Assembly (NCBI RefSeq): GCF_028681615.1
Contig: NZ_JAQUHV010000002.1
Coordinates: 186,001 to 250,000, forward strand
Reading direction: 5' to 3'
Source of the DNA: Sulfuricurvum sp.
Lineage (GTDB): Bacteria > Campylobacterota > Campylobacteria > Campylobacterales > Sulfurimonadaceae
DNA: 64,000 nucleotides
Shown here: one piece after another, positions 1 through 64,000 of the stretch
Layout of the letters: each line of letters begins with the position of its first letter
Position numbering within the stretch: the first letter of the stretch is position 1
Notes under the pieces: generated by a model
The model's database searches: none
What the model was told of the DNA's origin: nothing
Seen by the model: only the letters and a program-made list of their open reading frames with translations
Translations under genes and position numbers: made by a program

Positions 1-1
1 T

Positions 2-1048
2 ATGGTCGGGATCTCGGTCATTATCATCGCATGTCCGTGTGCGTTGGCTCTTGCAACTCCGGTTGCAACGCTGGTAGGATTGGCATTGGGGGCAAAGAGG
101 GGAATTCTCTTTAAATCGGCGGCTCAGATCGAGACGATGGCAAAAGCGACGATGGTGGTATTGGATAAAACCGGCACCATAACTCAAGGACGTCCCGAAG
201 TGGTTTATGCAACACTGCATCACCCGTTTGATCAGAATGTATTGCATACACTTGTTTCTTCATCCAAACATCCGATCAGCAGAGGTGTACTGGAGTATTT
301 GGAACGTACGGAGGAGGAGGTAGATTCAACCACACTCGAAGAGGTACGTGAAATTCCTGCACGCGGTATGGTAGGACGGGCAAACGGTGTAGTTGTCGCC
401 GGAGGAAATGCACTGTTGATGCAAGAACTGGGTATTGCCGTGGACGCCGTAAGCGATAAAAGTATTTTTTACTATGCGGTAGATAATCTTCTTGTTGCCG
501 TGTTTGAACTTCGGGATCTTCCTAAAGCGAGAGCGCATGAGTCGATGGAAGACTTAAAACGCTCCAACCTCCGTGTTGTGATGCTCACAGGTGATCATGA
601 AGCGGCGGCACAGCGTGTTGCAAAAGAGGTGGGGATTGATGAGGTACATGCTCATCTTACCCCAGAGGGGAAAGCGGCATTTATCGACAAAGCACATCAG
701 GATGGTCATATTGTCGTCATGGCGGGGGACGGTGTAAACGACTTGTTGGCTTTAGCCGCCGCTGATATTGCCATCGCTATGGGTAACGGTAGTGATATCG
801 CGATCGAAGTGAGCGATGTGGTGCTCATGAATGATTCGCTGACTTCGCTAACAGAAGCGTTCGGGATCAGTCGTAAGACATACGGTTTGATTAAACAAAA
901 CCTTGGTATCTCACTGGTCTATAACTCGATTACAATTCCGCTTGCGATGATGGGGTATGTGATACCGTTGATTGCGGCAATTTCGATGTCGTTTAGTTCG
1001 CTCTTGGTTGTCGGTAATTCGATGCGGGTGCGTTGGCTGTATAAATAG
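2..1048 (+). CDS. ccoI: Heavy-metal P-type ATPase, C-terminal part (CcoI/FixI-like)
   Basis: This is the C-terminal half of a P1B-type metal ATPase; the gene begins before the window. Visible in order are the CPC metal-binding motif in a membrane helix (ACPCALALATP), the DKTGT phosphorylation motif, the ATP-binding domain with HP (SSKHPIS) and the TGD hinge, the GDGVNDLLAL motif, and a final pair of membrane helices. P1B ATPases with CPC export copper-type ions from the cytoplasm. Because ccoS follows 180 nt downstream on the same strand, I infer the CcoI type, which supplies copper for cbb3 cytochrome oxidase assembly in the inner membrane. A plain CopA is the alternative. The family is sure; the specific role rests on the neighbour. 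Confidence 0.88.
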   Translation: MVGISVIIIACPCALALATPVATLVGLALGAKRGILFKSAAQIETMAKATMVVLDKTGTITQGRPEVVYATLHHPFDQNVLHTLVSSSKHPISRGVLEYLERTEEEVDSTTLEEVREIPARGMVGRANGVVVAGGNALLMQELGIAVDAVSDKSIFYYAVDNLLVAVFELRDLPKARAHESMEDLKRSNLRVVMLTGDHEAAAQRVAKEVGIDEVHAHLTPEGKAAFIDKAHQDGHIVVMAGDGVNDLLALAAADIAIAMGNGSDIAIEVSDVVLMNDSLTSLTEAFGISRKTYGLIKQNLGISLVYNSITIPLAMMGYVIPLIAAISMSFSSLLVVGNSMRVRWLYK

Positions 1049-1052
1049 TTAT

Positions 1053-1207
1053 ATACTTTTCTTTTTCATAAGAAAAGTATCAAAACAAGGGAACCGCTTT
1101 TGCGAAGCAAAATGTTTCTGTGAAAAGAAAATCGTCCCAAAAACAGAACGCTTCCAACCGCTTTGGCACTACTGCCAGCGGTCGGGCTCTTGGTATGTTT
1201 GTGGGAC
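1053..1207 (+). repeat. Structured intergenic repeat, copy 1
   Basis: This fills the gap between ccoI and ccoS. It opens with an 11-bp inverted repeat (1053-1063 pairing with 1070-1080). A copy-specific stretch with its own small hairpin follows (about 1081-1121). The conserved core begins with AAAAGAAAATCG, then an outer stem (1134-1145 with 1196-1207, 11 of 12 paired). An inner hairpin pairs ACCGC (1157-1161) and TGGCA (1164-1168) with TGCCA (1173-1177) and GCGGT (1178-1182), around a CTAC loop. A second copy lies at 4945-5058 on the same strand with different stem sequence but the same fold and loop. I do not recognise the family; it could be a structured RNA, a REP-like element or a MITE. 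Confidence 0.7.
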
Positions 1208-1228
1208 AAAATTGATAAAAGGAATTCT

Positions 1229-1447
1229 GTGGATAGTTGGGTAATCGCAATGATGCTCGGTGCATCGATCTTTTTAGGCGGAATAGCGTTGGCGGCTTTT
1301 ATGTGGGGAATTAAAAACGGTCAATTTGACGATGAGACGAAAATGATGAATCAAGTGCAGTTTGATGACGAAGCGGAACTCAACGATGCAGCCAATCAGC
1401 AGCGTAAGCAAGAAGCAGTGAATAAACGAGATTATAAACCGGAATAA
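1229..1447 (+). CDS. ccoS: CcoS, cbb3 cytochrome oxidase maturation protein
   Basis: A 72-residue single-pass membrane protein starting MDSWVIAMMLGASIFLGG, followed by the WGIKNGQFDD segment typical of CcoS and a charged, Gln/Asn-rich cytoplasmic tail. CcoS is needed to insert cofactors into cbb3-type oxidase in the inner membrane. I chose the GTG at 1229 because AAAGGA lies at 1219-1224 and the protein then starts as CcoS proteins normally do. An ATG at 1163 would lengthen it, but that extension is translated from inside the structured repeat and is not CcoS-like. It sits downstream of ccoI; the rest of the cbb3 operon is not in the window. Confidence 0.88.
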   Translation: MDSWVIAMMLGASIFLGGIALAAFMWGIKNGQFDDETKMMNQVQFDDEAELNDAANQQRKQEAVNKRDYKPE

Positions 1448-1466
1448 ATTCTGAAGAAGAGAAAGA

Positions 1467-1486
1467 CTCACCGCACTTGCGGTGAG
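1467..1486 (-). terminator. Rho-independent terminator of the cytochrome c gene
   Basis: A perfect 8-bp GC-rich stem (CTCACCGC / GCGGTGAG, 4-nt loop) lies just beyond the minus-strand stop at 1494. Read on the minus strand it is followed by a T-rich run (TCTTTCTCTTCTTC). It may also end ccoS transcription from the other side, since ccoS stops at 1447. Confidence 0.75.
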
Positions 1487-1493
1487 CGAGGTA

Positions 1494-1790
1494 TTATTTG
1501 ATTGTTGCGATGTAAGCAGCGATTGCTTTGATATCAGCGTCAGAGTATGCTCCAACTTGACCTTTCATCAATGCACCCATTCCAGCTTTGTTCAAAGTAC
1601 CAGCTTTGTACCCTTTAAGAGCAGTTTCGATAGCTTCTGCAGACAAACCTTTTACGATAGGTGATTTACCAAGAGCAGATTTTTCGAAAGAAGCACCATG
1701 GCAAGCAGCACATTTAGCAGTTAGGGCTTTACCATCGGCAGCCATCAAAGATACACCAGCGAACAACATTGCAAGAGCAATTTTTTTCAT
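1494..1790 (-). CDS. Periplasmic monohaem cytochrome c (c553-like)
   Basis: A 98-residue class I cytochrome c. A signal peptide (residues 1 to about 17, ending LMAA) directs export. CAACH at 27-31 binds haem covalently with His31 as axial ligand; the KAGMGALMKG region supplies the Met ligand, and the last helix reads DADIKAIAAYIATIK. Small c553-type cytochromes carry electrons in the periplasm, in Campylobacterota typically to cbb3 oxidase, which fits the ccoI/ccoS neighbours though it is on the opposite strand. It is a single-gene unit: TATAAT at 1820-1825, GGAG ribosome binding site, and its own terminator at 1467-1486. Confidence 0.9.
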   Translation of the reverse strand: MKKIALAMLFAGVSLMAADGKALTAKCAACHGASFEKSALGKSPIVKGLSAEAIETALKGYKAGTLNKAGMGALMKGQVGAYSDADIKAIAAYIATIK

Positions 1791-1819
1791 TTGTTTTCTC
1801 CATTAAAAATTTCGTCGTC

Positions 1820-1825
1820 ATTATA
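1820..1825 (-). promoter_or_regulatory. -10 element for cytochrome c
   Basis: TATAAT on the minus strand, 30 nt upstream of the cytochrome start. Campylobacterota sigma-70 promoters are often recognised mainly by their -10, and no clear -35 is seen. Confidence 0.6.
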
Positions 1826-1879
1826 GTCTTAGCAATCTTAAATCACTCTAACATTTCTCTCCTTTAATAGAAGCTTTGT

Positions 1880-1885
1880 TACAAT
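1880..1885 (+). promoter_or_regulatory. -10 element for the hldD operon
   Basis: TACAAT, 32 nt upstream of the hldD ATG, divergent from the cytochrome promoter. It probably drives hldD-hldE-yfaZ. Confidence 0.5.
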
Positions 1886-1916
1886 ATGCTACTACCTGTA
1901 ATTAGAGGAAAAATAT

Positions 1917-2924
1917 ATGCGCTACAGTTCTGCCGATTTGAATCGAAAAACCATTTTAATCACGGGAGGGGCGGGATTCATCGGATCCAACCTCGCTTTC
2001 TATTTTCAGGAGAACTATCCTGAAACCCATGTTGTAGTTTTGGACCTTTTCCGCTCGAATATTACGTTGTCGAACGGCAATCTCAGAAGTTTCGGTCATT
2101 TTAAAAATCTCTTGGGATTTCAGGGTGAAGTGATCAGCGGTGATATCAATGACACTGCATTGCTTTCAAAGCTCAAACGCGATTATCAATTCGATTACAT
2201 TTTCCATGAAGCCGCAATTTCCGATACCACGGCACTGGAACAGGATTTGATGATTCAGACCAATGTCAACGCGTTTAAAGATCTCCTCGATATCGCTGTG
2301 GCACACGGTGCCAATATGATTTATGCTTCTTCCGGAGCCACCTATGGTGATGCCCCTTCGCCTCAGCGTGTCGGACGAGAGGCTCCTCAAAACGTTTACG
2401 GTTTTTCAAAATTGATGATGGACCATTTAGCGCATAAATATACCAAGAAGTACGATCATATCAGTATTGTGGGATTGAGATATTTTAATGTATACGGTCC
2501 TAGAGAATTTTTCAAAAATAAAACGGCGTCGATGGTCGTACAATTCGGTCATCAGCTGTTGGCAGGGAAAAATCCGAAACTGTTTGAAAACTCGGATAAA
2601 ATCTTACGCGATTTCATCTACATCGAAGATATCATTCAAGCCAATGTTCTCTCTATGAATCCGAAAGAGAACGGTGTTTTCAATGTCGGTACCGGAAAAG
2701 CGCGATCGTTCCAATCGATGGTGGATATCCTCCAGAACGAACTGGGGACGTCTTTGAGCTGTGAATACATCCCCAACCCGTATATCGGACGCTATCAGTT
2801 CCATACGGAAGCCGATATCGAGTCTACAAGAGCGATCTTGGGATATGAACCGCGCTTTAGCTTTGAAGAGGGGATTGCGGCATACGTACCGGAAATCAAG
2901 CGTCTGTTTGAGCAGGAACTCTAA
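1917..2924 (+). CDS. hldD: ADP-L-glycero-D-manno-heptose 6-epimerase
   Basis: HldD (RfaD), 335 residues, a cytoplasmic short-chain dehydrogenase that epimerises ADP-D,D-heptose to ADP-L,D-heptose, the donor for LPS inner core. The Rossmann motif GGAGFIGSN is at about residues 18-26, the catalytic Tyr/Lys pair lies in VYGFSKLMMDH, and the family signature RYFNVYGPRE follows. AGAGGAAA precedes the ATG. Its stop overlaps the hldE start (TAATG), so the two are translationally coupled. gmhA and gmhB, also needed for the pathway, are not in the window. Confidence 0.95.
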   Translation: MRYSSADLNRKTILITGGAGFIGSNLAFYFQENYPETHVVVLDLFRSNITLSNGNLRSFGHFKNLLGFQGEVISGDINDTALLSKLKRDYQFDYIFHEAAISDTTALEQDLMIQTNVNAFKDLLDIAVAHGANMIYASSGATYGDAPSPQRVGREAPQNVYGFSKLMMDHLAHKYTKKYDHISIVGLRYFNVYGPREFFKNKTASMVVQFGHQLLAGKNPKLFENSDKILRDFIYIEDIIQANVLSMNPKENGVFNVGTGKARSFQSMVDILQNELGTSLSCEYIPNPYIGRYQFHTEADIESTRAILGYEPRFSFEEGIAAYVPEIKRLFEQEL

Positions 2925-4357
2925 TGAAAAAGTTAAACGAAACCCATCCTCATATTCTCGTTATCGGTGATTTGATGATCGACCACTATCTTTGGGGCGG
3001 ATGCGAGCGTATCTCTCCCGAAGCTCCGGTACAGGTTGTTGATATTTCTCGTGAGACGACAGTGCTCGGCGGTGCCGGAAACGTGATCAACAACTTAATC
3101 GCTTTAGGCGCGCGTGTGAGTGTGAGCGGTGTCATCGGTGACGATGAAAACGGCGAAGAATTGCGAAGTATGCTTTCGGCCATCGGTGCAAACAGTGACG
3201 GTCTTATGCGCCAAACGGGGAGAAAAACATCCAAAAAAAGTCGAATCATCGCTTCGAATCAACAAATTTTGCGCTACGACAAAGAATCGAAAGAGTCAAT
3301 TGATAAAGTGAGCGAACGTTCTATCGTCTCATATGTTATTGATGTCATCGATACGTGCGATATTATCATCCTTTCCGATTACGGAAAAGGGGTCATTACC
3401 GATGCCGTTGCGGGCGGGATAATCGCTACGGCAAAAGCAGCAGGAAAAAAGGTTTTGGTTGATCCGAAAGGGAAAGATTATCGCAAATACCGCGGAGCCT
3501 ATTTACTGACACCGAACAAAAAAGAGGCATCGGAAGCGACAGGAATCGTAATCAAAGATGACAAAAGTCTCCAAAAAGCGCTTATAAGTCTCAAAGAAAC
3601 GTGTTCTCTCGAATGTTCGATGATAACCCTGTCCGAAGACGGTATCGCGATCTATGACAAAAGTATGCGCCGCTTTCCTACCGTGGCCAAAGAGGTTTAT
3701 GATGTGACAGGTGCGGGGGATACGGTGATCGCATCCCTCTCATTTGCTTTGAGTGCGGGGCTGAGCATCGATGAAGCAGCCCCATTTGCTAATCATGCCG
3801 CCGCCGTTGTCGTCGGTAAAATCGGTTCGGCTACCGTTACGCTTGCCGAAATCGAGGAATATGCCTCCAGTCTGCACCAAAGCACGTCGGATATGCACAT
3901 CAAAACGCAAGAAGAGATTTTTGCTATCTCCGAGCGTTTAAGACGTGAAGGGAAGAAGGTAGTCTTTACCAACGGATGTTTTGATATCCTCCATGTCGGG
4001 CATGTGAAATATCTCCAAGAGGCGAAAAGTTACGGGGATGTCTTGATTGTCGGGCTCAATTCGGACAGTTCGGTTCGTACCCTGAAAGGTCCGACCCGTC
4101 CTGTGAATCCCGAAGCGGATCGTGCCTATATTTTAGCCGCGCTCGAATCGGTCGATTTTGTGGTGATGTTTAGCGATGAAACTCCGTATGAACTGATTAA
4201 AAACATTGCTCCCGATATCCTTGTCAAAGGGGGAGATTATGAGGGCAAATCGGTTGTTGGAGCGGAATTTGCTAAGGAACTGCGATTGGTGCAGTTTGTG
4301 GACGGAAAAAGTACGACTGCCACGATAGCTCGAATTAATGAAGGGACACTATGCTAA
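2924..4357 (+). CDS. hldE: Bifunctional heptose-7-phosphate kinase / heptose-1-phosphate adenylyltransferase
   Basis: HldE (RfaE), 477 residues, full length. The N-terminal PfkB-type kinase domain (about 1-315) carries the VTGAGDT catalytic/anion-hole motif near residue 262. The C-terminal nucleotidyltransferase (about 340-477) has NGCFDILHVGHVKYL with the HxGH site near residue 357. It phosphorylates D,D-heptose-7-P at C1 and, after GmhB acts, adds AMP to give ADP-heptose, the substrate for HldD encoded just upstream. It starts on the hldD stop and overlaps the next gene by 7 nt, indicating one operon. Confidence 0.95.
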   Translation: MKKLNETHPHILVIGDLMIDHYLWGGCERISPEAPVQVVDISRETTVLGGAGNVINNLIALGARVSVSGVIGDDENGEELRSMLSAIGANSDGLMRQTGRKTSKKSRIIASNQQILRYDKESKESIDKVSERSIVSYVIDVIDTCDIIILSDYGKGVITDAVAGGIIATAKAAGKKVLVDPKGKDYRKYRGAYLLTPNKKEASEATGIVIKDDKSLQKALISLKETCSLECSMITLSEDGIAIYDKSMRRFPTVAKEVYDVTGAGDTVIASLSFALSAGLSIDEAAPFANHAAAVVVGKIGSATVTLAEIEEYASSLHQSTSDMHIKTQEEIFAISERLRREGKKVVFTNGCFDILHVGHVKYLQEAKSYGDVLIVGLNSDSSVRTLKGPTRPVNPEADRAYILAALESVDFVVMFSDETPYELIKNIAPDILVKGGDYEGKSVVGAEFAKELRLVQFVDGKSTTATIARINEGTLC

Positions 4358-4938
4358 AAAAAATAATTTTATGCGCTTTACTCAGCAGTGGGGCATTCGC
4401 CGCACACCAAATTGAAGCGAATGTGAACAGCAGGGATGTCGAAGGGCAAATCCGTTTAGACATGGGTCGTATGGGAAATGCGATGCAAAATACCTATATC
4501 GGTGCACGTTTTTTAAACGGGGATAACAACAACAGCAATACGATTGCCAATACGGACCCGTTGATGGAGGTCTCATTTATGGTGATGCGTCCGGTTCAAG
4601 GGGTTCAAGGATTGAAACTTGGGCTGGGAATCAAAGGAGAATACACCAAATTTGACGGTAATACGTATGCGGCGATTCCTTTGGGTGCCGAAGCGGAACT
4701 TCTGCTCCCTTTGAATACCCCTTTCCCGTTTTATCTCGGAGGATCGCTCTATTATGCTCCGTCGGTGTTGAGCTTCAAAGACGGGGATTCGTATTTGGAA
4801 ACACGCCTGCATTTGGATGCTGAGCCGATCGATAACGGCCGGGTCGAAGTGGGATACCGAAAAATCGATACCAATATCAAAAGCCGTGATGTGACGTATA
4901 ACAGCTCATGGTATTTCGGGCTTAGATTAGACTTTTAA
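4351..4938 (+). CDS. YfaZ-like outer-membrane beta-barrel
   Basis: A 195-residue exported protein: signal peptide 1 to about 17 (MLKKIILCALLSSGAFA), then alternating amphipathic strands (for example LKLGLGIKGEYTKF and SWYFGLRLDF) ending in an aromatic residue, as outer-membrane barrels do. The length and pattern fit the YfaZ family, whose role is unknown. It overlaps hldE and so is expressed with LPS heptose synthesis, but nothing visible gives it a catalytic role. The start is well fixed by the signal peptide. Confidence 0.75.
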   Translation: MLKKIILCALLSSGAFAAHQIEANVNSRDVEGQIRLDMGRMGNAMQNTYIGARFLNGDNNNSNTIANTDPLMEVSFMVMRPVQGVQGLKLGLGIKGEYTKFDGNTYAAIPLGAEAELLLPLNTPFPFYLGGSLYYAPSVLSFKDGDSYLETRLHLDAEPIDNGRVEVGYRKIDTNIKSRDVTYNSSWYFGLRLDF

Positions 4939-4944
4939 TTTCAG

Positions 4945-5058
4945 ACTTTTCTTTTTAATAAGAAAAGTATGCAAAAGAAAATCGCCTCTACAACAAATCG
5001 CTAGCGGTACGCTTTCGCACTACTGCGAGCGACCTTGCTCTTGGTGTGTTGTTGAGGC
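4945..5058 (+). repeat. Structured intergenic repeat, copy 2
   Basis: Second copy of the element at 1053-1207, here between two convergent genes and touching the waaF stop codon. The ACTTTTCTT/AAGAAAAGT inverted repeat (4945-4953, 4960-4968) leads into AAAAGAAAATCG. The outer stem pairs 4984-4995 with 5047-5058 (11 of 12). The inner hairpin CGCT-TT-CGCA / TGCG-AGCG (5010-5029) again encloses CTAC. The stem bases differ from copy 1 while pairing is kept. The roughly 40-nt insert of copy 1 is absent. Confidence 0.7.
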
Positions 5059-6017
5059 TAGATTAATTTTTGAGCAGCTTCAATTACTTCTGCTGCTGTA
5101 ATACTTTTCATACATTCGTGGTGTCCGAGCGGGCACTCACGTTTCATACACGGTGCACACTCCATATCATGTCTCACTATAAGACTTTTTTCATTCATCC
5201 ATTGCGATGTTTCCAAATGCCGTGTCGGTCCGAAGATCGCCACTGTCGGTACCTGATAGGCTGCTGCGACGTGCATCGGGCCGCTGTCGTTGGTAATAAA
5301 AAGATCCAATCCGCCGATAAAACTGCATAACTCCTGAATCGACGTTTTTCCTGCAAGATTGGTAACGTTCAAACCGCTTAAGCGTGATTCGATATCGTTG
5401 GCCATACCCACTTCATTGGGGCCGCCGAAGAGGATAATATCGAAGCGCTCACTCAAAGCACGCGCCACTTCGGCAAACTTTTCGGGATACCATCGTTTGG
5501 CGCTTCCATAGGTTGCTCCCGGATTGAGTCCGAGGGTAGGGCGTTTATACGGATGCAGCGGAATATGCAGTCTGAGGTTTTGAATGACCAGAGGCGACGG
5601 ACTCAGACTTTGGGCGATATCGCGGTACTGTTCCACCAGATGGGAAGGATGGTGCGGCTTGATGGCATGCGTCAATAAGAGTTTTGAATGCCAGCTCTTC
5701 CGTCCCGCCGTAATTGGTGTTTTTGTCCACGAGAGCAGCAGGGAGGAGTGGAGCTGATTGCGAAATGTTATCCCTATGTCGTGACGACCCAACTCTCGAG
5801 CAAATCGCAGGGTATTGACGAGACGATTGCCCCCTTTTTTCGTTTCATCGACATAATGCCGTACGCATTGGGGATGATATTTGAGCGCTTCGATGCTCAC
5901 AAACGAACCGACCAATGTGAGCTCCGCTTCGGGATAGAGTGCGCATAGTGCTTCGATAGAGGGGGTCGCCATTACGGCATCGCCTAGCCAGTTGGGGAGA
6001 ATGACGAGTAGTTTCAC
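5058..6017 (-). CDS. waaF: ADP-heptose:LPS heptosyltransferase II
   Basis: WaaF (RfaF), 319 residues, glycosyltransferase family 9. It adds the second L,D-heptose to the LPS inner core at the cytoplasmic face of the inner membrane. Diagnostic segments are LPNWLGDAVMATP at the N-terminus, GLNPGATYGSAKRWYPEKFA before the donor-binding domain, and TNDSGPMHVAAA in the C-terminal domain. A Cys-rich tail (CAPCMKRECPLGHHECM) is usual for WaaF. The start overlaps the stop of the upstream gene by 4 nt. It is convergent with the hldD-hldE-yfaZ operon. Confidence 0.93.
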   Translation of the reverse strand: MKLLVILPNWLGDAVMATPSIEALCALYPEAELTLVGSFVSIEALKYHPQCVRHYVDETKKGGNRLVNTLRFARELGRHDIGITFRNQLHSSLLLSWTKTPITAGRKSWHSKLLLTHAIKPHHPSHLVEQYRDIAQSLSPSPLVIQNLRLHIPLHPYKRPTLGLNPGATYGSAKRWYPEKFAEVARALSERFDIILFGGPNEVGMANDIESRLSGLNVTNLAGKTSIQELCSFIGGLDLFITNDSGPMHVAAAYQVPTVAIFGPTRHLETSQWMNEKSLIVRHDMECAPCMKRECPLGHHECMKSITAAEVIEAAQKLI

Positions 6018-7186
6018 GAAGCTGCCTTATAAGTGTAGAGTGGTGTCGAAGTGGGATCCCATGAAATATGCAATTCTCCTCTTGGGGTAGAACAAACGAG
6101 AAGATGCCCCTCATTATTCGTGCGATAGCGTATAAACTCGGCATCCTGTAAATGAAACAGCATGGTTTTATAGGCATTAAAAGAGGGGCGTTTTCGTATC
6201 CCCTCGCGGTTATCGATCAGCCCGTATCCCGGAGCAATGAGTTGATGCCAGAAGACGCAACTCACCTGCTGTGACGCAAAAGCGAGGAGATGATAGCGCA
6301 CCATATAGTCACTGTAATCCTCTTCGCTCACACATTCCGTTTCACTGGTCGGAGCATACGGGGCGGTGTTTTTGATCGGCCAGTTGGTTTCAGTAATGAT
6401 TAACTCATCGGATGTTTTGGGACTTAATCGTATCAAAGCAGCCAAAAATCGTATTTTTCCGATCAGGTCAAACCCCATTTGGGTATTTTCGGGAGCACCG
6501 CGGCGATCGACGTAGAGAAGGCTTCCGAGCGCATCGTAACGGATCGGTTTGAGGTTGAAGAGGGTGTGGGCGGTGAAATGGTATTCGAAATCGATAACAT
6601 TGGAACCGATCAGTTTGAGATGGGGGAATCGCTCTTTTTTGAGTGCGTAGGCAACCGAATAAAAATTGAGGTATTCATTAACACTGAAAAATCCCCATTT
6701 GGCACGGTTGATAGTCGAACCGATAACGTAGGTATGGCAAACTCTCTCTAACGCTTCGAAGATTTGGATGAAGTGATCCTTGCTCATATCGGGACTCGTG
6801 ATGTGCTCACGGTCTTGGAGCAATGCAACGGTGATCTCTTTGTCTTTAAAAGAGCGGATAAAGGTGACGTATTCGTGTAGCCGATCCATCTCCCACAGCG
6901 GAATACGGATCAGGAGCTTTTTGATCCCCAGCTCATCGACCAGATAAGGGACCGTATTGGGTTCATAAGAGAGATTGACCCCCATACCGAAAAAGTGTTC
7001 TCCGCTTATATGTCGACGCGGTATAAACGGCATGATGAATGCGGAGACGGGGAGGGTGAGCAACGCAACGCAAAATGTTTTGATTAGCGAAGGAAGAGCA
7101 CTGCGCCGCATGCTGCGTTTTAATGCTTTATCTTTGATGATGGCGGGCTGATCGGAATAATGATCCCAGGCAAACGGTGCTTTCAT
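6014..7186 (-). CDS. Membrane-anchored glycoside-hydrolase-like (TIM-barrel) protein
   Basis: A 390-residue protein with one hydrophobic helix (about 33-54) after a basic stretch, so probably inner-membrane anchored with the main domain outside the cytoplasm. The rest resembles a beta/alpha barrel glycosidase: GSTINRAKWG sits where the acid/base segment of clan-A hydrolases would be, and LIITETNWPI supplies a candidate nucleophile Glu. The substrate is unknown. Its operon partner waaF suggests LPS trimming or core metabolism. The start is uncertain: the ATG at 7186 has no Shine-Dalgarno and lies 7 nt after a TATAAT (possibly leaderless), while the ATG at 7111 would give a plain signal-anchor (MRRSALPSLIKTF). 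Confidence 0.6.
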   Translation of the reverse strand: MKAPFAWDHYSDQPAIIKDKALKRSMRRSALPSLIKTFCVALLTLPVSAFIMPFIPRRHISGEHFFGMGVNLSYEPNTVPYLVDELGIKKLLIRIPLWEMDRLHEYVTFIRSFKDKEITVALLQDREHITSPDMSKDHFIQIFEALERVCHTYVIGSTINRAKWGFFSVNEYLNFYSVAYALKKERFPHLKLIGSNVIDFEYHFTAHTLFNLKPIRYDALGSLLYVDRRGAPENTQMGFDLIGKIRFLAALIRLSPKTSDELIITETNWPIKNTAPYAPTSETECVSEEDYSDYMVRYHLLAFASQQVSCVFWHQLIAPGYGLIDNREGIRKRPSFNAYKTMLFHLQDAEFIRYRTNNEGHLLVCSTPRGELHISWDPTSTPLYTYKAAS

Positions 7187-7192
7187 ACGCGT

Positions 7193-7198
7193 ATTATA
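7193..7198 (-). promoter_or_regulatory. -10 element directly before the 6014-7186 gene
   Basis: TATAAT on the minus strand ends only 6 nt before the ATG, so transcription would begin at or beside the start codon. See the leaderless-mRNA finding. Confidence 0.45.
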
Positions 7199-7254
7199 GC
7201 GTTTTCTTTACCATCAATCAGGTAGAATACCGATACTAAATACGGGGTGATGAC

Positions 7255-8226
7255 ATGAATATAATGGTGGTTCGTAACGATAAACTGGGGGATTTTATCA
7301 CGGCATTGCCAACCCTGTATGTTTTAAAACACTATAATCCTTCCAACCGTATTATCGCCCTTGTAGCACCTCTCAACCGCCGTTTGGCCGAGTCATGCGA
7401 TTTTATCGATGAGGTGGTCGTTGATACGGGAGACGATATTCTAGAGCTTGCCTTTAAAATCAAACAAGCCCAAATCGACGCTTCCGTTACCCTCTTTTCC
7501 AATACCCGTGTGGCGATTGCGCAGTGGATCGCCCGAATCCCTGTCCGTATTGCCCCGGCTACCAAAATAGCCCAATTTTTTTACAACCGCCGTATCACGC
7601 AACGCCGCAGCCGCGTGGAGATGGCGGAGTTTGAATACAATCTGGAGTTGGCCAAAGCGCTGTTTAGCGATATTTCACTCGATTTCCCCACGCCGCTATT
7701 GCACTTTGAGGGGAGCGAAGAGGCTTATTCGGACTTTTGTGCGGAATTCGCCATTACAAAACCTGTGGTAGCGTTTCATCCCGGTTTCGGCGGTTCTTCG
7801 GATGCCAACTGGACGCTAAGCGAATACGTCGAACTGGTACGCATCGCTGAGGCTGAAGGGAATGTCGATGTGGTGATGACGTTCGGTCCGGATGAAGAAA
7901 AGCTGTATGAGGAAGCGAAAGAAGCATTGTGTGAGAGCAGGGTAGTACTATACCGTTCGGTAGGAAGCGTGGTCGATTTTGCCAAGCTTTTGAGCTGTTT
8001 TAAACTGTTTATAAGTACATCGACCGGAACGTATCATTTGGCAAACGCGGTAGGGTGCGAGACGTTTACATTTTTTGCCGATACCCGTTTCGCTTCGGCA
8101 TTGCGATGGAAAAGTATTGGGGAAAATCAGCACCACTTTATGATCCCCCTCAACCCGCAGGGACGGTCGGAGATGTTCGAGAAGGTTAAGAGAGAGCTGA
8201 AAAATCGCCTTTCATCGCTTTCTTGA
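7255..8226 (+). CDS. Glycosyltransferase family 9 (heptosyltransferase-like)
   Basis: A 323-residue GT-B enzyme of the heptosyltransferase family. The N-terminal motif VVRNDKLGDFITALPTL holds the glycine-rich acceptor loop with the Asp used as catalytic base in WaaC/WaaF. VAFHPGFGGSSDANWTLSEY is the donor-side phosphate loop, and STSTGTYHLANAVG matches the conserved (N/S)DTGxxHxAAA element in altered form. It is probably an LPS core heptosyltransferase, but the acceptor cannot be assigned; WaaC or WaaQ-like roles are both possible. Its 3' end overlaps the convergent LPS kinase gene by 41 nt. Confidence 0.82.
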   Translation: MNIMVVRNDKLGDFITALPTLYVLKHYNPSNRIIALVAPLNRRLAESCDFIDEVVVDTGDDILELAFKIKQAQIDASVTLFSNTRVAIAQWIARIPVRIAPATKIAQFFYNRRITQRRSRVEMAEFEYNLELAKALFSDISLDFPTPLLHFEGSEEAYSDFCAEFAITKPVVAFHPGFGGSSDANWTLSEYVELVRIAEAEGNVDVVMTFGPDEEKLYEEAKEALCESRVVLYRSVGSVVDFAKLLSCFKLFISTSTGTYHLANAVGCETFTFFADTRFASALRWKSIGENQHHFMIPLNPQGRSEMFEKVKRELKNRLSSLS

Positions 8227-8953
8227 GCCTTTTTTTGAAGTTTTTGACCCGTTTGTTGGCGTCATTATGCCGTTTCATTTCACGGATTGCGAGCGATTCA
8301 TCCAGACCGCTGAGCCGAGCGTATTCGCGTCCCATAATTTCGAGTTCCTCATTGCTTGCCCAGAGTTTGTTAAAATTTTCACACCCTTGAATCGGGGTGA
8401 TTTCTCGAAATTCCATCCGGTTGATATCGACGATACTGAACTGATATCCTGAATCGGTTCTTTTTATTAAAATATTGCCAGGTGAATAATCGAGATGCCA
8501 TACCCCTTTTTGGTGCAGCTCGTAGGTATAGGCGGCAAACGCGGTAAAAATCGCTTCCCGATCACTCAATGGCTCAAGTAACGGAGTACGAATGGTGAAA
8601 TCGTACTCAAAATATTCGCTGATAAAATAACTGTCCGCTAATAATCCTGATTCAAAAAACTCAATGAGGGCGATCGGCTGAGGGGTTGAAATATCGAGTT
8701 CTCGCAAACGCAGGGCGTTATGATATGATTTATAGGCTTTGCTGTGACGAAAATTGGAATAGACGATACGATTTATCACATGGGGGACTTTAAACGATTT
8801 TACGACGGTTTTAATCCCCTGAATATCAATGATTTTGAGTTCATTACGGGCTTTGTGGATCGAGTGATCGTCTTGGGCAAAAATGGTTCGGATCGCTTCA
8901 AACGAGGGTTTGAGGGATTCAAATGCCGGATTATATTCGTATCGGATATTCAT
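8186..8953 (-). CDS. LPS kinase (WaaP/KdkA/InaA-like)
   Basis: A 255-residue protein kinase-like fold of the lipopolysaccharide kinase group. The catalytic loop HLDYSPGNIL (153-162, Asp155 as base, Asn160 for metal) and the VDINRM segment (about 175-180, in place of DFG) are clear. Such enzymes phosphorylate Kdo or heptose of the inner core in the cytoplasm. A Lys/Arg-rich C-terminus (KRVKNFKKRLKKAMKG) may bind the membrane. It is a single minus-strand gene between two plus-strand glycosyltransferases, and its end overlaps the convergent GT9 gene. Confidence 0.8.
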   Translation of the reverse strand: MNIRYEYNPAFESLKPSFEAIRTIFAQDDHSIHKARNELKIIDIQGIKTVVKSFKVPHVINRIVYSNFRHSKAYKSYHNALRLRELDISTPQPIALIEFFESGLLADSYFISEYFEYDFTIRTPLLEPLSDREAIFTAFAAYTYELHQKGVWHLDYSPGNILIKRTDSGYQFSIVDINRMEFREITPIQGCENFNKLWASNEELEIMGREYARLSGLDESLAIREMKRHNDANKRVKNFKKRLKKAMKGDFSALS

Positions 8954-9031
8954 AGGAGTTAGAAAAGTCCTTAAGAGAGGGTGTGATATGATACTAAAAA
9001 CTCTGTTGGATGATACTGAAAGGCTGAAAGA

Positions 9032-9790
9032 ATGGGTGTTTCCGTCGTTATAATTGTAAAAAACGGAGCCGCAACACTCTCTTCGTGTTTGGAGAGTCTG
9101 AAAGCTTTTGATGATGTGGTCGTCTACAACAACGGATCGACGGACAACACAGCCGAAATCGCTTCAGCATATCCGAACGTTCGGCTCATAGAAGGGGAAT
9201 TTATCGGGTTCGGTCCGACGAAAAATGCAGCGGCGGAGTATGCCGTGCATGATTGGATACTCTCTCTCGATGCGGATGAGGTAATGGATGAAGCGATTGT
9301 CGCTGAGATTATGTCGCTGGCACTCGAATCCAAAACGGTTTATACCCTGTTGCGTAAAAACTTTTACAAAACGACGGAAATCCGCCATTGCTGGGGTGCG
9401 GATGAAATTGTCCGTATCTATCACCGCAAAACGACCCGATACAGCGATAAGCACGTGCATGAGCATATCCTAAGCGAGGGGTTGGGCCGTTCTACGCTTC
9501 ACAACAGTTTCAGCCATTATCCCTATCAGAGTATTTCGGAATTTGTGATCAAAGCCGATCGTTATTCCACTCTGTTTGCAACCGATAACGTCGGCAAAAA
9601 ATCTTCTTCTCCCACTAAAGCGTTTTTCAACGGGCTCTACTCGTTTTTTCGCACCTATATCCTCAAGCGGGGATTTTTGGACGGGTATGCGGGACTTATC
9701 ATCGCATTTTCCCATATGGCGACCAATTTTTACAAATATATCAAGCTTTATGAATTGAATCTCGAACAAAAGAGACAACGTGGCGAATAA
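9032..9790 (+). CDS. Glycosyltransferase family 2 (WaaE/KdtX-like)
   Basis: A 252-residue GT-A enzyme. VSVVIIVKNGAATLSSCLESL begins the nucleotide-binding fold, NNGSTDNTAEIA follows, and the DxD-type motif is LSLDADEVM. The length, the HCWGADEIVRIYHR segment and the C-terminal FYKYIKLYELNL amphipathic end match the WaaE/KdtX group, which adds a beta-linked glucose to inner-core heptose. The next gene starts inside its last codons (11-nt overlap), so it opens an operon of four (9032-12559). Confidence 0.8.
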   Translation: MGVSVVIIVKNGAATLSSCLESLKAFDDVVVYNNGSTDNTAEIASAYPNVRLIEGEFIGFGPTKNAAAEYAVHDWILSLDADEVMDEAIVAEIMSLALESKTVYTLLRKNFYKTTEIRHCWGADEIVRIYHRKTTRYSDKHVHEHILSEGLGRSTLHNSFSHYPYQSISEFVIKADRYSTLFATDNVGKKSSSPTKAFFNGLYSFFRTYILKRGFLDGYAGLIIAFSHMATNFYKYIKLYELNLEQKRQRGE

Positions 9791-10868
9791 GATTTGCGAA
9801 CTATGCCTCTCCCCCGATTTGGGAGGATTGGAACTGTATATGATGCGTTCTGCACGCTATCTTAGTGAACACGGCGAATGCATCAGCGTTATCAATGAAA
9901 ACGGGAAGCTCAAAGAGCAGTATGAAAAAAATGGACTCCCTTTTATCCCTCTGAAACGCCGCAATACACTCTTTTCGTGGTTCAGTGCCCGTACCCTTGC
10001 CAGAATAATTGATCAGGAAAAGATCGATGTCGTGCATCTGCACTGGACGAAAGATTTGCCGCTGGCTGTCATGGCAAAATTGATTTCCAAGCGCAAACCC
10101 CGTGTCGTACAGTCGCGCCATATGACGATGACCCGTTTCAAAGACGATTTCTATCACCGATTTCTCTATAAAAATCTGGACATGATGCTTCCCGTGACGC
10201 AGCAGGTTAAAACGCAAATCGAAAAATTCATCCCCGAAGAGATTCGTCCGAAAGTAGAAGTTCTCTACATCGGTGCCGAGCAACCGAAAATCATTTCCGA
10301 AGAAGAAAAACAAATCCGTCGCGAACGTTTGGGTCTGGGGAGATCGTTTACAGTTGGTATCGTAGGACGGATAGAGGTTCAAAAAGGGCAGCATCTGGTA
10401 CTCGAAGCGCTCATGAAACTCACTCAAAAAGGGATCGATGCCAAAGCGCTGATCGTCGGTCACGCAATGGATGAGGTGTATTTGCAGCGTTTGCAGGAAG
10501 AGTACAGGGATATAGCTGTATTTACCGGATTTACCAATGAAGCTCAGACAGTGATGCAGGTATGTGATACGGTTGTTTTGGCAACGGAAAAGGAGACGTT
10601 CGGACTGGTACTGATCGAAGCGATGATGTGCGGTGTCTGCGTCGTAGCCAGTGACAGCGGCGGGCCGCTGGAGATTATCGATGACGGGGTAAACGGGGTG
10701 TTATTTAAAACGTTTGACAGTGATGATTTGAGCGTTAAATTAGAGAGACTTGCGTATGATATCCATATGCGTATGGACTTTGCCAAAGCGGGACAACTCA
10801 AAGCGATGGAAATGTTCGAGAGTCAAAAACAGTTTAAACTGTTGCAACAAACTTTACTGAAAGCGTAA
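9780..10868 (+). CDS. Glycosyltransferase family 4
   Basis: A 362-residue GT-B enzyme starting at a GTG. The N-terminal half has the usual GGLELYMMRSARYL acceptor loop; GIVGRIEVQKGQHLVLEAL opens the donor domain; the retaining-enzyme E-x7-E motif is in ETFGLVLIEAMM near residue 272, followed by ASDSGGP. The donor and acceptor sugars cannot be told. It is in an operon with the WaaE-like, GT9 and acyltransferase genes, so LPS outer-core assembly at the cytoplasmic membrane face is likely. Confidence 0.85.
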   Translation: MANKICELCLSPDLGGLELYMMRSARYLSEHGECISVINENGKLKEQYEKNGLPFIPLKRRNTLFSWFSARTLARIIDQEKIDVVHLHWTKDLPLAVMAKLISKRKPRVVQSRHMTMTRFKDDFYHRFLYKNLDMMLPVTQQVKTQIEKFIPEEIRPKVEVLYIGAEQPKIISEEEKQIRRERLGLGRSFTVGIVGRIEVQKGQHLVLEALMKLTQKGIDAKALIVGHAMDEVYLQRLQEEYRDIAVFTGFTNEAQTVMQVCDTVVLATEKETFGLVLIEAMMCGVCVVASDSGGPLEIIDDGVNGVLFKTFDSDDLSVKLERLAYDIHMRMDFAKAGQLKAMEMFESQKQFKLLQQTLLKA

Positions 10869-10870
10869 CA

Positions 10871-11875
10871 ATGAAATTATGGTTTGAAAAAGGTGCGTGG
10901 GCATCTAAACAAGGAATAAAGAGTGCAGGGCGGATGTCCCCCGAATCAGTAAAATCGATAGTGGTTATCCGTCATGCCGCAATTGGGGATATGATGGTGT
11001 TACGGCCGTTTTTGATACAAACACGGTCATTTTTTCCGAATGCCACGATCACACTAAGTATTGTCAACACTTACAGTTATGGTGCTCCGGTCGATCTAGT
11101 AGATCGTATTCATGTTGTCGATAAAAAGATTGAGGGAAAAAAAACCTCTTTCTTCTCGCGTTTAAAACAAATACGAGAACTGGAAGAGCACGATATATTG
11201 TTTGATATGGCCGATACGGCCTCTTCGGCAATGGTTTCTTTTTTTGCGAAAGCGGTCTTGAAAATCGGGTTCCCTTACCGGCGGTTTAAAAATTTTCTTT
11301 TTTTCGATGTCAGTGTTCTTCGTTCCGATTTGGTCCCTGAAATGGAAATATTGCTTCATATGCTTCACATTCTTGGAGCGCCGAAGGAAGCAAAGATCGA
11401 CTATGGCTACAAAGTATCAGAGAAAAAAGAGTCTCGTATTATCTATTTCATGGGGGCATCGGTTCCCTCGAAACAGTGGCCCAAAGAGTCGTTCAGCGTA
11501 TTGATCCGTAAAATGGCGCAAGCCTATCCGGAACACGAGCATATTTTGCTCGAGGGGATTGGGGCAAACGAAAAAGTGGATGATACGGTATCGGTATTGG
11601 CGGATTTGCCCAATGTCTCCAAATTAAGTGCGCTGCCTCTGGAAGAGATGATCGCATATCTGGGCTCTTCGCAGACCGTTGTGTGTAACGATACGGGAAT
11701 CCGTAATATGGCTATTGCGGCTGAAACCGCGACGGTCGGTATCTTTTTTTCTACGGTTCCCTACCGCTATCTGCCGAATCCACAGATACATACGGCTGTT
11801 TTTAATTCGGACGGTTCGATTCCATCGGTCGATAATGTGTTTGAGGCACTTCAATCCGTAGTGAATCGATTATAA
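10871..11875 (+). CDS. Glycosyltransferase family 9 (heptosyltransferase-like)
   Basis: A 334-residue GT-B enzyme with about 28 extra residues before the core motif VVIRHAAIGDMMVLRPF. The donor-side segment is FMGASVPSKQWPKESFSVLI, and VCNDTGIRNMAIAAE is the conserved NDTGxxxxAxA element. It is the third family-9 enzyme here besides waaF, suggesting a core with several heptoses. The donor is inferred from family only. It lies 2 nt after the preceding glycosyltransferase stop. Confidence 0.82.
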   Translation: MKLWFEKGAWASKQGIKSAGRMSPESVKSIVVIRHAAIGDMMVLRPFLIQTRSFFPNATITLSIVNTYSYGAPVDLVDRIHVVDKKIEGKKTSFFSRLKQIRELEEHDILFDMADTASSAMVSFFAKAVLKIGFPYRRFKNFLFFDVSVLRSDLVPEMEILLHMLHILGAPKEAKIDYGYKVSEKKESRIIYFMGASVPSKQWPKESFSVLIRKMAQAYPEHEHILLEGIGANEKVDDTVSVLADLPNVSKLSALPLEEMIAYLGSSQTVVCNDTGIRNMAIAAETATVGIFFSTVPYRYLPNPQIHTAVFNSDGSIPSVDNVFEALQSVVNRL

Positions 11876-11887
11876 AGAGGAAAAACA

Positions 11888-12559
11888 ATGATATTGAAAA
11901 CGGGAAAAATCGTTAATCTCATCCGTTACGGAGCGGGGATACCCAAAAGTATCTATTTCAATTTTAGAGTTTTACCTTTTTTGCAGGCGATCCGTCTTCC
12001 GATTATTGTCTCCCGCAAAACAAAACTACAATCGCTGTCGGGCAAAGTGAAGATAAGTACTCCAAAAACAGGGATGATCCGGATCGGTTTCGGGAATATC
12101 GAAATGATCGATTATCGGTATCAGCGTACCGTCGTGTTTTTGGAAGGAACTCTCACGTTTAAAGGTAAATGCAAAATAGGGCTGGGTTCGAAATTAATCG
12201 TGACCGGTGAGTTGGAATTGGGAGAAAATTTTTTGATTTCGGGTGACGGCACGATTATCTGCAACAAAAAAATCACCATCGGCGACCACTCGCAAATGGC
12301 ATGGGAATCGATTATTATGGATACGGATCATCATCAGATTTACGATGAAAACAATCGCTGTATCAATGAAGATAAAGAAGTCTCAATCGGAAATAATGTA
12401 TGGATCGGTGCACGAAGCTTTATTCTGAAAGGAAGCTCGGTCAAGGATGGCTGCATTATCGGTGCCAATACTACCGTGACAAAGCCTTCTGATGCGCTTA
12501 ATGCTATTATAGCCGGTAATCCCGCTCGCGTGGTGAAGGAAAATATTACGTGGAAATAA
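11888..12559 (+). CDS. Hexapeptide-repeat acyltransferase
   Basis: A 223-residue left-handed beta-helix acyltransferase. Irregular hexads run from about residue 85 to 205 (ITIGDHSQMAWES, VSIGNNVWIGARSFILKG, CIIGANTTVTK) and the end GNPARVVKENI is typical of sugar O-acetyltransferases of the WcaF/LacA group. The likely reaction is acetyl transfer from acetyl-CoA to a sugar in the cytoplasm. AAGAGGAAA precedes the ATG 12 nt after the GT9 stop. It converges with the next minus-strand gene, leaving only 2 nt between stops and no visible terminator. Confidence 0.82.
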   Translation: MILKTGKIVNLIRYGAGIPKSIYFNFRVLPFLQAIRLPIIVSRKTKLQSLSGKVKISTPKTGMIRIGFGNIEMIDYRYQRTVVFLEGTLTFKGKCKIGLGSKLIVTGELELGENFLISGDGTIICNKKITIGDHSQMAWESIIMDTDHHQIYDENNRCINEDKEVSIGNNVWIGARSFILKGSSVKDGCIIGANTTVTKPSDALNAIIAGNPARVVKENITWK

Positions 12560-12561
12560 TG

Positions 12562-13638
12562 TTAATGAGCTTTTTTTAAATACATCCGCAAATTTTGATC
12601 TACTTGATCTAGATAGGCTTCCAGATTTTGTGGTGTTACATAGGTTCCGGAGTACTTTGCGATTGATGCTTTGCTGCCTATGACTTCCGATAGTATCGAA
12701 TCGCCTGTTTTGCAGGAAAAATGAAACTGGTCTTCATAAGCGTAGGGATCAGTATTGATGGCCGTGATTGCATTGTAATCCCAAACAGGCTGAACAGTAG
12801 TTACTATGTATTTTAGAAGTGCTTTTTGAAGAAAAAATTTATTTTGTTTCATCGTAATCTGTTTGATCCATAGCGGATTCATAAACAGGTACAGCCGAAT
12901 CCCTTTTTGGTCGCACAGTTTTTTGATTTCTTTCAATTGGTTTAGTCTTTCTTGCGAAAGTTTATCTTTTTGTATATGCCAAAAAGGAGGCTTTTCGATA
13001 ACGTTCTTGTACGTATAAGATTTTAATGTCGTTTGATTTTCCGCTGCCTTGAGGTATTCGATCCGTATGTTTTGTCCATGCGGTGTGTAGTATTCATTGA
13101 GCGACGGTATTGCTTTTATATTAACTTGAACGGTTTTAAGGGAATCTTTGAGCGTGTCGTAATTCAGATAGGACGACATCTGAGGTGTATTTTCCAAATG
13201 ATAATAGGCTAGCAGCGACGCAGGAAGAGTATCGTTCGATTGATAGGCATCTGCATAGGCAAACAGATCGATACCGATAATGAGTGTTTTGACTTTTCGA
13301 GTCTCGACAAGATATTTAATGTAGAGATAGTATTCGTCTTCCGATGCGCTACAAAATGCCATGTTTAGCGTTTCGTCTTTTGTAATAGAGGTAACAATAT
13401 CCGGATTCAGGCGCAACGCTCTGGAAGAGCCAAAAATAAAACTTTCGACATGGGGATATTTGGATAAAAGGGTAAACTTGTCCTGACGCTCGTTCTGGAC
13501 TCTTTTTTTTGCATTTATTTTTAGAGGAAAAGCATGGTTGTATCCGTAGGGGTCGATGACATAATTAAACGCGCCGATCGCGGCAAATAAAAAGAGGGTA
13601 ATGCCCACTAATCCATACGAAAAAAGACGATGTTTCAT
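12562..13638 (-). CDS. SGNH-like partner of MBOAT acyltransferase (AlgJ/DltD-like)
   Basis: A 358-residue protein with an N-terminal signal-anchor (about 7-27) and an exported domain. FIFGSSRALRLN at about 67-78 carries the block-I Ser, and DQFHFSCKTGD in the C-terminal part resembles the DxxH end motif, although spacing is unusual. It begins 9 nt after the MBOAT stop. In alginate, cellulose and D-alanine systems such partners finish acyl transfer outside the membrane; I infer O-acetylation of LPS or another glycan. Overall similarity to any named family is weak. Confidence 0.6.
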   Translation of the reverse strand: MKHRLFSYGLVGITLFLFAAIGAFNYVIDPYGYNHAFPLKINAKKRVQNERQDKFTLLSKYPHVESFIFGSSRALRLNPDIVTSITKDETLNMAFCSASEDEYYLYIKYLVETRKVKTLIIGIDLFAYADAYQSNDTLPASLLAYYHLENTPQMSSYLNYDTLKDSLKTVQVNIKAIPSLNEYYTPHGQNIRIEYLKAAENQTTLKSYTYKNVIEKPPFWHIQKDKLSQERLNQLKEIKKLCDQKGIRLYLFMNPLWIKQITMKQNKFFLQKALLKYIVTTVQPVWDYNAITAINTDPYAYEDQFHFSCKTGDSILSEVIGSKASIAKYSGTYVTPQNLEAYLDQVDQNLRMYLKKAH

Positions 13639-13647
13639 TCTGTGCCT

Positions 13648-15120
13648 TCAAAAATTGAAATATAAAAATTCACTGTTTTTAGATAAATGGAGGAGCGCAT
13701 CCAGCAGCACAATAACGATAGCCGCCAAATTGAATTTGGACGGGTAGAAACGTTGCGTAAGGCTATTGGAATTAGGGGTTGCGATAACAAGGATAAAAGC
13801 GGATACGATCCAAATCCACGTCGAAGCACTTCCCCCCAAGTGGATCATGAATTGTCCAAATTCGATACCGGCACTTTTCAAAACATTAAGATGTTTTTCT
13901 AATTTTTCAGAAACAATAATGTCGCCGAATATCATTCCATGGAGTACGTTAGCCGCTTGATCCCAATCTTTAGCTCTAAAAAATACCCACGTGATATTGA
14001 CAAAGTTGAAGGTGATGAACCAGCCGAAGAAACGGCTCACAGAGAGTCCTGTTTGCTGCCATGCACGATGGAGTACGATGGCACTGCCGTGCAATGCGCC
14101 CCAGGCGACGAACATCCAGCTCGCACCGTGCCAAAGCCCTCCGATCAAAAAGACGCTAAAGAGGTTGGCGTAGGTGCGGAGTTCGCCGCTGCGGTTTCCG
14201 CCGAGGGGGATATAGATGTAGTCGCGTAAAAAGCGCGAGAGGGTGATGTGCCAGCGTCTCCAAAAGTCTTGAATATTGAGCGCTTTGTAGGGGCTGTTAA
14301 AGTTAACGGGAAGACGGATATTAAAGAGTAACGCAACCCCCAGCGCCATATCCGTATACCCGCTGAAATCGAAATAAAGCTGAAACGTATACGAGAGACT
14401 TGTTGCCCATGCTTCGAGCAGGTTGAGTGCCGAAGTCGTATCGAATCCGGTATTGGCCCACACCGAAAACGTATCGGCGATGATGACCTTTTTAAAAAAT
14501 CCGATGGAGAAAAGAAAAAGTCCTGCGGAGATGTTCTTGTATTGGATGACTTTATTTTTGAGTCCGTCGAACTGCGGCATCATCTCTTTGTGATGGAGGA
14601 TCGGTCCGGCAAGCAGATGGGGGAAAAACGTGACGAAAAGGGTGTAGTTGAGATAATCCATCTCTTTGACTTCGCCACGGTAGGCATCGACGAGATAGGC
14701 AATCTGGGTAAACGTGAAAAAACTGATCCCCAGTGGCAGAATGATATGCATCAGTTCCCAATGCATCCCCAACACCATATTGGCATTCGTAATAAAAAAA
14801 TCCATGTATTTGAAATAACCGAGCAAAAAGAGATTTGAGAGAATGCCGAACGTCAAAAGCGTTTTGGGAGAGAACGCTTTTTTAGAGGGGCTTCGAAGAG
14901 ACTCCATCTTCGATATCGTCGATCCGACAGTAAAGTTTACGAGAATCGAACCCAAAATAAGGGGGAGATAAAGGATATTCCACCAAGAATAAAAAAACAA
15001 CGAAGCCAATACCATCCACCCTTTGGAGGCATAGGTAAGACGTTTTTTATTAAGCAAAAAATAGATAAACAAAGTAATTGGCAAAAAGAGAAAAATAAAC
15101 TCGTAACTGTTAAAAAGCAT
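13648..15120 (-). CDS. MBOAT-family O-acyltransferase (AlgI-like)
   Basis: A 490-residue polytopic membrane protein. It begins MLFNSYEFIFLFLP, the standard start of this family, and contains DFWRRWHITLSRFLRDYIYIPLGG and the active-site His in GGLWHGASWMF. It would move an acyl group, usually acetyl, from the cytoplasm across the membrane to an extracytoplasmic glycan. I used the ATG at 15120; a TTG nine bases earlier sits too close to GGAG to be favoured. It forms a pair with the SGNH-like gene 9 nt downstream and lies in the minus-strand block ending in waaL. Confidence 0.9.
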   Translation of the reverse strand: MLFNSYEFIFLFLPITLFIYFLLNKKRLTYASKGWMVLASLFFYSWWNILYLPLILGSILVNFTVGSTISKMESLRSPSKKAFSPKTLLTFGILSNLFLLGYFKYMDFFITNANMVLGMHWELMHIILPLGISFFTFTQIAYLVDAYRGEVKEMDYLNYTLFVTFFPHLLAGPILHHKEMMPQFDGLKNKVIQYKNISAGLFLFSIGFFKKVIIADTFSVWANTGFDTTSALNLLEAWATSLSYTFQLYFDFSGYTDMALGVALLFNIRLPVNFNSPYKALNIQDFWRRWHITLSRFLRDYIYIPLGGNRSGELRTYANLFSVFLIGGLWHGASWMFVAWGALHGSAIVLHRAWQQTGLSVSRFFGWFITFNFVNITWVFFRAKDWDQAANVLHGMIFGDIIVSEKLEKHLNVLKSAGIEFGQFMIHLGGSASTWIWIVSAFILVIATPNSNSLTQRFYPSKFNLAAIVIVLLDALLHLSKNSEFLYFNF

Positions 15121-15198
15121 AAAAAACAAACTCCATCTTAAAAAAAATCGGGAAAGAGTATTTTACTGACCGCATGATTAATTTGCCCCACAGTGCTT

Positions 15199-16515
15199 TT
15201 AGTGCGCGTTCGAAAATTTCTGATAGACGAATTGGCGCGCTTGCTGGCTGTAATCGGCTTTGTAGGAATATTTTTTGCTGTCATTGGCAGCTATGAGATT
15301 GATCAATCCAAAGTATAAAATGATGATAAAAAGATATTTTATCACGTGTTTTGAATCCTTGCTAATATAAGAGTCAATTAAAATGATAATCGGCAATAGA
15401 GAAACCCCAAAAGTGATAATGACATGCCAATAATTAAATACGATGGGTGATAGAGCGCCGCTGATTAGTATAGCGATAAAGGCTCCAAGCGCATACATCG
15501 ATAGCCATTGCTGTTGTGAATAATCCGAAACGGATCGTCTAAAAGCAATAGGTTTGATGGACTTCCAGCTGTAATAGTTGGCTTTCCATACGATCCATAA
15601 ACTTGCGATGCCGATGATCTCGATCATCCCTTTGTAGGTGTATTGCACTGTTTTTTGCATCATAGGATGGCTAGTAAGCCAATCAAAATTAGTGTACATG
15701 GACAGCGTATTGCTAAATAAGAATGAAGGATATCGGAACCAATAAATGATCCCTTTGAAAATAGGATAAACATGTACAAGTCCCCATCCGATATAGCGGG
15801 CATGGTCTTTATTCCCCGGATTTTGTCTTATTTCAGGGTGGGAGAGATACGCTTGGAAATAAGGAATTAATGAGAGAGCGGTAATGAAAAAGGCTGCTAT
15901 TACGGCAAACCAATTGATTTTAATGATTCCTCGTACGTAGAGATAGAGAGAAATCATTGCGAGGATGATCCAAGAGTAATGAAGCTGCATTGCCATCGCT
16001 ATCGAGAGAAGGTGTAGGATTGTATAGCCAAACGATTTGTCCTCTCGCATGTGGTATGCCGACCAAAAATGTAAGGCAGTGAAAAAGAAAAGATACGACG
16101 GGTTATAGATGACATTTTCAAATAAAAACCACGGATTGAGCCAATACAGGAATAAAAAAATAAGTTGAATCGTGAGGTTAAAAATTTGTTTAATGACAGC
16201 ATTGAAAAGTAAAAAAGATGCTAAGTGGAGTGCAATCAACAAGACCATAGGTGCCCATGGCGAATCCCAAAACATGAGCGGAATACCGACTACCAGCGCT
16301 GAGAGCAATCCGGGGACATTTCCTACCGCACTTGCGGCATTCCCATAAGATTGCCATACGCCTTTATATGCACCGAGATACCCTTTTTCCAGCATTTGAA
16401 ATTGATCGCCGGTAAGGATTTGATGATTTGCATAGAGGAAGGAAAAAAACAACCCTATCAGCAACCCGAAAGCAAAGAGAAACGTGAAATTTTTTTCGAG
16501 GAATTGAGGTTGCAA
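15199..16515 (-). CDS. Polytopic GT-C-like glycosyltransferase (GtrC-type candidate)
   Basis: A 438-residue protein with about ten or more hydrophobic segments, an early extracytoplasmic loop with acidic residues (ANHQILTGDQFQMLEKGY), and a WLNPWFLFENVIYNPSYLFF motif seen in GT-C type enzymes that use polyprenyl-phosphate sugars. It lies next to gtrA-like and gtrB-like genes on the same strand, so I infer the third, periplasmic transferase of a Gtr triad. The start is a TTG with AAAGGAAG just upstream. No specific family can be named with confidence. Confidence 0.6.
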   Translation of the reverse strand: MQPQFLEKNFTFLFAFGLLIGLFFSFLYANHQILTGDQFQMLEKGYLGAYKGVWQSYGNAASAVGNVPGLLSALVVGIPLMFWDSPWAPMVLLIALHLASFLLFNAVIKQIFNLTIQLIFLFLYWLNPWFLFENVIYNPSYLFFFTALHFWSAYHMREDKSFGYTILHLLSIAMAMQLHYSWIILAMISLYLYVRGIIKINWFAVIAAFFITALSLIPYFQAYLSHPEIRQNPGNKDHARYIGWGLVHVYPIFKGIIYWFRYPSFLFSNTLSMYTNFDWLTSHPMMQKTVQYTYKGMIEIIGIASLWIVWKANYYSWKSIKPIAFRRSVSDYSQQQWLSMYALGAFIAILISGALSPIVFNYWHVIITFGVSLLPIIILIDSYISKDSKHVIKYLFIIILYFGLINLIAANDSKKYSYKADYSQQARQFVYQKFSNAH

Positions 16516-16524
16516 TATCTTCCT

Positions 16525-16917
16525 TTAATGATGACGAAATGTCCAAACTTTATGAATAACGAATGTTATCAACGGTAATAGTATAACAACGATGAGTGTT
16601 TTTATATAACTATTGTACCCAACTAATATATTAGAAAAAAATAATGAAGCCAAAAGTGCTCCGAATTGAACAAGAAAATAGCGAAAGGCTTTGGGAAGGG
16701 AAAGGGAATGGAGAAAAACATATCGTGATTGAACCGTATAGGAAAACATAAATGCGACGGAAAATCCGGCCATATTGGCAAACAAGAGTGAAGCGTTGAC
16801 GAAATAAAGCCACAAAAATGCAATCCCCAGATGAATCAGGGTAGAGGAGCCTCCGATCAAAGCATAACGGATCAGTTTACTCTGATAGAGTTTAGAAATC
16901 ATCGTGTTAATATTCAT
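16525..16917 (-). CDS. GtrA-like polyprenyl-phosphate-sugar flippase
   Basis: A 130-residue protein with four membrane helices; RYALIGGSSTLIHLGIAFLW and the closing basic VIHKVWTFRHH are typical of GtrA. GtrA proteins are thought to move undecaprenyl-phosphate-linked sugar across the inner membrane. The gene overlaps the gtrB-like gene by 11 nt when started at the ATG 16917; the ATG at 16902 is also possible, and neither has a good ribosome binding site, which fits coupled translation. A much longer frame upstream is only the other reading frame of gtrB. Confidence 0.82.
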   Translation of the reverse strand: MNINTMISKLYQSKLIRYALIGGSSTLIHLGIAFLWLYFVNASLLFANMAGFSVAFMFSYTVQSRYVFLHSLSLPKAFRYFLVQFGALLASLFFSNILVGYNSYIKTLIVVILLPLITFVIHKVWTFRHH

Positions 16918-17842
16918 TTTCGATGATGTATGCCGGTCTTCGTTTGCTCTCCATATAAATACGCCCGATGTATTCTCCCAATATCCCGATCCCCATGAGT
17001 TGGATACCGCCGATAAATAAGATAATGGTAATAAGAGATGCATACCCCGGACTGTCGATACCGTAAATTAGGGTTTTTACGATGATAACACTACCGTATA
17101 TAAATGCCAAGAAGGCGATAATCACCCCCATATAAAGCCAAATTCTCAAAGGAACGGTGCTAAAACTGGTGATACCGTCCAGTGCAAAATTCCATAGCTT
17201 CCATCCGTTAAAACTGGTAGTACCGGCCTTACGCGGCGGACGTGTGTATTCGACAACCGCCGTTTTAAAGCCGACCCATGCGAATAGACCTTTCATGAAA
17301 CGCTGGTTTTCCGGGAGTTGCCGGAGCTCAGTGACGACTTTTCGACTCATCAGTCGGTAGTCTCCAACATTGTCTGGGATGCTAACGTGTGAGATCTTAT
17401 TGTGCAGTTTATAGAAATATGACGCACTCAGTTTTTTAGCCAAAGAATCGGATGTCCGGTCGACTCTTCTGGCGACCACGACATCGGACCCGTTTTCATA
17501 TTCTTGGATAAAATCTTTAATTAACTCAGGAGGGTCTTGAAGATCGACATCGATCGGGATAACGACTTCGCCTTGGCACACATCGAGTCCGGCGGTCATC
17601 GCCGCTTCTTTACCAAAATTTCGGGAAAGATTGATGATACGGATATGAGGATAGTTGGCTTTTGCGTCAAGCAAAACTTTGAATGTATTGTCACGACTGC
17701 CGTCATTGATAAAGATAATCTCATATGGTTTTTCGAACGACTCCAAAATAGGGGTAACGGAAGATAAAAAATAACCGATAACCTCTTGTTCATTATAGCA
17801 TGGGCAAATGAGGGACATAAAGGGAACGGTAGGTGTTTGCAT
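16907..17842 (-). CDS. GtrB-like polyprenyl-phosphate glycosyltransferase (GT2)
   Basis: A 311-residue GT-A enzyme of the DPM1/GtrB type. SLICPCYNEQEVIGYFL starts the catalytic domain, DVDLQDPPELI holds the metal-binding DxD region, and GDYRLMSRKVVTEL and RPPRKAGTTSFNGWKL are family motifs. Two membrane helices follow at about 230-290, with IGILGEYIGRIYMESKRRP at the end. It should make undecaprenyl-phosphate-glucose or a related sugar on the cytoplasmic face, feeding the GtrA-like flippase encoded next. Confidence 0.88.
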   Translation of the reverse strand: MQTPTVPFMSLICPCYNEQEVIGYFLSSVTPILESFEKPYEIIFINDGSRDNTFKVLLDAKANYPHIRIINLSRNFGKEAAMTAGLDVCQGEVVIPIDVDLQDPPELIKDFIQEYENGSDVVVARRVDRTSDSLAKKLSASYFYKLHNKISHVSIPDNVGDYRLMSRKVVTELRQLPENQRFMKGLFAWVGFKTAVVEYTRPPRKAGTTSFNGWKLWNFALDGITSFSTVPLRIWLYMGVIIAFLAFIYGSVIIVKTLIYGIDSPGYASLITIILFIGGIQLMGIGILGEYIGRIYMESKRRPAYIIENEY

Positions 17843-17893
17843 CGTATCCCATTCTCCGTTTTTTTGATTATAACAAAAATAGATAAATATATA

Positions 17894-19099
17894 TTATTCT
17901 GGAGACTTAGAAAGTGTTGCTGAAAGTGATAGGCTTGTTATGAAGATAAATAAAATAATCGGAAACTGTAAAATCCACAGCGGTTCGGCGACGCAGGCGA
18001 CGGTAAATAAGCTCAGCCCCAAAACGCTAAACTCTTTTATCTCCCGATCTTTTATGTTTAGTCGGAACAATTCGATCAAAAGCCATACCATCAGAGCAAA
18101 TCCGATCAATCCCCCCTGCGCCAGTATCATCAGATATTGGTTGTGATAGTGTATCGTGCTGCACCATTCGATGGTAGAGGGGCTAAAGCCGTGATCGTTT
18201 GCGGCCAGAGCTTTTGCCGCGGCATGTTTGTAATCTCCTATCCCCTCTCCGAGAAGGGGATGCTTTTTCAAGATATCGTAGGTAATGACCCAAAAAGCAC
18301 CGCGCAGTCCCCATGAGGTATCGAAATTACCCTCTTGGAGCTGTCGGACGTCATTGACTCCCATATCGAAGCGTTTTTGAAACAGGTCGAGCGAGGTATA
18401 CGCTCCGGCGAACACAAGGGTACTTAGCGTGGCAAAAAGTAAAAATGATTTCAACGTGAGACGGAAATGAAAGATGACCGCGACCACCATCGTGACCAAA
18501 AACGCTAGTTGTCCGGTTCTGCCGGTGGAGAGCATCAGATTGCCCGTCGAGGTGAGAAAAAAGAGGAACATCGGAAGTTTGGAACGCCACGTGTAGCGGA
18601 CGGAGAGAAGACGGCTGAGAAGGAGGATCGACGTCGTAGCCAAAAAGACGCTGTAGTGGATATGGGACATAAACGGAGATGGATAGTTTGGGCTACGGCC
18701 GTTAATCGTCCAAAGTTCGAAGAAAATACCGTAGGCGAGTATCTCGCTGATGAACATTCCCCCCAAAAATGCGGTGATAATCCGGGGAAGCCACTCTTTT
18801 TTAAGCGATACGGCTAAAATGGGAATAACGATCCAGTAGCTGTAGAGACGTATCTGCTTCAGCGCTTCGGCGGTATCGCTGGACCATAAAGCCGATGCAA
18901 ACATAAAAGCGATAAAAAGCCCCATTACCTGAACAGCCCGGCTCGATTTGAGTATTTTCCATCCGCTGCGGTAGTTTTTTCCCGCCACAAAGAGAAGGAT
19001 AAACCAGATAACAAAAAAACTGACAGCTGCACGAGAAAGTGGAAGAGTAAATGCAAAAAGAAGGGTAGAATAATAAAATATACGGTTATAAGAATTCAA
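17894..19099 (-). CDS. waaL: O-antigen ligase
   Basis: A 401-residue protein with about twelve hydrophobic segments and a large periplasmic loop near residues 250-330 holding STIHYHNQYLMILAQGG, the HxNxYL element with the catalytic His of Wzy_C/WaaL proteins. It joins polyprenyl-linked O-polysaccharide to lipid A-core on the periplasmic side. LPS context favours ligase over Wzy polymerase, and the Wzm/Wzt export route here needs no Wzy. The start is a TTG preceded by GGAG. It appears to be the first gene of the minus-strand decoration block. Confidence 0.82.
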   Translation of the reverse strand: MNSYNRIFYYSTLLFAFTLPLSRAAVSFFVIWFILLFVAGKNYRSGWKILKSSRAVQVMGLFIAFMFASALWSSDTAEALKQIRLYSYWIVIPILAVSLKKEWLPRIITAFLGGMFISEILAYGIFFELWTINGRSPNYPSPFMSHIHYSVFLATTSILLLSRLLSVRYTWRSKLPMFLFFLTSTGNLMLSTGRTGQLAFLVTMVVAVIFHFRLTLKSFLLFATLSTLVFAGAYTSLDLFQKRFDMGVNDVRQLQEGNFDTSWGLRGAFWVITYDILKKHPLLGEGIGDYKHAAAKALAANDHGFSPSTIEWCSTIHYHNQYLMILAQGGLIGFALMVWLLIELFRLNIKDREIKEFSVLGLSLFTVACVAEPLWILQFPIILFIFITSLSLSATLSKSPE

Positions 19100-19219
19100 T
19101 TTACTCCAATTCTGACAGTGTAGTAGAGTATTATAATCAAAAAGGAATAATAGGACAGTTTAAAATTTAAAAGCTTGTAAAATGTTCACTTGATAAGGGG
19201 TTTTTTAGTAAAAGCTGAC

Positions 19220-19225
19220 TATAAT
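19220..19225 (+). promoter_or_regulatory. -10 element for tRNA-Thr
   Basis: TATAAT 15 nt before the tRNA 5' end; no convincing -35 hexamer is seen. Confidence 0.6.
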
Positions 19226-19240
19226 CCTCCTCTTCAAGAA

Positions 19241-19317
19241 GCCGGCATAGCTCAGTTGGCTAGAGCAATTGATTTGTAATCAATAGGCCCGGGGTTCAAA
19301 TCCTCGTGCCGGCACCA
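19241..19317 (+). tRNA. tRNA-Thr (UGU)
   Basis: A complete cloverleaf of 77 nt with encoded CCA. The acceptor stem GCCGGCA pairs with TGCCGGC, the anticodon stem ATTGA/TCAAT encloses TTTGTAA giving anticodon TGT (Thr), and the T-arm contains GGTTCAAATCC. It sits between waaL and the second MBOAT gene. Confidence 0.95.
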
Positions 19318-19401
19318 TCAAATGTTTTGTTTATCTCTCTCAACAGAAAATCTAGAGCGTTGTTAATACAGATTGAAGTGCTCCGTATGTAAAATTTCTC
19401 C

Positions 19402-20832
19402 ATGTTGTTCAATTCATTTGATTTTATCTTTATATTTCTTCCCGTGCTCTTAGTGATCGTATATGCTCTCCGATCCTATTCATATTCGGCAACACAGATA
19501 ATAATGATCTTGGCATCGTTGGTATTCTACTCTTTACTGGATGTGCGTCATCTGGGTGTATTGATTTTTTCGGCAGCGTTTAATTATGCCATCGGCGCCG
19601 CATTGACGTACCGCATCAACGCATTAAAAAATACACAAAGCTGGCTGATCGCGGGGATCGGGTTTAATCTGGCATTGCTGGGCGGATACAAATACATCGG
19701 ATTTGCTGCGCAGCTTGCCGGTATTGATATCCCCCCGGTAGCCGCCCCTTTGGGAATCAGTTTCTTTACGTTTCACCAATTGGCCTATTTGATCGATATT
19801 CATCGGCGGCGTATCCGTCCGAGCGGTATGCGCGATTACGCCCTTTACGTAACGTTTTTCCCTCATCTGATTGCCGGTCCGATCATGCGTTACGGACAGT
19901 TTGCCCCTCAGTTAAGCCCTCCTGCGCGTACGATTGCGTATGGAGCGGGTCTCTTTTTCTTTTCCGTAGGATTGTTTAAAAAAACGGTTTTAGCCGATAC
20001 GTTTGCACCGATATCCGACCGGATATTTGCCGTTGCAGCGACATCTTCGGGGGTTGAGCGGCTTGAAGCGTGGAAAGGGGCTCTTGCGTATGCCTGGCAG
20101 ATCTATTTCGATTTTTCTGGGTATGCGGACATGGCCATCGGGTTAGGGCTTCTTTTGGGGATCGCTTTGCCGATTAATTTCGATTCACCGTACAAAGCGA
20201 CGTCGATGGCCGATTTTTGGCGCAGGTGGCACATTACCCTTTCCCAATTTTTGCGCGACTACATCTATATCCCTTTAGGGGGGAGCCGGCACGGGAAGAT
20301 ACGTCAGAGCGCAGCGCTGCTGGTGACGATGTCGTTGGCCGGATTATGGCACGGTGCGGCATGGACGTTTGTGGTGTGGGGAACGCTGCACGGAGCTTTT
20401 TTGGCTATGGTACACGGCTGGCGCTGGGGTCCAGGGCGTAGGATCATATTTCCCCGTTTAGTTTCTATTGGGATGACGTTTGCTTCCGTAACCTTGTTGT
20501 GGGTTCTTTTCCGAGCTGAAAACTGGGAAAATGCGATGCATTATTACCATGCGATGTTTGCGTATCCGGCACCGGTTTCCCTGCCTCTGAATGCAATGGA
20601 GTGGCTAAGCAATGCCGTATGGCGCGAATGGCTCTGGATCGGAGCCGGCGGATTGGTGATTTTTGCCCTGAAACCGGCCGCACACTGGGTGGGATATGAT
20701 CACGATACGCATGTAATTGAGCGTCTTGACGTGACATGGCGTCATGCGATTATATCGGGGATTTTGCTGTGGATATCGTTTAAAGCGATGAGCGGCGAGC
20801 CTTCCCGAAGTTTTGTTTATTTTGTGTTTTGA
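19402..20832 (+). CDS. MBOAT-family O-acyltransferase, second copy (AlgI-like)
   Basis: A 476-residue polytopic acyltransferase closely built like the one at 13648-15120: start MLFNSFDFIFIFLP, core ADFWRRWHITLSQFLRDYIYIPLGGS, catalytic His in AGLWHGAAWTF. The two are clearly divergent paralogues rather than a recent copy. The partner gene starts within 10 nt of its stop. Export of acetyl groups to a surface glycan is inferred from family; which polymer each pair serves cannot be seen. Confidence 0.9.
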   Translation: MLFNSFDFIFIFLPVLLVIVYALRSYSYSATQIIMILASLVFYSLLDVRHLGVLIFSAAFNYAIGAALTYRINALKNTQSWLIAGIGFNLALLGGYKYIGFAAQLAGIDIPPVAAPLGISFFTFHQLAYLIDIHRRRIRPSGMRDYALYVTFFPHLIAGPIMRYGQFAPQLSPPARTIAYGAGLFFFSVGLFKKTVLADTFAPISDRIFAVAATSSGVERLEAWKGALAYAWQIYFDFSGYADMAIGLGLLLGIALPINFDSPYKATSMADFWRRWHITLSQFLRDYIYIPLGGSRHGKIRQSAALLVTMSLAGLWHGAAWTFVVWGTLHGAFLAMVHGWRWGPGRRIIFPRLVSIGMTFASVTLLWVLFRAENWENAMHYYHAMFAYPAPVSLPLNAMEWLSNAVWREWLWIGAGGLVIFALKPAAHWVGYDHDTHVIERLDVTWRHAIISGILLWISFKAMSGEPSRSFVYFVF

Positions 20833-20841
20833 GGAATGCGG

Positions 20842-21822
20842 GTGAAAATTGTAGCGATACTTTTGGCAACGATGGGGATGATGACGTTTGGGTGGATAGC
20901 CGCCGTTTTTCTTCAAACTTCGCGTCCTACTGCATCTTCTCAGTGGATCGCCGATGCGTACGCACTTAAAACGGCGGCGGCGCAAAAAATCGAAGGAAAA
21001 AAAATAGTGATCGTCGCCGGTTCGACAGCTTTGTTCGGAATAGATTCAAAAAAATTGGAAGAGACCTATCGTCTTCCGGTCGTCAACTTCGGGGTCAATG
21101 CCGGATTGCTTCTCCCTTACGTCCTTTTGAAAAGCCAGAGCGTTTTAAAAAGAGGGGATATCGTGATTTTGCCGCTGGAGTACCATTTTTATACGTATGA
21201 TGGTATTCCCAATGCTCAAATGATCGATCAGATATGGTCGCGCGATCCCTCTTTTTTTTGGAAGCTTTCATGGAAAGAGCGTCTCAGTATGCTTTGGATG
21301 ACCCCAATATCCCGTCTGGTAGACGGATTCTTGGCACAGGGGGGATCGCCGATGATGTGCGGCCCCTACGGGTACAAAAATCTGGATGAGCGGGGAGATC
21401 AAACCCATACGTCGGAAGAAGAGGCAAAACAGTGGGCAACTGATTGGGAAGGCTTGAAAAAAGAGCTTCCCCGCCGTTACGGTGCTGTAGGCAACGTTGA
21501 TTCTTTGGGGTGGAAATGGCTGCGCCGCTATGTCGCATGGGCTGCGCAAAACGGTATTTGCCTGATTGTAACGCCATCGACGATGATGTACGACGATAGC
21601 TATTGGAAAGATCCCGAAGAACGCCGGTTTTACGAAGGGCTAAAAGCAAGAATTGAAGCACTCGGCGTTCCGTTTATCGGGAATCCTTACTCTACGATGT
21701 ACGGCAGAGAAATGTATTTTAACACCGACTTTCATTTGATCGATACCGGCAGAGAAGTATGGACACAGCAGTTGATAAATGATTTGGGATCAGATATTTC
21801 GAAATGGTGTATACATGGATGA
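20842..21822 (+). CDS. SGNH-like partner of the second MBOAT
   Basis: A 326-residue exported protein with one N-terminal signal-anchor helix. IVIVAGSTALFGID near residue 53 has the block-I Ser, and FNTDFHLIDTGRE near residue 295 has the D-x-H-L end pair, together suggesting an SGNH hydrolase fold of the AlgJ/AlgX/DltD sort. I place the start at GTG 20842, because GAGGA lies 6 nt upstream of it; the ATG at 20836 directly abuts that GAGGA. It is coupled to the MBOAT gene before it, and acetyl transfer outside the membrane is inferred. Confidence 0.62.
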   Translation: MKIVAILLATMGMMTFGWIAAVFLQTSRPTASSQWIADAYALKTAAAQKIEGKKIVIVAGSTALFGIDSKKLEETYRLPVVNFGVNAGLLLPYVLLKSQSVLKRGDIVILPLEYHFYTYDGIPNAQMIDQIWSRDPSFFWKLSWKERLSMLWMTPISRLVDGFLAQGGSPMMCGPYGYKNLDERGDQTHTSEEEAKQWATDWEGLKKELPRRYGAVGNVDSLGWKWLRRYVAWAAQNGICLIVTPSTMMYDDSYWKDPEERRFYEGLKARIEALGVPFIGNPYSTMYGREMYFNTDFHLIDTGREVWTQQLINDLGSDISKWCIHG

Positions 21823-22025
21823 ATGAATACAAAAGCTATGGGCAATGTTCTCAAGGACTGGTGTAAAAATTTTATCTTGTTATATTTGATTGTGATATTT
21901 TTTAAGAAGTGATTTCGTACTCAAACTTATCAGAATAGAAAATATTTGAATTATATGATGGATAATATAAGAGATATACCAGTTTTAGGTAATAAGAGAA
22001 ATTACACTGGTCAAAAGCTATGATC

Positions 22026-22045
22026 CATCTTCCGAGAGGAAGATG
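22026..22045 (-). terminator. Possible terminator of the 22070-22990 gene
   Basis: A perfect 8-bp stem CATCTTCC/GGAAGATG with a 4-nt loop lies 24 nt beyond the minus-strand stop. The following T content is weak, so efficiency is doubtful. The rest of 21823-22069 shows no supported gene. Confidence 0.45.
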
Positions 22046-22069
22046 ATGAATTGAATCGTACTACTACTA

Positions 22070-22990
22070 TTATGCAAATGTTTCAAATACATTTTGCGCC
22101 GGAAGAATTGTTCCCACAAGGCTTACAGCGATTGTATGATCGGTAGTGATTGCTTCAGGCTTAAACCATGAATTAGCACTAAATCCAGTATAGTTATTAT
22201 CAACGTAGACTACATATGAATTGTCATTGTTACCAATGGTTTCTCCTGAGGCTCTCATATACCAAGTGCCCCATGAGTCGTTAATAACGATAGTATGATT
22301 GTTATCGACATTCCAAGTCCCTTCCATGAATTGCGTTGGACTCATGCTTTCGTGAAGGGTTCCATTTGAATCGAAGATCATTGTCATAATATCTGCTTTT
22401 AAATCACGGGGGCCAGGAGTCCCAGTGTATGCTCCATCCGTTTGATCACCTGAAATATCATAAAGTGTTCTACCTGAAAGCCACTCTTCTGTGAAGTAAA
22501 AAGAGTTCACTGGAGTGTTCTGAATAATAGTGTCTTCTGCACTTGTGACAGATTCCTCGGAAGCATCAACATTTGCCATAACGGTGTGTGCAAATGTTGG
22601 ATCATTGAGTCCTGCATTTGCGAACGCAAGACCGATAGTGGTCTTATTGGTCAAAATTGTTGCATCCGAACCCAATGCTCCATTCGTAACTGCGAGAATA
22701 AAGTTTTGATTCGAAATGGTATGGGTATTTAATTCATTTGCCCAGTAATCGAGCCCTGCTTGATCCGGAGGACGATTGAAAAGGTTTTGATACACAGATG
22801 TTACAAATACGGTTGTTTGTGTTCCTATCGGGTAAAGATTTTGTGTTTCCGGCTGATCAAAGAAACTTTGAGAAATATCTTCTAAAGACATTCCTGAATT
22901 AACCCAGTAGTCAAGTCCGGCTGCATCCGGAGCACGGTTGAACGTAGCGACGTAAAGTTTAGCGACATTATCGAGTGTTGCAAGTGACAT
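22070..22990 (-). CDS. DUF4214 secreted protein with unknown C-terminal domain
   Basis: A 306-residue protein with no Sec signal. Two DUF4214 units occupy about 1-120 (AKLYVATFNRAPDAAGLDYWV and LFNRPPDQAGLDYWANEL), a module found in bacterial exoproteins exported by type I systems. The second half (about 155-306) is a beta-rich domain not recognised, with TWYMRASGETIG and Asn/Asp-rich loops. I start at ATG 22990, which has AAGGAAG upstream; TTG two codons earlier is unlikely. Its N-terminus is nearly the same as in the S-layer-like proteins at 37044 and 40622, so the T1SS at 46.5-52 kb is the probable exporter. Confidence 0.78.
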   Translation of the reverse strand: MSLATLDNVAKLYVATFNRAPDAAGLDYWVNSGMSLEDISQSFFDQPETQNLYPIGTQTTVFVTSVYQNLFNRPPDQAGLDYWANELNTHTISNQNFILAVTNGALGSDATILTNKTTIGLAFANAGLNDPTFAHTVMANVDASEESVTSAEDTIIQNTPVNSFYFTEEWLSGRTLYDISGDQTDGAYTGTPGPRDLKADIMTMIFDSNGTLHESMSPTQFMEGTWNVDNNHTIVINDSWGTWYMRASGETIGNNDNSYVVYVDNNYTGFSANSWFKPEAITTDHTIAVSLVGTILPAQNVFETFA

Positions 22991-23075
22991 ATACAAACTT
23001 CCTTTAACATTTAAAATATCAAAAATTTAGTGTGATAAATATAATAATTATAATTATTATAATTATTATATAAAG

Positions 23076-23096
23076 ATTCCCTCTTTAAGAGAGAAT
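23076..23096 (-). terminator. Possible terminator of the NIDO/RTX gene
   Basis: An imperfect dyad (ATTCCCTCT...GAGAGAAT, one mismatch) directly follows the minus-strand stop at 23098 and runs into a long A/T-only stretch to about 23035. It may end the upstream gene and also hold the promoter of 22070-22990. Confidence 0.4.
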
Positions 23097-23097
23097 T

Positions 23098-24609
23098 TTA
23101 GATAAGGATATATCCATCTAAAGGTACAGAAGAGAGAAATGCATCGATTGTGGAAGCTGTTTCACCTATGTATTCAGCAGAATTGGCAAAACTGACGATC
23201 ATTCCTCCGCGATTTCCGCTGACATTAATTTCGGCGAGCCAATAATCATAGCCTGCTTGATCGGCAGCGCGATGGAGAATATTCTGATAGAGGAGATTGA
23301 CAAAATCGGTATTTGAAACACTTGCGCCATACATGTTTTGAAATTCAGTTGAATCAGTAAAGGCTTGAGCGGCACCTTGGATCGTATTTCCATTTCCGCC
23401 GAAGATAGGGCTGATTAGATCATTAACCCAATATGTAAGTCCGGCTTGATCGGGATCACGTCCAAAGAGTGCGTTGTAAAAGCGTGAAAACTCTTCTTGA
23501 TTGTCACGTACTTCGACAGCATAGGGAACACTCATACTTCCATCGTCAAAACTGACATATTCTATATTAGTAAGAAGATCTTGTAATGTTCCCCTATCTA
23601 CAGTATAAGTGCCGTCACCGTTATCATGAATATTGAGAGTATTACGAATACCAGAGTATAACGCATAATCGATTCCGTCCCCTCCGTTAAGAATATTATT
23701 GCCATCCCCTCCGACAAGGTGGTCATTGCCGGCTTCTCCGTAGAGAGTATCGTCACCGGCACCGCCGCTGATATTATCATCGCCAGCTCCGGCCCATAAA
23801 ATATCATCACCACTACGTCCGTCCATAATATCGCTTCCAGATGTTCCGATAATGGTGTCGTTGGAGTTTTCTAGCCCCATTCCTGTGACACTTCCTCCAT
23901 TGACGTGATAAGTCCAAACTCCTGTCTCGTTGGTCCCAGCCAATACACTATTCTCGAGATTGAGCATAAAATTCTGATCACCCGAAAAATAAAATTCGTA
24001 GTAATTAGAGCTATCTCCTGCAGAGAAACCGGCACGTGCGACTGTTCCGCCTAGTCCTGATGTCCCGTCACTAGCATCTCCTGTCGTCCAATTGATATCT
24101 TCATAACGGAAAATAATATCAAAATTGCCATTTCCAGTAGAGATAAGCTGAAGCTGAAATGCATTGAGCTTATCTGTATTTGTATAGTAATATCCGACAT
24201 CATCCCATGTAACGGTAAATGTTCCCGTCGTTGGGTCGATATCGTACCACGTTAGATTAGAACCTTGAGAATTTCCACCTGCTGTTGGGGTGACATAGCC
24301 GTTAGGATTAGTATTGGTATATGGTGTGCGTGTATCGACATCTGCCCAAAACGGTGCAATAATCGGATAATAAAAATCCGCACCGATAGCGGAAGGTGTA
24401 AAAGAAGAAAGAGAACTTCCAAATGTAATATTGCCATTATTGTTTACATAAACACCATTCCAAGTCTGACCAAAAAAGTTGAGTCCGTTTGGAAAAATGG
24501 AAGTTAAATCGATGGGTGTGTAAAAGCTGTTTGACCCATCATCATTTCTTGCTAGAGAATTTTCTCCAAAACCGACTGCTCCTCCTAAACCATTAACTAA
24601 AGATGCCAT
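23098..24609 (-). CDS. NIDO-domain / RTX-repeat / DUF4214 exoprotein
   Basis: A 503-residue secreted protein without a Sec signal. Residues about 30-230 form a nidogen-like NIDO region (FFGQTWNGVYVNNNGNITFG, then YPIIAPFWADVDTR). Residues about 258-315 carry calcium-binding RTX nonapeptides (GGAGDDTLYG, GEAGNDHLVG, GGDGNNILNG). Residues about 370-480 contain two DUF4214 units, here at the C-terminal side rather than the N-terminal side. RTX repeats fold on calcium outside the cell and mark T1SS substrates. NIDO domains occur in adhesive proteins, so a surface adhesin is likely. It is transcribed alone, with AAGGG before the ATG. Confidence 0.8.
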   Translation of the reverse strand: MASLVNGLGGAVGFGENSLARNDDGSNSFYTPIDLTSIFPNGLNFFGQTWNGVYVNNNGNITFGSSLSSFTPSAIGADFYYPIIAPFWADVDTRTPYTNTNPNGYVTPTAGGNSQGSNLTWYDIDPTTGTFTVTWDDVGYYYTNTDKLNAFQLQLISTGNGNFDIIFRYEDINWTTGDASDGTSGLGGTVARAGFSAGDSSNYYEFYFSGDQNFMLNLENSVLAGTNETGVWTYHVNGGSVTGMGLENSNDTIIGTSGSDIMDGRSGDDILWAGAGDDNISGGAGDDTLYGEAGNDHLVGGDGNNILNGGDGIDYALYSGIRNTLNIHDNGDGTYTVDRGTLQDLLTNIEYVSFDDGSMSVPYAVEVRDNQEEFSRFYNALFGRDPDQAGLTYWVNDLISPIFGGNGNTIQGAAQAFTDSTEFQNMYGASVSNTDFVNLLYQNILHRAADQAGYDYWLAEINVSGNRGGMIVSFANSAEYIGETASTIDAFLSSVPLDGYILI

Positions 24610-24725
24610 AATAAACCCTTTTGTGTTTGAATTTCTAAATATTAATCTAAATAAACTTAAGTATCTCTATTAAAACTCATAATTTATGAACAAACTATAT
24701 ATATGGATATTTTCTAATAAACCAG

Positions 24726-24737
24726 TGCATTAATGCA
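24726..24737. promoter_or_regulatory. Perfect 12-bp palindrome upstream of the wbaP-like gene
   Basis: TGCATTAATGCA, followed by a second imperfect dyad (AGCTA...TAGCT, about 24741-24758), lies in the 256-nt divergent gap between the NIDO gene and the polysaccharide operon. It could be an operator for either direction. No regulator is assigned. Confidence 0.3.
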
Positions 24738-24818
24738 AAAAGCTATCATTAATTAGCTCATTTTTTTCTAACACTTAACATTGTTCTAAATAAGAGCTTT
24801 AACTTTTTTTGGTTATTC

Positions 24819-24824
24819 TATACT
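24819..24824 (+). promoter_or_regulatory. -10 element for the polysaccharide operon
   Basis: TATACT, 42 nt upstream of the GTG start at 24866, in an A/T-rich gap. It could drive 24866-27351 or the longer run to 36640. Confidence 0.4.
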
Positions 24825-24865
24825 TTTAATTAATGATGATGGGTGAATGAGGAGGAATATACACA

Positions 24866-26185
24866 GTGAAAGAGATGCTTGCAAAAGCTATTTTGATATT
24901 CTCTGACATTATAATGATTCTATTAGCGATTTTTGTTTCGTACGGATTACGAGATTGGTTCGATGGCACGTTTCTTCCAAAAATGACTGAACCTTTACGC
25001 TTTTACAGTACGATGTTGTTACTTCATACAATAACTTTAAGCATTTTCTTTTTAGAAGGGATTTATATGAAGCGGTACGATTTTTGGCAGGAATATAAAC
25101 GTGTCGTACGTGCTCTACTGATTGCTTGTGTTGTGATTTTTGCCGTTTTGGCGTTGAGCAAAGAAATACAAACTTATTCGCGGTTTATCTTGTTGTCCTC
25201 GTTTGCTTTGTTATTTATTCTTATGCCGTTCGAAAAATATATTTTAAAACGCTGGCTCTACCGGATGAAAATTTGGGGGCGCGAAGCGCTTGTGTTGGGT
25301 GATGATCCTTTTTTTGAGAAGGAAGTTTTTGGAAATCCGTATCTGGGATATATCCGTTCGGATAGTCATCCCGCTAAAACTCTTTTTATCGCTTCTAACC
25401 ATCAAAGTGCCGACGAGATAGAGATGATTTTAGACGATACTGTTAAACATAAGCAAGAGGTTATTTTTATCCCGCTGATCAAAAGTTACGATTTTTCCGA
25501 CTCATATATAATCCATCTTTTTAATGCCCGTACTAATTTGATTGTTTTGGAAAATAAACTCCTTAGCCGAGTAAATCAACTACTCAAAGGGTTCTCTGAT
25601 TATCTTTTGACACTGCTTCTTTTCCCATTTGCTTTTCTCTTGATAAGTGCCATCTCCGTATTGATCAAATATCAGGAACCGCATTCACCAATTTTCTTTC
25701 GGCAGCCCAGAATGGGTAAAGATGCCAAATCGTTTGTTTGCTATAAATTTCGTTCCATGCACCATGATGCCGATGCCCTTTTGGACGAGTACCTTGTGAC
25801 GCATCCTGAAGAGGTTGATAATTACGAGAAGTACCACAAATACGAAAACGATCCCCGTGTCACCCCTATTGGACGGTTTTTACGTAAAACCTCTTTGGAC
25901 GAATTACCGCAGATTCTCAATGTTATCCGAGGAGAGATGAGTCTCATTGGCCCCAGACCTTATATGTTTGAAGAGGAAGAAAAAATCGGTGAAAAGACAT
26001 CGATGATTTTGGCCGTAAAACCGGGGATCACAGGGATGTGGCAGGTTTTGGGACGAAGTGATATCGATTTTAAGAGCCGTGTGACTCTTGATGTCTGGTA
26101 TGTACGTAACTGGAGCCTGTGGACCGATTTCGTTATTTTAGTCAAAACGATTAAAGTGGTACTACAACGCGAAGGGGCGATTTAA
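24866..26185 (+). CDS. Polyprenyl-phosphate sugar-1-phosphate transferase (WbaP/WcaJ type)
   Basis: A 439-residue initiating enzyme of surface polysaccharide synthesis. Four N-terminal membrane helices (about 1-125) are followed by a Rossmann-like region, a further hydrophobic stretch near 255, and the catalytic PglC-like domain. That domain shows PIFFRQPRMGKDAKSF, CYKFRSMH, TSLDELPQILNVI and MSLIGPRPYM. It puts a sugar-1-phosphate (often galactose or glucose) on undecaprenyl phosphate at the cytoplasmic face. The start is a GTG preceded by GAGGAGG. It overlaps the next gene by 1 nt (TAATG) and probably primes the polymer made by the genes downstream. Confidence 0.92.
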   Translation: MKEMLAKAILIFSDIIMILLAIFVSYGLRDWFDGTFLPKMTEPLRFYSTMLLLHTITLSIFFLEGIYMKRYDFWQEYKRVVRALLIACVVIFAVLALSKEIQTYSRFILLSSFALLFILMPFEKYILKRWLYRMKIWGREALVLGDDPFFEKEVFGNPYLGYIRSDSHPAKTLFIASNHQSADEIEMILDDTVKHKQEVIFIPLIKSYDFSDSYIIHLFNARTNLIVLENKLLSRVNQLLKGFSDYLLTLLLFPFAFLLISAISVLIKYQEPHSPIFFRQPRMGKDAKSFVCYKFRSMHHDADALLDEYLVTHPEEVDNYEKYHKYENDPRVTPIGRFLRKTSLDELPQILNVIRGEMSLIGPRPYMFEEEEKIGEKTSMILAVKPGITGMWQVLGRSDIDFKSRVTLDVWYVRNWSLWTDFVILVKTIKVVLQREGAI

Positions 26186-27351
26186 TGCGCCTTATCGTGA
26201 ATTGTTCTCCCCTGCGTCCCCCGCTGACAGGGATAGGTCATTACACGAGAGAGGTGCTTCTGCGTCTGATCGAAGATCCTGAAATCGACGATATGGAAGG
26301 GTTTTATTTCCACCGTTGGCTTTCCCGTGAGCAGATACGCACACTACTCTATCCTATCGAGGCATCTTCCCAAACTTTTTCCCGTTCGTTCGCCCAAAGA
26401 GTTGCCGCTTTGCCGGGCGGACGCGAGTTGTACCGTTTAGCGATACGCTGGCTCCATCGAAACAATCTTGTGAAGCGTAAAGAGTGGCTTTACTGGGAGA
26501 CAAACTACACGCCCCTTCCCTTTGAAGGGAAAATTGTAACGACGGTGTACGACCTCTCCCATGTCCGTTTTCCGCAGTTTCACCCCAAGAGCAGGGTTTC
26601 TTTTTTTAACAACAAACTTCCAAAAGCGCTGTCAGAATCGGCGGCAATTTTGACGATATCCGATTTTTCAGCGCACGAAATCATGGAGTTTTACGGGATC
26701 GAAAAAACAAAAATCACGATTGTTCCCCCCGCCATTTCACCGGTATTTCACCCTCGAACGCGAGACGAGATCGAATCGTTTCGCCGCCGCTGTTTCCTCC
26801 CTCCCCGTTATCTGCTGAGCGTGGCGACTCTGGAACCGCGAAAAAACTTTAAAAACCTGTGTCTGGCATACGCATCGCTGGATGAGAGTATCCGTATGGC
26901 CTTTCCGCTGGTATTGGCAGGGGCTTCCGGGTGGCTGAGCGATGACCTTGAAGCGCTTATGTCACCGCTGGAGGAGCAGGGACACATTATTCGTCTGGGC
27001 TACGTCCCCGCAAGCGATTTGCCGGTGCTCTACGCGGCTGCAGACGCTTTATGCTATCTCTCTTTGTACGAAGGGTACGGGATGCCTATCGCCGAAGCGA
27101 TTGCTTCGAATATCCCGGTACTGACATCGGACTGTACCTCTATGCCCGAAGCGGGAGGAAACCGTGCGTGGTATGCGACTCCTACCTCGGTCGTTTCAAT
27201 TGCCGACATGCTCCAAAAGATGCTCTCTTCGGCAACGCCTCTGCATCCTCACTCATCGGCGCATCTGCCGCCGCCGCGCATCCACTCGTGGGAAAATGCA
27301 GCGGCGTCAATTATGGCATTGTTCCGATTCTGCTATAATTGCGATCAATAA
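26185..27351 (+). CDS. Glycosyltransferase family 4 (mannosyltransferase-like)
   Basis: A 388-residue GT-B enzyme. The acceptor loop is LRPPLTGIGHYTREVLLRL, LLSVATLEPRKNFKNL opens the donor domain, and the E-x7-E motif is in YEGYGMPIAEAIASNIPVLTSD near residue 296. This pattern is common in GDP-mannose or GDP-rhamnose users such as WbpY/WbpZ or MtfB, which agrees with gmd, rmd and manC in the region, but the donor is inferred. Coupled to the wbaP-like gene before it; 93 nt separate it from gmd. Confidence 0.85.
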   Translation: MRLIVNCSPLRPPLTGIGHYTREVLLRLIEDPEIDDMEGFYFHRWLSREQIRTLLYPIEASSQTFSRSFAQRVAALPGGRELYRLAIRWLHRNNLVKRKEWLYWETNYTPLPFEGKIVTTVYDLSHVRFPQFHPKSRVSFFNNKLPKALSESAAILTISDFSAHEIMEFYGIEKTKITIVPPAISPVFHPRTRDEIESFRRRCFLPPRYLLSVATLEPRKNFKNLCLAYASLDESIRMAFPLVLAGASGWLSDDLEALMSPLEEQGHIIRLGYVPASDLPVLYAAADALCYLSLYEGYGMPIAEAIASNIPVLTSDCTSMPEAGGNRAWYATPTSVVSIADMLQKMLSSATPLHPHSSAHLPPPRIHSWENAAASIMALFRFCYNCDQ

Positions 27352-27444
27352 TGGGCACAAACATCGTCCGCTGGATCATGTTTGATGTTTGCCTTGGATA
27401 TTAAGATCAGATAAAAATATTAGGGATAAAGGATTTTTTGATTT

Positions 27445-28479
27445 ATGAAAAAAGCGATTGTTACAGGAATCACAGGTCAAGACGGTGCTTATTTGGCAGA
27501 ATTGTTGCTCGAAAAAGGGTATGATGTCTACGCAACGTACCGTCGCACCGCATCGGTCAACTTTTGGCGTATCGAAGAATTGGGGATCCAAAACCATCCG
27601 AACCTTCATCTAATCGAATACGATCTCACTGACCAATCCAATACGATCCGTATGGTGATGGACATTCATCCCGATGAAATCTATAATCTTGCCGCGCAGA
27701 GTTTTGTCGGCGTATCGTTTGATCAGCCGATTGCGACGGGGCATATCACCGGTTTGGGTGCGCTCCATTTGCTCGAAGCGATCCGTATTGTCAATCCTAA
27801 AATCCGCTACTATCAGGCTTCTACCTCCGAAATGTTCGGCAAGGTACAAGAGATTCCGCAGAGCGAGACCACCCCTTTTTATCCCCGGAGCCCGTACGGT
27901 GTAGCCAAGCTTTATGCCCACTGGATGACGATTAATTACCGTGAAAGTTACGGTATTTTCGGCTGTAGCGGTATTTTGTTCAACCATGAATCGCCGCTTC
28001 GCGGACGCGAATTCGTGACGCGTAAAATCACTGATTCGGTCGCGAAGATCGCTTTAGGCAAACTCGATTGTATGGAACTGGGCAATCTGGATGCCAAACG
28101 CGACTGGGGGTACGCAAAAGAGTACGTGGAGGGGATGTATTTGATGATGCAGCACCACACTCCCGATACGTTTGTATTGGCGACCAACCGTACCGAAACG
28201 GTACGCGATTTCGTTACGATGGCGTTTAAAGCTGCAGGCGTGAGTATCCGCTGGAGCGGCGAAGCCGAAAATGAGATCGGAATCGATGATGCGAGCGGAA
28301 AAACGCTGATCCGCATCAATCCAAAATTCTACCGTCCTGCAGAAGTCGAGTTGTTGATCGGAACTCCGGAAAAAGCCCGTAAAGAGCTTGGATGGGCACC
28401 GTCAACTTCACTTGAAGAACTGTGCGCCATGATGGTACATGCCGATATGGATCGCAACCGTGCCGGCTTCTCTTTTTGA
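27445..28479 (+). CDS. gmd: GDP-mannose 4,6-dehydratase
   Basis: A 344-residue short-chain dehydrogenase. The NADP motif is [19 protein letters not shown], the catalytic region is [11 protein letters not shown] with [12 protein letters not shown] (Tyr-x3-Lys), and [16 protein letters not shown] is diagnostic for GMD. It converts GDP-D-mannose, supplied via ManC at 52 kb, to GDP-4-keto-6-deoxymannose in the cytoplasm. The product can go to D-rhamnose, L-fucose or perosamine; the following rmd-like gene points to D-rhamnose. AAAGGA precedes the ATG, and the rmd gene starts inside its last 41 nt. Confidence 0.95.
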
Positions 28480-29347
28480 TTCCGTCGTCCTCCTCACCGG
28501 AGCCGACGGATTTACAGGGCGTTATCTGCACCGCGCACTCGAAGAGGCGGGCGCGCGTGTCGTAGTATTGGATGTCGATCTTCGTGACCGCGACGCGTTA
28601 AACGCCTTTTTTGAACCGCTTGCAATCGACTACGTCGTTCACCTCGCTGCCATCAGTTTTGTCCCACACGGATCGGATTTGGATGTCTATGCCGTCAACC
28701 TTTTCGGTACCCAAAATCTTTTGGAGGCATTGAGCCAAACCCAAAAAACACTCAAAAAAGTAATCCTTGCCAGTACCTCGAATGTCTACGGCAATGTGCT
28801 GGAGATGCCGATTACCGAAGCGCTTTGCCCCGCTCCGACAAACCATTACGCCATTAGTAAACTGGGGATGGAACATATCGGTGCGTTGTATCGCGACCGT
28901 TTCGGCGTCATTGTCACACGACCGTTCAACTACACTGGTGCCGGGCAGGCGGATCATTTTCTGATCCCCAAAATCGTGAGCCATTTCATCCGGAAAGAGC
29001 CGATTATCGAATTGGGAAATATCGACGTGTCACGCGATTTTTCAGATGTCCGCTGGATCGTCGAAGCATATGTGGGACTTTTGGCCTCCGAGTGCTACTC
29101 TGGGGTATTCAATCTCGCCTCCGGCACCCCTAGAACGATTCGTAGCGTTATTGCCTCGCTCGAATCGCTTAGCGGCCATGCGGTGCAGATTGTTCAAAAC
29201 CCAGCCTTTATCCGTTCGGGCGAAATTACGGTGCTGTGCGGCAGTTCCCAAAAGCTATATGATCTTATACCAATGCTGCCTCAGCCGATCCCGTTTGAGC
29301 AGACCCTTGAATGGATGTTGAATGCGTCGCAAAGCATGAAAGGGTGA
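28439..29347 (+). CDS. rmd: GDP-6-deoxy-D-mannose reductase
   Basis: A 302-residue NAD-dependent epimerase/dehydratase family member. [17 protein letters not shown] binds the cofactor, STSNVYG and [12 protein letters not shown] give the Ser/Tyr/Lys triad, and the middle is [10 protein letters not shown], as in RMD. It would reduce GDP-4-keto-6-deoxymannose to GDP-D-rhamnose. There is no sign of the epimerase features of fucose synthase or of an aminotransferase for perosamine. The start is uncertain: ATG 28439 or GTG 28460, neither with a strong Shine-Dalgarno, both within the end of gmd. Confidence 0.82.
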
Positions 29348-30138
29348 ATCGATTGTTTAAAAGTTTATGGCACTACCGCACCTTTGTCATCTCCTCGGTT
29401 GTAGCGCAGTTTCATGCCCGTTTCGTCCAAAATAAACTGGGGGTGCTGTGGATGATCGCCAACCCTTTGGCGCAAGTCACGGTGTATGCCCTCATCCTTT
29501 CATCGATATTGGCCGCCAAACTTCCCGGTATCAACAATACGTATGCGTACGCGATCTATTTGACGGCAGGGATGCTGGCATGGACCCTTTTTACTGAGAT
29601 ACTCTCGCGCAGTGTCACGCTGTTTGTGGATAATGCCAATCTGCTCAAAAAATTGGCTTTCCCAAAGCTCACCCTCCCTTTAATTGTTACGGGGACGGCA
29701 CTTATCAATGCATTATTGCTCCTTGTCGCCGCAATGGGCGTTTTCTTTTTGCTGGGGCACCATGTCGGATGGGTCGTTTTATGGCTTCCCCTTTTATTTG
29801 TGTTGACGATTCTGCTGGCGCTATCTTTGGGAACGTTGCTGGGGATTTTCAACGTCTTTATTCGTGATATCGGTCAATTGGTTCCTATTGTGATTCAGTT
29901 TTGGTTTTGGCTTACCCCTGTGGTCTATGTCCCCACGATCATTCCGGTACGTTACCGTGACTATCTTGCGTACAATCCTGTGACCCCCCTGGTACAGGGA
30001 TTTCAAAACGTTTTGGTTTTTAACCGTCCTCCCGACGTTGAAGGATTGGCATTGATTGCTCTTGTCTCACTGCTCATCGGAGCGGCCGCCATCGCGCTTT
30101 ATCGCAAAGCATCTGCAGAAATGGTTGACCTTTTATGA
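29344..30138 (+). CDS. wzm: Polysaccharide ABC transporter permease
   Basis: An ABC-2 type permease of 264 residues with about six membrane helices; KNKLG-like entry VQNKLGVLWMIANPLAQV, middle GTLLGIFNVFIRDIGQLV and FWFWLTPVVY are Wzm/TagG signatures. With Wzt it exports the finished lipid-linked O-polysaccharide through the inner membrane. I favour the GTG at 29344, which overlaps the rmd stop (GTGA); an ATG at 29311 would add 11 residues. The last codon overlaps the wzt start (ATGA). Confidence 0.9.
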   Translation: MNRLFKSLWHYRTFVISSVVAQFHARFVQNKLGVLWMIANPLAQVTVYALILSSILAAKLPGINNTYAYAIYLTAGMLAWTLFTEILSRSVTLFVDNANLLKKLAFPKLTLPLIVTGTALINALLLLVAAMGVFFLLGHHVGWVVLWLPLLFVLTILLALSLGTLLGIFNVFIRDIGQLVPIVIQFWFWLTPVVYVPTIIPVRYRDYLAYNPVTPLVQGFQNVLVFNRPPDVEGLALIALVSLLIGAAAIALYRKASAEMVDLL

Positions 30139-31367
30139 TCTTGTTAGAACTTTCAAATATTACTAAAGCGTACCGGGTCTATACCTCCGAATTTCATCGC
30201 TTTTTGTCGTGGTTCGTCCCTTCGGTTTCCCCGGTCGAAGAGACACGGGTACTTGACAACCTGAACCTCACAATCAAGCAGGGAGAATCCATCGGGATCG
30301 TCGGTCAAAACGGTGCAGGTAAAAGCACCCTTCTGAAATTGATTACAGGGATTATCAGACCTACGTCCGGCACGATTGGCATACATGGGAAGATTGCAGC
30401 GATTTTAGAATTGGGAATGGGATTCAACGCTGATTTTACAGGGCGCCAAAATGCTTACAACGCACTTGGAATAATGGGATTTACACATGATCAGATTACT
30501 GCTATCATCCCTGAAGTTGAAGCGTTCGCCGAGATTGGTCACTATTTTGACTTACCTTTACGCATATACAGTAGCGGGATGCAGATGCGTGTTGCTTTTT
30601 CGGTTGCTACGGCGTACCGACCTGATATTTTGATTGTGGATGAAGCCCTTTCCGTAGGAGATGCCTATTTTCAACATAAAAGTTTCGCACGGATCAAAGA
30701 ATTCAAAGAGTTGGGCACAACCCTTTTATTGGTTTCCCATGATGAAACAGCGATACAAAATATATGTGACCGTGCTCTTTTATTGGAAAAAGGGACGATA
30801 GTCCATGACGGAAATCCTGAAGATATTTTAAATTATTATAAAGCATCGATTGCTGAAAAAGAGAAAAATACGATCAAAATGACACAGCTTGACAATGGCA
30901 GAATTCAAATAGTTTCCGGAAGCGGTGAAGCTCGAATCCGATCGTTAACATTGACAAATGAAAAAGGGGTCGAAACAGATACCTTTTATGTCGGTCGAAA
31001 ATTCCAAATGTCCGTGATGGTTGATGTACATGAATATTTGGACTCTTTAGTTTTTGGGTTTTCGATCAAAGACAGGCTGGGACAGATTATGTACGGTACG
31101 AATACATGGTATACCAAGCAAAACCTGTGTGAAGTTGCGTCTGGAACGCTCCTGGAATACACCGTATCATTTGATCTTTGTTTGGGTGTAGGCAATTACT
31201 CTATCCAATTGGCGCTTCACGATCAAGAGACGCATCTAAATCGGAATTATGAGTGGATAGATATGGCAGGAATGTTTACGGTTTTGAACGAAGAAGAAAA
31301 CTTCTTTATAGGGCTGTCATGGCTTAACCCCGATATAAGGATGAAGACAATTGAAACATTTGATTAA
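30135..31367 (+). CDS. wzt: Polysaccharide ABC transporter ATPase with O-antigen-binding domain
   Basis: A 410-residue ATPase. Walker A GQNGAGKST is at 57-65, signature YSSGMQMRVAFS near 154, Walker B ILIVDEALSVGD near 176. A C-terminal beta-sandwich (about 250-410, with SVMVDVHEYLDSLVFGFSIKD and SIQLALHDQ) matches the Wzt-C carbohydrate module. In known systems that module recognises the capped end of its own O-polysaccharide and so controls export. Its presence suggests the chain carries a specific terminal group; no methyltransferase or kinase of the WbdD type is seen nearby. Confidence 0.92.
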   Translation: MILLELSNITKAYRVYTSEFHRFLSWFVPSVSPVEETRVLDNLNLTIKQGESIGIVGQNGAGKSTLLKLITGIIRPTSGTIGIHGKIAAILELGMGFNADFTGRQNAYNALGIMGFTHDQITAIIPEVEAFAEIGHYFDLPLRIYSSGMQMRVAFSVATAYRPDILIVDEALSVGDAYFQHKSFARIKEFKELGTTLLLVSHDETAIQNICDRALLLEKGTIVHDGNPEDILNYYKASIAEKEKNTIKMTQLDNGRIQIVSGSGEARIRSLTLTNEKGVETDTFYVGRKFQMSVMVDVHEYLDSLVFGFSIKDRLGQIMYGTNTWYTKQNLCEVASGTLLEYTVSFDLCLGVGNYSIQLALHDQETHLNRNYEWIDMAGMFTVLNEEENFFIGLSWLNPDIRMKTIETFD

Positions 31368-31611
31368 AATAGGGCTGATTCATACAAGGGTGCTTATTTA
31401 TAAAAGGCCTACGCTGGACAGAAATATAAAAAAAATTCTTAAAAAATTTCCTTTTCTGACGTCGAAATTGAAAAAGATGGTGCAAATTCCGGTACATACG
31501 ATAGGAAATGTCGGCTCTGATCATTTTCGGTTCCCCTTGGATACAGAATTGGAAACATGTTCGGATAGGGCAAAAGAGATATATTACAGACTTAAAAATG
31601 ATGTTGAATAA
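31351..31611 (+). CDS. Small basic protein of unknown function between wzt and the double glycosyltransferase
   Basis: An 86-residue basic protein starting at a TTG (AAGGA upstream) inside the end of wzt. It contains the basic, amphipathic stretch LDRNIKKILKKFPFLTSKLKKMV and then VHTIGNVGSDHF. Similar basic KxFPxLKxxLKxx segments occur as tails or linkers in O-antigen glycosyltransferases, so a membrane-binding helper of the adjacent enzyme is possible. It ends 9 nt before the 31621 gene. I do not recognise a family; the tight spacing and lack of another candidate in this gap support a real gene. Confidence 0.55.
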   Translation: MKHLIKIGLIHTRVLIYKRPTLDRNIKKILKKFPFLTSKLKKMVQIPVHTIGNVGSDHFRFPLDTELETCSDRAKEIYYRLKNDVE

Positions 31612-31620
31612 AGGTTTAGG

Positions 31621-34101
31621 ATGCGAATAGTTATTGATTTGCAGGCATGTCAGTCCAGCAGCAAACTGGGAGGGATCGGAAGATATTCGATGAATCTGGC
31701 TGAAGCGATGGTTCGCCAATGCGGGGGGCATGAGCTTGTTTTTGTATTAAACGATCTTTTTCCAGAAACAATACCGGAACTCTATGAATCACTTGGGAAA
31801 ATAATACCGAAAAAACAGATACGCGTGTTCAGTGTCCCCGGCCCGCTAAACGAATCAAATCCGGAAAACCGGTTCAGAATACGTTCTGCAGAAATTTTGC
31901 GCGAACGTTTCATGGCAGATCTCAATCCAGATATCGTTCATGTGAGCAGTTTGATAGAAGGATTGGGAGATAATGTTGTAACCTCTGTAGGCGAAGTGTT
32001 TCCAGGAGAAAAAACAGGTGTCACTCTTTACGATTTGATTCCTCTGGTTGAGAAAGATACTTATCTACAGGATATCGTTACCAAGGACCATTATTACAAT
32101 AAACTTGAGTATCTCAAAAAAGCGGGTTCTTTACTGGCTATTTCGGAATTTTCCAAACAAGAAGCGATAGAATTATTGAACATTGATCCGGAAATTATTA
32201 CAACCATTTCTTCAGCCGTGGATAAAAAGTTTCGACCCTTGAGCATCCCCCGTATAGAAGCCGAAAAAGTTCTTAAAAAACACGGAATCCATCGAAAATT
32301 TTTGCTTTTTACCGGCAGTTTTGATCAAAGAAAAAATCATGAAAGACTTATTAGGGCATTTGCTTGGCTCCCTGAAAAAATCCGTAAAGAGTTTCAACTG
32401 CTTATAATCGGAAATGGGTGGGATTCTATATATGCTCATTTGCGCAGCGTAGCAGCTCGTGCAGGCCTCTCTCACGATGATTTGATCTTTGCCGGGCATG
32501 TATCGGATCATGAACTGTTGACCATATACAATACGGCACATCTTTTTGTTTTTCCTTCATTGTCTGAAGGCTTTGGTCTTCCGGTACTGGAAGCCATGTC
32601 CTGTGGAATTCCGACTATAGGTTCAAACACGACAAGTATTCCGGAGGTAATCGGGCTGGATGAAGCCCTTTTTGATCCTTATAGTATAGAATCAATCGGA
32701 AGCAAGATACTCCATGCATTAACTGACGAATCTTTTAGAACCCATTTGAAAAATCATGCGTTGGAATATGCGCAAAATTTTTCGTGGGATGCATCGGCAA
32801 AAAAAGCTATTGAAGCGTTTGAAAGACAGTACGAACAGACAAAAAACTGCTATTCGCTTTCATTCGATCAAACATTGGACAAACTTTCAAAAATAGCCAA
32901 GAACTATCCGATAAAACAAAACGATCTGGTAAAGGTGGCTGCATCTATCGAAGCAAATGAAGCGGCTTCGTCGGTGACAGACTCTTCCCAAAAGATAGGC
33001 TGGATATCAACATGGAATACCCGCTGCGGCATAGCTATGTATTCCCGATATCTTGCAGGGAAACACATCTCTGAATACACCGTCTTTGCCCCGTTTGAGC
33101 AGACTTTGCTCTCACAGGACGAACCGAATGTCGTTCGATGCTGGCAACCGGATAACGATGACTTAAAAAGGCTGGTTAAAGCGATTCAAGAGAATGATAT
33201 TGCGACAGTAGTAATACAATTTAATTATGGCTTTTTTCAATTTCCGGCATTGCAAACCTTTATCCAAGAGATGGTTGCACAAGGCAGATCCGTTGTTATT
33301 ACGCTTCATGCGACAACAGACAATACGCAAAAGCAACTGATTGGGATTCGGCAGGCGCTTCGTCTTTGCGATAAGGTGATTGTACACGCAGAAAATGATC
33401 TTGAAAATCTTGGAAAAATAGGCGTAACTGAAAATGTCGTTCTTTTCCCTCAAGGTATTGTTGATACGCTTCCTTCAAACGTTGATACGGATGATATAAC
33501 GGCCCCTTTTGTGATTGCAAGTTACGGTTTTTTTCTTCCCCATAAAGGCTTTTTGGAACTGATTGATGCTTTCAAACGCTTGATTGACAGAGGCGTTCAA
33601 ATTCATTTGCTCATGGTAAACGCTGCATATCCTGCAGAGGTCTCTGAATCCTTGATAGCACAGGCACAGAAGAAAATTGCCGCCTACAAAATCGAAAAAA
33701 ATGTGACGTTGCTGAGTGAATTTTTACCGGATGAAATGAGTTTGGGATATTTGGCAAAAGCCGATTTGATTATTTATCCTTATCAGGAGACGGGAGAATC
33801 ATCCAGTGCTGCAGTTCGTATGGGGTTGGCTTCACTTCGTCCTGTTGCGGTGACCCCTTTGAAAATTTTTGATGATGTACGGGACATTGTGATTACCCTT
33901 CCATCGACGACGGTAGAAGGTATTGCCGATGGAATTGAGGCATTTATCCGACAAAAGGGAAAAGGGGATTCGGTTGATTTTGAGCGCTCATCCCGTGCCG
34001 TAAAATGGAGGGAAGAGCGCTTATATTCCCGCCTATCGGAACGTTTCTTTGATCTCCTTTCCCAATCCGGTCAGAAAAGATCGAAAGGAGGAAGTGCGTG
34101 A
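31621..34101 (+). CDS. Double-headed family 4 glycosyltransferase (826 residues)
   Basis: Two GT4 modules in one chain. Module 1 (about 1-400) begins IDLQACQSSSKLGGIGRYSMNL and has a canonical E-x7-E segment, LSEGFGLPVLEAMSCGIPTIG, near residue 314. Module 2 (about 458-815) begins IGWISTWNTRCGIAMYSRYL and its corresponding segment is ETGESSSAAVRMGLAS near 720, an altered form used by a different donor subgroup. Two catalytic modules on one protein suit a polymer with two alternating linkages, as in rhamnan and mannan synthesis. It acts on the cytoplasmic face before Wzm/Wzt export. Its stop overlaps the next start. Confidence 0.88.
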   Translation: MRIVIDLQACQSSSKLGGIGRYSMNLAEAMVRQCGGHELVFVLNDLFPETIPELYESLGKIIPKKQIRVFSVPGPLNESNPENRFRIRSAEILRERFMADLNPDIVHVSSLIEGLGDNVVTSVGEVFPGEKTGVTLYDLIPLVEKDTYLQDIVTKDHYYNKLEYLKKAGSLLAISEFSKQEAIELLNIDPEIITTISSAVDKKFRPLSIPRIEAEKVLKKHGIHRKFLLFTGSFDQRKNHERLIRAFAWLPEKIRKEFQLLIIGNGWDSIYAHLRSVAARAGLSHDDLIFAGHVSDHELLTIYNTAHLFVFPSLSEGFGLPVLEAMSCGIPTIGSNTTSIPEVIGLDEALFDPYSIESIGSKILHALTDESFRTHLKNHALEYAQNFSWDASAKKAIEAFERQYEQTKNCYSLSFDQTLDKLSKIAKNYPIKQNDLVKVAASIEANEAASSVTDSSQKIGWISTWNTRCGIAMYSRYLAGKHISEYTVFAPFEQTLLSQDEPNVVRCWQPDNDDLKRLVKAIQENDIATVVIQFNYGFFQFPALQTFIQEMVAQGRSVVITLHATTDNTQKQLIGIRQALRLCDKVIVHAENDLENLGKIGVTENVVLFPQGIVDTLPSNVDTDDITAPFVIASYGFFLPHKGFLELIDAFKRLIDRGVQIHLLMVNAAYPAEVSESLIAQAQKKIAAYKIEKNVTLLSEFLPDEMSLGYLAKADLIIYPYQETGESSSAAVRMGLASLRPVAVTPLKIFDDVRDIVITLPSTTVEGIADGIEAFIRQKGKGDSVDFERSSRAVKWREERLYSRLSERFFDLLSQSGQKRSKGGSA

Positions 34102-34403
34102 TGAAGACAGGCAGACTGAAACAACGGGTTGGCTCTTTTTTAAATACTCTGATACATCTTAACAATCTGAAATTTCGTGTATCGCTTGCGGAAGAGGAAC
34201 TTTACCGCCTTAGAGATGAAAACACTGTTTTGAAAGATCGTATTGAAATTTTGGAACAACGCATGGAGTCTTTGGAACCTATGGTCGAAAAAATGGTCAC
34301 ACGGCAGATCTATTATCAGACGCTCTCGCTTCAACAGCGCCTCGACGAAGCGGGACTCGATATACAAATCCTTGCACACTCTTCCGACGATACCGTGGTA
34401 TGA
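34101..34403 (+). CDS. Small coiled-coil protein between two polymerising glycosyltransferases
   Basis: A 100-residue protein of which residues about 25-66 form an almost ideal parallel coiled coil. Heptad a positions are L34, N41, I48, M55, V62 and d positions are L37, L44, L51, L58, M65; a single Asn at an a position is the mark of parallel dimers. A basic N-terminus (KTGRLKQRVGSF) precedes it. AAAGGAGG precedes the ATG at 34101, which overlaps the previous stop; GTG at 34098 is an alternative. Its own stop overlaps the 34400 gene (ATGA). A scaffold or chain-length role is inferred from position only. Confidence 0.65.
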   Translation: MKTGRLKQRVGSFLNTLIHLNNLKFRVSLAEEELYRLRDENTVLKDRIEILEQRMESLEPMVEKMVTRQIYYQTLSLQQRLDEAGLDIQILAHSSDDTVV

Positions 34404-36640
34404 CTTTATCCGTAGCAATACATCAATTTACCCCATCTGTTGCCGTAGGAGACGGTGTGAGCGGAGGGGTTTTATTGACTCAGACACTTTTATCCGAGCT
34501 GGGGTTCATTTCTCGTATTTATGCCCGAAAAATCGATCCGATCCTTTCAAACCGCGTTGATTCGATAGAAGACTTTGATCCTGCACCTGACGATATACTC
34601 CTCTATCATTACTCGATAGGACATCGTGACCACGATGCGCTGATGGTGCTGGATGTCCGTAAAATCATCGTTTATCATAACATTACCCCTGAGTTTTTTT
34701 TCGCAGATACCCCCCGTTTGTATGCACTGTGCAGATTGGGTCGCATGCAGCTATCTGTATCATCGTCATATTTTTGCGGTGCTTATGCCGATTCGGAGTA
34801 CAATGCCCGTGAATTGAAACGCTTGGGCTACCCAGATGTGCAGGTACTGCCGTTACTGGTCGATACATCAGAACCTATGATTCAGCCTGATGTCTCGACG
34901 CTTCCGCCATTGGGAGAGAAATATGTTATCCTCTTCGTCGGCAGAATCGTGACAAACAAAGCGCAGCATCAGCTTGTTGATATCCTCTATGCGCTAAAGA
35001 ACCGTTCCGTTGTTGATGTCGTTCTTGTTCTTGCCGGAGGGTTCAGTGACAGCACGTATGCTGAGTTTCTCCGCAAGCATATTTCTTTGTTGGAATTGGA
35101 TGGCGATGTCATGATTACGGGGAAAATTTCGGACGAAGCCCTCGGTGCCCTCTATACGCGTGCAGATCTCTACCTATCTATGAGTCTGCATGAGGGATTT
35201 GGTATTCCCATGATCGAAGCGATGCGATACGATATTCCCGTATTGGGGTACGATATTGCCGCTGTAGGAGAAAATCTCCCGCTCCAGGCCCGACTATCAT
35301 TTAGAACCCCCACACAAGTCGCCGAAAAAATTATCAAGCTGATGGAAACACCTGTTCTCCGCACCGTTTTGCTCCTGCAGCAGCGTGAAATCCTCCGCCG
35401 TTACGAGCATGCGGAACTACTGAACCGGCTCGCTTCATTTTTGGCTGATATGGGGGTTATTTCACCGAATCCACCTTCTGGGTTCATGGTACCGCGAGAA
35501 GATCGCATCCGCATTGACGGCCCGTGCGACAGTACCTACAGTCTTGCATTGGTGAACCGCGAAGTGGGTCGCGCATTGCTTCAGCAGGGAATGGAAGTTT
35601 CGTTGTTCGCGACCGAGGGACCGGGAAACTATGTGCCGAACCGTGATTTTTTAGCGAATGATCCGGAGGTACTTTCCGCATTGTCAGATATCCCTATACA
35701 TGCTCGTAGTGTTATCCGAAACCTCTATCCGCCGCGTGTTTCTTCGATGGGAGGGGTATTCAAACTATTAGGTCCATACGGCTGGGAAGAATCGGTATTT
35801 CCGCCAGAACACGTTCAAAATTTTAACCGCCGTCTCAGCGGCATCGCCTGTATGTCGACGTATGTGGCAAATGTGCTGCGCGATAATGGAGTTAACATAC
35901 CGCTGTGCATTTCGGGAATCGGTGCTGATCATATTCTGCGACATCTTCCTGAACCTCTTGGATTTGACCTTCCGGAAGGGATCAAACTGCTGCACATCTC
36001 TTCGTGCTTTCCGCGCAAAGGAGTCGATGTCTTGATTGCGGCACTGGAGGAGGTCGGAGTGCCGTTAACACTGGTTGTCAAAACCTTTCCCAACCCTCAC
36101 AATACCCTTCGCGCCGATTTGCTCCGTTGGGGGTGGGAAAACACCGCGCATGACCTCTATATTCGAGCAGACAAAAGGGTGATGATCATCGAAAATGACC
36201 TCTCGATGGCGCAGGTACGGACCCTTTACGGCACGTGCGATTGCCTTGTAGCACCGAGCCGCGGTGAAGGGTTTGGCCTGCCGATGGCCGAGGCGATGTT
36301 ACTGAATCTCCCTGTAATTACGACGGGCTATGGGGGACAGAGCGACTTTTGTACTGCAGATACCGCATGGACGGTAGGGTATACGTTGGCTCCGGCCGAT
36401 ACCCATATGGGCTTGGCTGGCTCGCTTTGGGCAGATCCGGACAAAGATGACCTTTCTCGTCAGATTATGGCGGTCTTACAGCTCTCCACAGACGAAAAAC
36501 GCCGAAAAACCGACGCTGCACGCACCCTTATAGAAACCCGATACACATGGGCGGCCGTTGCACAGAAAATGGTGGACTTTATCAATCTTTTGGAACATTC
36601 CGCATCTTCTCCGAGCTGTTTAAGCGAAACGATGCAATAG
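34400..36640 (+). CDS. Double-headed family 4 glycosyltransferase (746 residues)
   Basis: Two GT4 modules. Module 1 (about 1-365) has LFVGRIVTNKAQHQLVDIL and LHEGFGIPMIEAMRYDIPVLGYD near residue 263. Module 2 (about 375-735) starts RIDGPCDSTYSLALVNREVGRAL, has HISSCFPRKGVDVLIAAL and the motif RGEGFGLPMAEAMLLNLPVITTG near 620. Both E-x7-E sites are intact, unlike the altered second site of the 826-residue protein. Together the two proteins give four transferase modules, enough for a repeating D-rhamnan or mixed polymer. It is the last gene of the polysaccharide operon. Confidence 0.87.
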   Translation: MTLSVAIHQFTPSVAVGDGVSGGVLLTQTLLSELGFISRIYARKIDPILSNRVDSIEDFDPAPDDILLYHYSIGHRDHDALMVLDVRKIIVYHNITPEFFFADTPRLYALCRLGRMQLSVSSSYFCGAYADSEYNARELKRLGYPDVQVLPLLVDTSEPMIQPDVSTLPPLGEKYVILFVGRIVTNKAQHQLVDILYALKNRSVVDVVLVLAGGFSDSTYAEFLRKHISLLELDGDVMITGKISDEALGALYTRADLYLSMSLHEGFGIPMIEAMRYDIPVLGYDIAAVGENLPLQARLSFRTPTQVAEKIIKLMETPVLRTVLLLQQREILRRYEHAELLNRLASFLADMGVISPNPPSGFMVPREDRIRIDGPCDSTYSLALVNREVGRALLQQGMEVSLFATEGPGNYVPNRDFLANDPEVLSALSDIPIHARSVIRNLYPPRVSSMGGVFKLLGPYGWEESVFPPEHVQNFNRRLSGIACMSTYVANVLRDNGVNIPLCISGIGADHILRHLPEPLGFDLPEGIKLLHISSCFPRKGVDVLIAALEEVGVPLTLVVKTFPNPHNTLRADLLRWGWENTAHDLYIRADKRVMIIENDLSMAQVRTLYGTCDCLVAPSRGEGFGLPMAEAMLLNLPVITTGYGGQSDFCTADTAWTVGYTLAPADTHMGLAGSLWADPDKDDLSRQIMAVLQLSTDEKRRKTDAARTLIETRYTWAAVAQKMVDFINLLEHSASSPSCLSETMQ

Positions 36641-36942
36641 CTGTTATATCCCCTGGTATTTGATTTTCCCCTCTGATGGTCTCTGCTAGAAAAATGATAG
36701 TGTTTTGACAACATGGAGAGGCAAATAAAGGGGCTGAAAAGTAACATTATCACGCAGGAAAACAATATAGATTCATGAGTAATGAATGTAAATTGCAAAT
36801 AATTAGCTATAATAGCAGCGCATTTAATAGTTTATCGTGTTGAGTTCGTTAGAGATTTCGGACACTTTGAAAAAAGTGAGAAAGTTTTTTTGATCGATAA
36901 ATGGACGATAAAACATTAGAGATGGTCTTGGACGCGCTGTTT
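36641..36942. other. Non-coding stretch before the S-layer-like locus
   Basis: About 300 nt without a supported gene. A TATAAT at 36808-36813 could be an extra upstream promoter for the 37044 gene. Nothing else stands out; no terminator for the polysaccharide operon is obvious. Confidence 0.4.
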
Positions 36943-37043
36943 TAAGGATATATTAAAATAGTATAGAGGATAATACTTATATCATCGAGTGTAGTTAGCT
37001 CGGTGCGCGCACAAAACTAAAACTAAAACACAAAAGGATTCAC
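36943..37043 (+). promoter_or_regulatory. Duplicated promoter and leader of the S-layer-like gene
   Basis: This 101-nt leader is identical at 40521-40621. It has a candidate -10 (GATAAT, 36969-36974), a perfect 10-bp palindrome GTGCGCGCAC (37003-37012), then an A-rich run with almost no G and AAGGA just before the ATG. A structured 5' end followed by an open ribosome-binding region is the kind of leader seen on strongly expressed, stable mRNAs; that use is inferred. Confidence 0.5.
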
Positions 37044-40034
37044 ATGGCAGTAACAAATCAACAGGTTGCAGAACTTTACGTTGCAACATTTAACCGTGCA
37101 CCCGATGCAGACGGTTTGGATTATTGGGTTAACCTTTCAGGTTTAACCATTGAGCAAATCGCCCAAAGCTTTTTCGATCAGCCGGAAACACAGGCATTGT
37201 ATCCAGCAGGGAATACAGATGCTGAATTTGTAACTTCTATCTATTCAAATCTTTTCAACCGTACTCCTGATGCAGCTGGGCTTGCATATTGGGTCAATGA
37301 GCTTGCGAACGGAAACATGACTCGTTCAGTAATGATCGAAGCGATGAAAGACGGCGCACTTGGTGCAGATGCGATTCTTGTTGCCAACAAAGCAGAAGTA
37401 GGTCTTTACTATGCGAATGCGGGTCTTACAGGTACAGATTATTCATTGGCGTCAGTTACAGCATACCATTCATCAGTTGTTGCTGCAGAAACTGCGATTG
37501 ACAATATCGTTGCAAACGGCGGAGACATCGCTGCGACAGGACAAACGTTTGTATTGACTACAGGTCAAGACAATGTTGTCGGAACAACATTAAACGATAC
37601 GATTACAGGTATTGTAGACGGAACGCATGACACATTGACACTTGGTGACAGTATCAACGGCGGAAGCGGTGCGGATACATTGAAATTGATTACGGATGCG
37701 TCAACTGTCAATATGGGCTTGGCAACAATTACGAGCGTAGAAAAAGCAATCGTAAACGATTATACGCATAGCCTTACAACATTGAACATCGATAACAACG
37801 CATTTGCAGCATTGACAGTAGACGGTATTGACAATTCAACATACATCAATGACGTTGTTGGATCAACGGCTGTTACATTGACCAATCTTGGGACTTCAGC
37901 AAGCGCATACGTGTATTTCAGCGACAGCAGTGCTACGGCATTGTCAGGAACTGTTGACGGTGCAGACAGCGCATATGCAGAATTCAACTATGCGAATCTT
38001 ACGGCTACAACGCTTGACATTACTCTTGATGTTAAAAACGTAATGAATTCAGATGTTTATGAATATGCTGATAACAACGGAAACAACACGGCTGTGACAG
38101 CGATTAATACAACGATTAATCTTACAGACGCAACCGATTCATACGTGTATGCGGAAACGTATAATGCTTCTGAAGGAATCGAACGTACCGCGACAGTTAC
38201 GATTGCAAACGTTGACAATTCATACGTTGAAATGGATGATTACCACAGTACATTGTCTAACAACACGATTAACCTTTCAATGAGCAATTCAGACGGCGCA
38301 GGTTTCGAATTCTATCCGTACGATGATACCAATAGCGTACAATCAAGCGGTTCGACCGATACGTTGAATATCACATTGGACAACGTTACCAGTGTTAACA
38401 ATGATTCATTTATCGATGTATATGACATGGAAAATATCAACGTTGTGGTAAACGGCGCTTCGGTATTGGATTATATCGATGCGTATTCTTACGGAGACGG
38501 TACGTATCCGGCAGTACAAACGTATACCATTACGGCAAACGCTGACTTGACAGTGAATACGATCGATGTGACAGATGGAGGTGTTGCAAACTTCACCATT
38601 ACCGGTGCCGGAAATGTAACGTTTGACACCAACGGCGATAACGATGGTTTGACAGTGGACGCAGCGGCAATGACAGGTGACTTGACATTGGGCGCATACT
38701 CAGACAATGGTGCATCTCTTGATACAATCATCGTTGATGTTCAATCTGGAAGCGGTAACGATACCATTACATTGGATACGGTACAGGCAAATGTTTCTAC
38801 AGGTGCAGGTAATGACCGCGTAGACATTACAGGATTGGATTTCGGTGATGCATTGGCAGGTACACTTAACGGTGGAGAAGGTCGTGACACGATCGTAATT
38901 GCGAACGGTGCATTATTGTACGCTGCAAGTGCTGCGAACATCAGTAACTTCGAAGTACTTGATTTCACTGCGGGTATAGGTACATATGATATGTCTGTTG
39001 AACCATCATTGAAAGATGTGAGTGCAAACGGTTATATCGCTGGCGCTGTAACAATCGACAACGCTGCGGCGGATACCAAACTTTCTCTTGATTCATTTGT
39101 AGACACAGATGCTATTACTATGGCTCTTGCAGATGCAACAGGAACAACCGATACTCTTGGTATGACGGTTTCTGCTACAGATACCAATACAGACACAACG
39201 GCGGATAATGAATCAAATGCTGTTATCATTGCGACAGGGTATGAAACAATCAACCTTACATCAAACGCGACGACAGCATCTGTAGAATCTTCTTTGGGTG
39301 CGAACGATGCATTGACATCAGCAGATTATAACAACACAGTTGATTATGATGCGGCAAATATGACAAAACTCGTTATCGACGGAAACGCTCAAGCGACGGT
39401 AACGTTCACAGATGCTACAGCATTGACTTTCGTAGATGCAAGCGCAAATACGGCGGGTGTTAACGTAGACGCGTCAACCGGTTCTATTACGGGTGGTGTA
39501 ACATTCAAAGGTTCTGCAGCAGCGGATACATATACATCAACTGCTAATGGTGACCTTATCCAAACGAACGCAGGTGCGGACACTGTTACTCTTGGTCTAG
39601 GTGATGACACAATCCGTTTTGCAAGCAAAACAGATTCACAAATGACATTGACTGATACAACTACTCCGGCAGATGGCGTAGCAGATACGATGACTGGATT
39701 TGACGTTATCACTGGCTTTAATACATCTGGTACTGACTTGATCGAGTTGTCTTCACTTCTTAACTTGGCGACAGGTGATGCACGTGCGGACATCATCCAA
39801 AAAGGTGCGATCGGCGGTACTACTGCAGCAGCAATGCAAACGTTCATTGGCACAGGAGCAGATTTCTTCTCTACTGGTGTTGTTGATCGTGCTGTTGCAT
39901 TTGCTACAGACGGTACTAACGGATATGTATTCGTAGACGTTAACCATGACGGTAGCTATTCAGCTGCTAATGATATGGTGATCGAGCTTGCTGGTACAAC
40001 TTCATTTGCTGTAACTGACATTACTTTCGGTTGA
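37044..40034 (+). CDS. S-layer-like DUF4214 T1SS substrate, copy 1
   Basis: A 996-residue exoprotein with no Sec signal. Two DUF4214 units lie at about 1-125 (AELYVATFNRAPDADGLDYWV, then LFNRTPDAAGLAYWVNEL). A long Thr/Asp/Asn/Ala-rich beta-strand region follows, with RTX-like pieces (TTLNDTITG near 180, GSGNDTITLD near 570, NAGADTVTLGLGDDTIRF near 843). The end is a C-terminal segment closing TTSFAVTDITFG, the usual place for a T1SS signal. The protein is acidic, poor in Lys, and I see no Cys, as in S-layer proteins. Own leader and strong terminator. An S-layer or major surface protein is the best reading; no name can be given. Confidence 0.82.
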   Translation: MAVTNQQVAELYVATFNRAPDADGLDYWVNLSGLTIEQIAQSFFDQPETQALYPAGNTDAEFVTSIYSNLFNRTPDAAGLAYWVNELANGNMTRSVMIEAMKDGALGADAILVANKAEVGLYYANAGLTGTDYSLASVTAYHSSVVAAETAIDNIVANGGDIAATGQTFVLTTGQDNVVGTTLNDTITGIVDGTHDTLTLGDSINGGSGADTLKLITDASTVNMGLATITSVEKAIVNDYTHSLTTLNIDNNAFAALTVDGIDNSTYINDVVGSTAVTLTNLGTSASAYVYFSDSSATALSGTVDGADSAYAEFNYANLTATTLDITLDVKNVMNSDVYEYADNNGNNTAVTAINTTINLTDATDSYVYAETYNASEGIERTATVTIANVDNSYVEMDDYHSTLSNNTINLSMSNSDGAGFEFYPYDDTNSVQSSGSTDTLNITLDNVTSVNNDSFIDVYDMENINVVVNGASVLDYIDAYSYGDGTYPAVQTYTITANADLTVNTIDVTDGGVANFTITGAGNVTFDTNGDNDGLTVDAAAMTGDLTLGAYSDNGASLDTIIVDVQSGSGNDTITLDTVQANVSTGAGNDRVDITGLDFGDALAGTLNGGEGRDTIVIANGALLYAASAANISNFEVLDFTAGIGTYDMSVEPSLKDVSANGYIAGAVTIDNAAADTKLSLDSFVDTDAITMALADATGTTDTLGMTVSATDTNTDTTADNESNAVIIATGYETINLTSNATTASVESSLGANDALTSADYNNTVDYDAANMTKLVIDGNAQATVTFTDATALTFVDASANTAGVNVDASTGSITGGVTFKGSAAADTYTSTANGDLIQTNAGADTVTLGLGDDTIRFASKTDSQMTLTDTTTPADGVADTMTGFDVITGFNTSGTDLIELSSLLNLATGDARADIIQKGAIGGTTAAAMQTFIGTGADFFSTGVVDRAVAFATDGTNGYVFVDVNHDGSYSAANDMVIELAGTTSFAVTDITFG

Positions 40035-40073
40035 TCATCCTAAGCGATCTGCTTTCAGTAGAACGTTTTTTCA

Positions 40074-40111
40074 AAGCCTCTTCCCTTGATAGGGCGGAGG
40101 CTTTTTTTTTT
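40074..40111 (+). terminator. Strong terminator of S-layer-like gene copy 1
   Basis: Stem AAGCCTC/GAGGCTT with an upper stem CCCT/AGGG and TGAT loop, followed by a run of ten T, 40 nt after the stop codon. Confidence 0.92.
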
Positions 40112-40139
40112 ACCCCTATCAGAGTACAAAGAGGAACGA

Positions 40140-40334
40140 ATGGAAAAAAAGATTTTAAAATTCAACGACAAAGAATACAAAATATCTGATCTTTCAGAAG
40201 AGGCAAAAGCCCAATTGACAAACCTCCGAGTTTGCGATGCTGAAATTTCCCGATTAAAAGCGCAATTGGCAATTACGGAAACGGCTCGTAATACTTATAC
40301 TCAGGTTTTATCGAATCTGCTTCCGAAAAAATAA
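40140..40334 (+). CDS. Small protein linked to T1SS cargo (DUF6447-like)
   Basis: A 64-residue protein: a short N-terminal beta hairpin-like part (KKILKFNDKEYKISDLS) and then one helix or coiled coil (SEEAKAQLTNLRVCDAEISRLKAQLAITETARNTY). As I recall, it resembles the short DUF6447 proteins found beside exported repeat proteins; function unknown. AGAGGAA precedes the ATG. It lies just after the end of repeat unit A, beyond a strong terminator, so it depends on read-through or an unseen promoter. There is no copy after the second S-layer gene. Confidence 0.68.
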   Translation: MEKKILKFNDKEYKISDLSEEAKAQLTNLRVCDAEISRLKAQLAITETARNTYTQVLSNLLPKK

Positions 40335-40336
40335 CG

Positions 40337-40356
40337 TGACTCCCGGTTTGGGGTCA
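40337..40356 (+). terminator. Possible weak terminator after the small protein gene
   Basis: A 7-bp stem TGACTCC/GGGGTCA (one G-T pair) with a 6-nt loop starts 3 nt after the stop; the T content after it is modest. The remaining sequence to 40520 shows nothing convincing. Confidence 0.4.
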
Positions 40357-40621
40357 TATTCATCTGTTTTACAAATCTCCTCTCTTCTCTCAAAACACTT
40401 CCCCTCAGCGCATACGATATCAAATAAATCATCGAACAATGGCCACACAGAAGTGAATTTTCACCTTTTCATCGATGCGGGCTTCAATATCTTCAGAAAT
40501 CACCAACTTTTATACACTAATAAGGATATATTAAAATAGTATAGAGGATAATACTTATATCATCGAGTGTAGTTAGCTCGGTGCGCGCACAAAACTAAAA
40601 CTAAAACACAAAAGGATTCAC

Positions 40622-43612
40622 ATGGCAGTAACAAATCAACAGGTTGCAGAACTTTACGTTGCAACATTTAACCGTGCACCCGATGCAGACGGTTTGGATT
40701 ATTGGGTTAACCTTTCAGGTTTAACCATTGAGCAAATCGCCCAAAGCTTTTTCGATCAGCCGGAAACACAGGCATTGTATCCAGCAGGGAATACAGATGC
40801 TGAATTTGTAACTTCTATCTATTCAAATCTTTTCAACCGTACTCCTGATGCAGCTGGGCTTGCATATTGGGTCAATGAGCTTGCGAACGGAAACATGACT
40901 CGTTCAGTAATGATCGAAGCGATGAAAGACGGCGCACTTGGTGCAGATGCGATTCTTGTTGCCAACAAAGCAGAAGTAGGTCTTTACTATGCGAATGCGG
41001 GTCTTACAGGTACAGATTATTCATTGGCGTCAGTTACAGCATACCATTCATCAGTTGTTGCTGCAGAAACTGCGATTGACAATATCGTTGCAAACGGCGG
41101 AGACATCGCTGCGACAGGACAAACGTTTGTATTGACTACAGGTCAAGACAATGTTGTCGGAACAACATTAAACGATACGATTACAGGTATTGTAGACGGA
41201 ACGCATGACACATTGACACTTGGTGACAGTATCAACGGCGGAAGCGGTGCGGATACATTGAAATTGATTACGGATGCGTCAACTGTCAATATGGGCTTGG
41301 CAACAATTACGAGCGTAGAAAAAGCAATCGTAAACGATTATACGCATAGCCTTACAACATTGAACATCGATAACAACGCATTTGCAGCATTGACAGTAGA
41401 CGGTATTGACAATTCAACATACATCAATGACGTTGTTGGATCAACGGCTGTTACATTGACCAATCTTGGGACTTCAGCAAGCGCATACGTGTATTTCAGC
41501 GACAGCAGTGCTACGGCATTGTCAGGAACTGTTGACGGTGCAGACAGCGCATATGCAGAATTCAACTATGCGAATCTTACGGCTACAACGCTTGACATTA
41601 CTCTTGATGTTAAAAACGTAATGAATTCAGATGTTTATGAATATGCTGATAACAACGGAAACAACACGGCTGTGACAGCGATTAATACAACGATTAATCT
41701 TACAGACGCAACCGATTCATACGTGTATGCGGAAACGTATAATGCTTCTGAAGGAATCGAACGTACCGCGACAGTTACGATTGCAAACGTTGACAATTCA
41801 TACGTTGAAATGGATGATTACCACAGTACATTGTCTAACAACACGATTAACCTTTCAATGAGCAATTCAGACGGCGCAGGTTTCGAATTCTATCCGTACG
41901 ATGATACCAATAGCGTACAATCAAGCGGTTCGACCGATACGTTGAATATCACATTGGACAACGTTACCAGTGTTAACAATGATTCATTTATCGATGTATA
42001 TGACATGGAAAATATCAACGTTGTGGTAAACGGCGCTTCGGTATTGGATTATATCGATGCGTATTCTTACGGAGACGGTACGTATCCGGCAGTACAAACG
42101 TATACCATTACGGCAAACGCTGACTTGACAGTGAATACGATCGATGTGACAGATGGAGGTGTTGCAAACTTCACCATTACCGGTGCCGGAAATGTAACGT
42201 TTGACACCAACGGCGATAACGATGGTTTGACAGTGGACGCAGCGGCAATGACAGGTGACTTGACATTGGGCGCATACTCAGACAATGGTGCATCTCTTGA
42301 TACAATCATCGTTGATGTTCAATCTGGAAGCGGTAACGATACCATTACATTGGATACGGTACAGGCAAATGTTTCTACAGGTGCAGGTAATGACCGCGTA
42401 GACATTACAGGATTGGATTTCGGTGATGCATTGGCAGGTACACTTAACGGTGGAGAAGGTCGTGACACGATCGTAATTGCGAACGGTGCATTATTGTACG
42501 CTGCAAGTGCTGCGAACATCAGTAACTTCGAAGTACTTGATTTCACTGCGGGTATAGGTACATATGATATGTCTGTTGAACCATCATTGAAAGATGTGAG
42601 TGCAAACGGTTATATCGCTGGCGCTGTAACAATCGACAACGCTGCGGCGGATACCAAACTTTCTCTTGATTCATTTGTAGACACAGATGCTATTACTATG
42701 GCTCTTGCAGATGCAACAGGAACAACCGATACTCTTGGTATGACGGTTTCTGCTACAGATACCAATACAGACACAACGGCGGATAATGAATCAAATGCTG
42801 TTATCATTGCGACAGGGTATGAAACAATCAACCTTACATCAAACGCGACGACAGCATCTGTAGAATCTTCTTTGGGTGCGAACGATGCATTGACATCAGC
42901 AGATTATAACAACACAGTTGATTATGATGCGGCAAATATGACAAAACTCGTTATCGACGGAAACGCTCAAGCGACGGTAACGTTCACAGATGCTACAGCA
43001 TTGACTTTCGTAGATGCAAGCGCAAATACGGCGGGTGTTAACGTAGACGCGTCAACCGGTTCTATTACGGGTGGTGTAACATTCAAAGGTTCTGCAGCAG
43101 CGGATACATATACATCAACTGCTAATGGTGACCTTATCCAAACGAACGCAGGTGCGGACACTGTTACTCTTGGTCTAGGTGATGACACAATCCGTTTTGC
43201 AAGCAAAACAGATTCACAAATGACATTGACTGATACAACTACTCCGGCAGATGGCGTAGCAGATACGATGACTGGATTTGACGTTATCACTGGCTTTAAT
43301 ACATCTGGTACTGACTTGATCGAGTTGTCTTCACTTCTTAACTTGGCGACAGGTGATGCACGTGCGGACATCATCCAAAAAGGTGCGATCGGCGGTACTA
43401 CTGCAGCAGCAATGCAAACGTTCATTGGCACAGGAGCAGATTTCTTCTCTACTGGTGTTGTTGATCGTGCTGTTGCATTTGCTACAGACGGTACTAACGG
43501 ATATGTATTCGTAGACGTTAACCATGACGGTAGCTATTCAGCTGCTAATGATATGGTGATCGAGCTTGCTGGTACAACTTCATTTGCTGTAACTGACATT
43601 ACTTTCGGTTGA
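40622..43612 (+). CDS. S-layer-like DUF4214 T1SS substrate, copy 2
   Basis: Identical in protein sequence to the product of 37044-40034 over all 996 residues, with the same leader and ribosome binding site (AAGGA). Two intact, fully regulated copies could double the dose of an abundant surface protein or act as partners for recombination with variant genes elsewhere. The gene is followed by its own terminator and then by a different DUF4214 exoprotein. Everything said about domains of copy 1 applies. An assembly duplication should be excluded, though the 391-bp unique spacer and the two base differences argue that the repeat is real. Confidence 0.82.
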   Translation: MAVTNQQVAELYVATFNRAPDADGLDYWVNLSGLTIEQIAQSFFDQPETQALYPAGNTDAEFVTSIYSNLFNRTPDAAGLAYWVNELANGNMTRSVMIEAMKDGALGADAILVANKAEVGLYYANAGLTGTDYSLASVTAYHSSVVAAETAIDNIVANGGDIAATGQTFVLTTGQDNVVGTTLNDTITGIVDGTHDTLTLGDSINGGSGADTLKLITDASTVNMGLATITSVEKAIVNDYTHSLTTLNIDNNAFAALTVDGIDNSTYINDVVGSTAVTLTNLGTSASAYVYFSDSSATALSGTVDGADSAYAEFNYANLTATTLDITLDVKNVMNSDVYEYADNNGNNTAVTAINTTINLTDATDSYVYAETYNASEGIERTATVTIANVDNSYVEMDDYHSTLSNNTINLSMSNSDGAGFEFYPYDDTNSVQSSGSTDTLNITLDNVTSVNNDSFIDVYDMENINVVVNGASVLDYIDAYSYGDGTYPAVQTYTITANADLTVNTIDVTDGGVANFTITGAGNVTFDTNGDNDGLTVDAAAMTGDLTLGAYSDNGASLDTIIVDVQSGSGNDTITLDTVQANVSTGAGNDRVDITGLDFGDALAGTLNGGEGRDTIVIANGALLYAASAANISNFEVLDFTAGIGTYDMSVEPSLKDVSANGYIAGAVTIDNAAADTKLSLDSFVDTDAITMALADATGTTDTLGMTVSATDTNTDTTADNESNAVIIATGYETINLTSNATTASVESSLGANDALTSADYNNTVDYDAANMTKLVIDGNAQATVTFTDATALTFVDASANTAGVNVDASTGSITGGVTFKGSAAADTYTSTANGDLIQTNAGADTVTLGLGDDTIRFASKTDSQMTLTDTTTPADGVADTMTGFDVITGFNTSGTDLIELSSLLNLATGDARADIIQKGAIGGTTAAAMQTFIGTGADFFSTGVVDRAVAFATDGTNGYVFVDVNHDGSYSAANDMVIELAGTTSFAVTDITFG

Positions 43613-43651
43613 TCATCCTAAGCGATCTGCTTTCAGTAGAACGTTTTTTCA

Positions 43652-43688
43652 AAGCCTCTTCCCTTGATAGGGCGGAGGCTTTTTTTTT
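43652..43688 (+). terminator. Strong terminator of S-layer-like gene copy 2
   Basis: Same stem as at 40074-40111 but with nine T rather than ten. Confidence 0.92.
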
Positions 43689-43949
43689 ACCCCTAGCAGA
43701 GTACAACACATAACATGGTTCCATAGTACAAATATCGATTGTAACCTACTGTAAAGCCCTTTTTCAACGAATAAGTTTCATTTTTCACCTCTCTTGCAAA
43801 TACACTCTTCATTTATGATCTTCTTAATACAGAAATGGACGAACCGTAATCATGCAGAAACCATTCGAAAGATGGTAATATTATTGAAACCGTGCACATT
43901 TGAACAGAGATATGGCATACTTATAAATATTGATGAGTGGAGGTGGCAA

Positions 43950-45860
43950 ATGGCTATTACGAATCAGAGCGTAGCGGAGTTGTATGTTGCTACGTTTAAC
44001 CGTGCTCCGGATGCGGCAGGGCTTTATTACTGGGTATATCAGTCGGGTTTGCCGACGTTGGAAGATATTGCCCAAAGTTTTTTCGATCAAAGTGAAACGC
44101 AGGCGATTTATACACCTTCTATGAGTGTAAGCGAGAAGATAACACTTGCCTATCAGAATCTCTTTAACCGATCGCCTGATTCCGACGGATTGGCGTATTG
44201 GGTACAGCAGCTCACCACGCATACCATCTCGCAAAGCAATATGCTTATAGCTTTGATAAACGGAGCACATGCACCGACCGGGAGTACTTTGGATGCAAAT
44301 ATTCTGGATAATAAAACGGCGGTCGGGCTTTACTATGCACAGGCAAATCTGAACGATGTCGATTTGGCTGTATCGGTTATGACCGGTGTAACGGGCGACA
44401 GTGCCACTGCCGGATCGGCGATCGCGAGTATCGACACGATTGCTAACAGCACCATATTCCTTGATCCTGCATCGGATACGGGGGTCAGTCACAGCGATCA
44501 TATTATAAATCAATACAACAGTGTAAAAGTATCCCTTAAACTCTCTCAGGCGGACAGCGTTGTCGAATTTTTTGATGATCTTAACGGTAACAATCAGCAA
44601 GACGCAGGAGAATACATCAATTCGGTTCCGTTCTCCCGAACTGCCACAGAATATACTGCTTTGCTTGACCTTGTTAACCAGGTTGTACCTGATGGCTCTC
44701 CTCTCCCAGATGGTGTTCACGCGATCAAGGCGATGCAGCTTGATACATCCGGAAATTTGCTGGCTGTCTCTTTACCTTTGAATATCACGCTCGACACAAC
44801 AGCGCCGGTGATTTCAAATTTTGGCCTTCCCGCCAGTGAGGGAAGTCGTATATCCCCCGAAATTTTTGCGACCAATTCCTTTGAATTTTCATTGGTCGGA
44901 ACGACGGAGTCGAATGCGACGGTAGTCTTGTATGACCAATGGGAGGTTCAACTATCGGCAACGACGGCAGATAGCAACGGCAATTTTTCCTTTGGTACGG
45001 TGAGCGTTCCATACGAGCTCCATGGTCACACCTACAAGTTTACGGCAAGAGCAACTGACCTTGCCGGAAATTCACCCGATCAGAATATTGCTCCGATCTG
45101 GGTGGGCATCGATACCGATCAGCCCGGTTCCTTGCTGATGTGGTATGATAACAGCTATGAGCAGATAGATCTGATGACCTATGTACAGCGCTCTAAAATT
45201 GCGATTGGCCAAACAACTGGCGAGATGAATGGAGTGACCTCGTGGTACAGTGTCAACAGTGGTGCAACATGGAATCAGACTACAAGTCAGAGTCCATCGT
45301 TTGATATTGCACCGGGACAATACGCCGCAAGTCAGATTCAAGTCAAACAGCTCGATGCCGCAGGAAATTCGACAGGAACAACATTTAATTCCAATGCATT
45401 TACGATCAGCAGTTCACATGACATCAGCTCTTCTTTATTGCTGGGCTATACTCCTCCGGACTCATCTAACAACAATGCCAACACTGTTACAGTCAATTTA
45501 GGGAATGATCATGTTTTAAACAACGGCGATGTGTTTACTTTCAACTATGACGTCAGTCAGATACTCTCATTAACTCAGGTAGGAGAAATAATACGTTTTA
45601 ACAATGCATCGCTTATTCCGGTTTCGAAACCTTCCGATGGATTAGTCAGTGATCAGCACTATTTTGCTGTCAGGGGAAGCTATAATGAAGCCACTGAAAC
45701 TTTTACCCAAGATGACAATTATACCGGTGAAGGTATGGCAACGCTGGTCGTGTTTGACGGAGACCAAATAGCAGGCGCGATAAAACAGCAGGGCATGGTG
45801 CTGGTGGGGATATCTCCGCTGCACATGCACCAAAATATGGGCGAAATTGTCCTGTTTTAA
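43950..45860 (+). CDS. DUF4214 exoprotein with Ig-like domains
   Basis: A 636-residue secreted protein. The N-terminus repeats the cargo module (AELYVATFNRAPDAAGLYYWV, LFNRSPDSDGLAYWVQQL; about 1-125). The middle (about 230-470) holds bacterial Ig-like domains, seen as DTTAPVISNFGLPASEG, SNATVVLYDQWEV and FTARATDLAGNSPD. The last 130 residues are beta-rich and unrecognised. I start at ATG 43950 with TGGAGGTGG just upstream, which makes the N-terminus match the S-layer-like proteins; a frame running back to 43794 lacks such support. Likely a surface adhesin or S-layer-associated protein exported by the T1SS encoded downstream. Confidence 0.8.
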   Translation: MAITNQSVAELYVATFNRAPDAAGLYYWVYQSGLPTLEDIAQSFFDQSETQAIYTPSMSVSEKITLAYQNLFNRSPDSDGLAYWVQQLTTHTISQSNMLIALINGAHAPTGSTLDANILDNKTAVGLYYAQANLNDVDLAVSVMTGVTGDSATAGSAIASIDTIANSTIFLDPASDTGVSHSDHIINQYNSVKVSLKLSQADSVVEFFDDLNGNNQQDAGEYINSVPFSRTATEYTALLDLVNQVVPDGSPLPDGVHAIKAMQLDTSGNLLAVSLPLNITLDTTAPVISNFGLPASEGSRISPEIFATNSFEFSLVGTTESNATVVLYDQWEVQLSATTADSNGNFSFGTVSVPYELHGHTYKFTARATDLAGNSPDQNIAPIWVGIDTDQPGSLLMWYDNSYEQIDLMTYVQRSKIAIGQTTGEMNGVTSWYSVNSGATWNQTTSQSPSFDIAPGQYAASQIQVKQLDAAGNSTGTTFNSNAFTISSSHDISSSLLLGYTPPDSSNNNANTVTVNLGNDHVLNNGDVFTFNYDVSQILSLTQVGEIIRFNNASLIPVSKPSDGLVSDQHYFAVRGSYNEATETFTQDDNYTGEGMATLVVFDGDQIAGAIKQQGMVLVGISPLHMHQNMGEIVLF

Positions 45861-45970
45861 AAAGGGGGGGATATTTGCAAAGGAGACAGAATGCATGGAC
45901 ATAGGGTGACATAGTTCAGCCAGATTCTTTATCTTTTACCTTTTAAAAATCTTCCGCAAAAAGAGGCGGC

Positions 45971-46441
45971 GTGCATTCAAATAGATTAGCAATCATTGCA
46001 AAAACCTTTACCCCTTATTATTCTGAGCGCGAAGATCGGATTCGTTTAGTGATCAATTATGCTGACTATCCGAATCGGGTAGACTTTTGGATAACCCGTG
46101 CATTTTTACTCAAATTACTCCCATCGTGGGAAGACTATCTTTACCGGCACGGAAACGCCAAAAATTTCGCTTCTGCTAAATCTTTGGATAACAGTCGGTC
46201 AGGACCTTCTGCAACTGATGGCGGAACACTGGTAGTGATGGAGAAAGAAGCGGTATTGCTTGATGGGGTAGATATGACATTCAACTCTGGAAAAGGGGTA
46301 TTTGAGATACGTCTAAGAGGCAGAGGTGCAGTCACTCTTGCTGAGTTGGACGATAGGCTTATGATGGCTGTGATTAGATCGATCTTCGCGGCAGCACCCC
46401 ATCTGCATTGGGGAATATCACCGGCTTTACTGGAAAGTTAA
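45971..46441 (+). CDS. Hypothetical protein upstream of the T1SS operon
   Basis: A 156-residue soluble protein starting at GTG (GAGG 4 nt upstream). It has a mixed alpha/beta look: REDRIRLVINYADYPNRVDFWITRAFLLKLLPSWEDYL, a low-complexity linker near 70-85, then VFEIRLRGRGAVTLAELDDRLMMAVI. No signal peptide, membrane segment or known catalytic motif. Its position between the cargo genes and the ABC exporter gene suggests a secretion-linked accessory or regulatory role, but I do not recognise the family. Confidence 0.6.
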   Translation: MHSNRLAIIAKTFTPYYSEREDRIRLVINYADYPNRVDFWITRAFLLKLLPSWEDYLYRHGNAKNFASAKSLDNSRSGPSATDGGTLVVMEKEAVLLDGVDMTFNSGKGVFEIRLRGRGAVTLAELDDRLMMAVIRSIFAAAPHLHWGISPALLES

Positions 46442-46453
46442 CACAAAGTTTGC

Positions 46454-46459
46454 TACAAT
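46454..46459 (+). promoter_or_regulatory. -10 element for the T1SS operon
   Basis: TACAAT preceded by TTTGC, 73 nt upstream of the ABC exporter ATG and just after the 45971 gene. Probably drives 46532-53444, whose genes overlap throughout. Confidence 0.45.
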
Positions 46460-46531
46460 TTCAAATTATTTTTTGATTTATTGCAAATAATAGTGATTTC
46501 TTTATTTTTTTGCCAAAGGTACTTTCCGTAT

Positions 46532-48259
46532 ATGTCACAACACCCCAAAAAACCAGATGAAAATGAATTAAAAAAAGCAGTTTTAGTCCTCAAAAAATCA
46601 TTTTATTTTGCCGGTTTCGTAAGCCTGTTTATTAACCTGTTGATGCTGGTTCCCTCGTTATATATGCTCCAGTTGTACGATAGGGTATTGGCAAGCCGTT
46701 CGCAAGAGACTTTATTGATGTTGACGCTTATTGTCATAGCGATGTTTGCAGTGATGGGGACGTTGGAATTTGTCCGTTCGCGTGTTTTGATCAGAGTGGG
46801 AAACAAGATTGATTCACAGATGAGCACACGTCTTTTTGATGCGATGTTCGCTCTGGCAAATCGCTATCCGGGGAAATCAACGGCACAGCCATTGGGCGAT
46901 TTGGCACAAATCCGCCAATTTTTGACAGGGACACCATTATTTGCTTTTTTTGATGCCCCTTGGATGCCGATCTATATTGCAATTATGTTTTTATTCCATC
47001 CTCTCTTCGGTTGGTTTGCCATTTTTGCAGTGATTGTTGCCCTTTCTCTGACGCTTATTAATGAAAAACGGACAAAACAAGTGCTGGAAGCCTCAAATCG
47101 TCACTATCAGTCTTCCCAAAGCTTTATCCAGGCAAGTTTGCGAAATTCTGAAATCATCGAAGCAATGGGGATGCATGCAAATGTCCGCCGAAGATGGTAC
47201 AGCCGCTACATCTCATTTCTAAACGAGCAGTCCAATGCCAGTGATGAAGCAGGATTATGGTCGAATGTGAGTAAAGTTGTCCGTATGCTGATGCAGTCTA
47301 TGGTATTGGGACTAGGCGGTTATTTGGCAATCATCGGTGAATTGACACCCGGTATGATGATCGCCGGATCGATTATTATGGGACGTGCATTGGCGCCGAT
47401 CGATTTGATGACGAGTACATGGAAACAATTTACCTCGGCGCGGATCGCGTATCAACGCCTTGGTGAACTTTTAGCTGAATTCCCAGAAGCAGCACATCCG
47501 ACACCGCTCCCGGCACCAAAAGGATACATCGATTTGGAAGGGATTGTGGTTATTCCTCCCGGATCAAAAATACCGTCGCTTCGTGGAGTGAGTATGTCAA
47601 TTAAAGCAGGAGAAACGATCGGTGTTATTGGACCGAGTGCGGCCGGTAAGTCTTCTCTGGCACGGGCGATGCTTGGTGTTTGGCCGTGCATCAATGGGAA
47701 AGTCCGCATTGACAGTGCGGAAATATCCCATTACGATCGTGGAGATTTAGGAAGTTATATCGGTTATTTACCTCAAGATGTAGAACTTTTCGACGGTACA
47801 ATCAGTGAAAATATTGCCCGTTACGAAGATCCTAAACCCGAAATGGTCGTTGAAGCAGCCCAAGTAGCGGGTGTTCATGAAATGATTTTACAATTGCCTC
47901 AAGGATATGACACGCCGATAGGGCCGGGAGGGATTGCTCTCTCAGGCGGACAACGTCAACGGATCGGACTGGCACGTGCAATTTACTGCTATCCTAAAAT
48001 TGTCGTTCTTGACGAACCAAATTCGAATCTCGATGATGTAGGAGAACGGGCATTGGTAGGGGTTATTTTAGAGCTTAAAAAGCGGCTTACCACTGTTGTC
48101 CTTATTACGCACCGCCCGTCCATTTTGGGTGTGACGGATAAAATCGCCTTTATGCGTGAAGGACAGCTTCACCTTTTTGGATCACGTGACGAGGTGCTTG
48201 CAGCCCTTGCTCCAAAACCACAATCGACGATTCAAGAACCACAAGGAGTACAATCGTGA
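46532..48259 (+). CDS. Type I secretion ABC transporter (PrtD-type)
   Basis: A 575-residue inner-membrane exporter with fused membrane and ATPase domains and no peptidase C39 domain, as in PrtD/AprD/RsaD. Membrane helices span about 25-300; Walker A GPSAAGKSS is near 367, signature LSGGQRQRIGLAR near 473, and Walker B KIVVLDEPNSNLDD near 492. It energises one-step export of C-terminally signalled cargo. I start at ATG 46532 (MSQHPKKPDENELKK); a TTG at 46481 would add an unsupported extension. Its stop overlaps the fusion-protein start. Confidence 0.92.
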   Translation: MSQHPKKPDENELKKAVLVLKKSFYFAGFVSLFINLLMLVPSLYMLQLYDRVLASRSQETLLMLTLIVIAMFAVMGTLEFVRSRVLIRVGNKIDSQMSTRLFDAMFALANRYPGKSTAQPLGDLAQIRQFLTGTPLFAFFDAPWMPIYIAIMFLFHPLFGWFAIFAVIVALSLTLINEKRTKQVLEASNRHYQSSQSFIQASLRNSEIIEAMGMHANVRRRWYSRYISFLNEQSNASDEAGLWSNVSKVVRMLMQSMVLGLGGYLAIIGELTPGMMIAGSIIMGRALAPIDLMTSTWKQFTSARIAYQRLGELLAEFPEAAHPTPLPAPKGYIDLEGIVVIPPGSKIPSLRGVSMSIKAGETIGVIGPSAAGKSSLARAMLGVWPCINGKVRIDSAEISHYDRGDLGSYIGYLPQDVELFDGTISENIARYEDPKPEMVVEAAQVAGVHEMILQLPQGYDTPIGPGGIALSGGQRQRIGLARAIYCYPKIVVLDEPNSNLDDVGERALVGVILELKKRLTTVVLITHRPSILGVTDKIAFMREGQLHLFGSRDEVLAALAPKPQSTIQEPQGVQS

Positions 48260-49602
48260 GTCAAACAGAAAATGTGCAGCTCGTTTTACCCGAAACACCG
48301 CCTTCTCCGCAAACGGAAGATCGTCATTATCGACGGCTCGGATTGATTGTTCTAGGTCTGTTGGTTGGAGTGTTCGGAGTATGGAGTGCATTCGCTCCTT
48401 TAAGCAGTGCTGTCGCGGCATCGGGAAAAGTTAGTGTTGCTTCCAGCAATCGAATGATTCAACATTTAGACGGCGGGATTGTCAAAGCGATTTTGGTTAA
48501 AGATGGTGACACTGTAAAAGTCGGTCAGGAACTAATAGAGCTCGATTCTACCCAGGCCAATGCACAATTACAGATTATTTTGTCTCAGTATTATGAAAAT
48601 CTTGGTACAGAGTCACGGTTGATTGCCGAACGTGACGGCAAAAGTTTTATTACATTCAGTCCGGATATGGATAAAATGCAAAATTCTGCTGCACGAACAA
48701 TGATTATGGAAGCGCAGAGAAGAGAATTCACTGCCAGAGCACAGCAGCTCATCGATGAAAAACAAGTCCTTACAGAACGGATTGAACAGCTTCATAATCA
48801 GGTCGATGGGCTGGAGGCTACCATTGCCAGTAAATCATCGCTTTCAAACTCATACGATGGTGAGATTAAGGAATGGGAAGTACTCTATCAGCAGCAGCTG
48901 ATCGATAAAATGAGATTACGCGATGTTAAACGTGAAAAAGTTCGTACAGATGGTGATATCGCCAATGCAAAGGCCGAGATTGGACGAGCAAAAGCACAAA
49001 TTAGCGAAGTACAGGCGCAGATGATAGCTGATAAACAAAAATTTATACAGCAGGTTGTCAGTGAACTGAGTGATGTTCAAGCCAAGTTGTCAGATAATCG
49101 TGCACGACTTTTTGCCCTTCAAGATACCTTGAAACGGACAAAAATGGTCGCTCCGGTCGAGGGGATCGTTACTAATCTTCAAATTCATACAATCGGAGGG
49201 GTTGTTCCTTCCGGCAAGCCGGTCATGGAGATTGTTCCAGAAGGTGAACCGCTTATCATTGATGCAAGAATTGCGGCAACCGATATTGTTAATGTTCACG
49301 TTGGACTTAAAGCGGAAATCCGTTTCCCGGGATTTTCTCATATCAAATCACTCAATACAGTCATGGGAGAAGTGATTCAAATCGCTCCTGATACAGTGGT
49401 GGATGAAACGACAAAAAGCCTTTATTATCCAGCTCAAATTCGTGTTACCGCAGAGGGTCAAAAAGAGCTTTTGCGGAATCATTTGTCAATACAGCCGGGC
49501 ATTCCTGCAGAAGTTATGATTGTTGTTGCCAGCCGAACTTTCTTGGATTATATAATACATCCGTTTAAGTATATGGCTGCCAGAGCTTTCAATGAGCAGT
49601 AG
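48256..49602 (+). CDS. Type I secretion membrane fusion protein (HlyD/PrtE family)
   Basis: A 448-residue periplasmic adaptor. A short cytoplasmic N-terminus is followed by one membrane helix (about 28-50, GLIVLGLLVGVFGVWSAFAPL), a lipoyl half (VSVASSNRMIQHLDGGIVKAI), a long coiled coil (about 140-290) and the closing half with KMVAPVEGIVTNLQIHTIGGVV. It links the ABC exporter to the TolC-like channel encoded two genes on. The start is GTG with AAGGAGT upstream, overlapping the exporter stop (GTGA). Confidence 0.93.
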   Translation: MSQTENVQLVLPETPPSPQTEDRHYRRLGLIVLGLLVGVFGVWSAFAPLSSAVAASGKVSVASSNRMIQHLDGGIVKAILVKDGDTVKVGQELIELDSTQANAQLQIILSQYYENLGTESRLIAERDGKSFITFSPDMDKMQNSAARTMIMEAQRREFTARAQQLIDEKQVLTERIEQLHNQVDGLEATIASKSSLSNSYDGEIKEWEVLYQQQLIDKMRLRDVKREKVRTDGDIANAKAEIGRAKAQISEVQAQMIADKQKFIQQVVSELSDVQAKLSDNRARLFALQDTLKRTKMVAPVEGIVTNLQIHTIGGVVPSGKPVMEIVPEGEPLIIDARIAATDIVNVHVGLKAEIRFPGFSHIKSLNTVMGEVIQIAPDTVVDETTKSLYYPAQIRVTAEGQKELLRNHLSIQPGIPAEVMIVVASRTFLDYIIHPFKYMAARAFNEQ

Positions 49603-50725
49603 CCTTCGGGTTGCCGTTATTCATGACTGGCTGACCGTAATGGGGGGAGCAGAATATACCCTTAAACAGGTATTAGAAATGTACCCTCAAGCAGATATCT
49701 ACACAATCGTCGATATTCTTCCAAAAGCAGAACGCGGCTGGTTGGATAGGCATCGTATATTCACATCCCCTTTGCAAAAAATCCCATTTTTGGCAAAGCA
49801 TTATCGTCATATGATTTGGATGATGCCGTTTTGGATTGAACAGTTTGACTTGGAACAATACGATCTGATTATTTCTGATTCGCATGCCGTTGCCAAGGGT
49901 GTAATTGTTCATCCTCACCAAAAGCATTTGGCTTATATCTATTCTCCAATGCGTTATGCATGGGATTTAAGTTATGAACATGATCGTATCGGTGTCTTGG
50001 GAAGAGGGTTTAAACGGTTTTTTTTACGCCATTGGTTCTATCATTTTCGATTGTGGGATACGGCATCTTCCCTTCGTCCTGATGTCATAGTGGCTATTTC
50101 TCATTTCATCCGAAAGCGTATTCGCAAATCATGGGGAAGAGATGCAACTGTTATTTATCCTCCTGTTGATATAGAAGGTACTATTTTTACGGCACAGAAA
50201 GAAGATTATTATATTACGGTGTCACGATTTGTCCCTTATAAACGAATTGATCTGATAATAGAAGCGTTTCGTATGATGCCCGATAAGCAGCTTATTGTGA
50301 TAGGTGACGGACCGATGTATCATGATCTCTCCAAAAATCTTCCAGATAATGTGACATTGGAAGGGTATCTCGAGCGAAATATGATGCTGAAAAAACTCTC
50401 TTTGGCCAAAGCGTTTATTTTTATGCCAAAAGAAGATTTCGGTATTGCTCCGCTTGAAGCGCTAGCGTCCGGAACGCCTGTGATTGCATACAGATGCGGT
50501 GGTGCGGCAGAAACAGTGAGGGGTCTGAATCAAGAGAACCCGACTGGGGTCTTTGTTGCCCATCAGAATGAGGAATCTCTGAGAATGGCAGTTGCTCTTT
50601 TTGAATCCAATCAAGAAAAATTTGTTCCTGAAAGGTGTAGAGAGTGGGCAATGAATTTTTCAACAAGCCGTTTTAAGGAAGAATTTATGAAAAAAGTTGA
50701 AAAACTGATGGAGGATCAAGAATGA
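49592..50725 (+). CDS. Glycosyltransferase family 4 embedded in the T1SS operon
   Basis: A 377-residue GT-B enzyme. The N-terminus is VAVIHDWLTVMGGAEYTLKQVL, the donor domain starts YYITVSRFVPYKRIDLIIEAF, and the E-x7-E motif is DFGIAPLEALASGTPVIAYRCGG near residue 281. It resembles mannosyl- or rhamnosyltransferases of the WbaZ/WbpY type. The gene overlaps the fusion-protein gene before it and the TolC-like gene after it, so a sugar-adding enzyme is locked into the secretion operon. It probably serves the same O-polysaccharide as manC at the end of this operon; glycosylation of the cargo is an alternative. Confidence 0.87.
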   Translation: MSSSLRVAVIHDWLTVMGGAEYTLKQVLEMYPQADIYTIVDILPKAERGWLDRHRIFTSPLQKIPFLAKHYRHMIWMMPFWIEQFDLEQYDLIISDSHAVAKGVIVHPHQKHLAYIYSPMRYAWDLSYEHDRIGVLGRGFKRFFLRHWFYHFRLWDTASSLRPDVIVAISHFIRKRIRKSWGRDATVIYPPVDIEGTIFTAQKEDYYITVSRFVPYKRIDLIIEAFRMMPDKQLIVIGDGPMYHDLSKNLPDNVTLEGYLERNMMLKKLSLAKAFIFMPKEDFGIAPLEALASGTPVIAYRCGGAAETVRGLNQENPTGVFVAHQNEESLRMAVALFESNQEKFVPERCREWAMNFSTSRFKEEFMKKVEKLMEDQE

Positions 50726-52029
50726 AATTAGCCTACAGTGTAATCTCCATAATGGCATGCAGTATCCTCGGTTGGGGTGCAGAACCTCTGATGTTGAGTA
50801 ATGCATATGATTTGGCACTTAAAAATGAACCGCACCTACGCTCGTTAATGCTTAAAACTGAGGCGACAAAAGAGACGGTGGCACAAAGCAGATCCCGCTT
50901 GTATCCGCAGCTTCAGGGGACACTTTCGTGGGGTAGTTATGGATATGATGCGCAGTATCTTAAAAAACCGGTAAATGAAAACTATAAAAGTTATTCAGTA
51001 TCGGCATCGCAAGTACTCTATCATCCGGAATTGTGGCGTGGAATCGACGAATCCAAAGCACGGCAGCAAGCCGCAAATTTTCAACTTCTATCTGAAGCGC
51101 AGAAATTGGGAATAGATGTTGCAAAAGCGTATTTTAATCTCATTAAAACTGCGGGTAATGTTGAACTTCTTACATCCAAAAGGGATTATTATGAAACCAA
51201 ATTCAAAGAACAGGAAGAGAAACTCAAATACGGACTAACCAACCGTATCGATTTACTTGATGCAAAATCACACAGTGACAAGGCTTTGTCCGAATTACTT
51301 GCAGAACAAAAACGTGCGAAAGTTGCGGTACTTAGACTTGAACATTTGATCAAAGAACCTGTTAAAGATCTGCCAAAATTTGATTTTACAAGGGTAGATT
51401 TTGACAAATTATTTCGTAACCGTGCAGAATGGGAAGCAAAACTGGAAAATAATCCGAATTTAAAAGCTTCGGTTGCGGCAGAAGAAATTGCGACACATCA
51501 AGCAGCTATCCGAAAGTATGATCATTATCCGAAAGTCGATTTAAACGTTGTTCGCAAAGAGACCTATACCCAAGATACTGTTGCGCATAAATATGACAAT
51601 CAGGCAATTGTTCAAATGTCCATACCGATTTTTCAAGGTGGATATGCTCAATCACGTGTGCGTGAGGGCGAGATGTTATTGGAATCCGCACGTAGCGATG
51701 TTGAATATAATCAGTTGGATACACGGCAGAAATTTGAAGAACTGTGGTCAGAAAGTCAGCTGAATGTAGAAACGCTTCAATCGCTCAAAGAGTCTGAAAA
51801 ATCAGCAGAACTTTATTTAAAATCTGTTGAGCAGGGGAACGCAGCGGGATTGAAAAGTTTGCTGGATGTTCTCGATGCCAAAGCTAAATTGTATGAAGTT
51901 AAACGCGATTCGATCGATGCGGGATATGAATTAGTCAACAATTATTTAAGTTTGTTGGATGTTACCGGAGAACTAAGCAGTGAAAATATTGCACTGTTAG
52001 AAAATATGACATGTCAGGGAGAACAATAA
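50722..52029 (+). CDS. TolC-like outer-membrane channel of the T1SS
   Basis: A 435-residue outer-membrane efflux family protein with signal peptide (1 to about 19, ending ILGWGAEP). The two repeated halves each have long helices: ANFQLLSEAQKLGIDVAKAYFNL with KYGLTNRIDLLDAKSHSD in the first, and EQGNAAGLKSLLDVLDAKAKLYEVKRD in the second. It completes the tripartite export path from cytoplasm to outside. It begins with ATGA overlap to the glycosyltransferase and its stop overlaps the manC start. Confidence 0.9.
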   Translation: MKLAYSVISIMACSILGWGAEPLMLSNAYDLALKNEPHLRSLMLKTEATKETVAQSRSRLYPQLQGTLSWGSYGYDAQYLKKPVNENYKSYSVSASQVLYHPELWRGIDESKARQQAANFQLLSEAQKLGIDVAKAYFNLIKTAGNVELLTSKRDYYETKFKEQEEKLKYGLTNRIDLLDAKSHSDKALSELLAEQKRAKVAVLRLEHLIKEPVKDLPKFDFTRVDFDKLFRNRAEWEAKLENNPNLKASVAAEEIATHQAAIRKYDHYPKVDLNVVRKETYTQDTVAHKYDNQAIVQMSIPIFQGGYAQSRVREGEMLLESARSDVEYNQLDTRQKFEELWSESQLNVETLQSLKESEKSAELYLKSVEQGNAAGLKSLLDVLDAKAKLYEVKRDSIDAGYELVNNYLSLLDVTGELSSENIALLENMTCQGEQ

Positions 52030-53444
52030 TGATTCCAGTCGTTGCCGTTGTATTATCAGGAGGGTCGGGTACACGTTTGTGGCCACTTTCACGAAAAGCA
52101 TATCCGAAGCAATTTTTGAACCTTTATGGTGAAGGGACAATGTTCCAGCAGACACTGGAACGTTTAAAAGGGATACAAGGGTTGAGTGAAATCATTGTGG
52201 TTGCAAATGAAGAACATCGCTTTGTCGTTGCTGAACAGATGCGCCAGTGTAAAATTAAAGGAAGAATTTTACTTGAGCCTTTTGGAAAAAATACCGCTCC
52301 TGCTATTGTTTTGGCTGCACTGGACGTATTAAAACGTCATTCAGATGCCCATCTTTTGGTTCTATCTTCAGATCATGCTATTGAATCGGTACCTATATTT
52401 ACGAAAGCTGTGAATTCGGCAGTAACTTTGAGCAATGATGATTTTTTGGTGACATTCGGTGTCTTTCCCACATCTCCTGAAACAGGATATGGTTATATTC
52501 GCATATCAGATCCGCTTGGTGCAAAAATAGGGTACCGAGTGGGTGCCTTTATCGAAAAACCGAATCAGGATATGGCTGAAAAGATGCTTGCACAAGGCAG
52601 CCATTATTGGAATAGCGGTATGTTTATGTTTAAAGCGACCCTTATATTGGATGAGTTGCGCCAATTTCGACTGGATATATACGAAACGTGTCTTCAAGTT
52701 GTATCGTCAGAAGAAAATGATCTTGATTTTATACGATTCGATTCAGAACTGTTTGAATCTATCCCTTCCGAATCAATAGATTACGCTGTAATGGAACATT
52801 CCAAAAAAGGTGCAATGGTTCCATATGAAGGGATGTGGAGCGATGTAGGGTCGTGGGAAGCATTGTGGAACATCTCTGGACCTGATGAATCAGGAAATGT
52901 AATGATTGGGAATGTATTGGCTCTAAAGACAACGAATTCTTACATTCGCAGTTCATCAAAACGTGTTGCTGTTACGGGTGTAGACGGACTCATTATTGTT
53001 GCTACTGATGATGCGGTGCTAGTTGCTGATAAATCACATTCACAGGACGTCAAAGATCTTGTTTCGGCGCTAAAATCATGTGATATTGATATTGTCGAGA
53101 AACATCAGGAAGTTCATCGTCCTTGGGGCTTTTATACGACATTAGATAAAGCAGATCGTTTTCAAGTTAAACGTATTGTTGTGAAACCCGGAGAAAAGCT
53201 CTCGTTTCAAATGCATTATCATCGTGCAGAACACTGGGTAATCGTTCAAGGGACAGCAAATGTCACTTTAGATGATAAAACCTACATATTGGGTGAAAAT
53301 CAGTCAATACATATACCTCTTGGAATGAAACATTCTCTTCAGAATCCTGGAAAGATTCCCTTGGAAGTGATTGAAGTCCAGTCTGGAACTTATTTGGAAG
53401 AAGATGATATCGTTCGTTTTAAAGACGAGTACGGAAGAGCTTGA
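52029..53444 (+). CDS. manC: Mannose-1-phosphate guanylyltransferase / mannose-6-phosphate isomerase
   Basis: A bifunctional enzyme of 471 residues. The nucleotidyltransferase domain (about 1-340) has LSGGSGTRLWPLSRKAYPKQ and FVEKP-like FIEKPNQDMAEKML. The C-terminal cupin phosphomannose isomerase domain (about 345-471) has RPWGFYTTLDKADRFQVKRI, KPGEKLSFQMHYHRAEHWVIV and IPLGMKHSLQNPG. It provides GDP-mannose, the precursor used by Gmd and Rmd encoded at 27-29 kb. I chose ATG 52029, which overlaps the tolC-like stop and has GGGAGAA upstream. Phosphomannomutase is not in the window. Confidence 0.94.
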   Translation: MIPVVAVVLSGGSGTRLWPLSRKAYPKQFLNLYGEGTMFQQTLERLKGIQGLSEIIVVANEEHRFVVAEQMRQCKIKGRILLEPFGKNTAPAIVLAALDVLKRHSDAHLLVLSSDHAIESVPIFTKAVNSAVTLSNDDFLVTFGVFPTSPETGYGYIRISDPLGAKIGYRVGAFIEKPNQDMAEKMLAQGSHYWNSGMFMFKATLILDELRQFRLDIYETCLQVVSSEENDLDFIRFDSELFESIPSESIDYAVMEHSKKGAMVPYEGMWSDVGSWEALWNISGPDESGNVMIGNVLALKTTNSYIRSSSKRVAVTGVDGLIIVATDDAVLVADKSHSQDVKDLVSALKSCDIDIVEKHQEVHRPWGFYTTLDKADRFQVKRIVVKPGEKLSFQMHYHRAEHWVIVQGTANVTLDDKTYILGENQSIHIPLGMKHSLQNPGKIPLEVIEVQSGTYLEEDDIVRFKDEYGRA

Positions 53445-53543
53445 TCAATTAAAGAGTGTTTTTTTGTAACAATAAAATATACGATCATTTTAAACTTAGA
53501 TGATTATCGTTTAGATGTCACTGGATTTTAACACAATTTTTGT

Positions 53544-53549
53544 CATAAT
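53544..53549 (+). promoter_or_regulatory. -10-like element directly before the receiver-like gene
   Basis: CATAAT ends 6 nt before the ATG at 53556, with no Shine-Dalgarno between, so the mRNA may be leaderless. The rest of 53445-53555 shows no gene. Confidence 0.35.
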
Positions 53550-53555
53550 TATTAA

Positions 53556-53957
53556 ATGAAAATATTAATGATAGATCGGAGCGGCTTTCAGCTTCAAACT
53601 CGGAAAATGTTGTTAGAAGAAGAGATCAATAGAAGCGTCGATACAGCGTGTACATTAGGCGAAGTATTTATCACTTATCAAAAAGAAAAATATGATGTAG
53701 TCATTATTGATCACAATATTGAAAATGGCCAACAATGTGTCGATCATATTCTCCAAATAAGTCCGGATCAGTCGATTTTGGTTGTCAGTGATGCTATCCA
53801 TTGTGTTATACCGAGATGTGAAGATTGTGTGAACAATCATTATATACGTCGTTTATTCAATCCTACACCGATTAAAAATATTGTCCGAATGGTAGAAGGC
53901 TTTAGAGGTTATAAATGTGACCATTATGACCCTGAAACCAATCGAATCAAAGTCTAG
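53556..53957 (+). CDS. Degenerate response-regulator receiver domain protein
   Basis: A 133-residue stand-alone receiver-like domain. VVIIDHNIENG places Asp52 at the phosphorylation position and ILVVSDA keeps the switch Ser. The acid pair near the N-terminus is reduced (ID7RS) and the conserved Lys loop reads RRLFNPTPI, with no Lys. It carries three Cys in the second half (IHCVIPRCEDCVNN) that could bind metal or sense redox. There is no output domain. It is 12 nt upstream of the MarR gene, probably co-transcribed. Confidence 0.6.
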   Translation: MKILMIDRSGFQLQTRKMLLEEEINRSVDTACTLGEVFITYQKEKYDVVIIDHNIENGQQCVDHILQISPDQSILVVSDAIHCVIPRCEDCVNNHYIRRLFNPTPIKNIVRMVEGFRGYKCDHYDPETNRIKV

Positions 53958-53969
53958 AAAGAGATTTTC

Positions 53970-54398
53970 ATGGGTTTTGAATCGGATAAGTCAATCGTGT
54001 TTCTCATAGCAAAAGTGAGAAACATACTTAAAAAAGAGTTTGAAAACGTACTTAAACCCTATGACCTGTCGTATGCCCATCGTGTGATTCTGATCCGATT
54101 AAGTGAAAAAGACGATTGCACCCAGAAAGAGTTGGCGCAAGATACCTATTTTGAGCAATCGAATCTTACTTTGATGCTGGATAAACTGGAGACAAAAGGT
54201 CTCGTCAAACGCGTACCGAAAGAAAACGACAGAAGAGCCTATATTATTAAAATTACCCCGGAAGGACAGAAACTTAGAGATGTACTCATCCAAATGGGAG
54301 ACACCGTTATGGAAAAAGCGTTGAGCGGGGTTAATAAAAAGCAAAAAGAAGAATTGACCACTTTATTGGAAACGATATATCAGAATCTAAAAAGGTGA
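53970..54398 (+). CDS. MarR-family transcriptional regulator
   Basis: A 142-residue winged-helix regulator. Helix-turn-helix region CTQKELAQDTYFEQSNLTLMLDKLETKGLVKRVP (about 51-84) leads into the wing KENDRRAYIIKITPEGQKL; flanking helices form the dimer interface. MarR proteins usually repress nearby genes until a small ligand binds. Targets are unknown; the preceding receiver-like gene is its operon partner, and the secretion/manC operon upstream or the taxis genes downstream are candidates. Confidence 0.88.
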   Translation: MGFESDKSIVFLIAKVRNILKKEFENVLKPYDLSYAHRVILIRLSEKDDCTQKELAQDTYFEQSNLTLMLDKLETKGLVKRVPKENDRRAYIIKITPEGQKLRDVLIQMGDTVMEKALSGVNKKQKEELTTLLETIYQNLKR

Positions 54399-54496
54399 AA
54401 AGAGCGTAGAAATTAAATTTTTTTCACGCTAGATCCAATACTTAGACTAAGAAAAATAACTAAAAATGAGCAATTGTAGAGATTTTACAACTCTTT

Positions 54497-55951
54497 TCAT
54501 ATTATTTCTGGATTCGCTTCAATAATCATTGCATCAAGCAATGCAAAGAGTTCACGACTTGATTCTTCCATTTTAGTCACATTTGCAATAATTTGCGGAT
54601 GATTTTGTGTAACTGAATATTCTTTGTTGACTGCGGAGTTAAGTGCTTCCAATGCCATACGATGCACAAGTGCATGTGGTGATTCCATTCTTTGATACGC
54701 TTTGGTATGTGAGAAGAATTGTTTACCCGCTCCGCTATCGTACCATTTACCCATTCGACAACCATGATGGTCCGTAAAGCTTGACACTTTTGCGCTATCT
54801 TTTCTGATAATAGTTGAATACGTCTCATGTTTAAAAATAATATGGTCAACTTTTACGAGAGTCGCATTCAATGAGGCACTGATATATTGTGACATCTTAG
54901 CTGTCGTAGAGACTGTTGTGGCAAAATTGCCGATTACTTCTTCAAACGTATATATATTTGTGCGAGAATCTGCTGCTATGAAACCAATTTGTTCAGAACT
55001 TGTCAAGATATCACTTGCTTCTTGCTGAAGTGTTTGAAGTGTCATCGATATCTCCATGGTTGCTTTTTGCGTTCGTTCAGCAAGCTTGCGTACTTCGTCA
55101 GCAACCACTGCAAATCCTCTTCCATGCTCACCTGCTCGTGCCGCTTCGATAGCAGCATTGAGTGCTAACAGATTTGTTTGATCGGCAATATCTTTGATAA
55201 GATTAGCAATTGTCGTAATTTCTCCCGTCTTTTCATTTAAAGATACAATTGAGGTACCAGATTCGGAAATAAGTTCCAATAGATGTTCCAAGTTCCCTAT
55301 TACATTTCCAATCGATACTTGGCTTTGAGCAACTCTTTGTGCTGTCTCAGATGAGGCATTACTGATGCGTTCTGAAAATTCTAGATTTTTAATAATATCA
55401 TTTTGTATAACAGATAGACCGCTGCCTACGCCACCGCTGGTAAGCTCAAATGATGCAGAAAGCTCAGCGGTCATTTTTCCTCTGTACGATTCTGAAATCA
55501 AGCCAATAGCCCTATTAAGCTCAGGACATGCTGCGGCAAAATCCCCTTTATATCCCTCGCTAAATATAATTCTTTTACTGTTACCAGAATTAGCTGCTTT
55601 AATAGAATCTCGGATATCACGCATCATCTGTTCCGTCTGATCAAGCAGATCATTAATTCCCCATGCTACACTTTGCATTACATGGGTACTTGGAATACTC
55701 GTAATTCGTTCTGATAAATTCCCACTTCCGGCTTTTATAAGAACATCCCGTATTTGGCGGATTGTATTGTCCATAAAAATTTTTTCACAAGCCTCTTCCT
55801 CCGGTATGAACAAGCCTAATAAGGCCATAATTCCTAGTACAATAGAGGGGATAACCATTCCAAGAAAGGCAAAATAAATTGCTGCCCCTGTTGAGAGTAT
55901 CAGATACAGAAGCGTTTGTTTATTGTTGAAGGCTGAGGATAAACTCGTCAT
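54497..55951 (-). CDS. Methyl-accepting taxis protein with CZB domain (CetA-like)
   Basis: A 484-residue chemoreceptor. Two close N-terminal membrane helices (about 12-50) leave no periplasmic sensor. A HAMP-like and coiled-coil region follows, then the signalling tip (about 245-300: [43 protein letters not shown]). The last 110 residues are a chemoreceptor zinc-binding (CZB) domain with [16 protein letters not shown] and later His. I start at ATG 55951, preceded by AAAGGGA; an ATG at 55969 is possible. It overlaps the PAS gene by 32 nt, suggesting that the PAS protein is its sensor. Confidence 0.87.
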
Positions 55952-56429
55952 AACTGATCCCTTTTTCATTCAAGATTTTATCAAGTAATACTTTTGAAGC
56001 TTCTACTCCACCACTATGCTCAGCCGAAATAAGCTGTGTGTACAATGCAGGAATGACCGACATTGCTTTTGCGCTTGGTTTGCGCCGAACCGAATGGAAA
56101 TCGCGAATATTTCCATTTAATTCAAGCGTTGCCGTTACGTTTGCAAAAACCCAATAATAAGATCCATCTTTGCAAAGATTTTTGACATACGCAAATATCT
56201 CTTCTTTATTTTTGATACGATCCCACAATAGTTTAAAAACAATTTTAGGCATATCCGGATGACGAAGAATAGAGTGTGGTGAACCTATCAGTTCACTCTC
56301 TTCATACCCCGAAATTTTTATGAAAATCTTATTTCCATAAAGAATTTTTCCATGCCCATCGGTCTTTGAGACGATAAACTCATCTGCATTTAACATTCTT
56401 TCTAATTGAGTTGGGTGTGGCCGCTGCAT
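55920..56429 (-). CDS. PAS-domain sensor of split taxis receptor (CetB/Aer-like)
   Basis: A 169-residue soluble protein. One PAS domain (about 15-120) of the Aer/CetB type: [19 protein letters not shown], the hallmark [20 protein letters not shown], and [12 protein letters not shown]. Aer-type PAS domains hold FAD and report redox or energy state. A helical C-terminus ([24 protein letters not shown]) probably contacts the receptor. It is encoded just before and overlapping the membrane MCP, as a bipartite energy-taxis system like C. jejuni CetA/CetB. FAD binding is inferred. Confidence 0.82.
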
Positions 56430-56516
56430 ATATCACCTCTTTTATTTTGAATGGTATATTTATTTGCTCTTTATGCTCTTTATATGTACCTATTTCCTTC
56501 TAACTACTACTTATGC

Positions 56517-56533
56517 TACTACAATTTGTAGTA
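56517..56533. promoter_or_regulatory. Perfect dyad upstream of the taxis genes
   Basis: TACTACAA-T-TTGTAGTA, an 8-bp inverted repeat around one base, lies 88 nt upstream of the PAS gene start; further CTACTAC motifs flank it at 56503-56520. It looks like an operator for a dimeric regulator. The rest of 56534-56706 has no visible gene. Confidence 0.4.
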
Positions 56534-56706
56534 ATGTTATGTGAATTAATTATTTTGCTATGAGGGAGCTTTTTGGATGCAACATTTTGTAACATTTTGC
56601 AAATCGGTAGGATATGAGATCGGTTATGTTAAAGCAGAAGAATCTTTACGAATTGGTAGATATTAAAATTCTTTGAAATTGGCTATTTTATAGCGTTTGT
56701 GAAGGG

Positions 56707-56781
<75 letters not shown>

Positions 56782-56806
56782 ACAGAAAAATAGAAGTATC
56801 ATAAAA

Positions 56807-56881
<75 letters not shown>

Positions 56882-56938
56882 ATGTTTATGAGGGCGTAAT
56901 TATACGTTATGAAGGCTCAATTGTCAATAAAAATAGGG

Positions 56939-57877
56939 CTATTTGGAGCGTTTTCGATGTATATTTTCGGTTGGAGTAAAAAAGATTACGTTTGAACGAT
57001 CAATTTGAGTGATTTTTTCTTGTTTTAAGAGATTTTGAAAACGCTCTTTGGATTCCGAATCAAAAAGGGCGTCAATATCATCCATCGTCAATGGGCGTTT
57101 ATCAAGTGTTGCCAGTATCTCTTCATCGGTATAAATGCTTGGTGTAGCGGTTGCATGGGTACGCGATACGATGTGAATCGGGAGTGTCGGATCAAAATGG
57201 TGTGAGAGGGCGTACAGTTCATCAAAACGTAACCCCTGGACCGCATATGCCGGAGGACGGTCAATCGTCCCTATATCGATACGTTCGCAGTGGATGTCGA
57301 GTAAAGCGGTGTTGAGTGCTTTTATTTCGCTGAGGCTGTCGTTGATACCTTTGACGAACAGTATCTCTAAAAACAGCTTCCCTTTAAATGTATGGGAAAA
57401 ACGGGTAATACTTTCAATGATCGTAGAAATCTCGATCCCCTCAGCGGGGCGATCTATTTTTTTGAATGTTTCGGGAGTCGCCGCATCGAGAGAAAGCTTG
57501 ACCTGATCCAGTTTCAAAAGAGAATTGAAAACATTCTTGTCACTCAGACATGCACTGTTTGAGAGAATTAAGGTTTGGATATTCCCTTTCATTTGATCGA
57601 TTTGATCAATCAGCTCACTCAAATAAGGGTACATAGTAGGTTCACCGTTAGCCGTGATCGTAATTACATCAATAGTAGGGTGATTGATCAGAGCTTCTTG
57701 CAAATCGGTGATGATTGTTTCTACCGGAGTAATTGTATGCTGGTGTGCCATCGCGGGTGCAGGAGCAAGTTCACAGTAGAGACAGTCAAAATTACATTGT
57801 TTGCTAGAAGAAGAGAGGTCGATCCCGAGCGATACGCCGAAACGGCGTGAATGCACAGGTCCGAAGATCGTAGACAT
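56939..57877 (-). CDS. Radical SAM protein
   Basis: A 312-residue radical S-adenosylmethionine enzyme. C28, C32 and C35 (CNFDCLYC) bind the 4Fe-4S cluster; TANGEPTMYPYLSELI and KLSLDAATPETF are further core strands. The early GPVHSRRFGVSLGIDL is typical of a widespread uncharacterised group. The C-terminal 80 residues look like a winged-helix or accessory helical part. Substrate unknown. It starts 2 nt after the hemE stop, in the same minus-strand run, so it may be expressed with haem synthesis genes. Confidence 0.82.
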   Translation of the reverse strand: MSTIFGPVHSRRFGVSLGIDLSSSSKQCNFDCLYCELAPAPAMAHQHTITPVETIITDLQEALINHPTIDVITITANGEPTMYPYLSELIDQIDQMKGNIQTLILSNSACLSDKNVFNSLLKLDQVKLSLDAATPETFKKIDRPAEGIEISTIIESITRFSHTFKGKLFLEILFVKGINDSLSEIKALNTALLDIHCERIDIGTIDRPPAYAVQGLRFDELYALSHHFDPTLPIHIVSRTHATATPSIYTDEEILATLDKRPLTMDDIDALFDSESKERFQNLLKQEKITQIDRSNVIFFTPTENIHRKRSK

Positions 57878-57879
57878 AA

Positions 57880-58923
57880 TCAGGCTTTTTTACTCACACG
57901 TTGGCATTCAGAGACGAAATGCTTTGCATTTTCAACAGGTACATCGGGGAGAATCCCATGTCCGAGATTGAAAATATGGCGTTTGCCGCCCATAATCTCT
58001 TGAAGTGCTTCAACGCACGCCGTTGTTTCCTCTTTCGAATACAGACGGCACGGTTCCATATTTCCTTGGAGGACATAGCGGTCTCCGAGTTTTTCTTTGG
58101 CTAACGCCATAGGGGTGCTCCAGTCGACGCCGAAAACATCAAAGTTCCCATAGACTTTATCCAAAAAGGCTGTGATCCCTTTCGGAAACATAATGACCGG
58201 AACATGAGGATATTTTTCTTTGAGATACTCGGCGATCTCCACCATGTAGCTCCATGAAAACTCATCGTATTTGCTCGGCTCGATTGCAGCGGCCCAGCTG
58301 TCGAAGATTTGAACGACATCGATACCTGCTTGGATCTGTTTTTCCATGTACAGTTTGACCACTTCGGTCACTTTACGGAGGATTTTATGAAGCAGCTGCG
58401 GGTTTGAATACATCATTTTTTTACAAATGTTATAGGTTTTCGTCCCTTGCCCTTCGATCATGTAGGTTGCCAACGTCCACGGTGCACCGGTAAAACCGAT
58501 AAGGGCTTTGTTATCATCACGTGCGTCGAGCTGCGCTCTTAAAATCTTGATGGTGTCATACACATAGGTAAGTTTAGATGCCGCTTCATTCCCACCGATA
58601 AGTGCATCTAAATCTTCTTCCGTCGCAACGGGCTTTTCAAAAACGGGACCTTCTCCTTTGATGAAATCGAGTTTCATCCCCATCTCGTTCGGAACGACCA
58701 AAATATCGCTGAAAAGGATAGCCGCATCGACACCGACGATATCTACAGGTTGGATGGTCACTTCAGCTGCCATATCAGGTGCATGGCAAAGGTTTAAAAA
58801 GTTTCCCGCACGTTTGCGAACTTCCATGTATTCAGGAAGATAGCGTCCTGCTTGGCGCATCATCCAAACAGGGGTATAGGGTGTCTCTTTTCCGAAACAC
58901 GCATCGACAAAAATTTTACTCAT
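57880..58923 (-). CDS. hemE: Uroporphyrinogen decarboxylase
   Basis: HemE, 347 residues, full length. Signatures are [19 protein letters not shown] at the N-terminus, [17 protein letters not shown] and [38 protein letters not shown] is near the end. It removes four carboxylates from uroporphyrinogen III to give coproporphyrinogen III in the cytoplasm, feeding haem needed for the cytochromes of this organism. Its ATG overlaps the end of the YqhA gene by 8 nt. Confidence 0.96.
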
Positions 58924-59440
58924 GATGACCTACTTTGCTCAAGAAATAAAGACCGACGGCAACTGCCGTGATCGAGAGGGCGAGATAAAAAAGCTCTAGT
59001 GCTCCGGTAAATACGGTATGCCCAACTTTTTGGAAGAAACCGACCACAAGGACCATGACGATGACTTTTGAAATTTTGTCTTTCAGTTGATCCAGAGAAT
59101 GAACTGCCAGAAGCTGGTTTTCTTTTCCATCTTCGTCTTTTGCCGGATCAATATCTGAGATAAAGAGTTCATACAGACCGAAAGAGAAGATGATCATAAC
59201 GACACCGATGAGGTAGAGATCGACCGCACCGATAATACCGCCGACAATCTCTTCGTGAAAGTGTTCCGGATGTGCATGGGTTGCATAAACATTGATAACG
59301 TATGCGGCAGTTTGAAAAATATCAATACTCGCAATCGCAAAGAGTAAAACTGCTCCGACAAGACCGAAAATTACTGCTAAGACGATGATGAAGCGTGAGT
59401 TCCAAAGTCCGTGTTCAAATATCTTTTCGATCAAATTCAT
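58916..59440 (-). CDS. YqhA-family (UPF0114) inner-membrane protein
   Basis: A 174-residue membrane protein with about four helices; [24 protein letters not shown] at the start and [21 protein letters not shown] in the middle identify the YqhA/UPF0114 family, whose function is not known. The ATG at 59440 follows AAGGAGA located in the end of asd, only 2 nt after the asd stop; an upstream ATG at 59467 inside asd is less likely. His-rich loop [11 protein letters not shown] is notable and could bind metal. Confidence 0.82.
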
Positions 59441-59442
59441 GA

Positions 59443-60471
59443 TTATTCTCCTTGCATTTCTACCCATTTTTGGGCAATTCGGACGGCATTGGTAGCTGCA
59501 CCGACACGTAGATTATCCGCTACAACCCACATATGAAGCACATTATTCCGATAGATATCGTTACGGATACGTCCGACAAAAGTTTCGTTTTGATCCATGC
59601 ACAATGACGGCATAGGATAAATACTCTCTTCAGGTGTATCCAAAATAATGATGTTCGGCGCTTTGCGCAAAAGTTCCCGTGCTTCGTTCGCATCAACGGC
59701 ACCGTCAAAGGTAAGGGTCAGAGTTTCAGCATGACCGCGTAATGTCGGGATACGGACACAGGTTGCGCTTACTTCGATCTCTTTGTGCATGATTTTTTGA
59801 GTCTCATTCACCATTTTGAGTTCTTCTTTGGTATAGCCGTTATCGGTGAATGAATCGATTTGCGGAATAGCGTTGAGAGCGATGCGATGAGGGAATTTTT
59901 TCGGTTCAACATCATCGAGTTTAAAGGCAAAAAAGGCTTGCATCTGCTCAACCAATTCTTCCATTGCCGATTTGCCGGCACCGGAAGTTGCTTGGTAGGT
60001 GCTTACATCGATACGTTGCAAATCGTATGCGTCATCAAGAGGTTTAAGCGCTTGTACCATTTGGATGGTTGAACAGTTCGGATTGGCAATAATTCCGCGA
60101 TTTTTCCACTGAGCGATGTCTTCAGGATTGACTTCAGGAACAACGAGGGGGACATCCTCATACATGCGAAAATGGCTGGTATTATCGATGACGACTGCAC
60201 CTGCCGCTGCCGCATAAGGGGCAAATTCTGCCGATACACTTCCTCCGGCACTGAACAGAGCAATGTCAATCTCTTCTTCGTCGAATACGGTTGGTGTCAA
60301 CTCTTTAATAACGAGTTCTTGATTGTTGAATGAAACGGTATTTCCTGCACTGCGTGCACTGGCCAATGGTACGAGTTTGGCAAGAGGGAAGTCGATCTCT
60401 TCGAAAATGCGTAAAATTTCTTCTCCGACAGCACCGCTGGCACCGACGATAGCAACGTTATAACGTTTCAT
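59443..60471 (-). CDS. asd: Aspartate-semialdehyde dehydrogenase
   Basis: Asd, 342 residues. NADP motif VGASGAVGEEILRIFEE at the start, catalytic Cys in NPNCSTIQMVQAL (near residue 130), and HRIALNAIPQID and CVRIPTLRGHAE in the second domain. It reduces aspartyl phosphate to aspartate semialdehyde, the branch point to lysine/diaminopimelate, threonine and methionine. It follows flgR with a 175-nt gap that shows no clear feature, and is the gene found at this place in C. jejuni too. Confidence 0.95.
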   Translation of the reverse strand: MKRYNVAIVGASGAVGEEILRIFEEIDFPLAKLVPLASARSAGNTVSFNNQELVIKELTPTVFDEEEIDIALFSAGGSVSAEFAPYAAAAGAVVIDNTSHFRMYEDVPLVVPEVNPEDIAQWKNRGIIANPNCSTIQMVQALKPLDDAYDLQRIDVSTYQATSGAGKSAMEELVEQMQAFFAFKLDDVEPKKFPHRIALNAIPQIDSFTDNGYTKEELKMVNETQKIMHKEIEVSATCVRIPTLRGHAETLTLTFDGAVDANEARELLRKAPNIIILDTPEESIYPMPSLCMDQNETFVGRIRNDIYRNNVLHMWVVADNLRVGAATNAVRIAQKWVEMQGE

Positions 60472-60646
60472 AGGAAGCTTTCCTTGGGGATGATATAGTA
60501 GTCACCCATAAATATTTTTACGCGATTATATCGAATGAAGACTTGGAAGGGATTGAAATTATTGCGCCTCTTACGAGAGGCAAGTTTTGTACTTAAGCAG
60601 CAAACGTAGCCAAAAAGATAAATTTCTTTAGGGTTTAATACGGATA

Positions 60647-61801
60647 TTAGATTCTTCCCAAACCACGTGCTTCTAAAAAAAGGTCTTCGGTATCGATTAT
60701 GTTGCCGTCGCTCAAAATAGCGGAACGTTCGACAACCGAGATAAGTTCGCGGATATTTCCGGGCCAGTTGTATTGTTCGAGAGCATTACGGGCACCCGCT
60801 GTAAATGATTTAACTTCAAATCCGTATTGGGTACAGTTTTGGATAAGTACCGATTCGGCAATGGAGAGTATCTCTTCACGCCGTTCGCGCAGCGGAGGAA
60901 TATGCAGCGGGATTGTATTTAGGCGGTAATATAAATCTTCGCGGAATTTCCCCTCTGTGATTTTAGTATGCAGATCGGCATTGGTTGCACAAATAATCCG
61001 TACATCGATTTTAGTATTTTTCGATGCTCCCAAACGACGGATTTCACGTTCTTGCAAGACACGAAGCAGTTTGGCTTGGAGAGGGTAGGGCATTTCAGCT
61101 ATTTCGTCGAGGAAAAGTGTCCCTCCCTCGGCCAGCTCAAATTGTCCAGCTTTGCTTTCGCATGCATCGGTGAAAGAGCCTTTTTCAAAACCGAACAATT
61201 CGCTCTCAATCAGATTGTCGGGAATTGCCGCCATGTTGATCGCGATGAATGGTTTGGAAGCACGGGATGAACTTTCATGGATATGACGGGCAAAGAGCTC
61301 TTTTCCGACACCGCTTTCTCCGAGCAGCATAATGCTGGCATCGGTAGTTGCGGCTTTGGCGATCCGACTAAGCAGTTTGTCCAAAGCGGGAGAGCTTCCT
61401 AAAAAGCTAGGATTGGATGTCATAGGAAGAGAAGAGTCTTTAGGCGTTTTTTTCGTCACGGTCGCACTGCGTTCGATCGCCGTGATCAGGGTTTCAATTT
61501 CGAAGGGTTTGAGGAGAAAATCTTTAACGCCCAGTTGGATAGATTCGATGGCACGGGTAAGGGTTGCATTGCCTGTAATGATTATTACTTCGTATTTGCC
61601 TCCGAGTGTTTTAACGAACTCAATCCCATCCATTCCGGGCATATTGATATCGCTGATAATTAGATCGAAAGAATCGTCTAATTTTTTAAGGGCATCTCGA
61701 GGACTTTTAAAGGTATGAACATCGTATTTCTCATAATCGCCCATTGCGATCTCCAGTGATTTACGCATATTGATATCATCTTCGACAATGGCTATTTTCA
61801 T
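60647..61801 (-). CDS. flgR: Sigma-54 response regulator FlgR
   Basis: A 384-residue NtrC-type activator: receiver domain (about 1-115, phosphorylated Asp51 in SDINMPGMDG, Lys in LLKPFE) and AAA+ domain (about 135-370, Walker A GESGVGKE, Walker B GGTLFLDEI). It ends at SDGNIIDTEDLFLEARGLGRI with no helix-turn-helix, as described for Helicobacter pylori FlgR, so it activates sigma-54 flagellar genes from solution. The sigma-54 contact loop reads GSFTDA, not GAFTGA. It is downstream of flgP and flgQ, as in C. jejuni, which supports the name. Confidence 0.88.
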   Translation of the reverse strand: MKIAIVEDDINMRKSLEIAMGDYEKYDVHTFKSPRDALKKLDDSFDLIISDINMPGMDGIEFVKTLGGKYEVIIITGNATLTRAIESIQLGVKDFLLKPFEIETLITAIERSATVTKKTPKDSSLPMTSNPSFLGSSPALDKLLSRIAKAATTDASIMLLGESGVGKELFARHIHESSSRASKPFIAINMAAIPDNLIESELFGFEKGSFTDACESKAGQFELAEGGTLFLDEIAEMPYPLQAKLLRVLQEREIRRLGASKNTKIDVRIICATNADLHTKITEGKFREDLYYRLNTIPLHIPPLRERREEILSIAESVLIQNCTQYGFEVKSFTAGARNALEQYNWPGNIRELISVVERSAILSDGNIIDTEDLFLEARGLGRI

Positions 61802-61810
61802 TTGCTTCCC

Positions 61811-62215
61811 TTATTTGAGTAGGGTGATTGTAACCAAGTCTCCATTAAACTCGACTGCATAGCATTGTGTAGGGAGGGTAAGCGTTTGAATACTTTTGAG
61901 TTGGGTTGAGGTGAGTGTTTCATCACTTTTGAGACGAAAATCCTGTGAGGCGGCATATTCTAAAAAGAGTGTCCGATCATGGTTTAGGACCGCCTCAAGG
62001 GACTCATTGTCACGGCGTTGGAGAGATAATACCTGTCCGTGATTTTGAGGGCAGGGCTGCATTGCTTTGGATAGGGAAAAAGTCTCTTCAATGGGCTGAG
62101 CGTTTTTAGTGGTGAGCCGATACCCTATATAGTAGTTTTCGGCTCCATAGGAGAGGGTCGAGATTAATGCAAGACTCGTGAATACGAAAGAGCGATTTCC
62201 ATTTCGACTTCGCAC
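61811..62215 (-). CDS. flgQ: FlgQ-like motility protein
   Basis: A 134-residue exported protein: signal peptide about 1-24 (FVFTSLALISTLSYG), then a small beta-rich domain with two Cys (PCPQNHG and TQCYAVEF) that may pair. The sequence alone does not name it. The order gyrA-flgP-flgQ-flgR-asd is the one I recall in C. jejuni, where FlgP and FlgQ are needed for motility, so I assign FlgQ by position. The start is GTG with AGAGGG upstream; it overlaps flgP by 52 nt and ends 9 nt before flgR. Confidence 0.6.
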   Translation of the reverse strand: MRSRNGNRSFVFTSLALISTLSYGAENYYIGYRLTTKNAQPIEETFSLSKAMQPCPQNHGQVLSLQRRDNESLEAVLNHDRTLFLEYAASQDFRLKSDETLTSTQLKSIQTLTLPTQCYAVEFNGDLVTITLLK

Positions 62216-62622
62216 AGACCCTCTTTAAATGTGGTATTGAGAATATTGGCTCCGCGAACGATCGCTTCAACCGAGGTTTTAGTGCTGGATTGTTGCAACA
62301 TCATATTTTTTATGGTGTCTTGGCCTTCAACTTGTACCCCTTTGACCCGTTCTGCGATAAGACGGTATCCGTCTACCATTGCTGCGCGTTTGGCGAGTGC
62401 ATACGCTTGGGCAGGAGAAGCTGTTACGGAAGGGGCTACCCCTTGACCGGTGACGGTGATGACCAGTTCGTTCTCAGCTCTTAATACAGGCTCGACGCAG
62501 TTGCCGTCTGTGCCGCTGTAGACACATTTGACTTTTTGTTCGGAGGATTCATCACTCGAAAAAATACCCGCTTGCAGTGCAGTTACACTGAGCAAAAGGG
62601 CGAGAGCAGCAGATAGTCTCAT
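62164..62622 (-). CDS. flgP: FlgP-like LPP20-family protein
   Basis: A 152-residue exported protein with signal peptide (1 to about 18) and an LPP20/FlgP core: GQGVAPSVTASPAQAYALAKRAAMVDGYRLIAERVKGVQVEG and VEAIVRGANIL. C. jejuni FlgP forms an outer-membrane basal disc of the flagellum. No lipobox Cys follows the signal peptide (cleavage region LQAGIFSSDE), so this one may not be lipidated, a difference from C. jejuni FlgP. It overlaps flgQ and sits next to gyrA. Confidence 0.78.
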   Translation of the reverse strand: MRLSAALALLLSVTALQAGIFSSDESSEQKVKCVYSGTDGNCVEPVLRAENELVITVTGQGVAPSVTASPAQAYALAKRAAMVDGYRLIAERVKGVQVEGQDTIKNMMLQQSSTKTSVEAIVRGANILNTTFKEGLCEVEMEIALSYSRVLH

Positions 62623-62669
62623 TCTGGTTCCTTGAGGGGTTTGGAATAGTTGCTAATGAATAGCAAATA

Positions 62670-64000
62670 CTATTCCAACTCTAAAGTTCCCTCTGATGCT
62701 TCGGACTCTTCTTCTTCTTCTTCATCTTTTTTCGGACAACGTGAGATACTTGCGACATCATCTCCCTTGACGATATAAACACCGCTTGTATTGCGTCCTG
62801 ATTTCGCAATGGTTTGCATATCGACTCGGATCATTTTGCCTGCTTTGGTCAGAGCCATGAGATCCATGCTTTCGTCAACCATCACACAACCGACAACCGT
62901 AGTTCCGGTTTTTTGGTTGAGTTTCATAGCGATAACACCGGATCCGGCACGGTTAGTAAGACGATACTCTTCCGCAGTCGTTCGTTTTCCGATCCCTTTT
63001 TCGCTGACCATCAGGATCTCTTCTTCATCGCTTTTAATGATATTGGCATCAACGACGACGTCGCCTTCGATTTTGAATTTGATACCGCGAACACCACGGG
63101 TACTACGTCCCTGATCACGGGTTTTTTCAATTTCAAATTTAATACATTGTGCATATTTAGTGACGATAAAGAGATATTTAGTCTCTTCGGTCGCAATGTG
63201 GGCCGTGATCAATGCATCATCCTCATCGAGTACGATTGCGCGGACACCGTTGCTTCGGATATTTGAGAATTCGTTCAGTGCCGTACGTTTGACGATACCG
63301 TTTTGGGTAAAGAATACGAGAGATTTACTCTCATCAAAATCGGTTGTCGGGATGATAGAACGGATTTTTTCATCCGCTTCAAGGTTGATAAGGTTAACAA
63401 CCGCTTTCCCTTTTGCCGTACGTGAACCTTCAGGGATTTTATACACTTTGAGCCAGTGAAGCTGTCCGCGGTCTGTTACGAACATCAAGGTATCATGGGT
63501 GTTGCACGTATAGAATTTCTCAATAAAGTCATCATCGTACGTCGTAACGGCAACTTTTCCTTTTCCGCCTCGGATCTGTTTTTCATACGCTGCAAGAGGA
63601 ACGCGTTTGATGTATCCGCGGTGGCTGATGGTGACAACCATAGGCTCATTCGGGATCAAATCTTCGATATTAATATCATCATAGTTATCTTCGATATCGG
63701 TGACGCGCGGAATATTGTATTGCTCGACGAGCTCAACAAACTCCTCTTTAATAATTCCTTTGAGGACTTCTTCGCTTCGAAGGATGCTCTCTAGGTATTC
63801 GATATGAGCCAAAATCTCTTTGAGCTCATTTTCGATTTTATCGCGTTCCAATCCAGTAAGACGTTGGAGACGCATATCCAAAATAGCTTGGGCTTGGATC
63901 GGTGAAAATCCGAATTCAGAGATAAGGCCGTTTTTAGCGGTTTCGCCGTCGGCACTTGCACGAATAAGTTTGATAATCGCTTCAATATGATCAAGCGCTT
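62670..64000 (-). CDS. gyrA: DNA gyrase subunit A, C-terminal part
   Basis: The open frame continues past the window edge, so the 5' part is missing. The visible part covers the end of the breakage-reunion domain (AQAILDMRLQRLTGLERDKIENEL) and the C-terminal beta-pinwheel that wraps DNA, with the GyrA-box QIRGGKG and repeated blades (GRNTSGVYIVKG, RSTRGVRGIKF). An acidic tail (KKDEEEEEESEASEGTLELE) ends it. GyrA with GyrB introduces negative supercoils. It ends 47 nt before flgP. Confidence 0.96.
   Translation of the reverse strand, partial: ALDHIEAIIKLIRASADGETAKNGLISEFGFSPIQAQAILDMRLQRLTGLERDKIENELKEILAHIEYLESILRSEEVLKGIIKEEFVELVEQYNIPRVTDIEDNYDDINIEDLIPNEPMVVTISHRGYIKRVPLAAYEKQIRGGKGKVAVTTYDDDFIEKFYTCNTHDTLMFVTDRGQLHWLKVYKIPEGSRTAKGKAVVNLINLEADEKIRSIIPTTDFDESKSLVFFTQNGIVKRTALNEFSNIRSNGVRAIVLDEDDALITAHIATEETKYLFIVTKYAQCIKFEIEKTRDQGRSTRGVRGIKFKIEGDVVVDANIIKSDEEEILMVSEKGIGKRTTAEEYRLTNRAGSGVIAMKLNQKTGTTVVGCVMVDESMDLMALTKAGKMIRVDMQTIAKSGRNTSGVYIVKGDDVASISRCPKKDEEEEEESEASEGTLELE

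What the first reader, a model, noticed from the sequence alone, without database searches (positions are those of the whole stretch)
34101..34403. Free-standing parallel coiled coil between two polymerising glycosyltransferases: a possible chain-length scaffold
The 100-residue protein has about 4.5 clean heptads with a single Asn at an a position and is overlapped on both sides by genes for double-headed GT4 enzymes. In E. coli O9a, the coiled coil of WbdD sets polymer length by spacing the terminator from the polymerase. Here no WbdD-like terminator is seen, but Wzt has a carbohydrate-binding domain that normally reads a terminal cap. A small separate ruler or tether would be a new arrangement.
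Basis: inference. Interest (0 to 1): 0.55.

Follow-up and report, generated by a model that had tools for sequence, protein, structure and literature searches.

The report
Coiled-coil scaffold without its capping enzyme
A small rod-shaped protein wedged between two sugar-chain-building enzymes is, in related bacteria, part of the enzyme that caps and probably measures surface sugar chains; here it stands alone with no such capping enzyme found, so it probably serves as a scaffold and its role in setting chain length is open to test.

Summary
In detail: 34101-34403 encodes a 100-residue, all-helical coiled-coil protein, translationally overlapped with two double GT4 enzymes. It is real and conserved. 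Five relatives in its family sit just 5' of the same GT4. Elsewhere the same module is fused either to the C-end of the upstream GT or to the N-end of a SAM methyltransferase of the kind expected to cap the chain. So it is the coil module of a terminator-like protein, standing alone.

It matches the C-terminal tail of another methyltransferase-coil protein. Free-standing tails also occur in four related loci. No methyltransferase of this family is in the cluster or the genome, yet Wzt keeps its cap-reading domain.

Bacillota loci show a similar separation of a pre-methyltransferase module, again just 5' of this GT.

Best reading: a dissected terminator whose coil and tail are kept as a membrane-side scaffold for the polymerase. 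The scaffold/tether idea is supported by gene fusions; the ruler idea is untested. Coil lengths differ by 0, 4, 7 or 14 residues, as coiled-coil geometry demands. New variant of a known kind.

The parts
34101..34403 (+). Free-standing coil protein, 100 aa: basic amphipathic N-terminus (1-26, net charge +6), heptads about 27-72, conserved C-terminal motif (QTLSLQQRLD...D..I)
31351..31611 (+). Free-standing tail protein, 86 aa (TTG start, overlaps Wzt stop by 17 nt): homologue of the C-terminal tail of methyltransferase-coil-tail proteins
31621..34101 (+). Double GT4 glycosyltransferase, 826 aa, stop overlaps coil start by 1 nt
34400..36640 (+). Double GT4 glycosyltransferase, 746 aa, start overlaps coil stop by 4 nt; used as anchor for finding relatives
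30135..31367 (+). Wzt: ABC ATPase with Wzt_C cap-binding domain; nearest solved domain is Aquifex aeolicus Wzt
29311..30138 (+). Wzm: ABC-2 membrane subunit
27445..28479 (+). GDP-mannose 4,6-dehydratase
28439..29347 (+). NAD-dependent epimerase/dehydratase-type protein, probably the reductase giving GDP-D-rhamnose (inference)
24866..26185 (+). Initiating sugar transferase (Bac_transf)
26185..27351 (+). Single GT4 glycosyltransferase
52011..53444 (+). Mannose-1-P guanylyltransferase / mannose-6-P isomerase

Best explanation
The 100-residue protein is the membrane-helix-plus-coiled-coil module of a chain-terminator-like methyltransferase protein, here encoded on its own without the methyltransferase head. 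Together with a second free-standing piece (the 86-residue tail, 31351-31611) it most likely forms a membrane-side oligomeric scaffold that holds the two double GT4 enzymes, and perhaps Wzm/Wzt, in one complex making an ABC-transporter-exported polysaccharide, probably a D-rhamnose polymer. Shown: homology to the coil module of methyltransferase proteins and of GT fusions; conserved gene position and overlaps; the free-standing tail; no family member of the head in the genome; retained cap-reading domain. Inferred: that it binds the GTs and the membrane, that it oligomerises in parallel, and that it affects chain length.
For: Synteny: 5 relatives besides the window among 200 family genomes, all just 5' of the same GT4. 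Fusion evidence: coil at C-end of the upstream GT in L015 and L048, GT-coil-methyltransferase in L017, coil-methyltransferase in L013 and L077. Homology beyond the heptad pattern: 39.3 and 30.7 bits, 0 of 1000 heptad-preserving or flank-only shuffles as high. Overlaps of 1 to 11 nt with neighbours in every free-standing coil measured (window, L010, L011, L012, L014). Tail: 38.0 bits against five fused tails, best of 997 scored shuffles 11.2; free-standing also in L012, L014, L017 and twice in L048. No head: best match to the methyltransferase profile in the genome is 26.8 bits, against 247-336 bits for true members in four of the six other genomes searched; no FkbM. Recurrence: a profile of six Bacillota free-standing proteins finds the N-terminal region of methyltransferase proteins L043, L042, L020, L028 at 82.4, 55.1, 44.5, 43.7 bits. 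[quoted passage not shown]
Against: No interaction data. Identity to relatives is only 20-31%. The window copy lacks the (I/L)P..G stretch of the membrane helix that all 7 aligned relatives have, its amphipathic moment is moderate (0.49), and Pro60 interrupts the coil. That the fused methyltransferases are chain terminators is itself an inference. The window coil does not score with the Bacillota profile (4.4 bits, 18 of 500 shuffles as high), so the two free-standing families are similar in arrangement, not shown to be homologous. L010, L011, L013 and L015 have no free-standing tail.
Confidence: 0.6

Rival explanations
1. Ruler with a head supplied in trans: an unidentified capping enzyme (another methyltransferase, acyl- or glycosyltransferase) docks on the free-standing coil, which still spaces it from the polymerase and sets chain length.
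For: Wzt keeps a cap-reading domain, closest to the L078 locus that has a methyltransferase-coil-tail protein beside Wzt (41% against 28-32% for the other six); the Trp that stacks on the methyl cap in A. aeolicus is kept in 8 of 8 domains (residue roles from passages of PMC9445017). Split heads exist: L048 has the coil on a GT and a separate methyltransferase with no long coil; L038 has a free module next to a separate methyltransferase gene. Coil lengths move in 0/4/7/14 steps (L097 counted by hand).
Against: No candidate head in the cluster; the two strongest general methyltransferases of the genome lie among housekeeping genes (the other 12 hits were not followed except C10, which is not of this family). 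Three of the cap-pocket residues differ in the window (I299F, L300S, T346Q; read by hand from the alignment).
Confidence: 0.22
2. Vestige: the locus lost its terminator heads and the coil and tail are decaying leftovers without function.
For: Both heads are gone; the tail has a TTG start and lower GC (0.337 against 0.42 for its two neighbours).
Against: Intact, overlapped ORFs in several divergent loci (window, L010, L011, L014 for the coil; window, L012, L014, L017, L048 for the tail); conserved end motifs at 20-31% identity; a like arrangement in Bacillota.
Confidence: 0.1
3. Plain dimerising membrane anchor for one GT, with no part in termination or length.
For: C-terminal GT fusions L015 and L048 carry the coil without a head (L015 end).
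Against: The same module precedes methyltransferases in several loci.
Confidence: 0.08

Closest known systems
WbdD of E. coli O9a / K. pneumoniae O3 (terminator with coiled-coil ruler)
   Same: Coiled coil plus a membrane/polymerase-recruiting end in an ABC-transporter locus whose Wzt has a cap-binding domain; here coil and tail are present (literature: PMC3482155 and PMC5082667 passages)
   Different: No catalytic head; coil and tail on separate genes; the relatives' methyltransferase profile does not retrieve WbdD among 33 PDB matches at E up to 1e-5
K. pneumoniae O4 ORF7, O7 ORF6 and O12 WbbB terminators
   Same: Modular mixing of coil, terminator and GT modules in single or separate proteins (PMC11231755, passages and Discussion part 1)
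   Different: [quoted passage not shown] here the coil has none
Coil-methyltransferase proteins of Campylobacterota (L013, L077, L017 type)
   Same: Same N-terminal helix, coil and C-terminal motif
   Different: Methyltransferase domain absent in the window
A. aeolicus Wzm/Wzt O-antigen system (3-O-methyl-rhamnose/mannose cap)
   Same: Nearest solved cap-binding domain, 54 bits; D-rhamnose-containing polymer as the likely product type (PMC9445017 passages)
   Different: Cap pocket only partly kept; no methyltransferase of the terminator-like family found in the window's genome

Membership tests
WbdD-type chain terminator | Catalytic terminating head on the coil protein | tested here: not met
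   100 aa, one helix; no head of the relatives' family in the genome
WbdD-type chain terminator | Extended coiled coil | tested here: met
   Heptads, helix 2-97; shorter than the roughly 200 A quoted for WbdD
WbdD-type chain terminator | Membrane-associating and polymerase-recruiting end | tested here: inconclusive
   Amphipathic basic N-terminus, no transmembrane stretch (max KD19 0.56); separate tail gene homologous to fused tails; no binding test
WbdD-type chain terminator | Wzt with cap-binding domain in the locus | tested here: met
   Wzt_C 116.4 bits
WbdD-type chain terminator | Coil length sets modal chain length | not testable with these tools
   Needs an experiment
Coil module of the coil-methyltransferase family (L013/L077/L017) | Sequence homology outside the heptads | tested here: met
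   30.7 bits, 0 of 1000 flank-shuffled controls as high
Coil module of the coil-methyltransferase family (L013/L077/L017) | Position just 5' of the IHQFTP-type GT4 | tested here: met
   for the window, L013 and L017; in L077 the GT next to it was not compared
Polysaccharide co-polymerase (Wzz type) | Two transmembrane helices flanking a periplasmic coil (recalled) | tested here: not met
   max KD19 0.56, against 2.73 for the ABC-2 control
Pfam/NCBIfam families | Match above curated cut-off | tested here: not met
   coil and tail: none over the cut-off

The most novel reading that the evidence does not exclude
A three-part, dissected chain terminator: coil (ruler/scaffold) and tail (recruiter) are stand-alone subunits that either accept interchangeable capping heads in trans or regulate polymer length with no capping enzyme at all; this arrangement has arisen repeatedly across phyla.
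Probability: 0.3. Interest if true: 0.78.

Novelty: new variant of a known kind. Interest (0 to 1): 0.56.

Why it matters
In the characterised systems discussed in PMC11231755 the coil carries the terminating enzyme at its far end. Loci where coil and tail are separate genes and the head is missing or apart would let the ruler, the recruiter and the capping reaction be tested one at a time, and would ask what a cap-reading exporter does when the usual capping enzyme is absent. The two small genes match no Pfam or NCBIfam family above cut-off, so such proteins are probably unannotated in many loci.

Tried and rejected
Chance coiled coil or spurious ORF: rejected by synteny and shuffle tests. 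Three of the first matches (L002, L007, L008) were unrelated coiled coils and were dropped after their ORFs were read; so was G238/L099. Pfam hits of the coil to centrosomin-like and other coils are below cut-off and taken as composition.

Head elsewhere in the genome: one coil-methyltransferase query, a 9-row methyltransferase profile, Methyltransf_23 (14 hits) and FkbM (none). Contexts were read for the best two Methyltransf_23 hits only; the C10 protein was read earlier.

Tail of L017: not separated from shuffles by the fused-only profile (14.0 bits, 4 of 1000 as high), but 43.9 against 20.8 by the profile of all others.

Coil length: 9 of 10 distances came from the script; L097 was counted by hand. 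L012 (its genome copy is L009) and L026 were left out because a run of N interrupts them.

Tree of the downstream GT (19 rows): the window falls in a fully supported Campylobacterota clade with free, GT-fused and methyltransferase-fused coils; 4 label changes are needed, but the order of events is not resolved (4 forks open; the window is on a long branch of 1.1 with unusual composition).

Fold searches were not run: a single helix gives meaningless matches. A literature search for small coiled-coil proteins in this setting found nothing.

Full report
What is there. The ORF at 34101-34403 encodes 100 residues. It starts 1 base inside the 826-aa gene's stop and ends 4 bases inside the 746-aa gene. 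Both neighbours have two GT4 catalytic stretches. The cluster holds an initiating transferase, a single GT4, GDP-mannose dehydratase, an epimerase-type protein, Wzm, Wzt with Wzt_C, and further on a mannose-1-P guanylyltransferase. A D-rhamnose polymer exported by an ABC transporter is the likely product (inference; a GDP-L-fucose route is not excluded). The protein has 4.5 clean heptads with one Asn at a and is modelled as one helix.

It is conserved. In 200 genomes of the family, 8 matched at E up to 0.01; 6 of these (own included) are syntenic relatives and 2 are unrelated coils. In the own genome there is one copy; the only other hit, E 0.32, is unrelated. With the downstream GT as anchor, 53 loci were found in the genome collection. 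Reading the gene just 5' of the anchor in all 53 I count: a small free-standing protein of 98-239 aa in 18; a methyltransferase-bearing protein in 7; a GT ending in a coil in 4; another GT in 13; other genes in 6; anchor fused to a GT in 1; contig edge or nothing in 4. Only four of the 18 (L010, L011, L012, L014) are homologues of the window's coil. The four from Nostocales, L022 and L054 are grouped by size and place alone: for L053 and L057 the Bacillota profile barely exceeds shuffles, for L054 one of 500 shuffles is as high, L022 fails, and L056 and L058 were not tested.

It is a module of something larger. The same N-terminal helix, coil and C-terminal motif are the N-terminal part of methyltransferase proteins L013 and L077, the C-terminal end of GTs L015 and L048, and the middle of a GT-coil-methyltransferase chain in L017. 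The jackknife test shows homology beyond the heptad repeat: 39.3 bits to seven relatives and 30.7 bits to three methyltransferase-fused ones, with no shuffled control as high, even when only the flanks are shuffled and the coil is kept.

A second small gene. Between Wzt and the 826-aa gene lies an 86-aa ORF (31351-31611). It matches the C-terminal tail of methyltransferase-coil-tail proteins: 38.0 bits against a profile of five fused tails, best of 997 scored shuffles 11.2. In L078 such a protein sits directly between Wzt and the first GT, the same place, and its Wzt cap-binding domain is the closest to the window's (41% against 28-32%). Free-standing tails also occur at the same place in L012 and L014 and before GTs in L017 and L048. 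In 397 phylum genomes the tail profile matched 6; only the window's is free-standing in that sample. The model of the tail has pLDDT 70 with three helices in the basic first half and one at the C-end. The window thus holds pieces of two head-bearing protein types, coil of one and tail of the other, with neither head.

No head. The methyltransferase profile finds nothing of its family in the genome (26.8 bits for a double-domain methyltransferase that I take, from its sequence, for an arsenite-type one, against 247-336 bits for true members in other genomes). Of the six other genomes searched, true members occur in G241, G159, G063 and G144, but not in G111 or G172 (G172 is 84% complete). So coils without a head in the whole genome are not confined to the window. 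Heads can also be apart: L048 has a separate methyltransferase with its own membrane helix and no long coil.

The exporter still expects a cap. The nearest solved relative of the window's Wzt domain is that of A. aeolicus, which binds a 3-O-methyl mannose/rhamnose cap (PMC9445017 passages). Reading the alignment by hand with a numbering offset of one, A348, H350, H355 and W362 are kept and I299, L300 and T346 are changed. The Trp is invariant in 8 of 8 domains aligned. So either an unknown enzyme caps the chain or the domain reads something else.

A like split elsewhere. A profile of six Bacillota free-standing proteins (L023, L024, L027, L038, L041, L049) scores the N-terminal region of methyltransferase proteins L043, L042, L020 and L028 at 82.4, 55.1, 44.5 and 43.7 bits (best shuffles 2.1-12.7), and free-standing L031 (27.3) and L051 (21.0), but not the window coil (4.4). 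Thus a pre-methyltransferase module stands alone in at least two sequence families not shown to be related, both times 5' of this GT. In L038 the methyltransferase is the next gene upstream; in L049 an FkbM methyltransferase is, and in L023 a hexapeptide acyltransferase.

How it probably works. In WbdD the coil holds the terminating enzyme away from the polymerase and the non-catalytic C-terminal region recruits the polymerase to the membrane (passages of PMC3482155 and PMC5082667); in the Klebsiella systems the coil protein is called a membrane-associated scaffold (Discussion part 1 of PMC11231755). I infer that here the coil oligomerises at the membrane and gathers the GTs, with the tail as a second anchor. 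The fusions to the upstream GT make contact with that enzyme the best-supported step. A length function needs an experiment. Coil lengths between two conserved landmarks are 52, 52, 52, 56, 56, 56, 59, 59, 59 and 66 residues (L097 by hand): steps that keep a coiled coil in register, expected with or without a ruler.

Novelty. Searches for coiled-coil terminators and small coiled-coil proteins in this setting listed no paper whose title or shown start of abstract reports a free-standing coil or tail; I opened four papers (PMC11231755, PMC3482155, PMC5082667, PMC9445017; the last came from the listing) and read passages of each, and of the first also the abstract and part 1 of the Discussion. 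The library holds open-licence papers only, so this is weak evidence of absence. The key ruler paper (Hagelueken 2015) is not held and is known here only through citing papers.

Noticed in passing
37044-40034 and 40622-43612: Two 996-aa genes (DUF4214, RTX-like, probably S-layer or surface proteins) are identical base for base, with 101 and 76 identical flanking bases: a very recent or actively maintained duplication.
   Followed up: partly
22070-24609, 37044-45860; L014:11710-14342; L015:4042-5853: DUF4214 surface proteins sit beside this type of polysaccharide cluster in several relatives, as if the polymer anchors them.
   Followed up: partly
L068, L021, L016 (methyltransferase proteins): The coil-methyltransferase proteins carry a DUF4214 domain near their N-terminus, the same domain as the surface proteins encoded next to the window's cluster; DUF4214 may bind the polysaccharide.
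   Followed up: no
L069:1968-3470, L078:1486-2802, L103:1-2196, L018:8599-9999: Coils of related terminator-like proteins are built of near-exact tandem repeats of 7, 11 or more residues, suggesting fast length evolution.
   Followed up: no
L023:8413-9591 and L024:8347-9525: A hexapeptide acyltransferase (Pfam for L023) begins with a helix like the membrane helix of the coil family and precedes the free-standing module: a possible alternative capping head.
   Followed up: no
window 12562-21822: Two MBOAT acyltransferases each next to a protein without a Pfam match, plus a GtrA/GT2 pair and an O-antigen-ligase-like protein: a possible polysaccharide acylation and ligation region.
   Followed up: no
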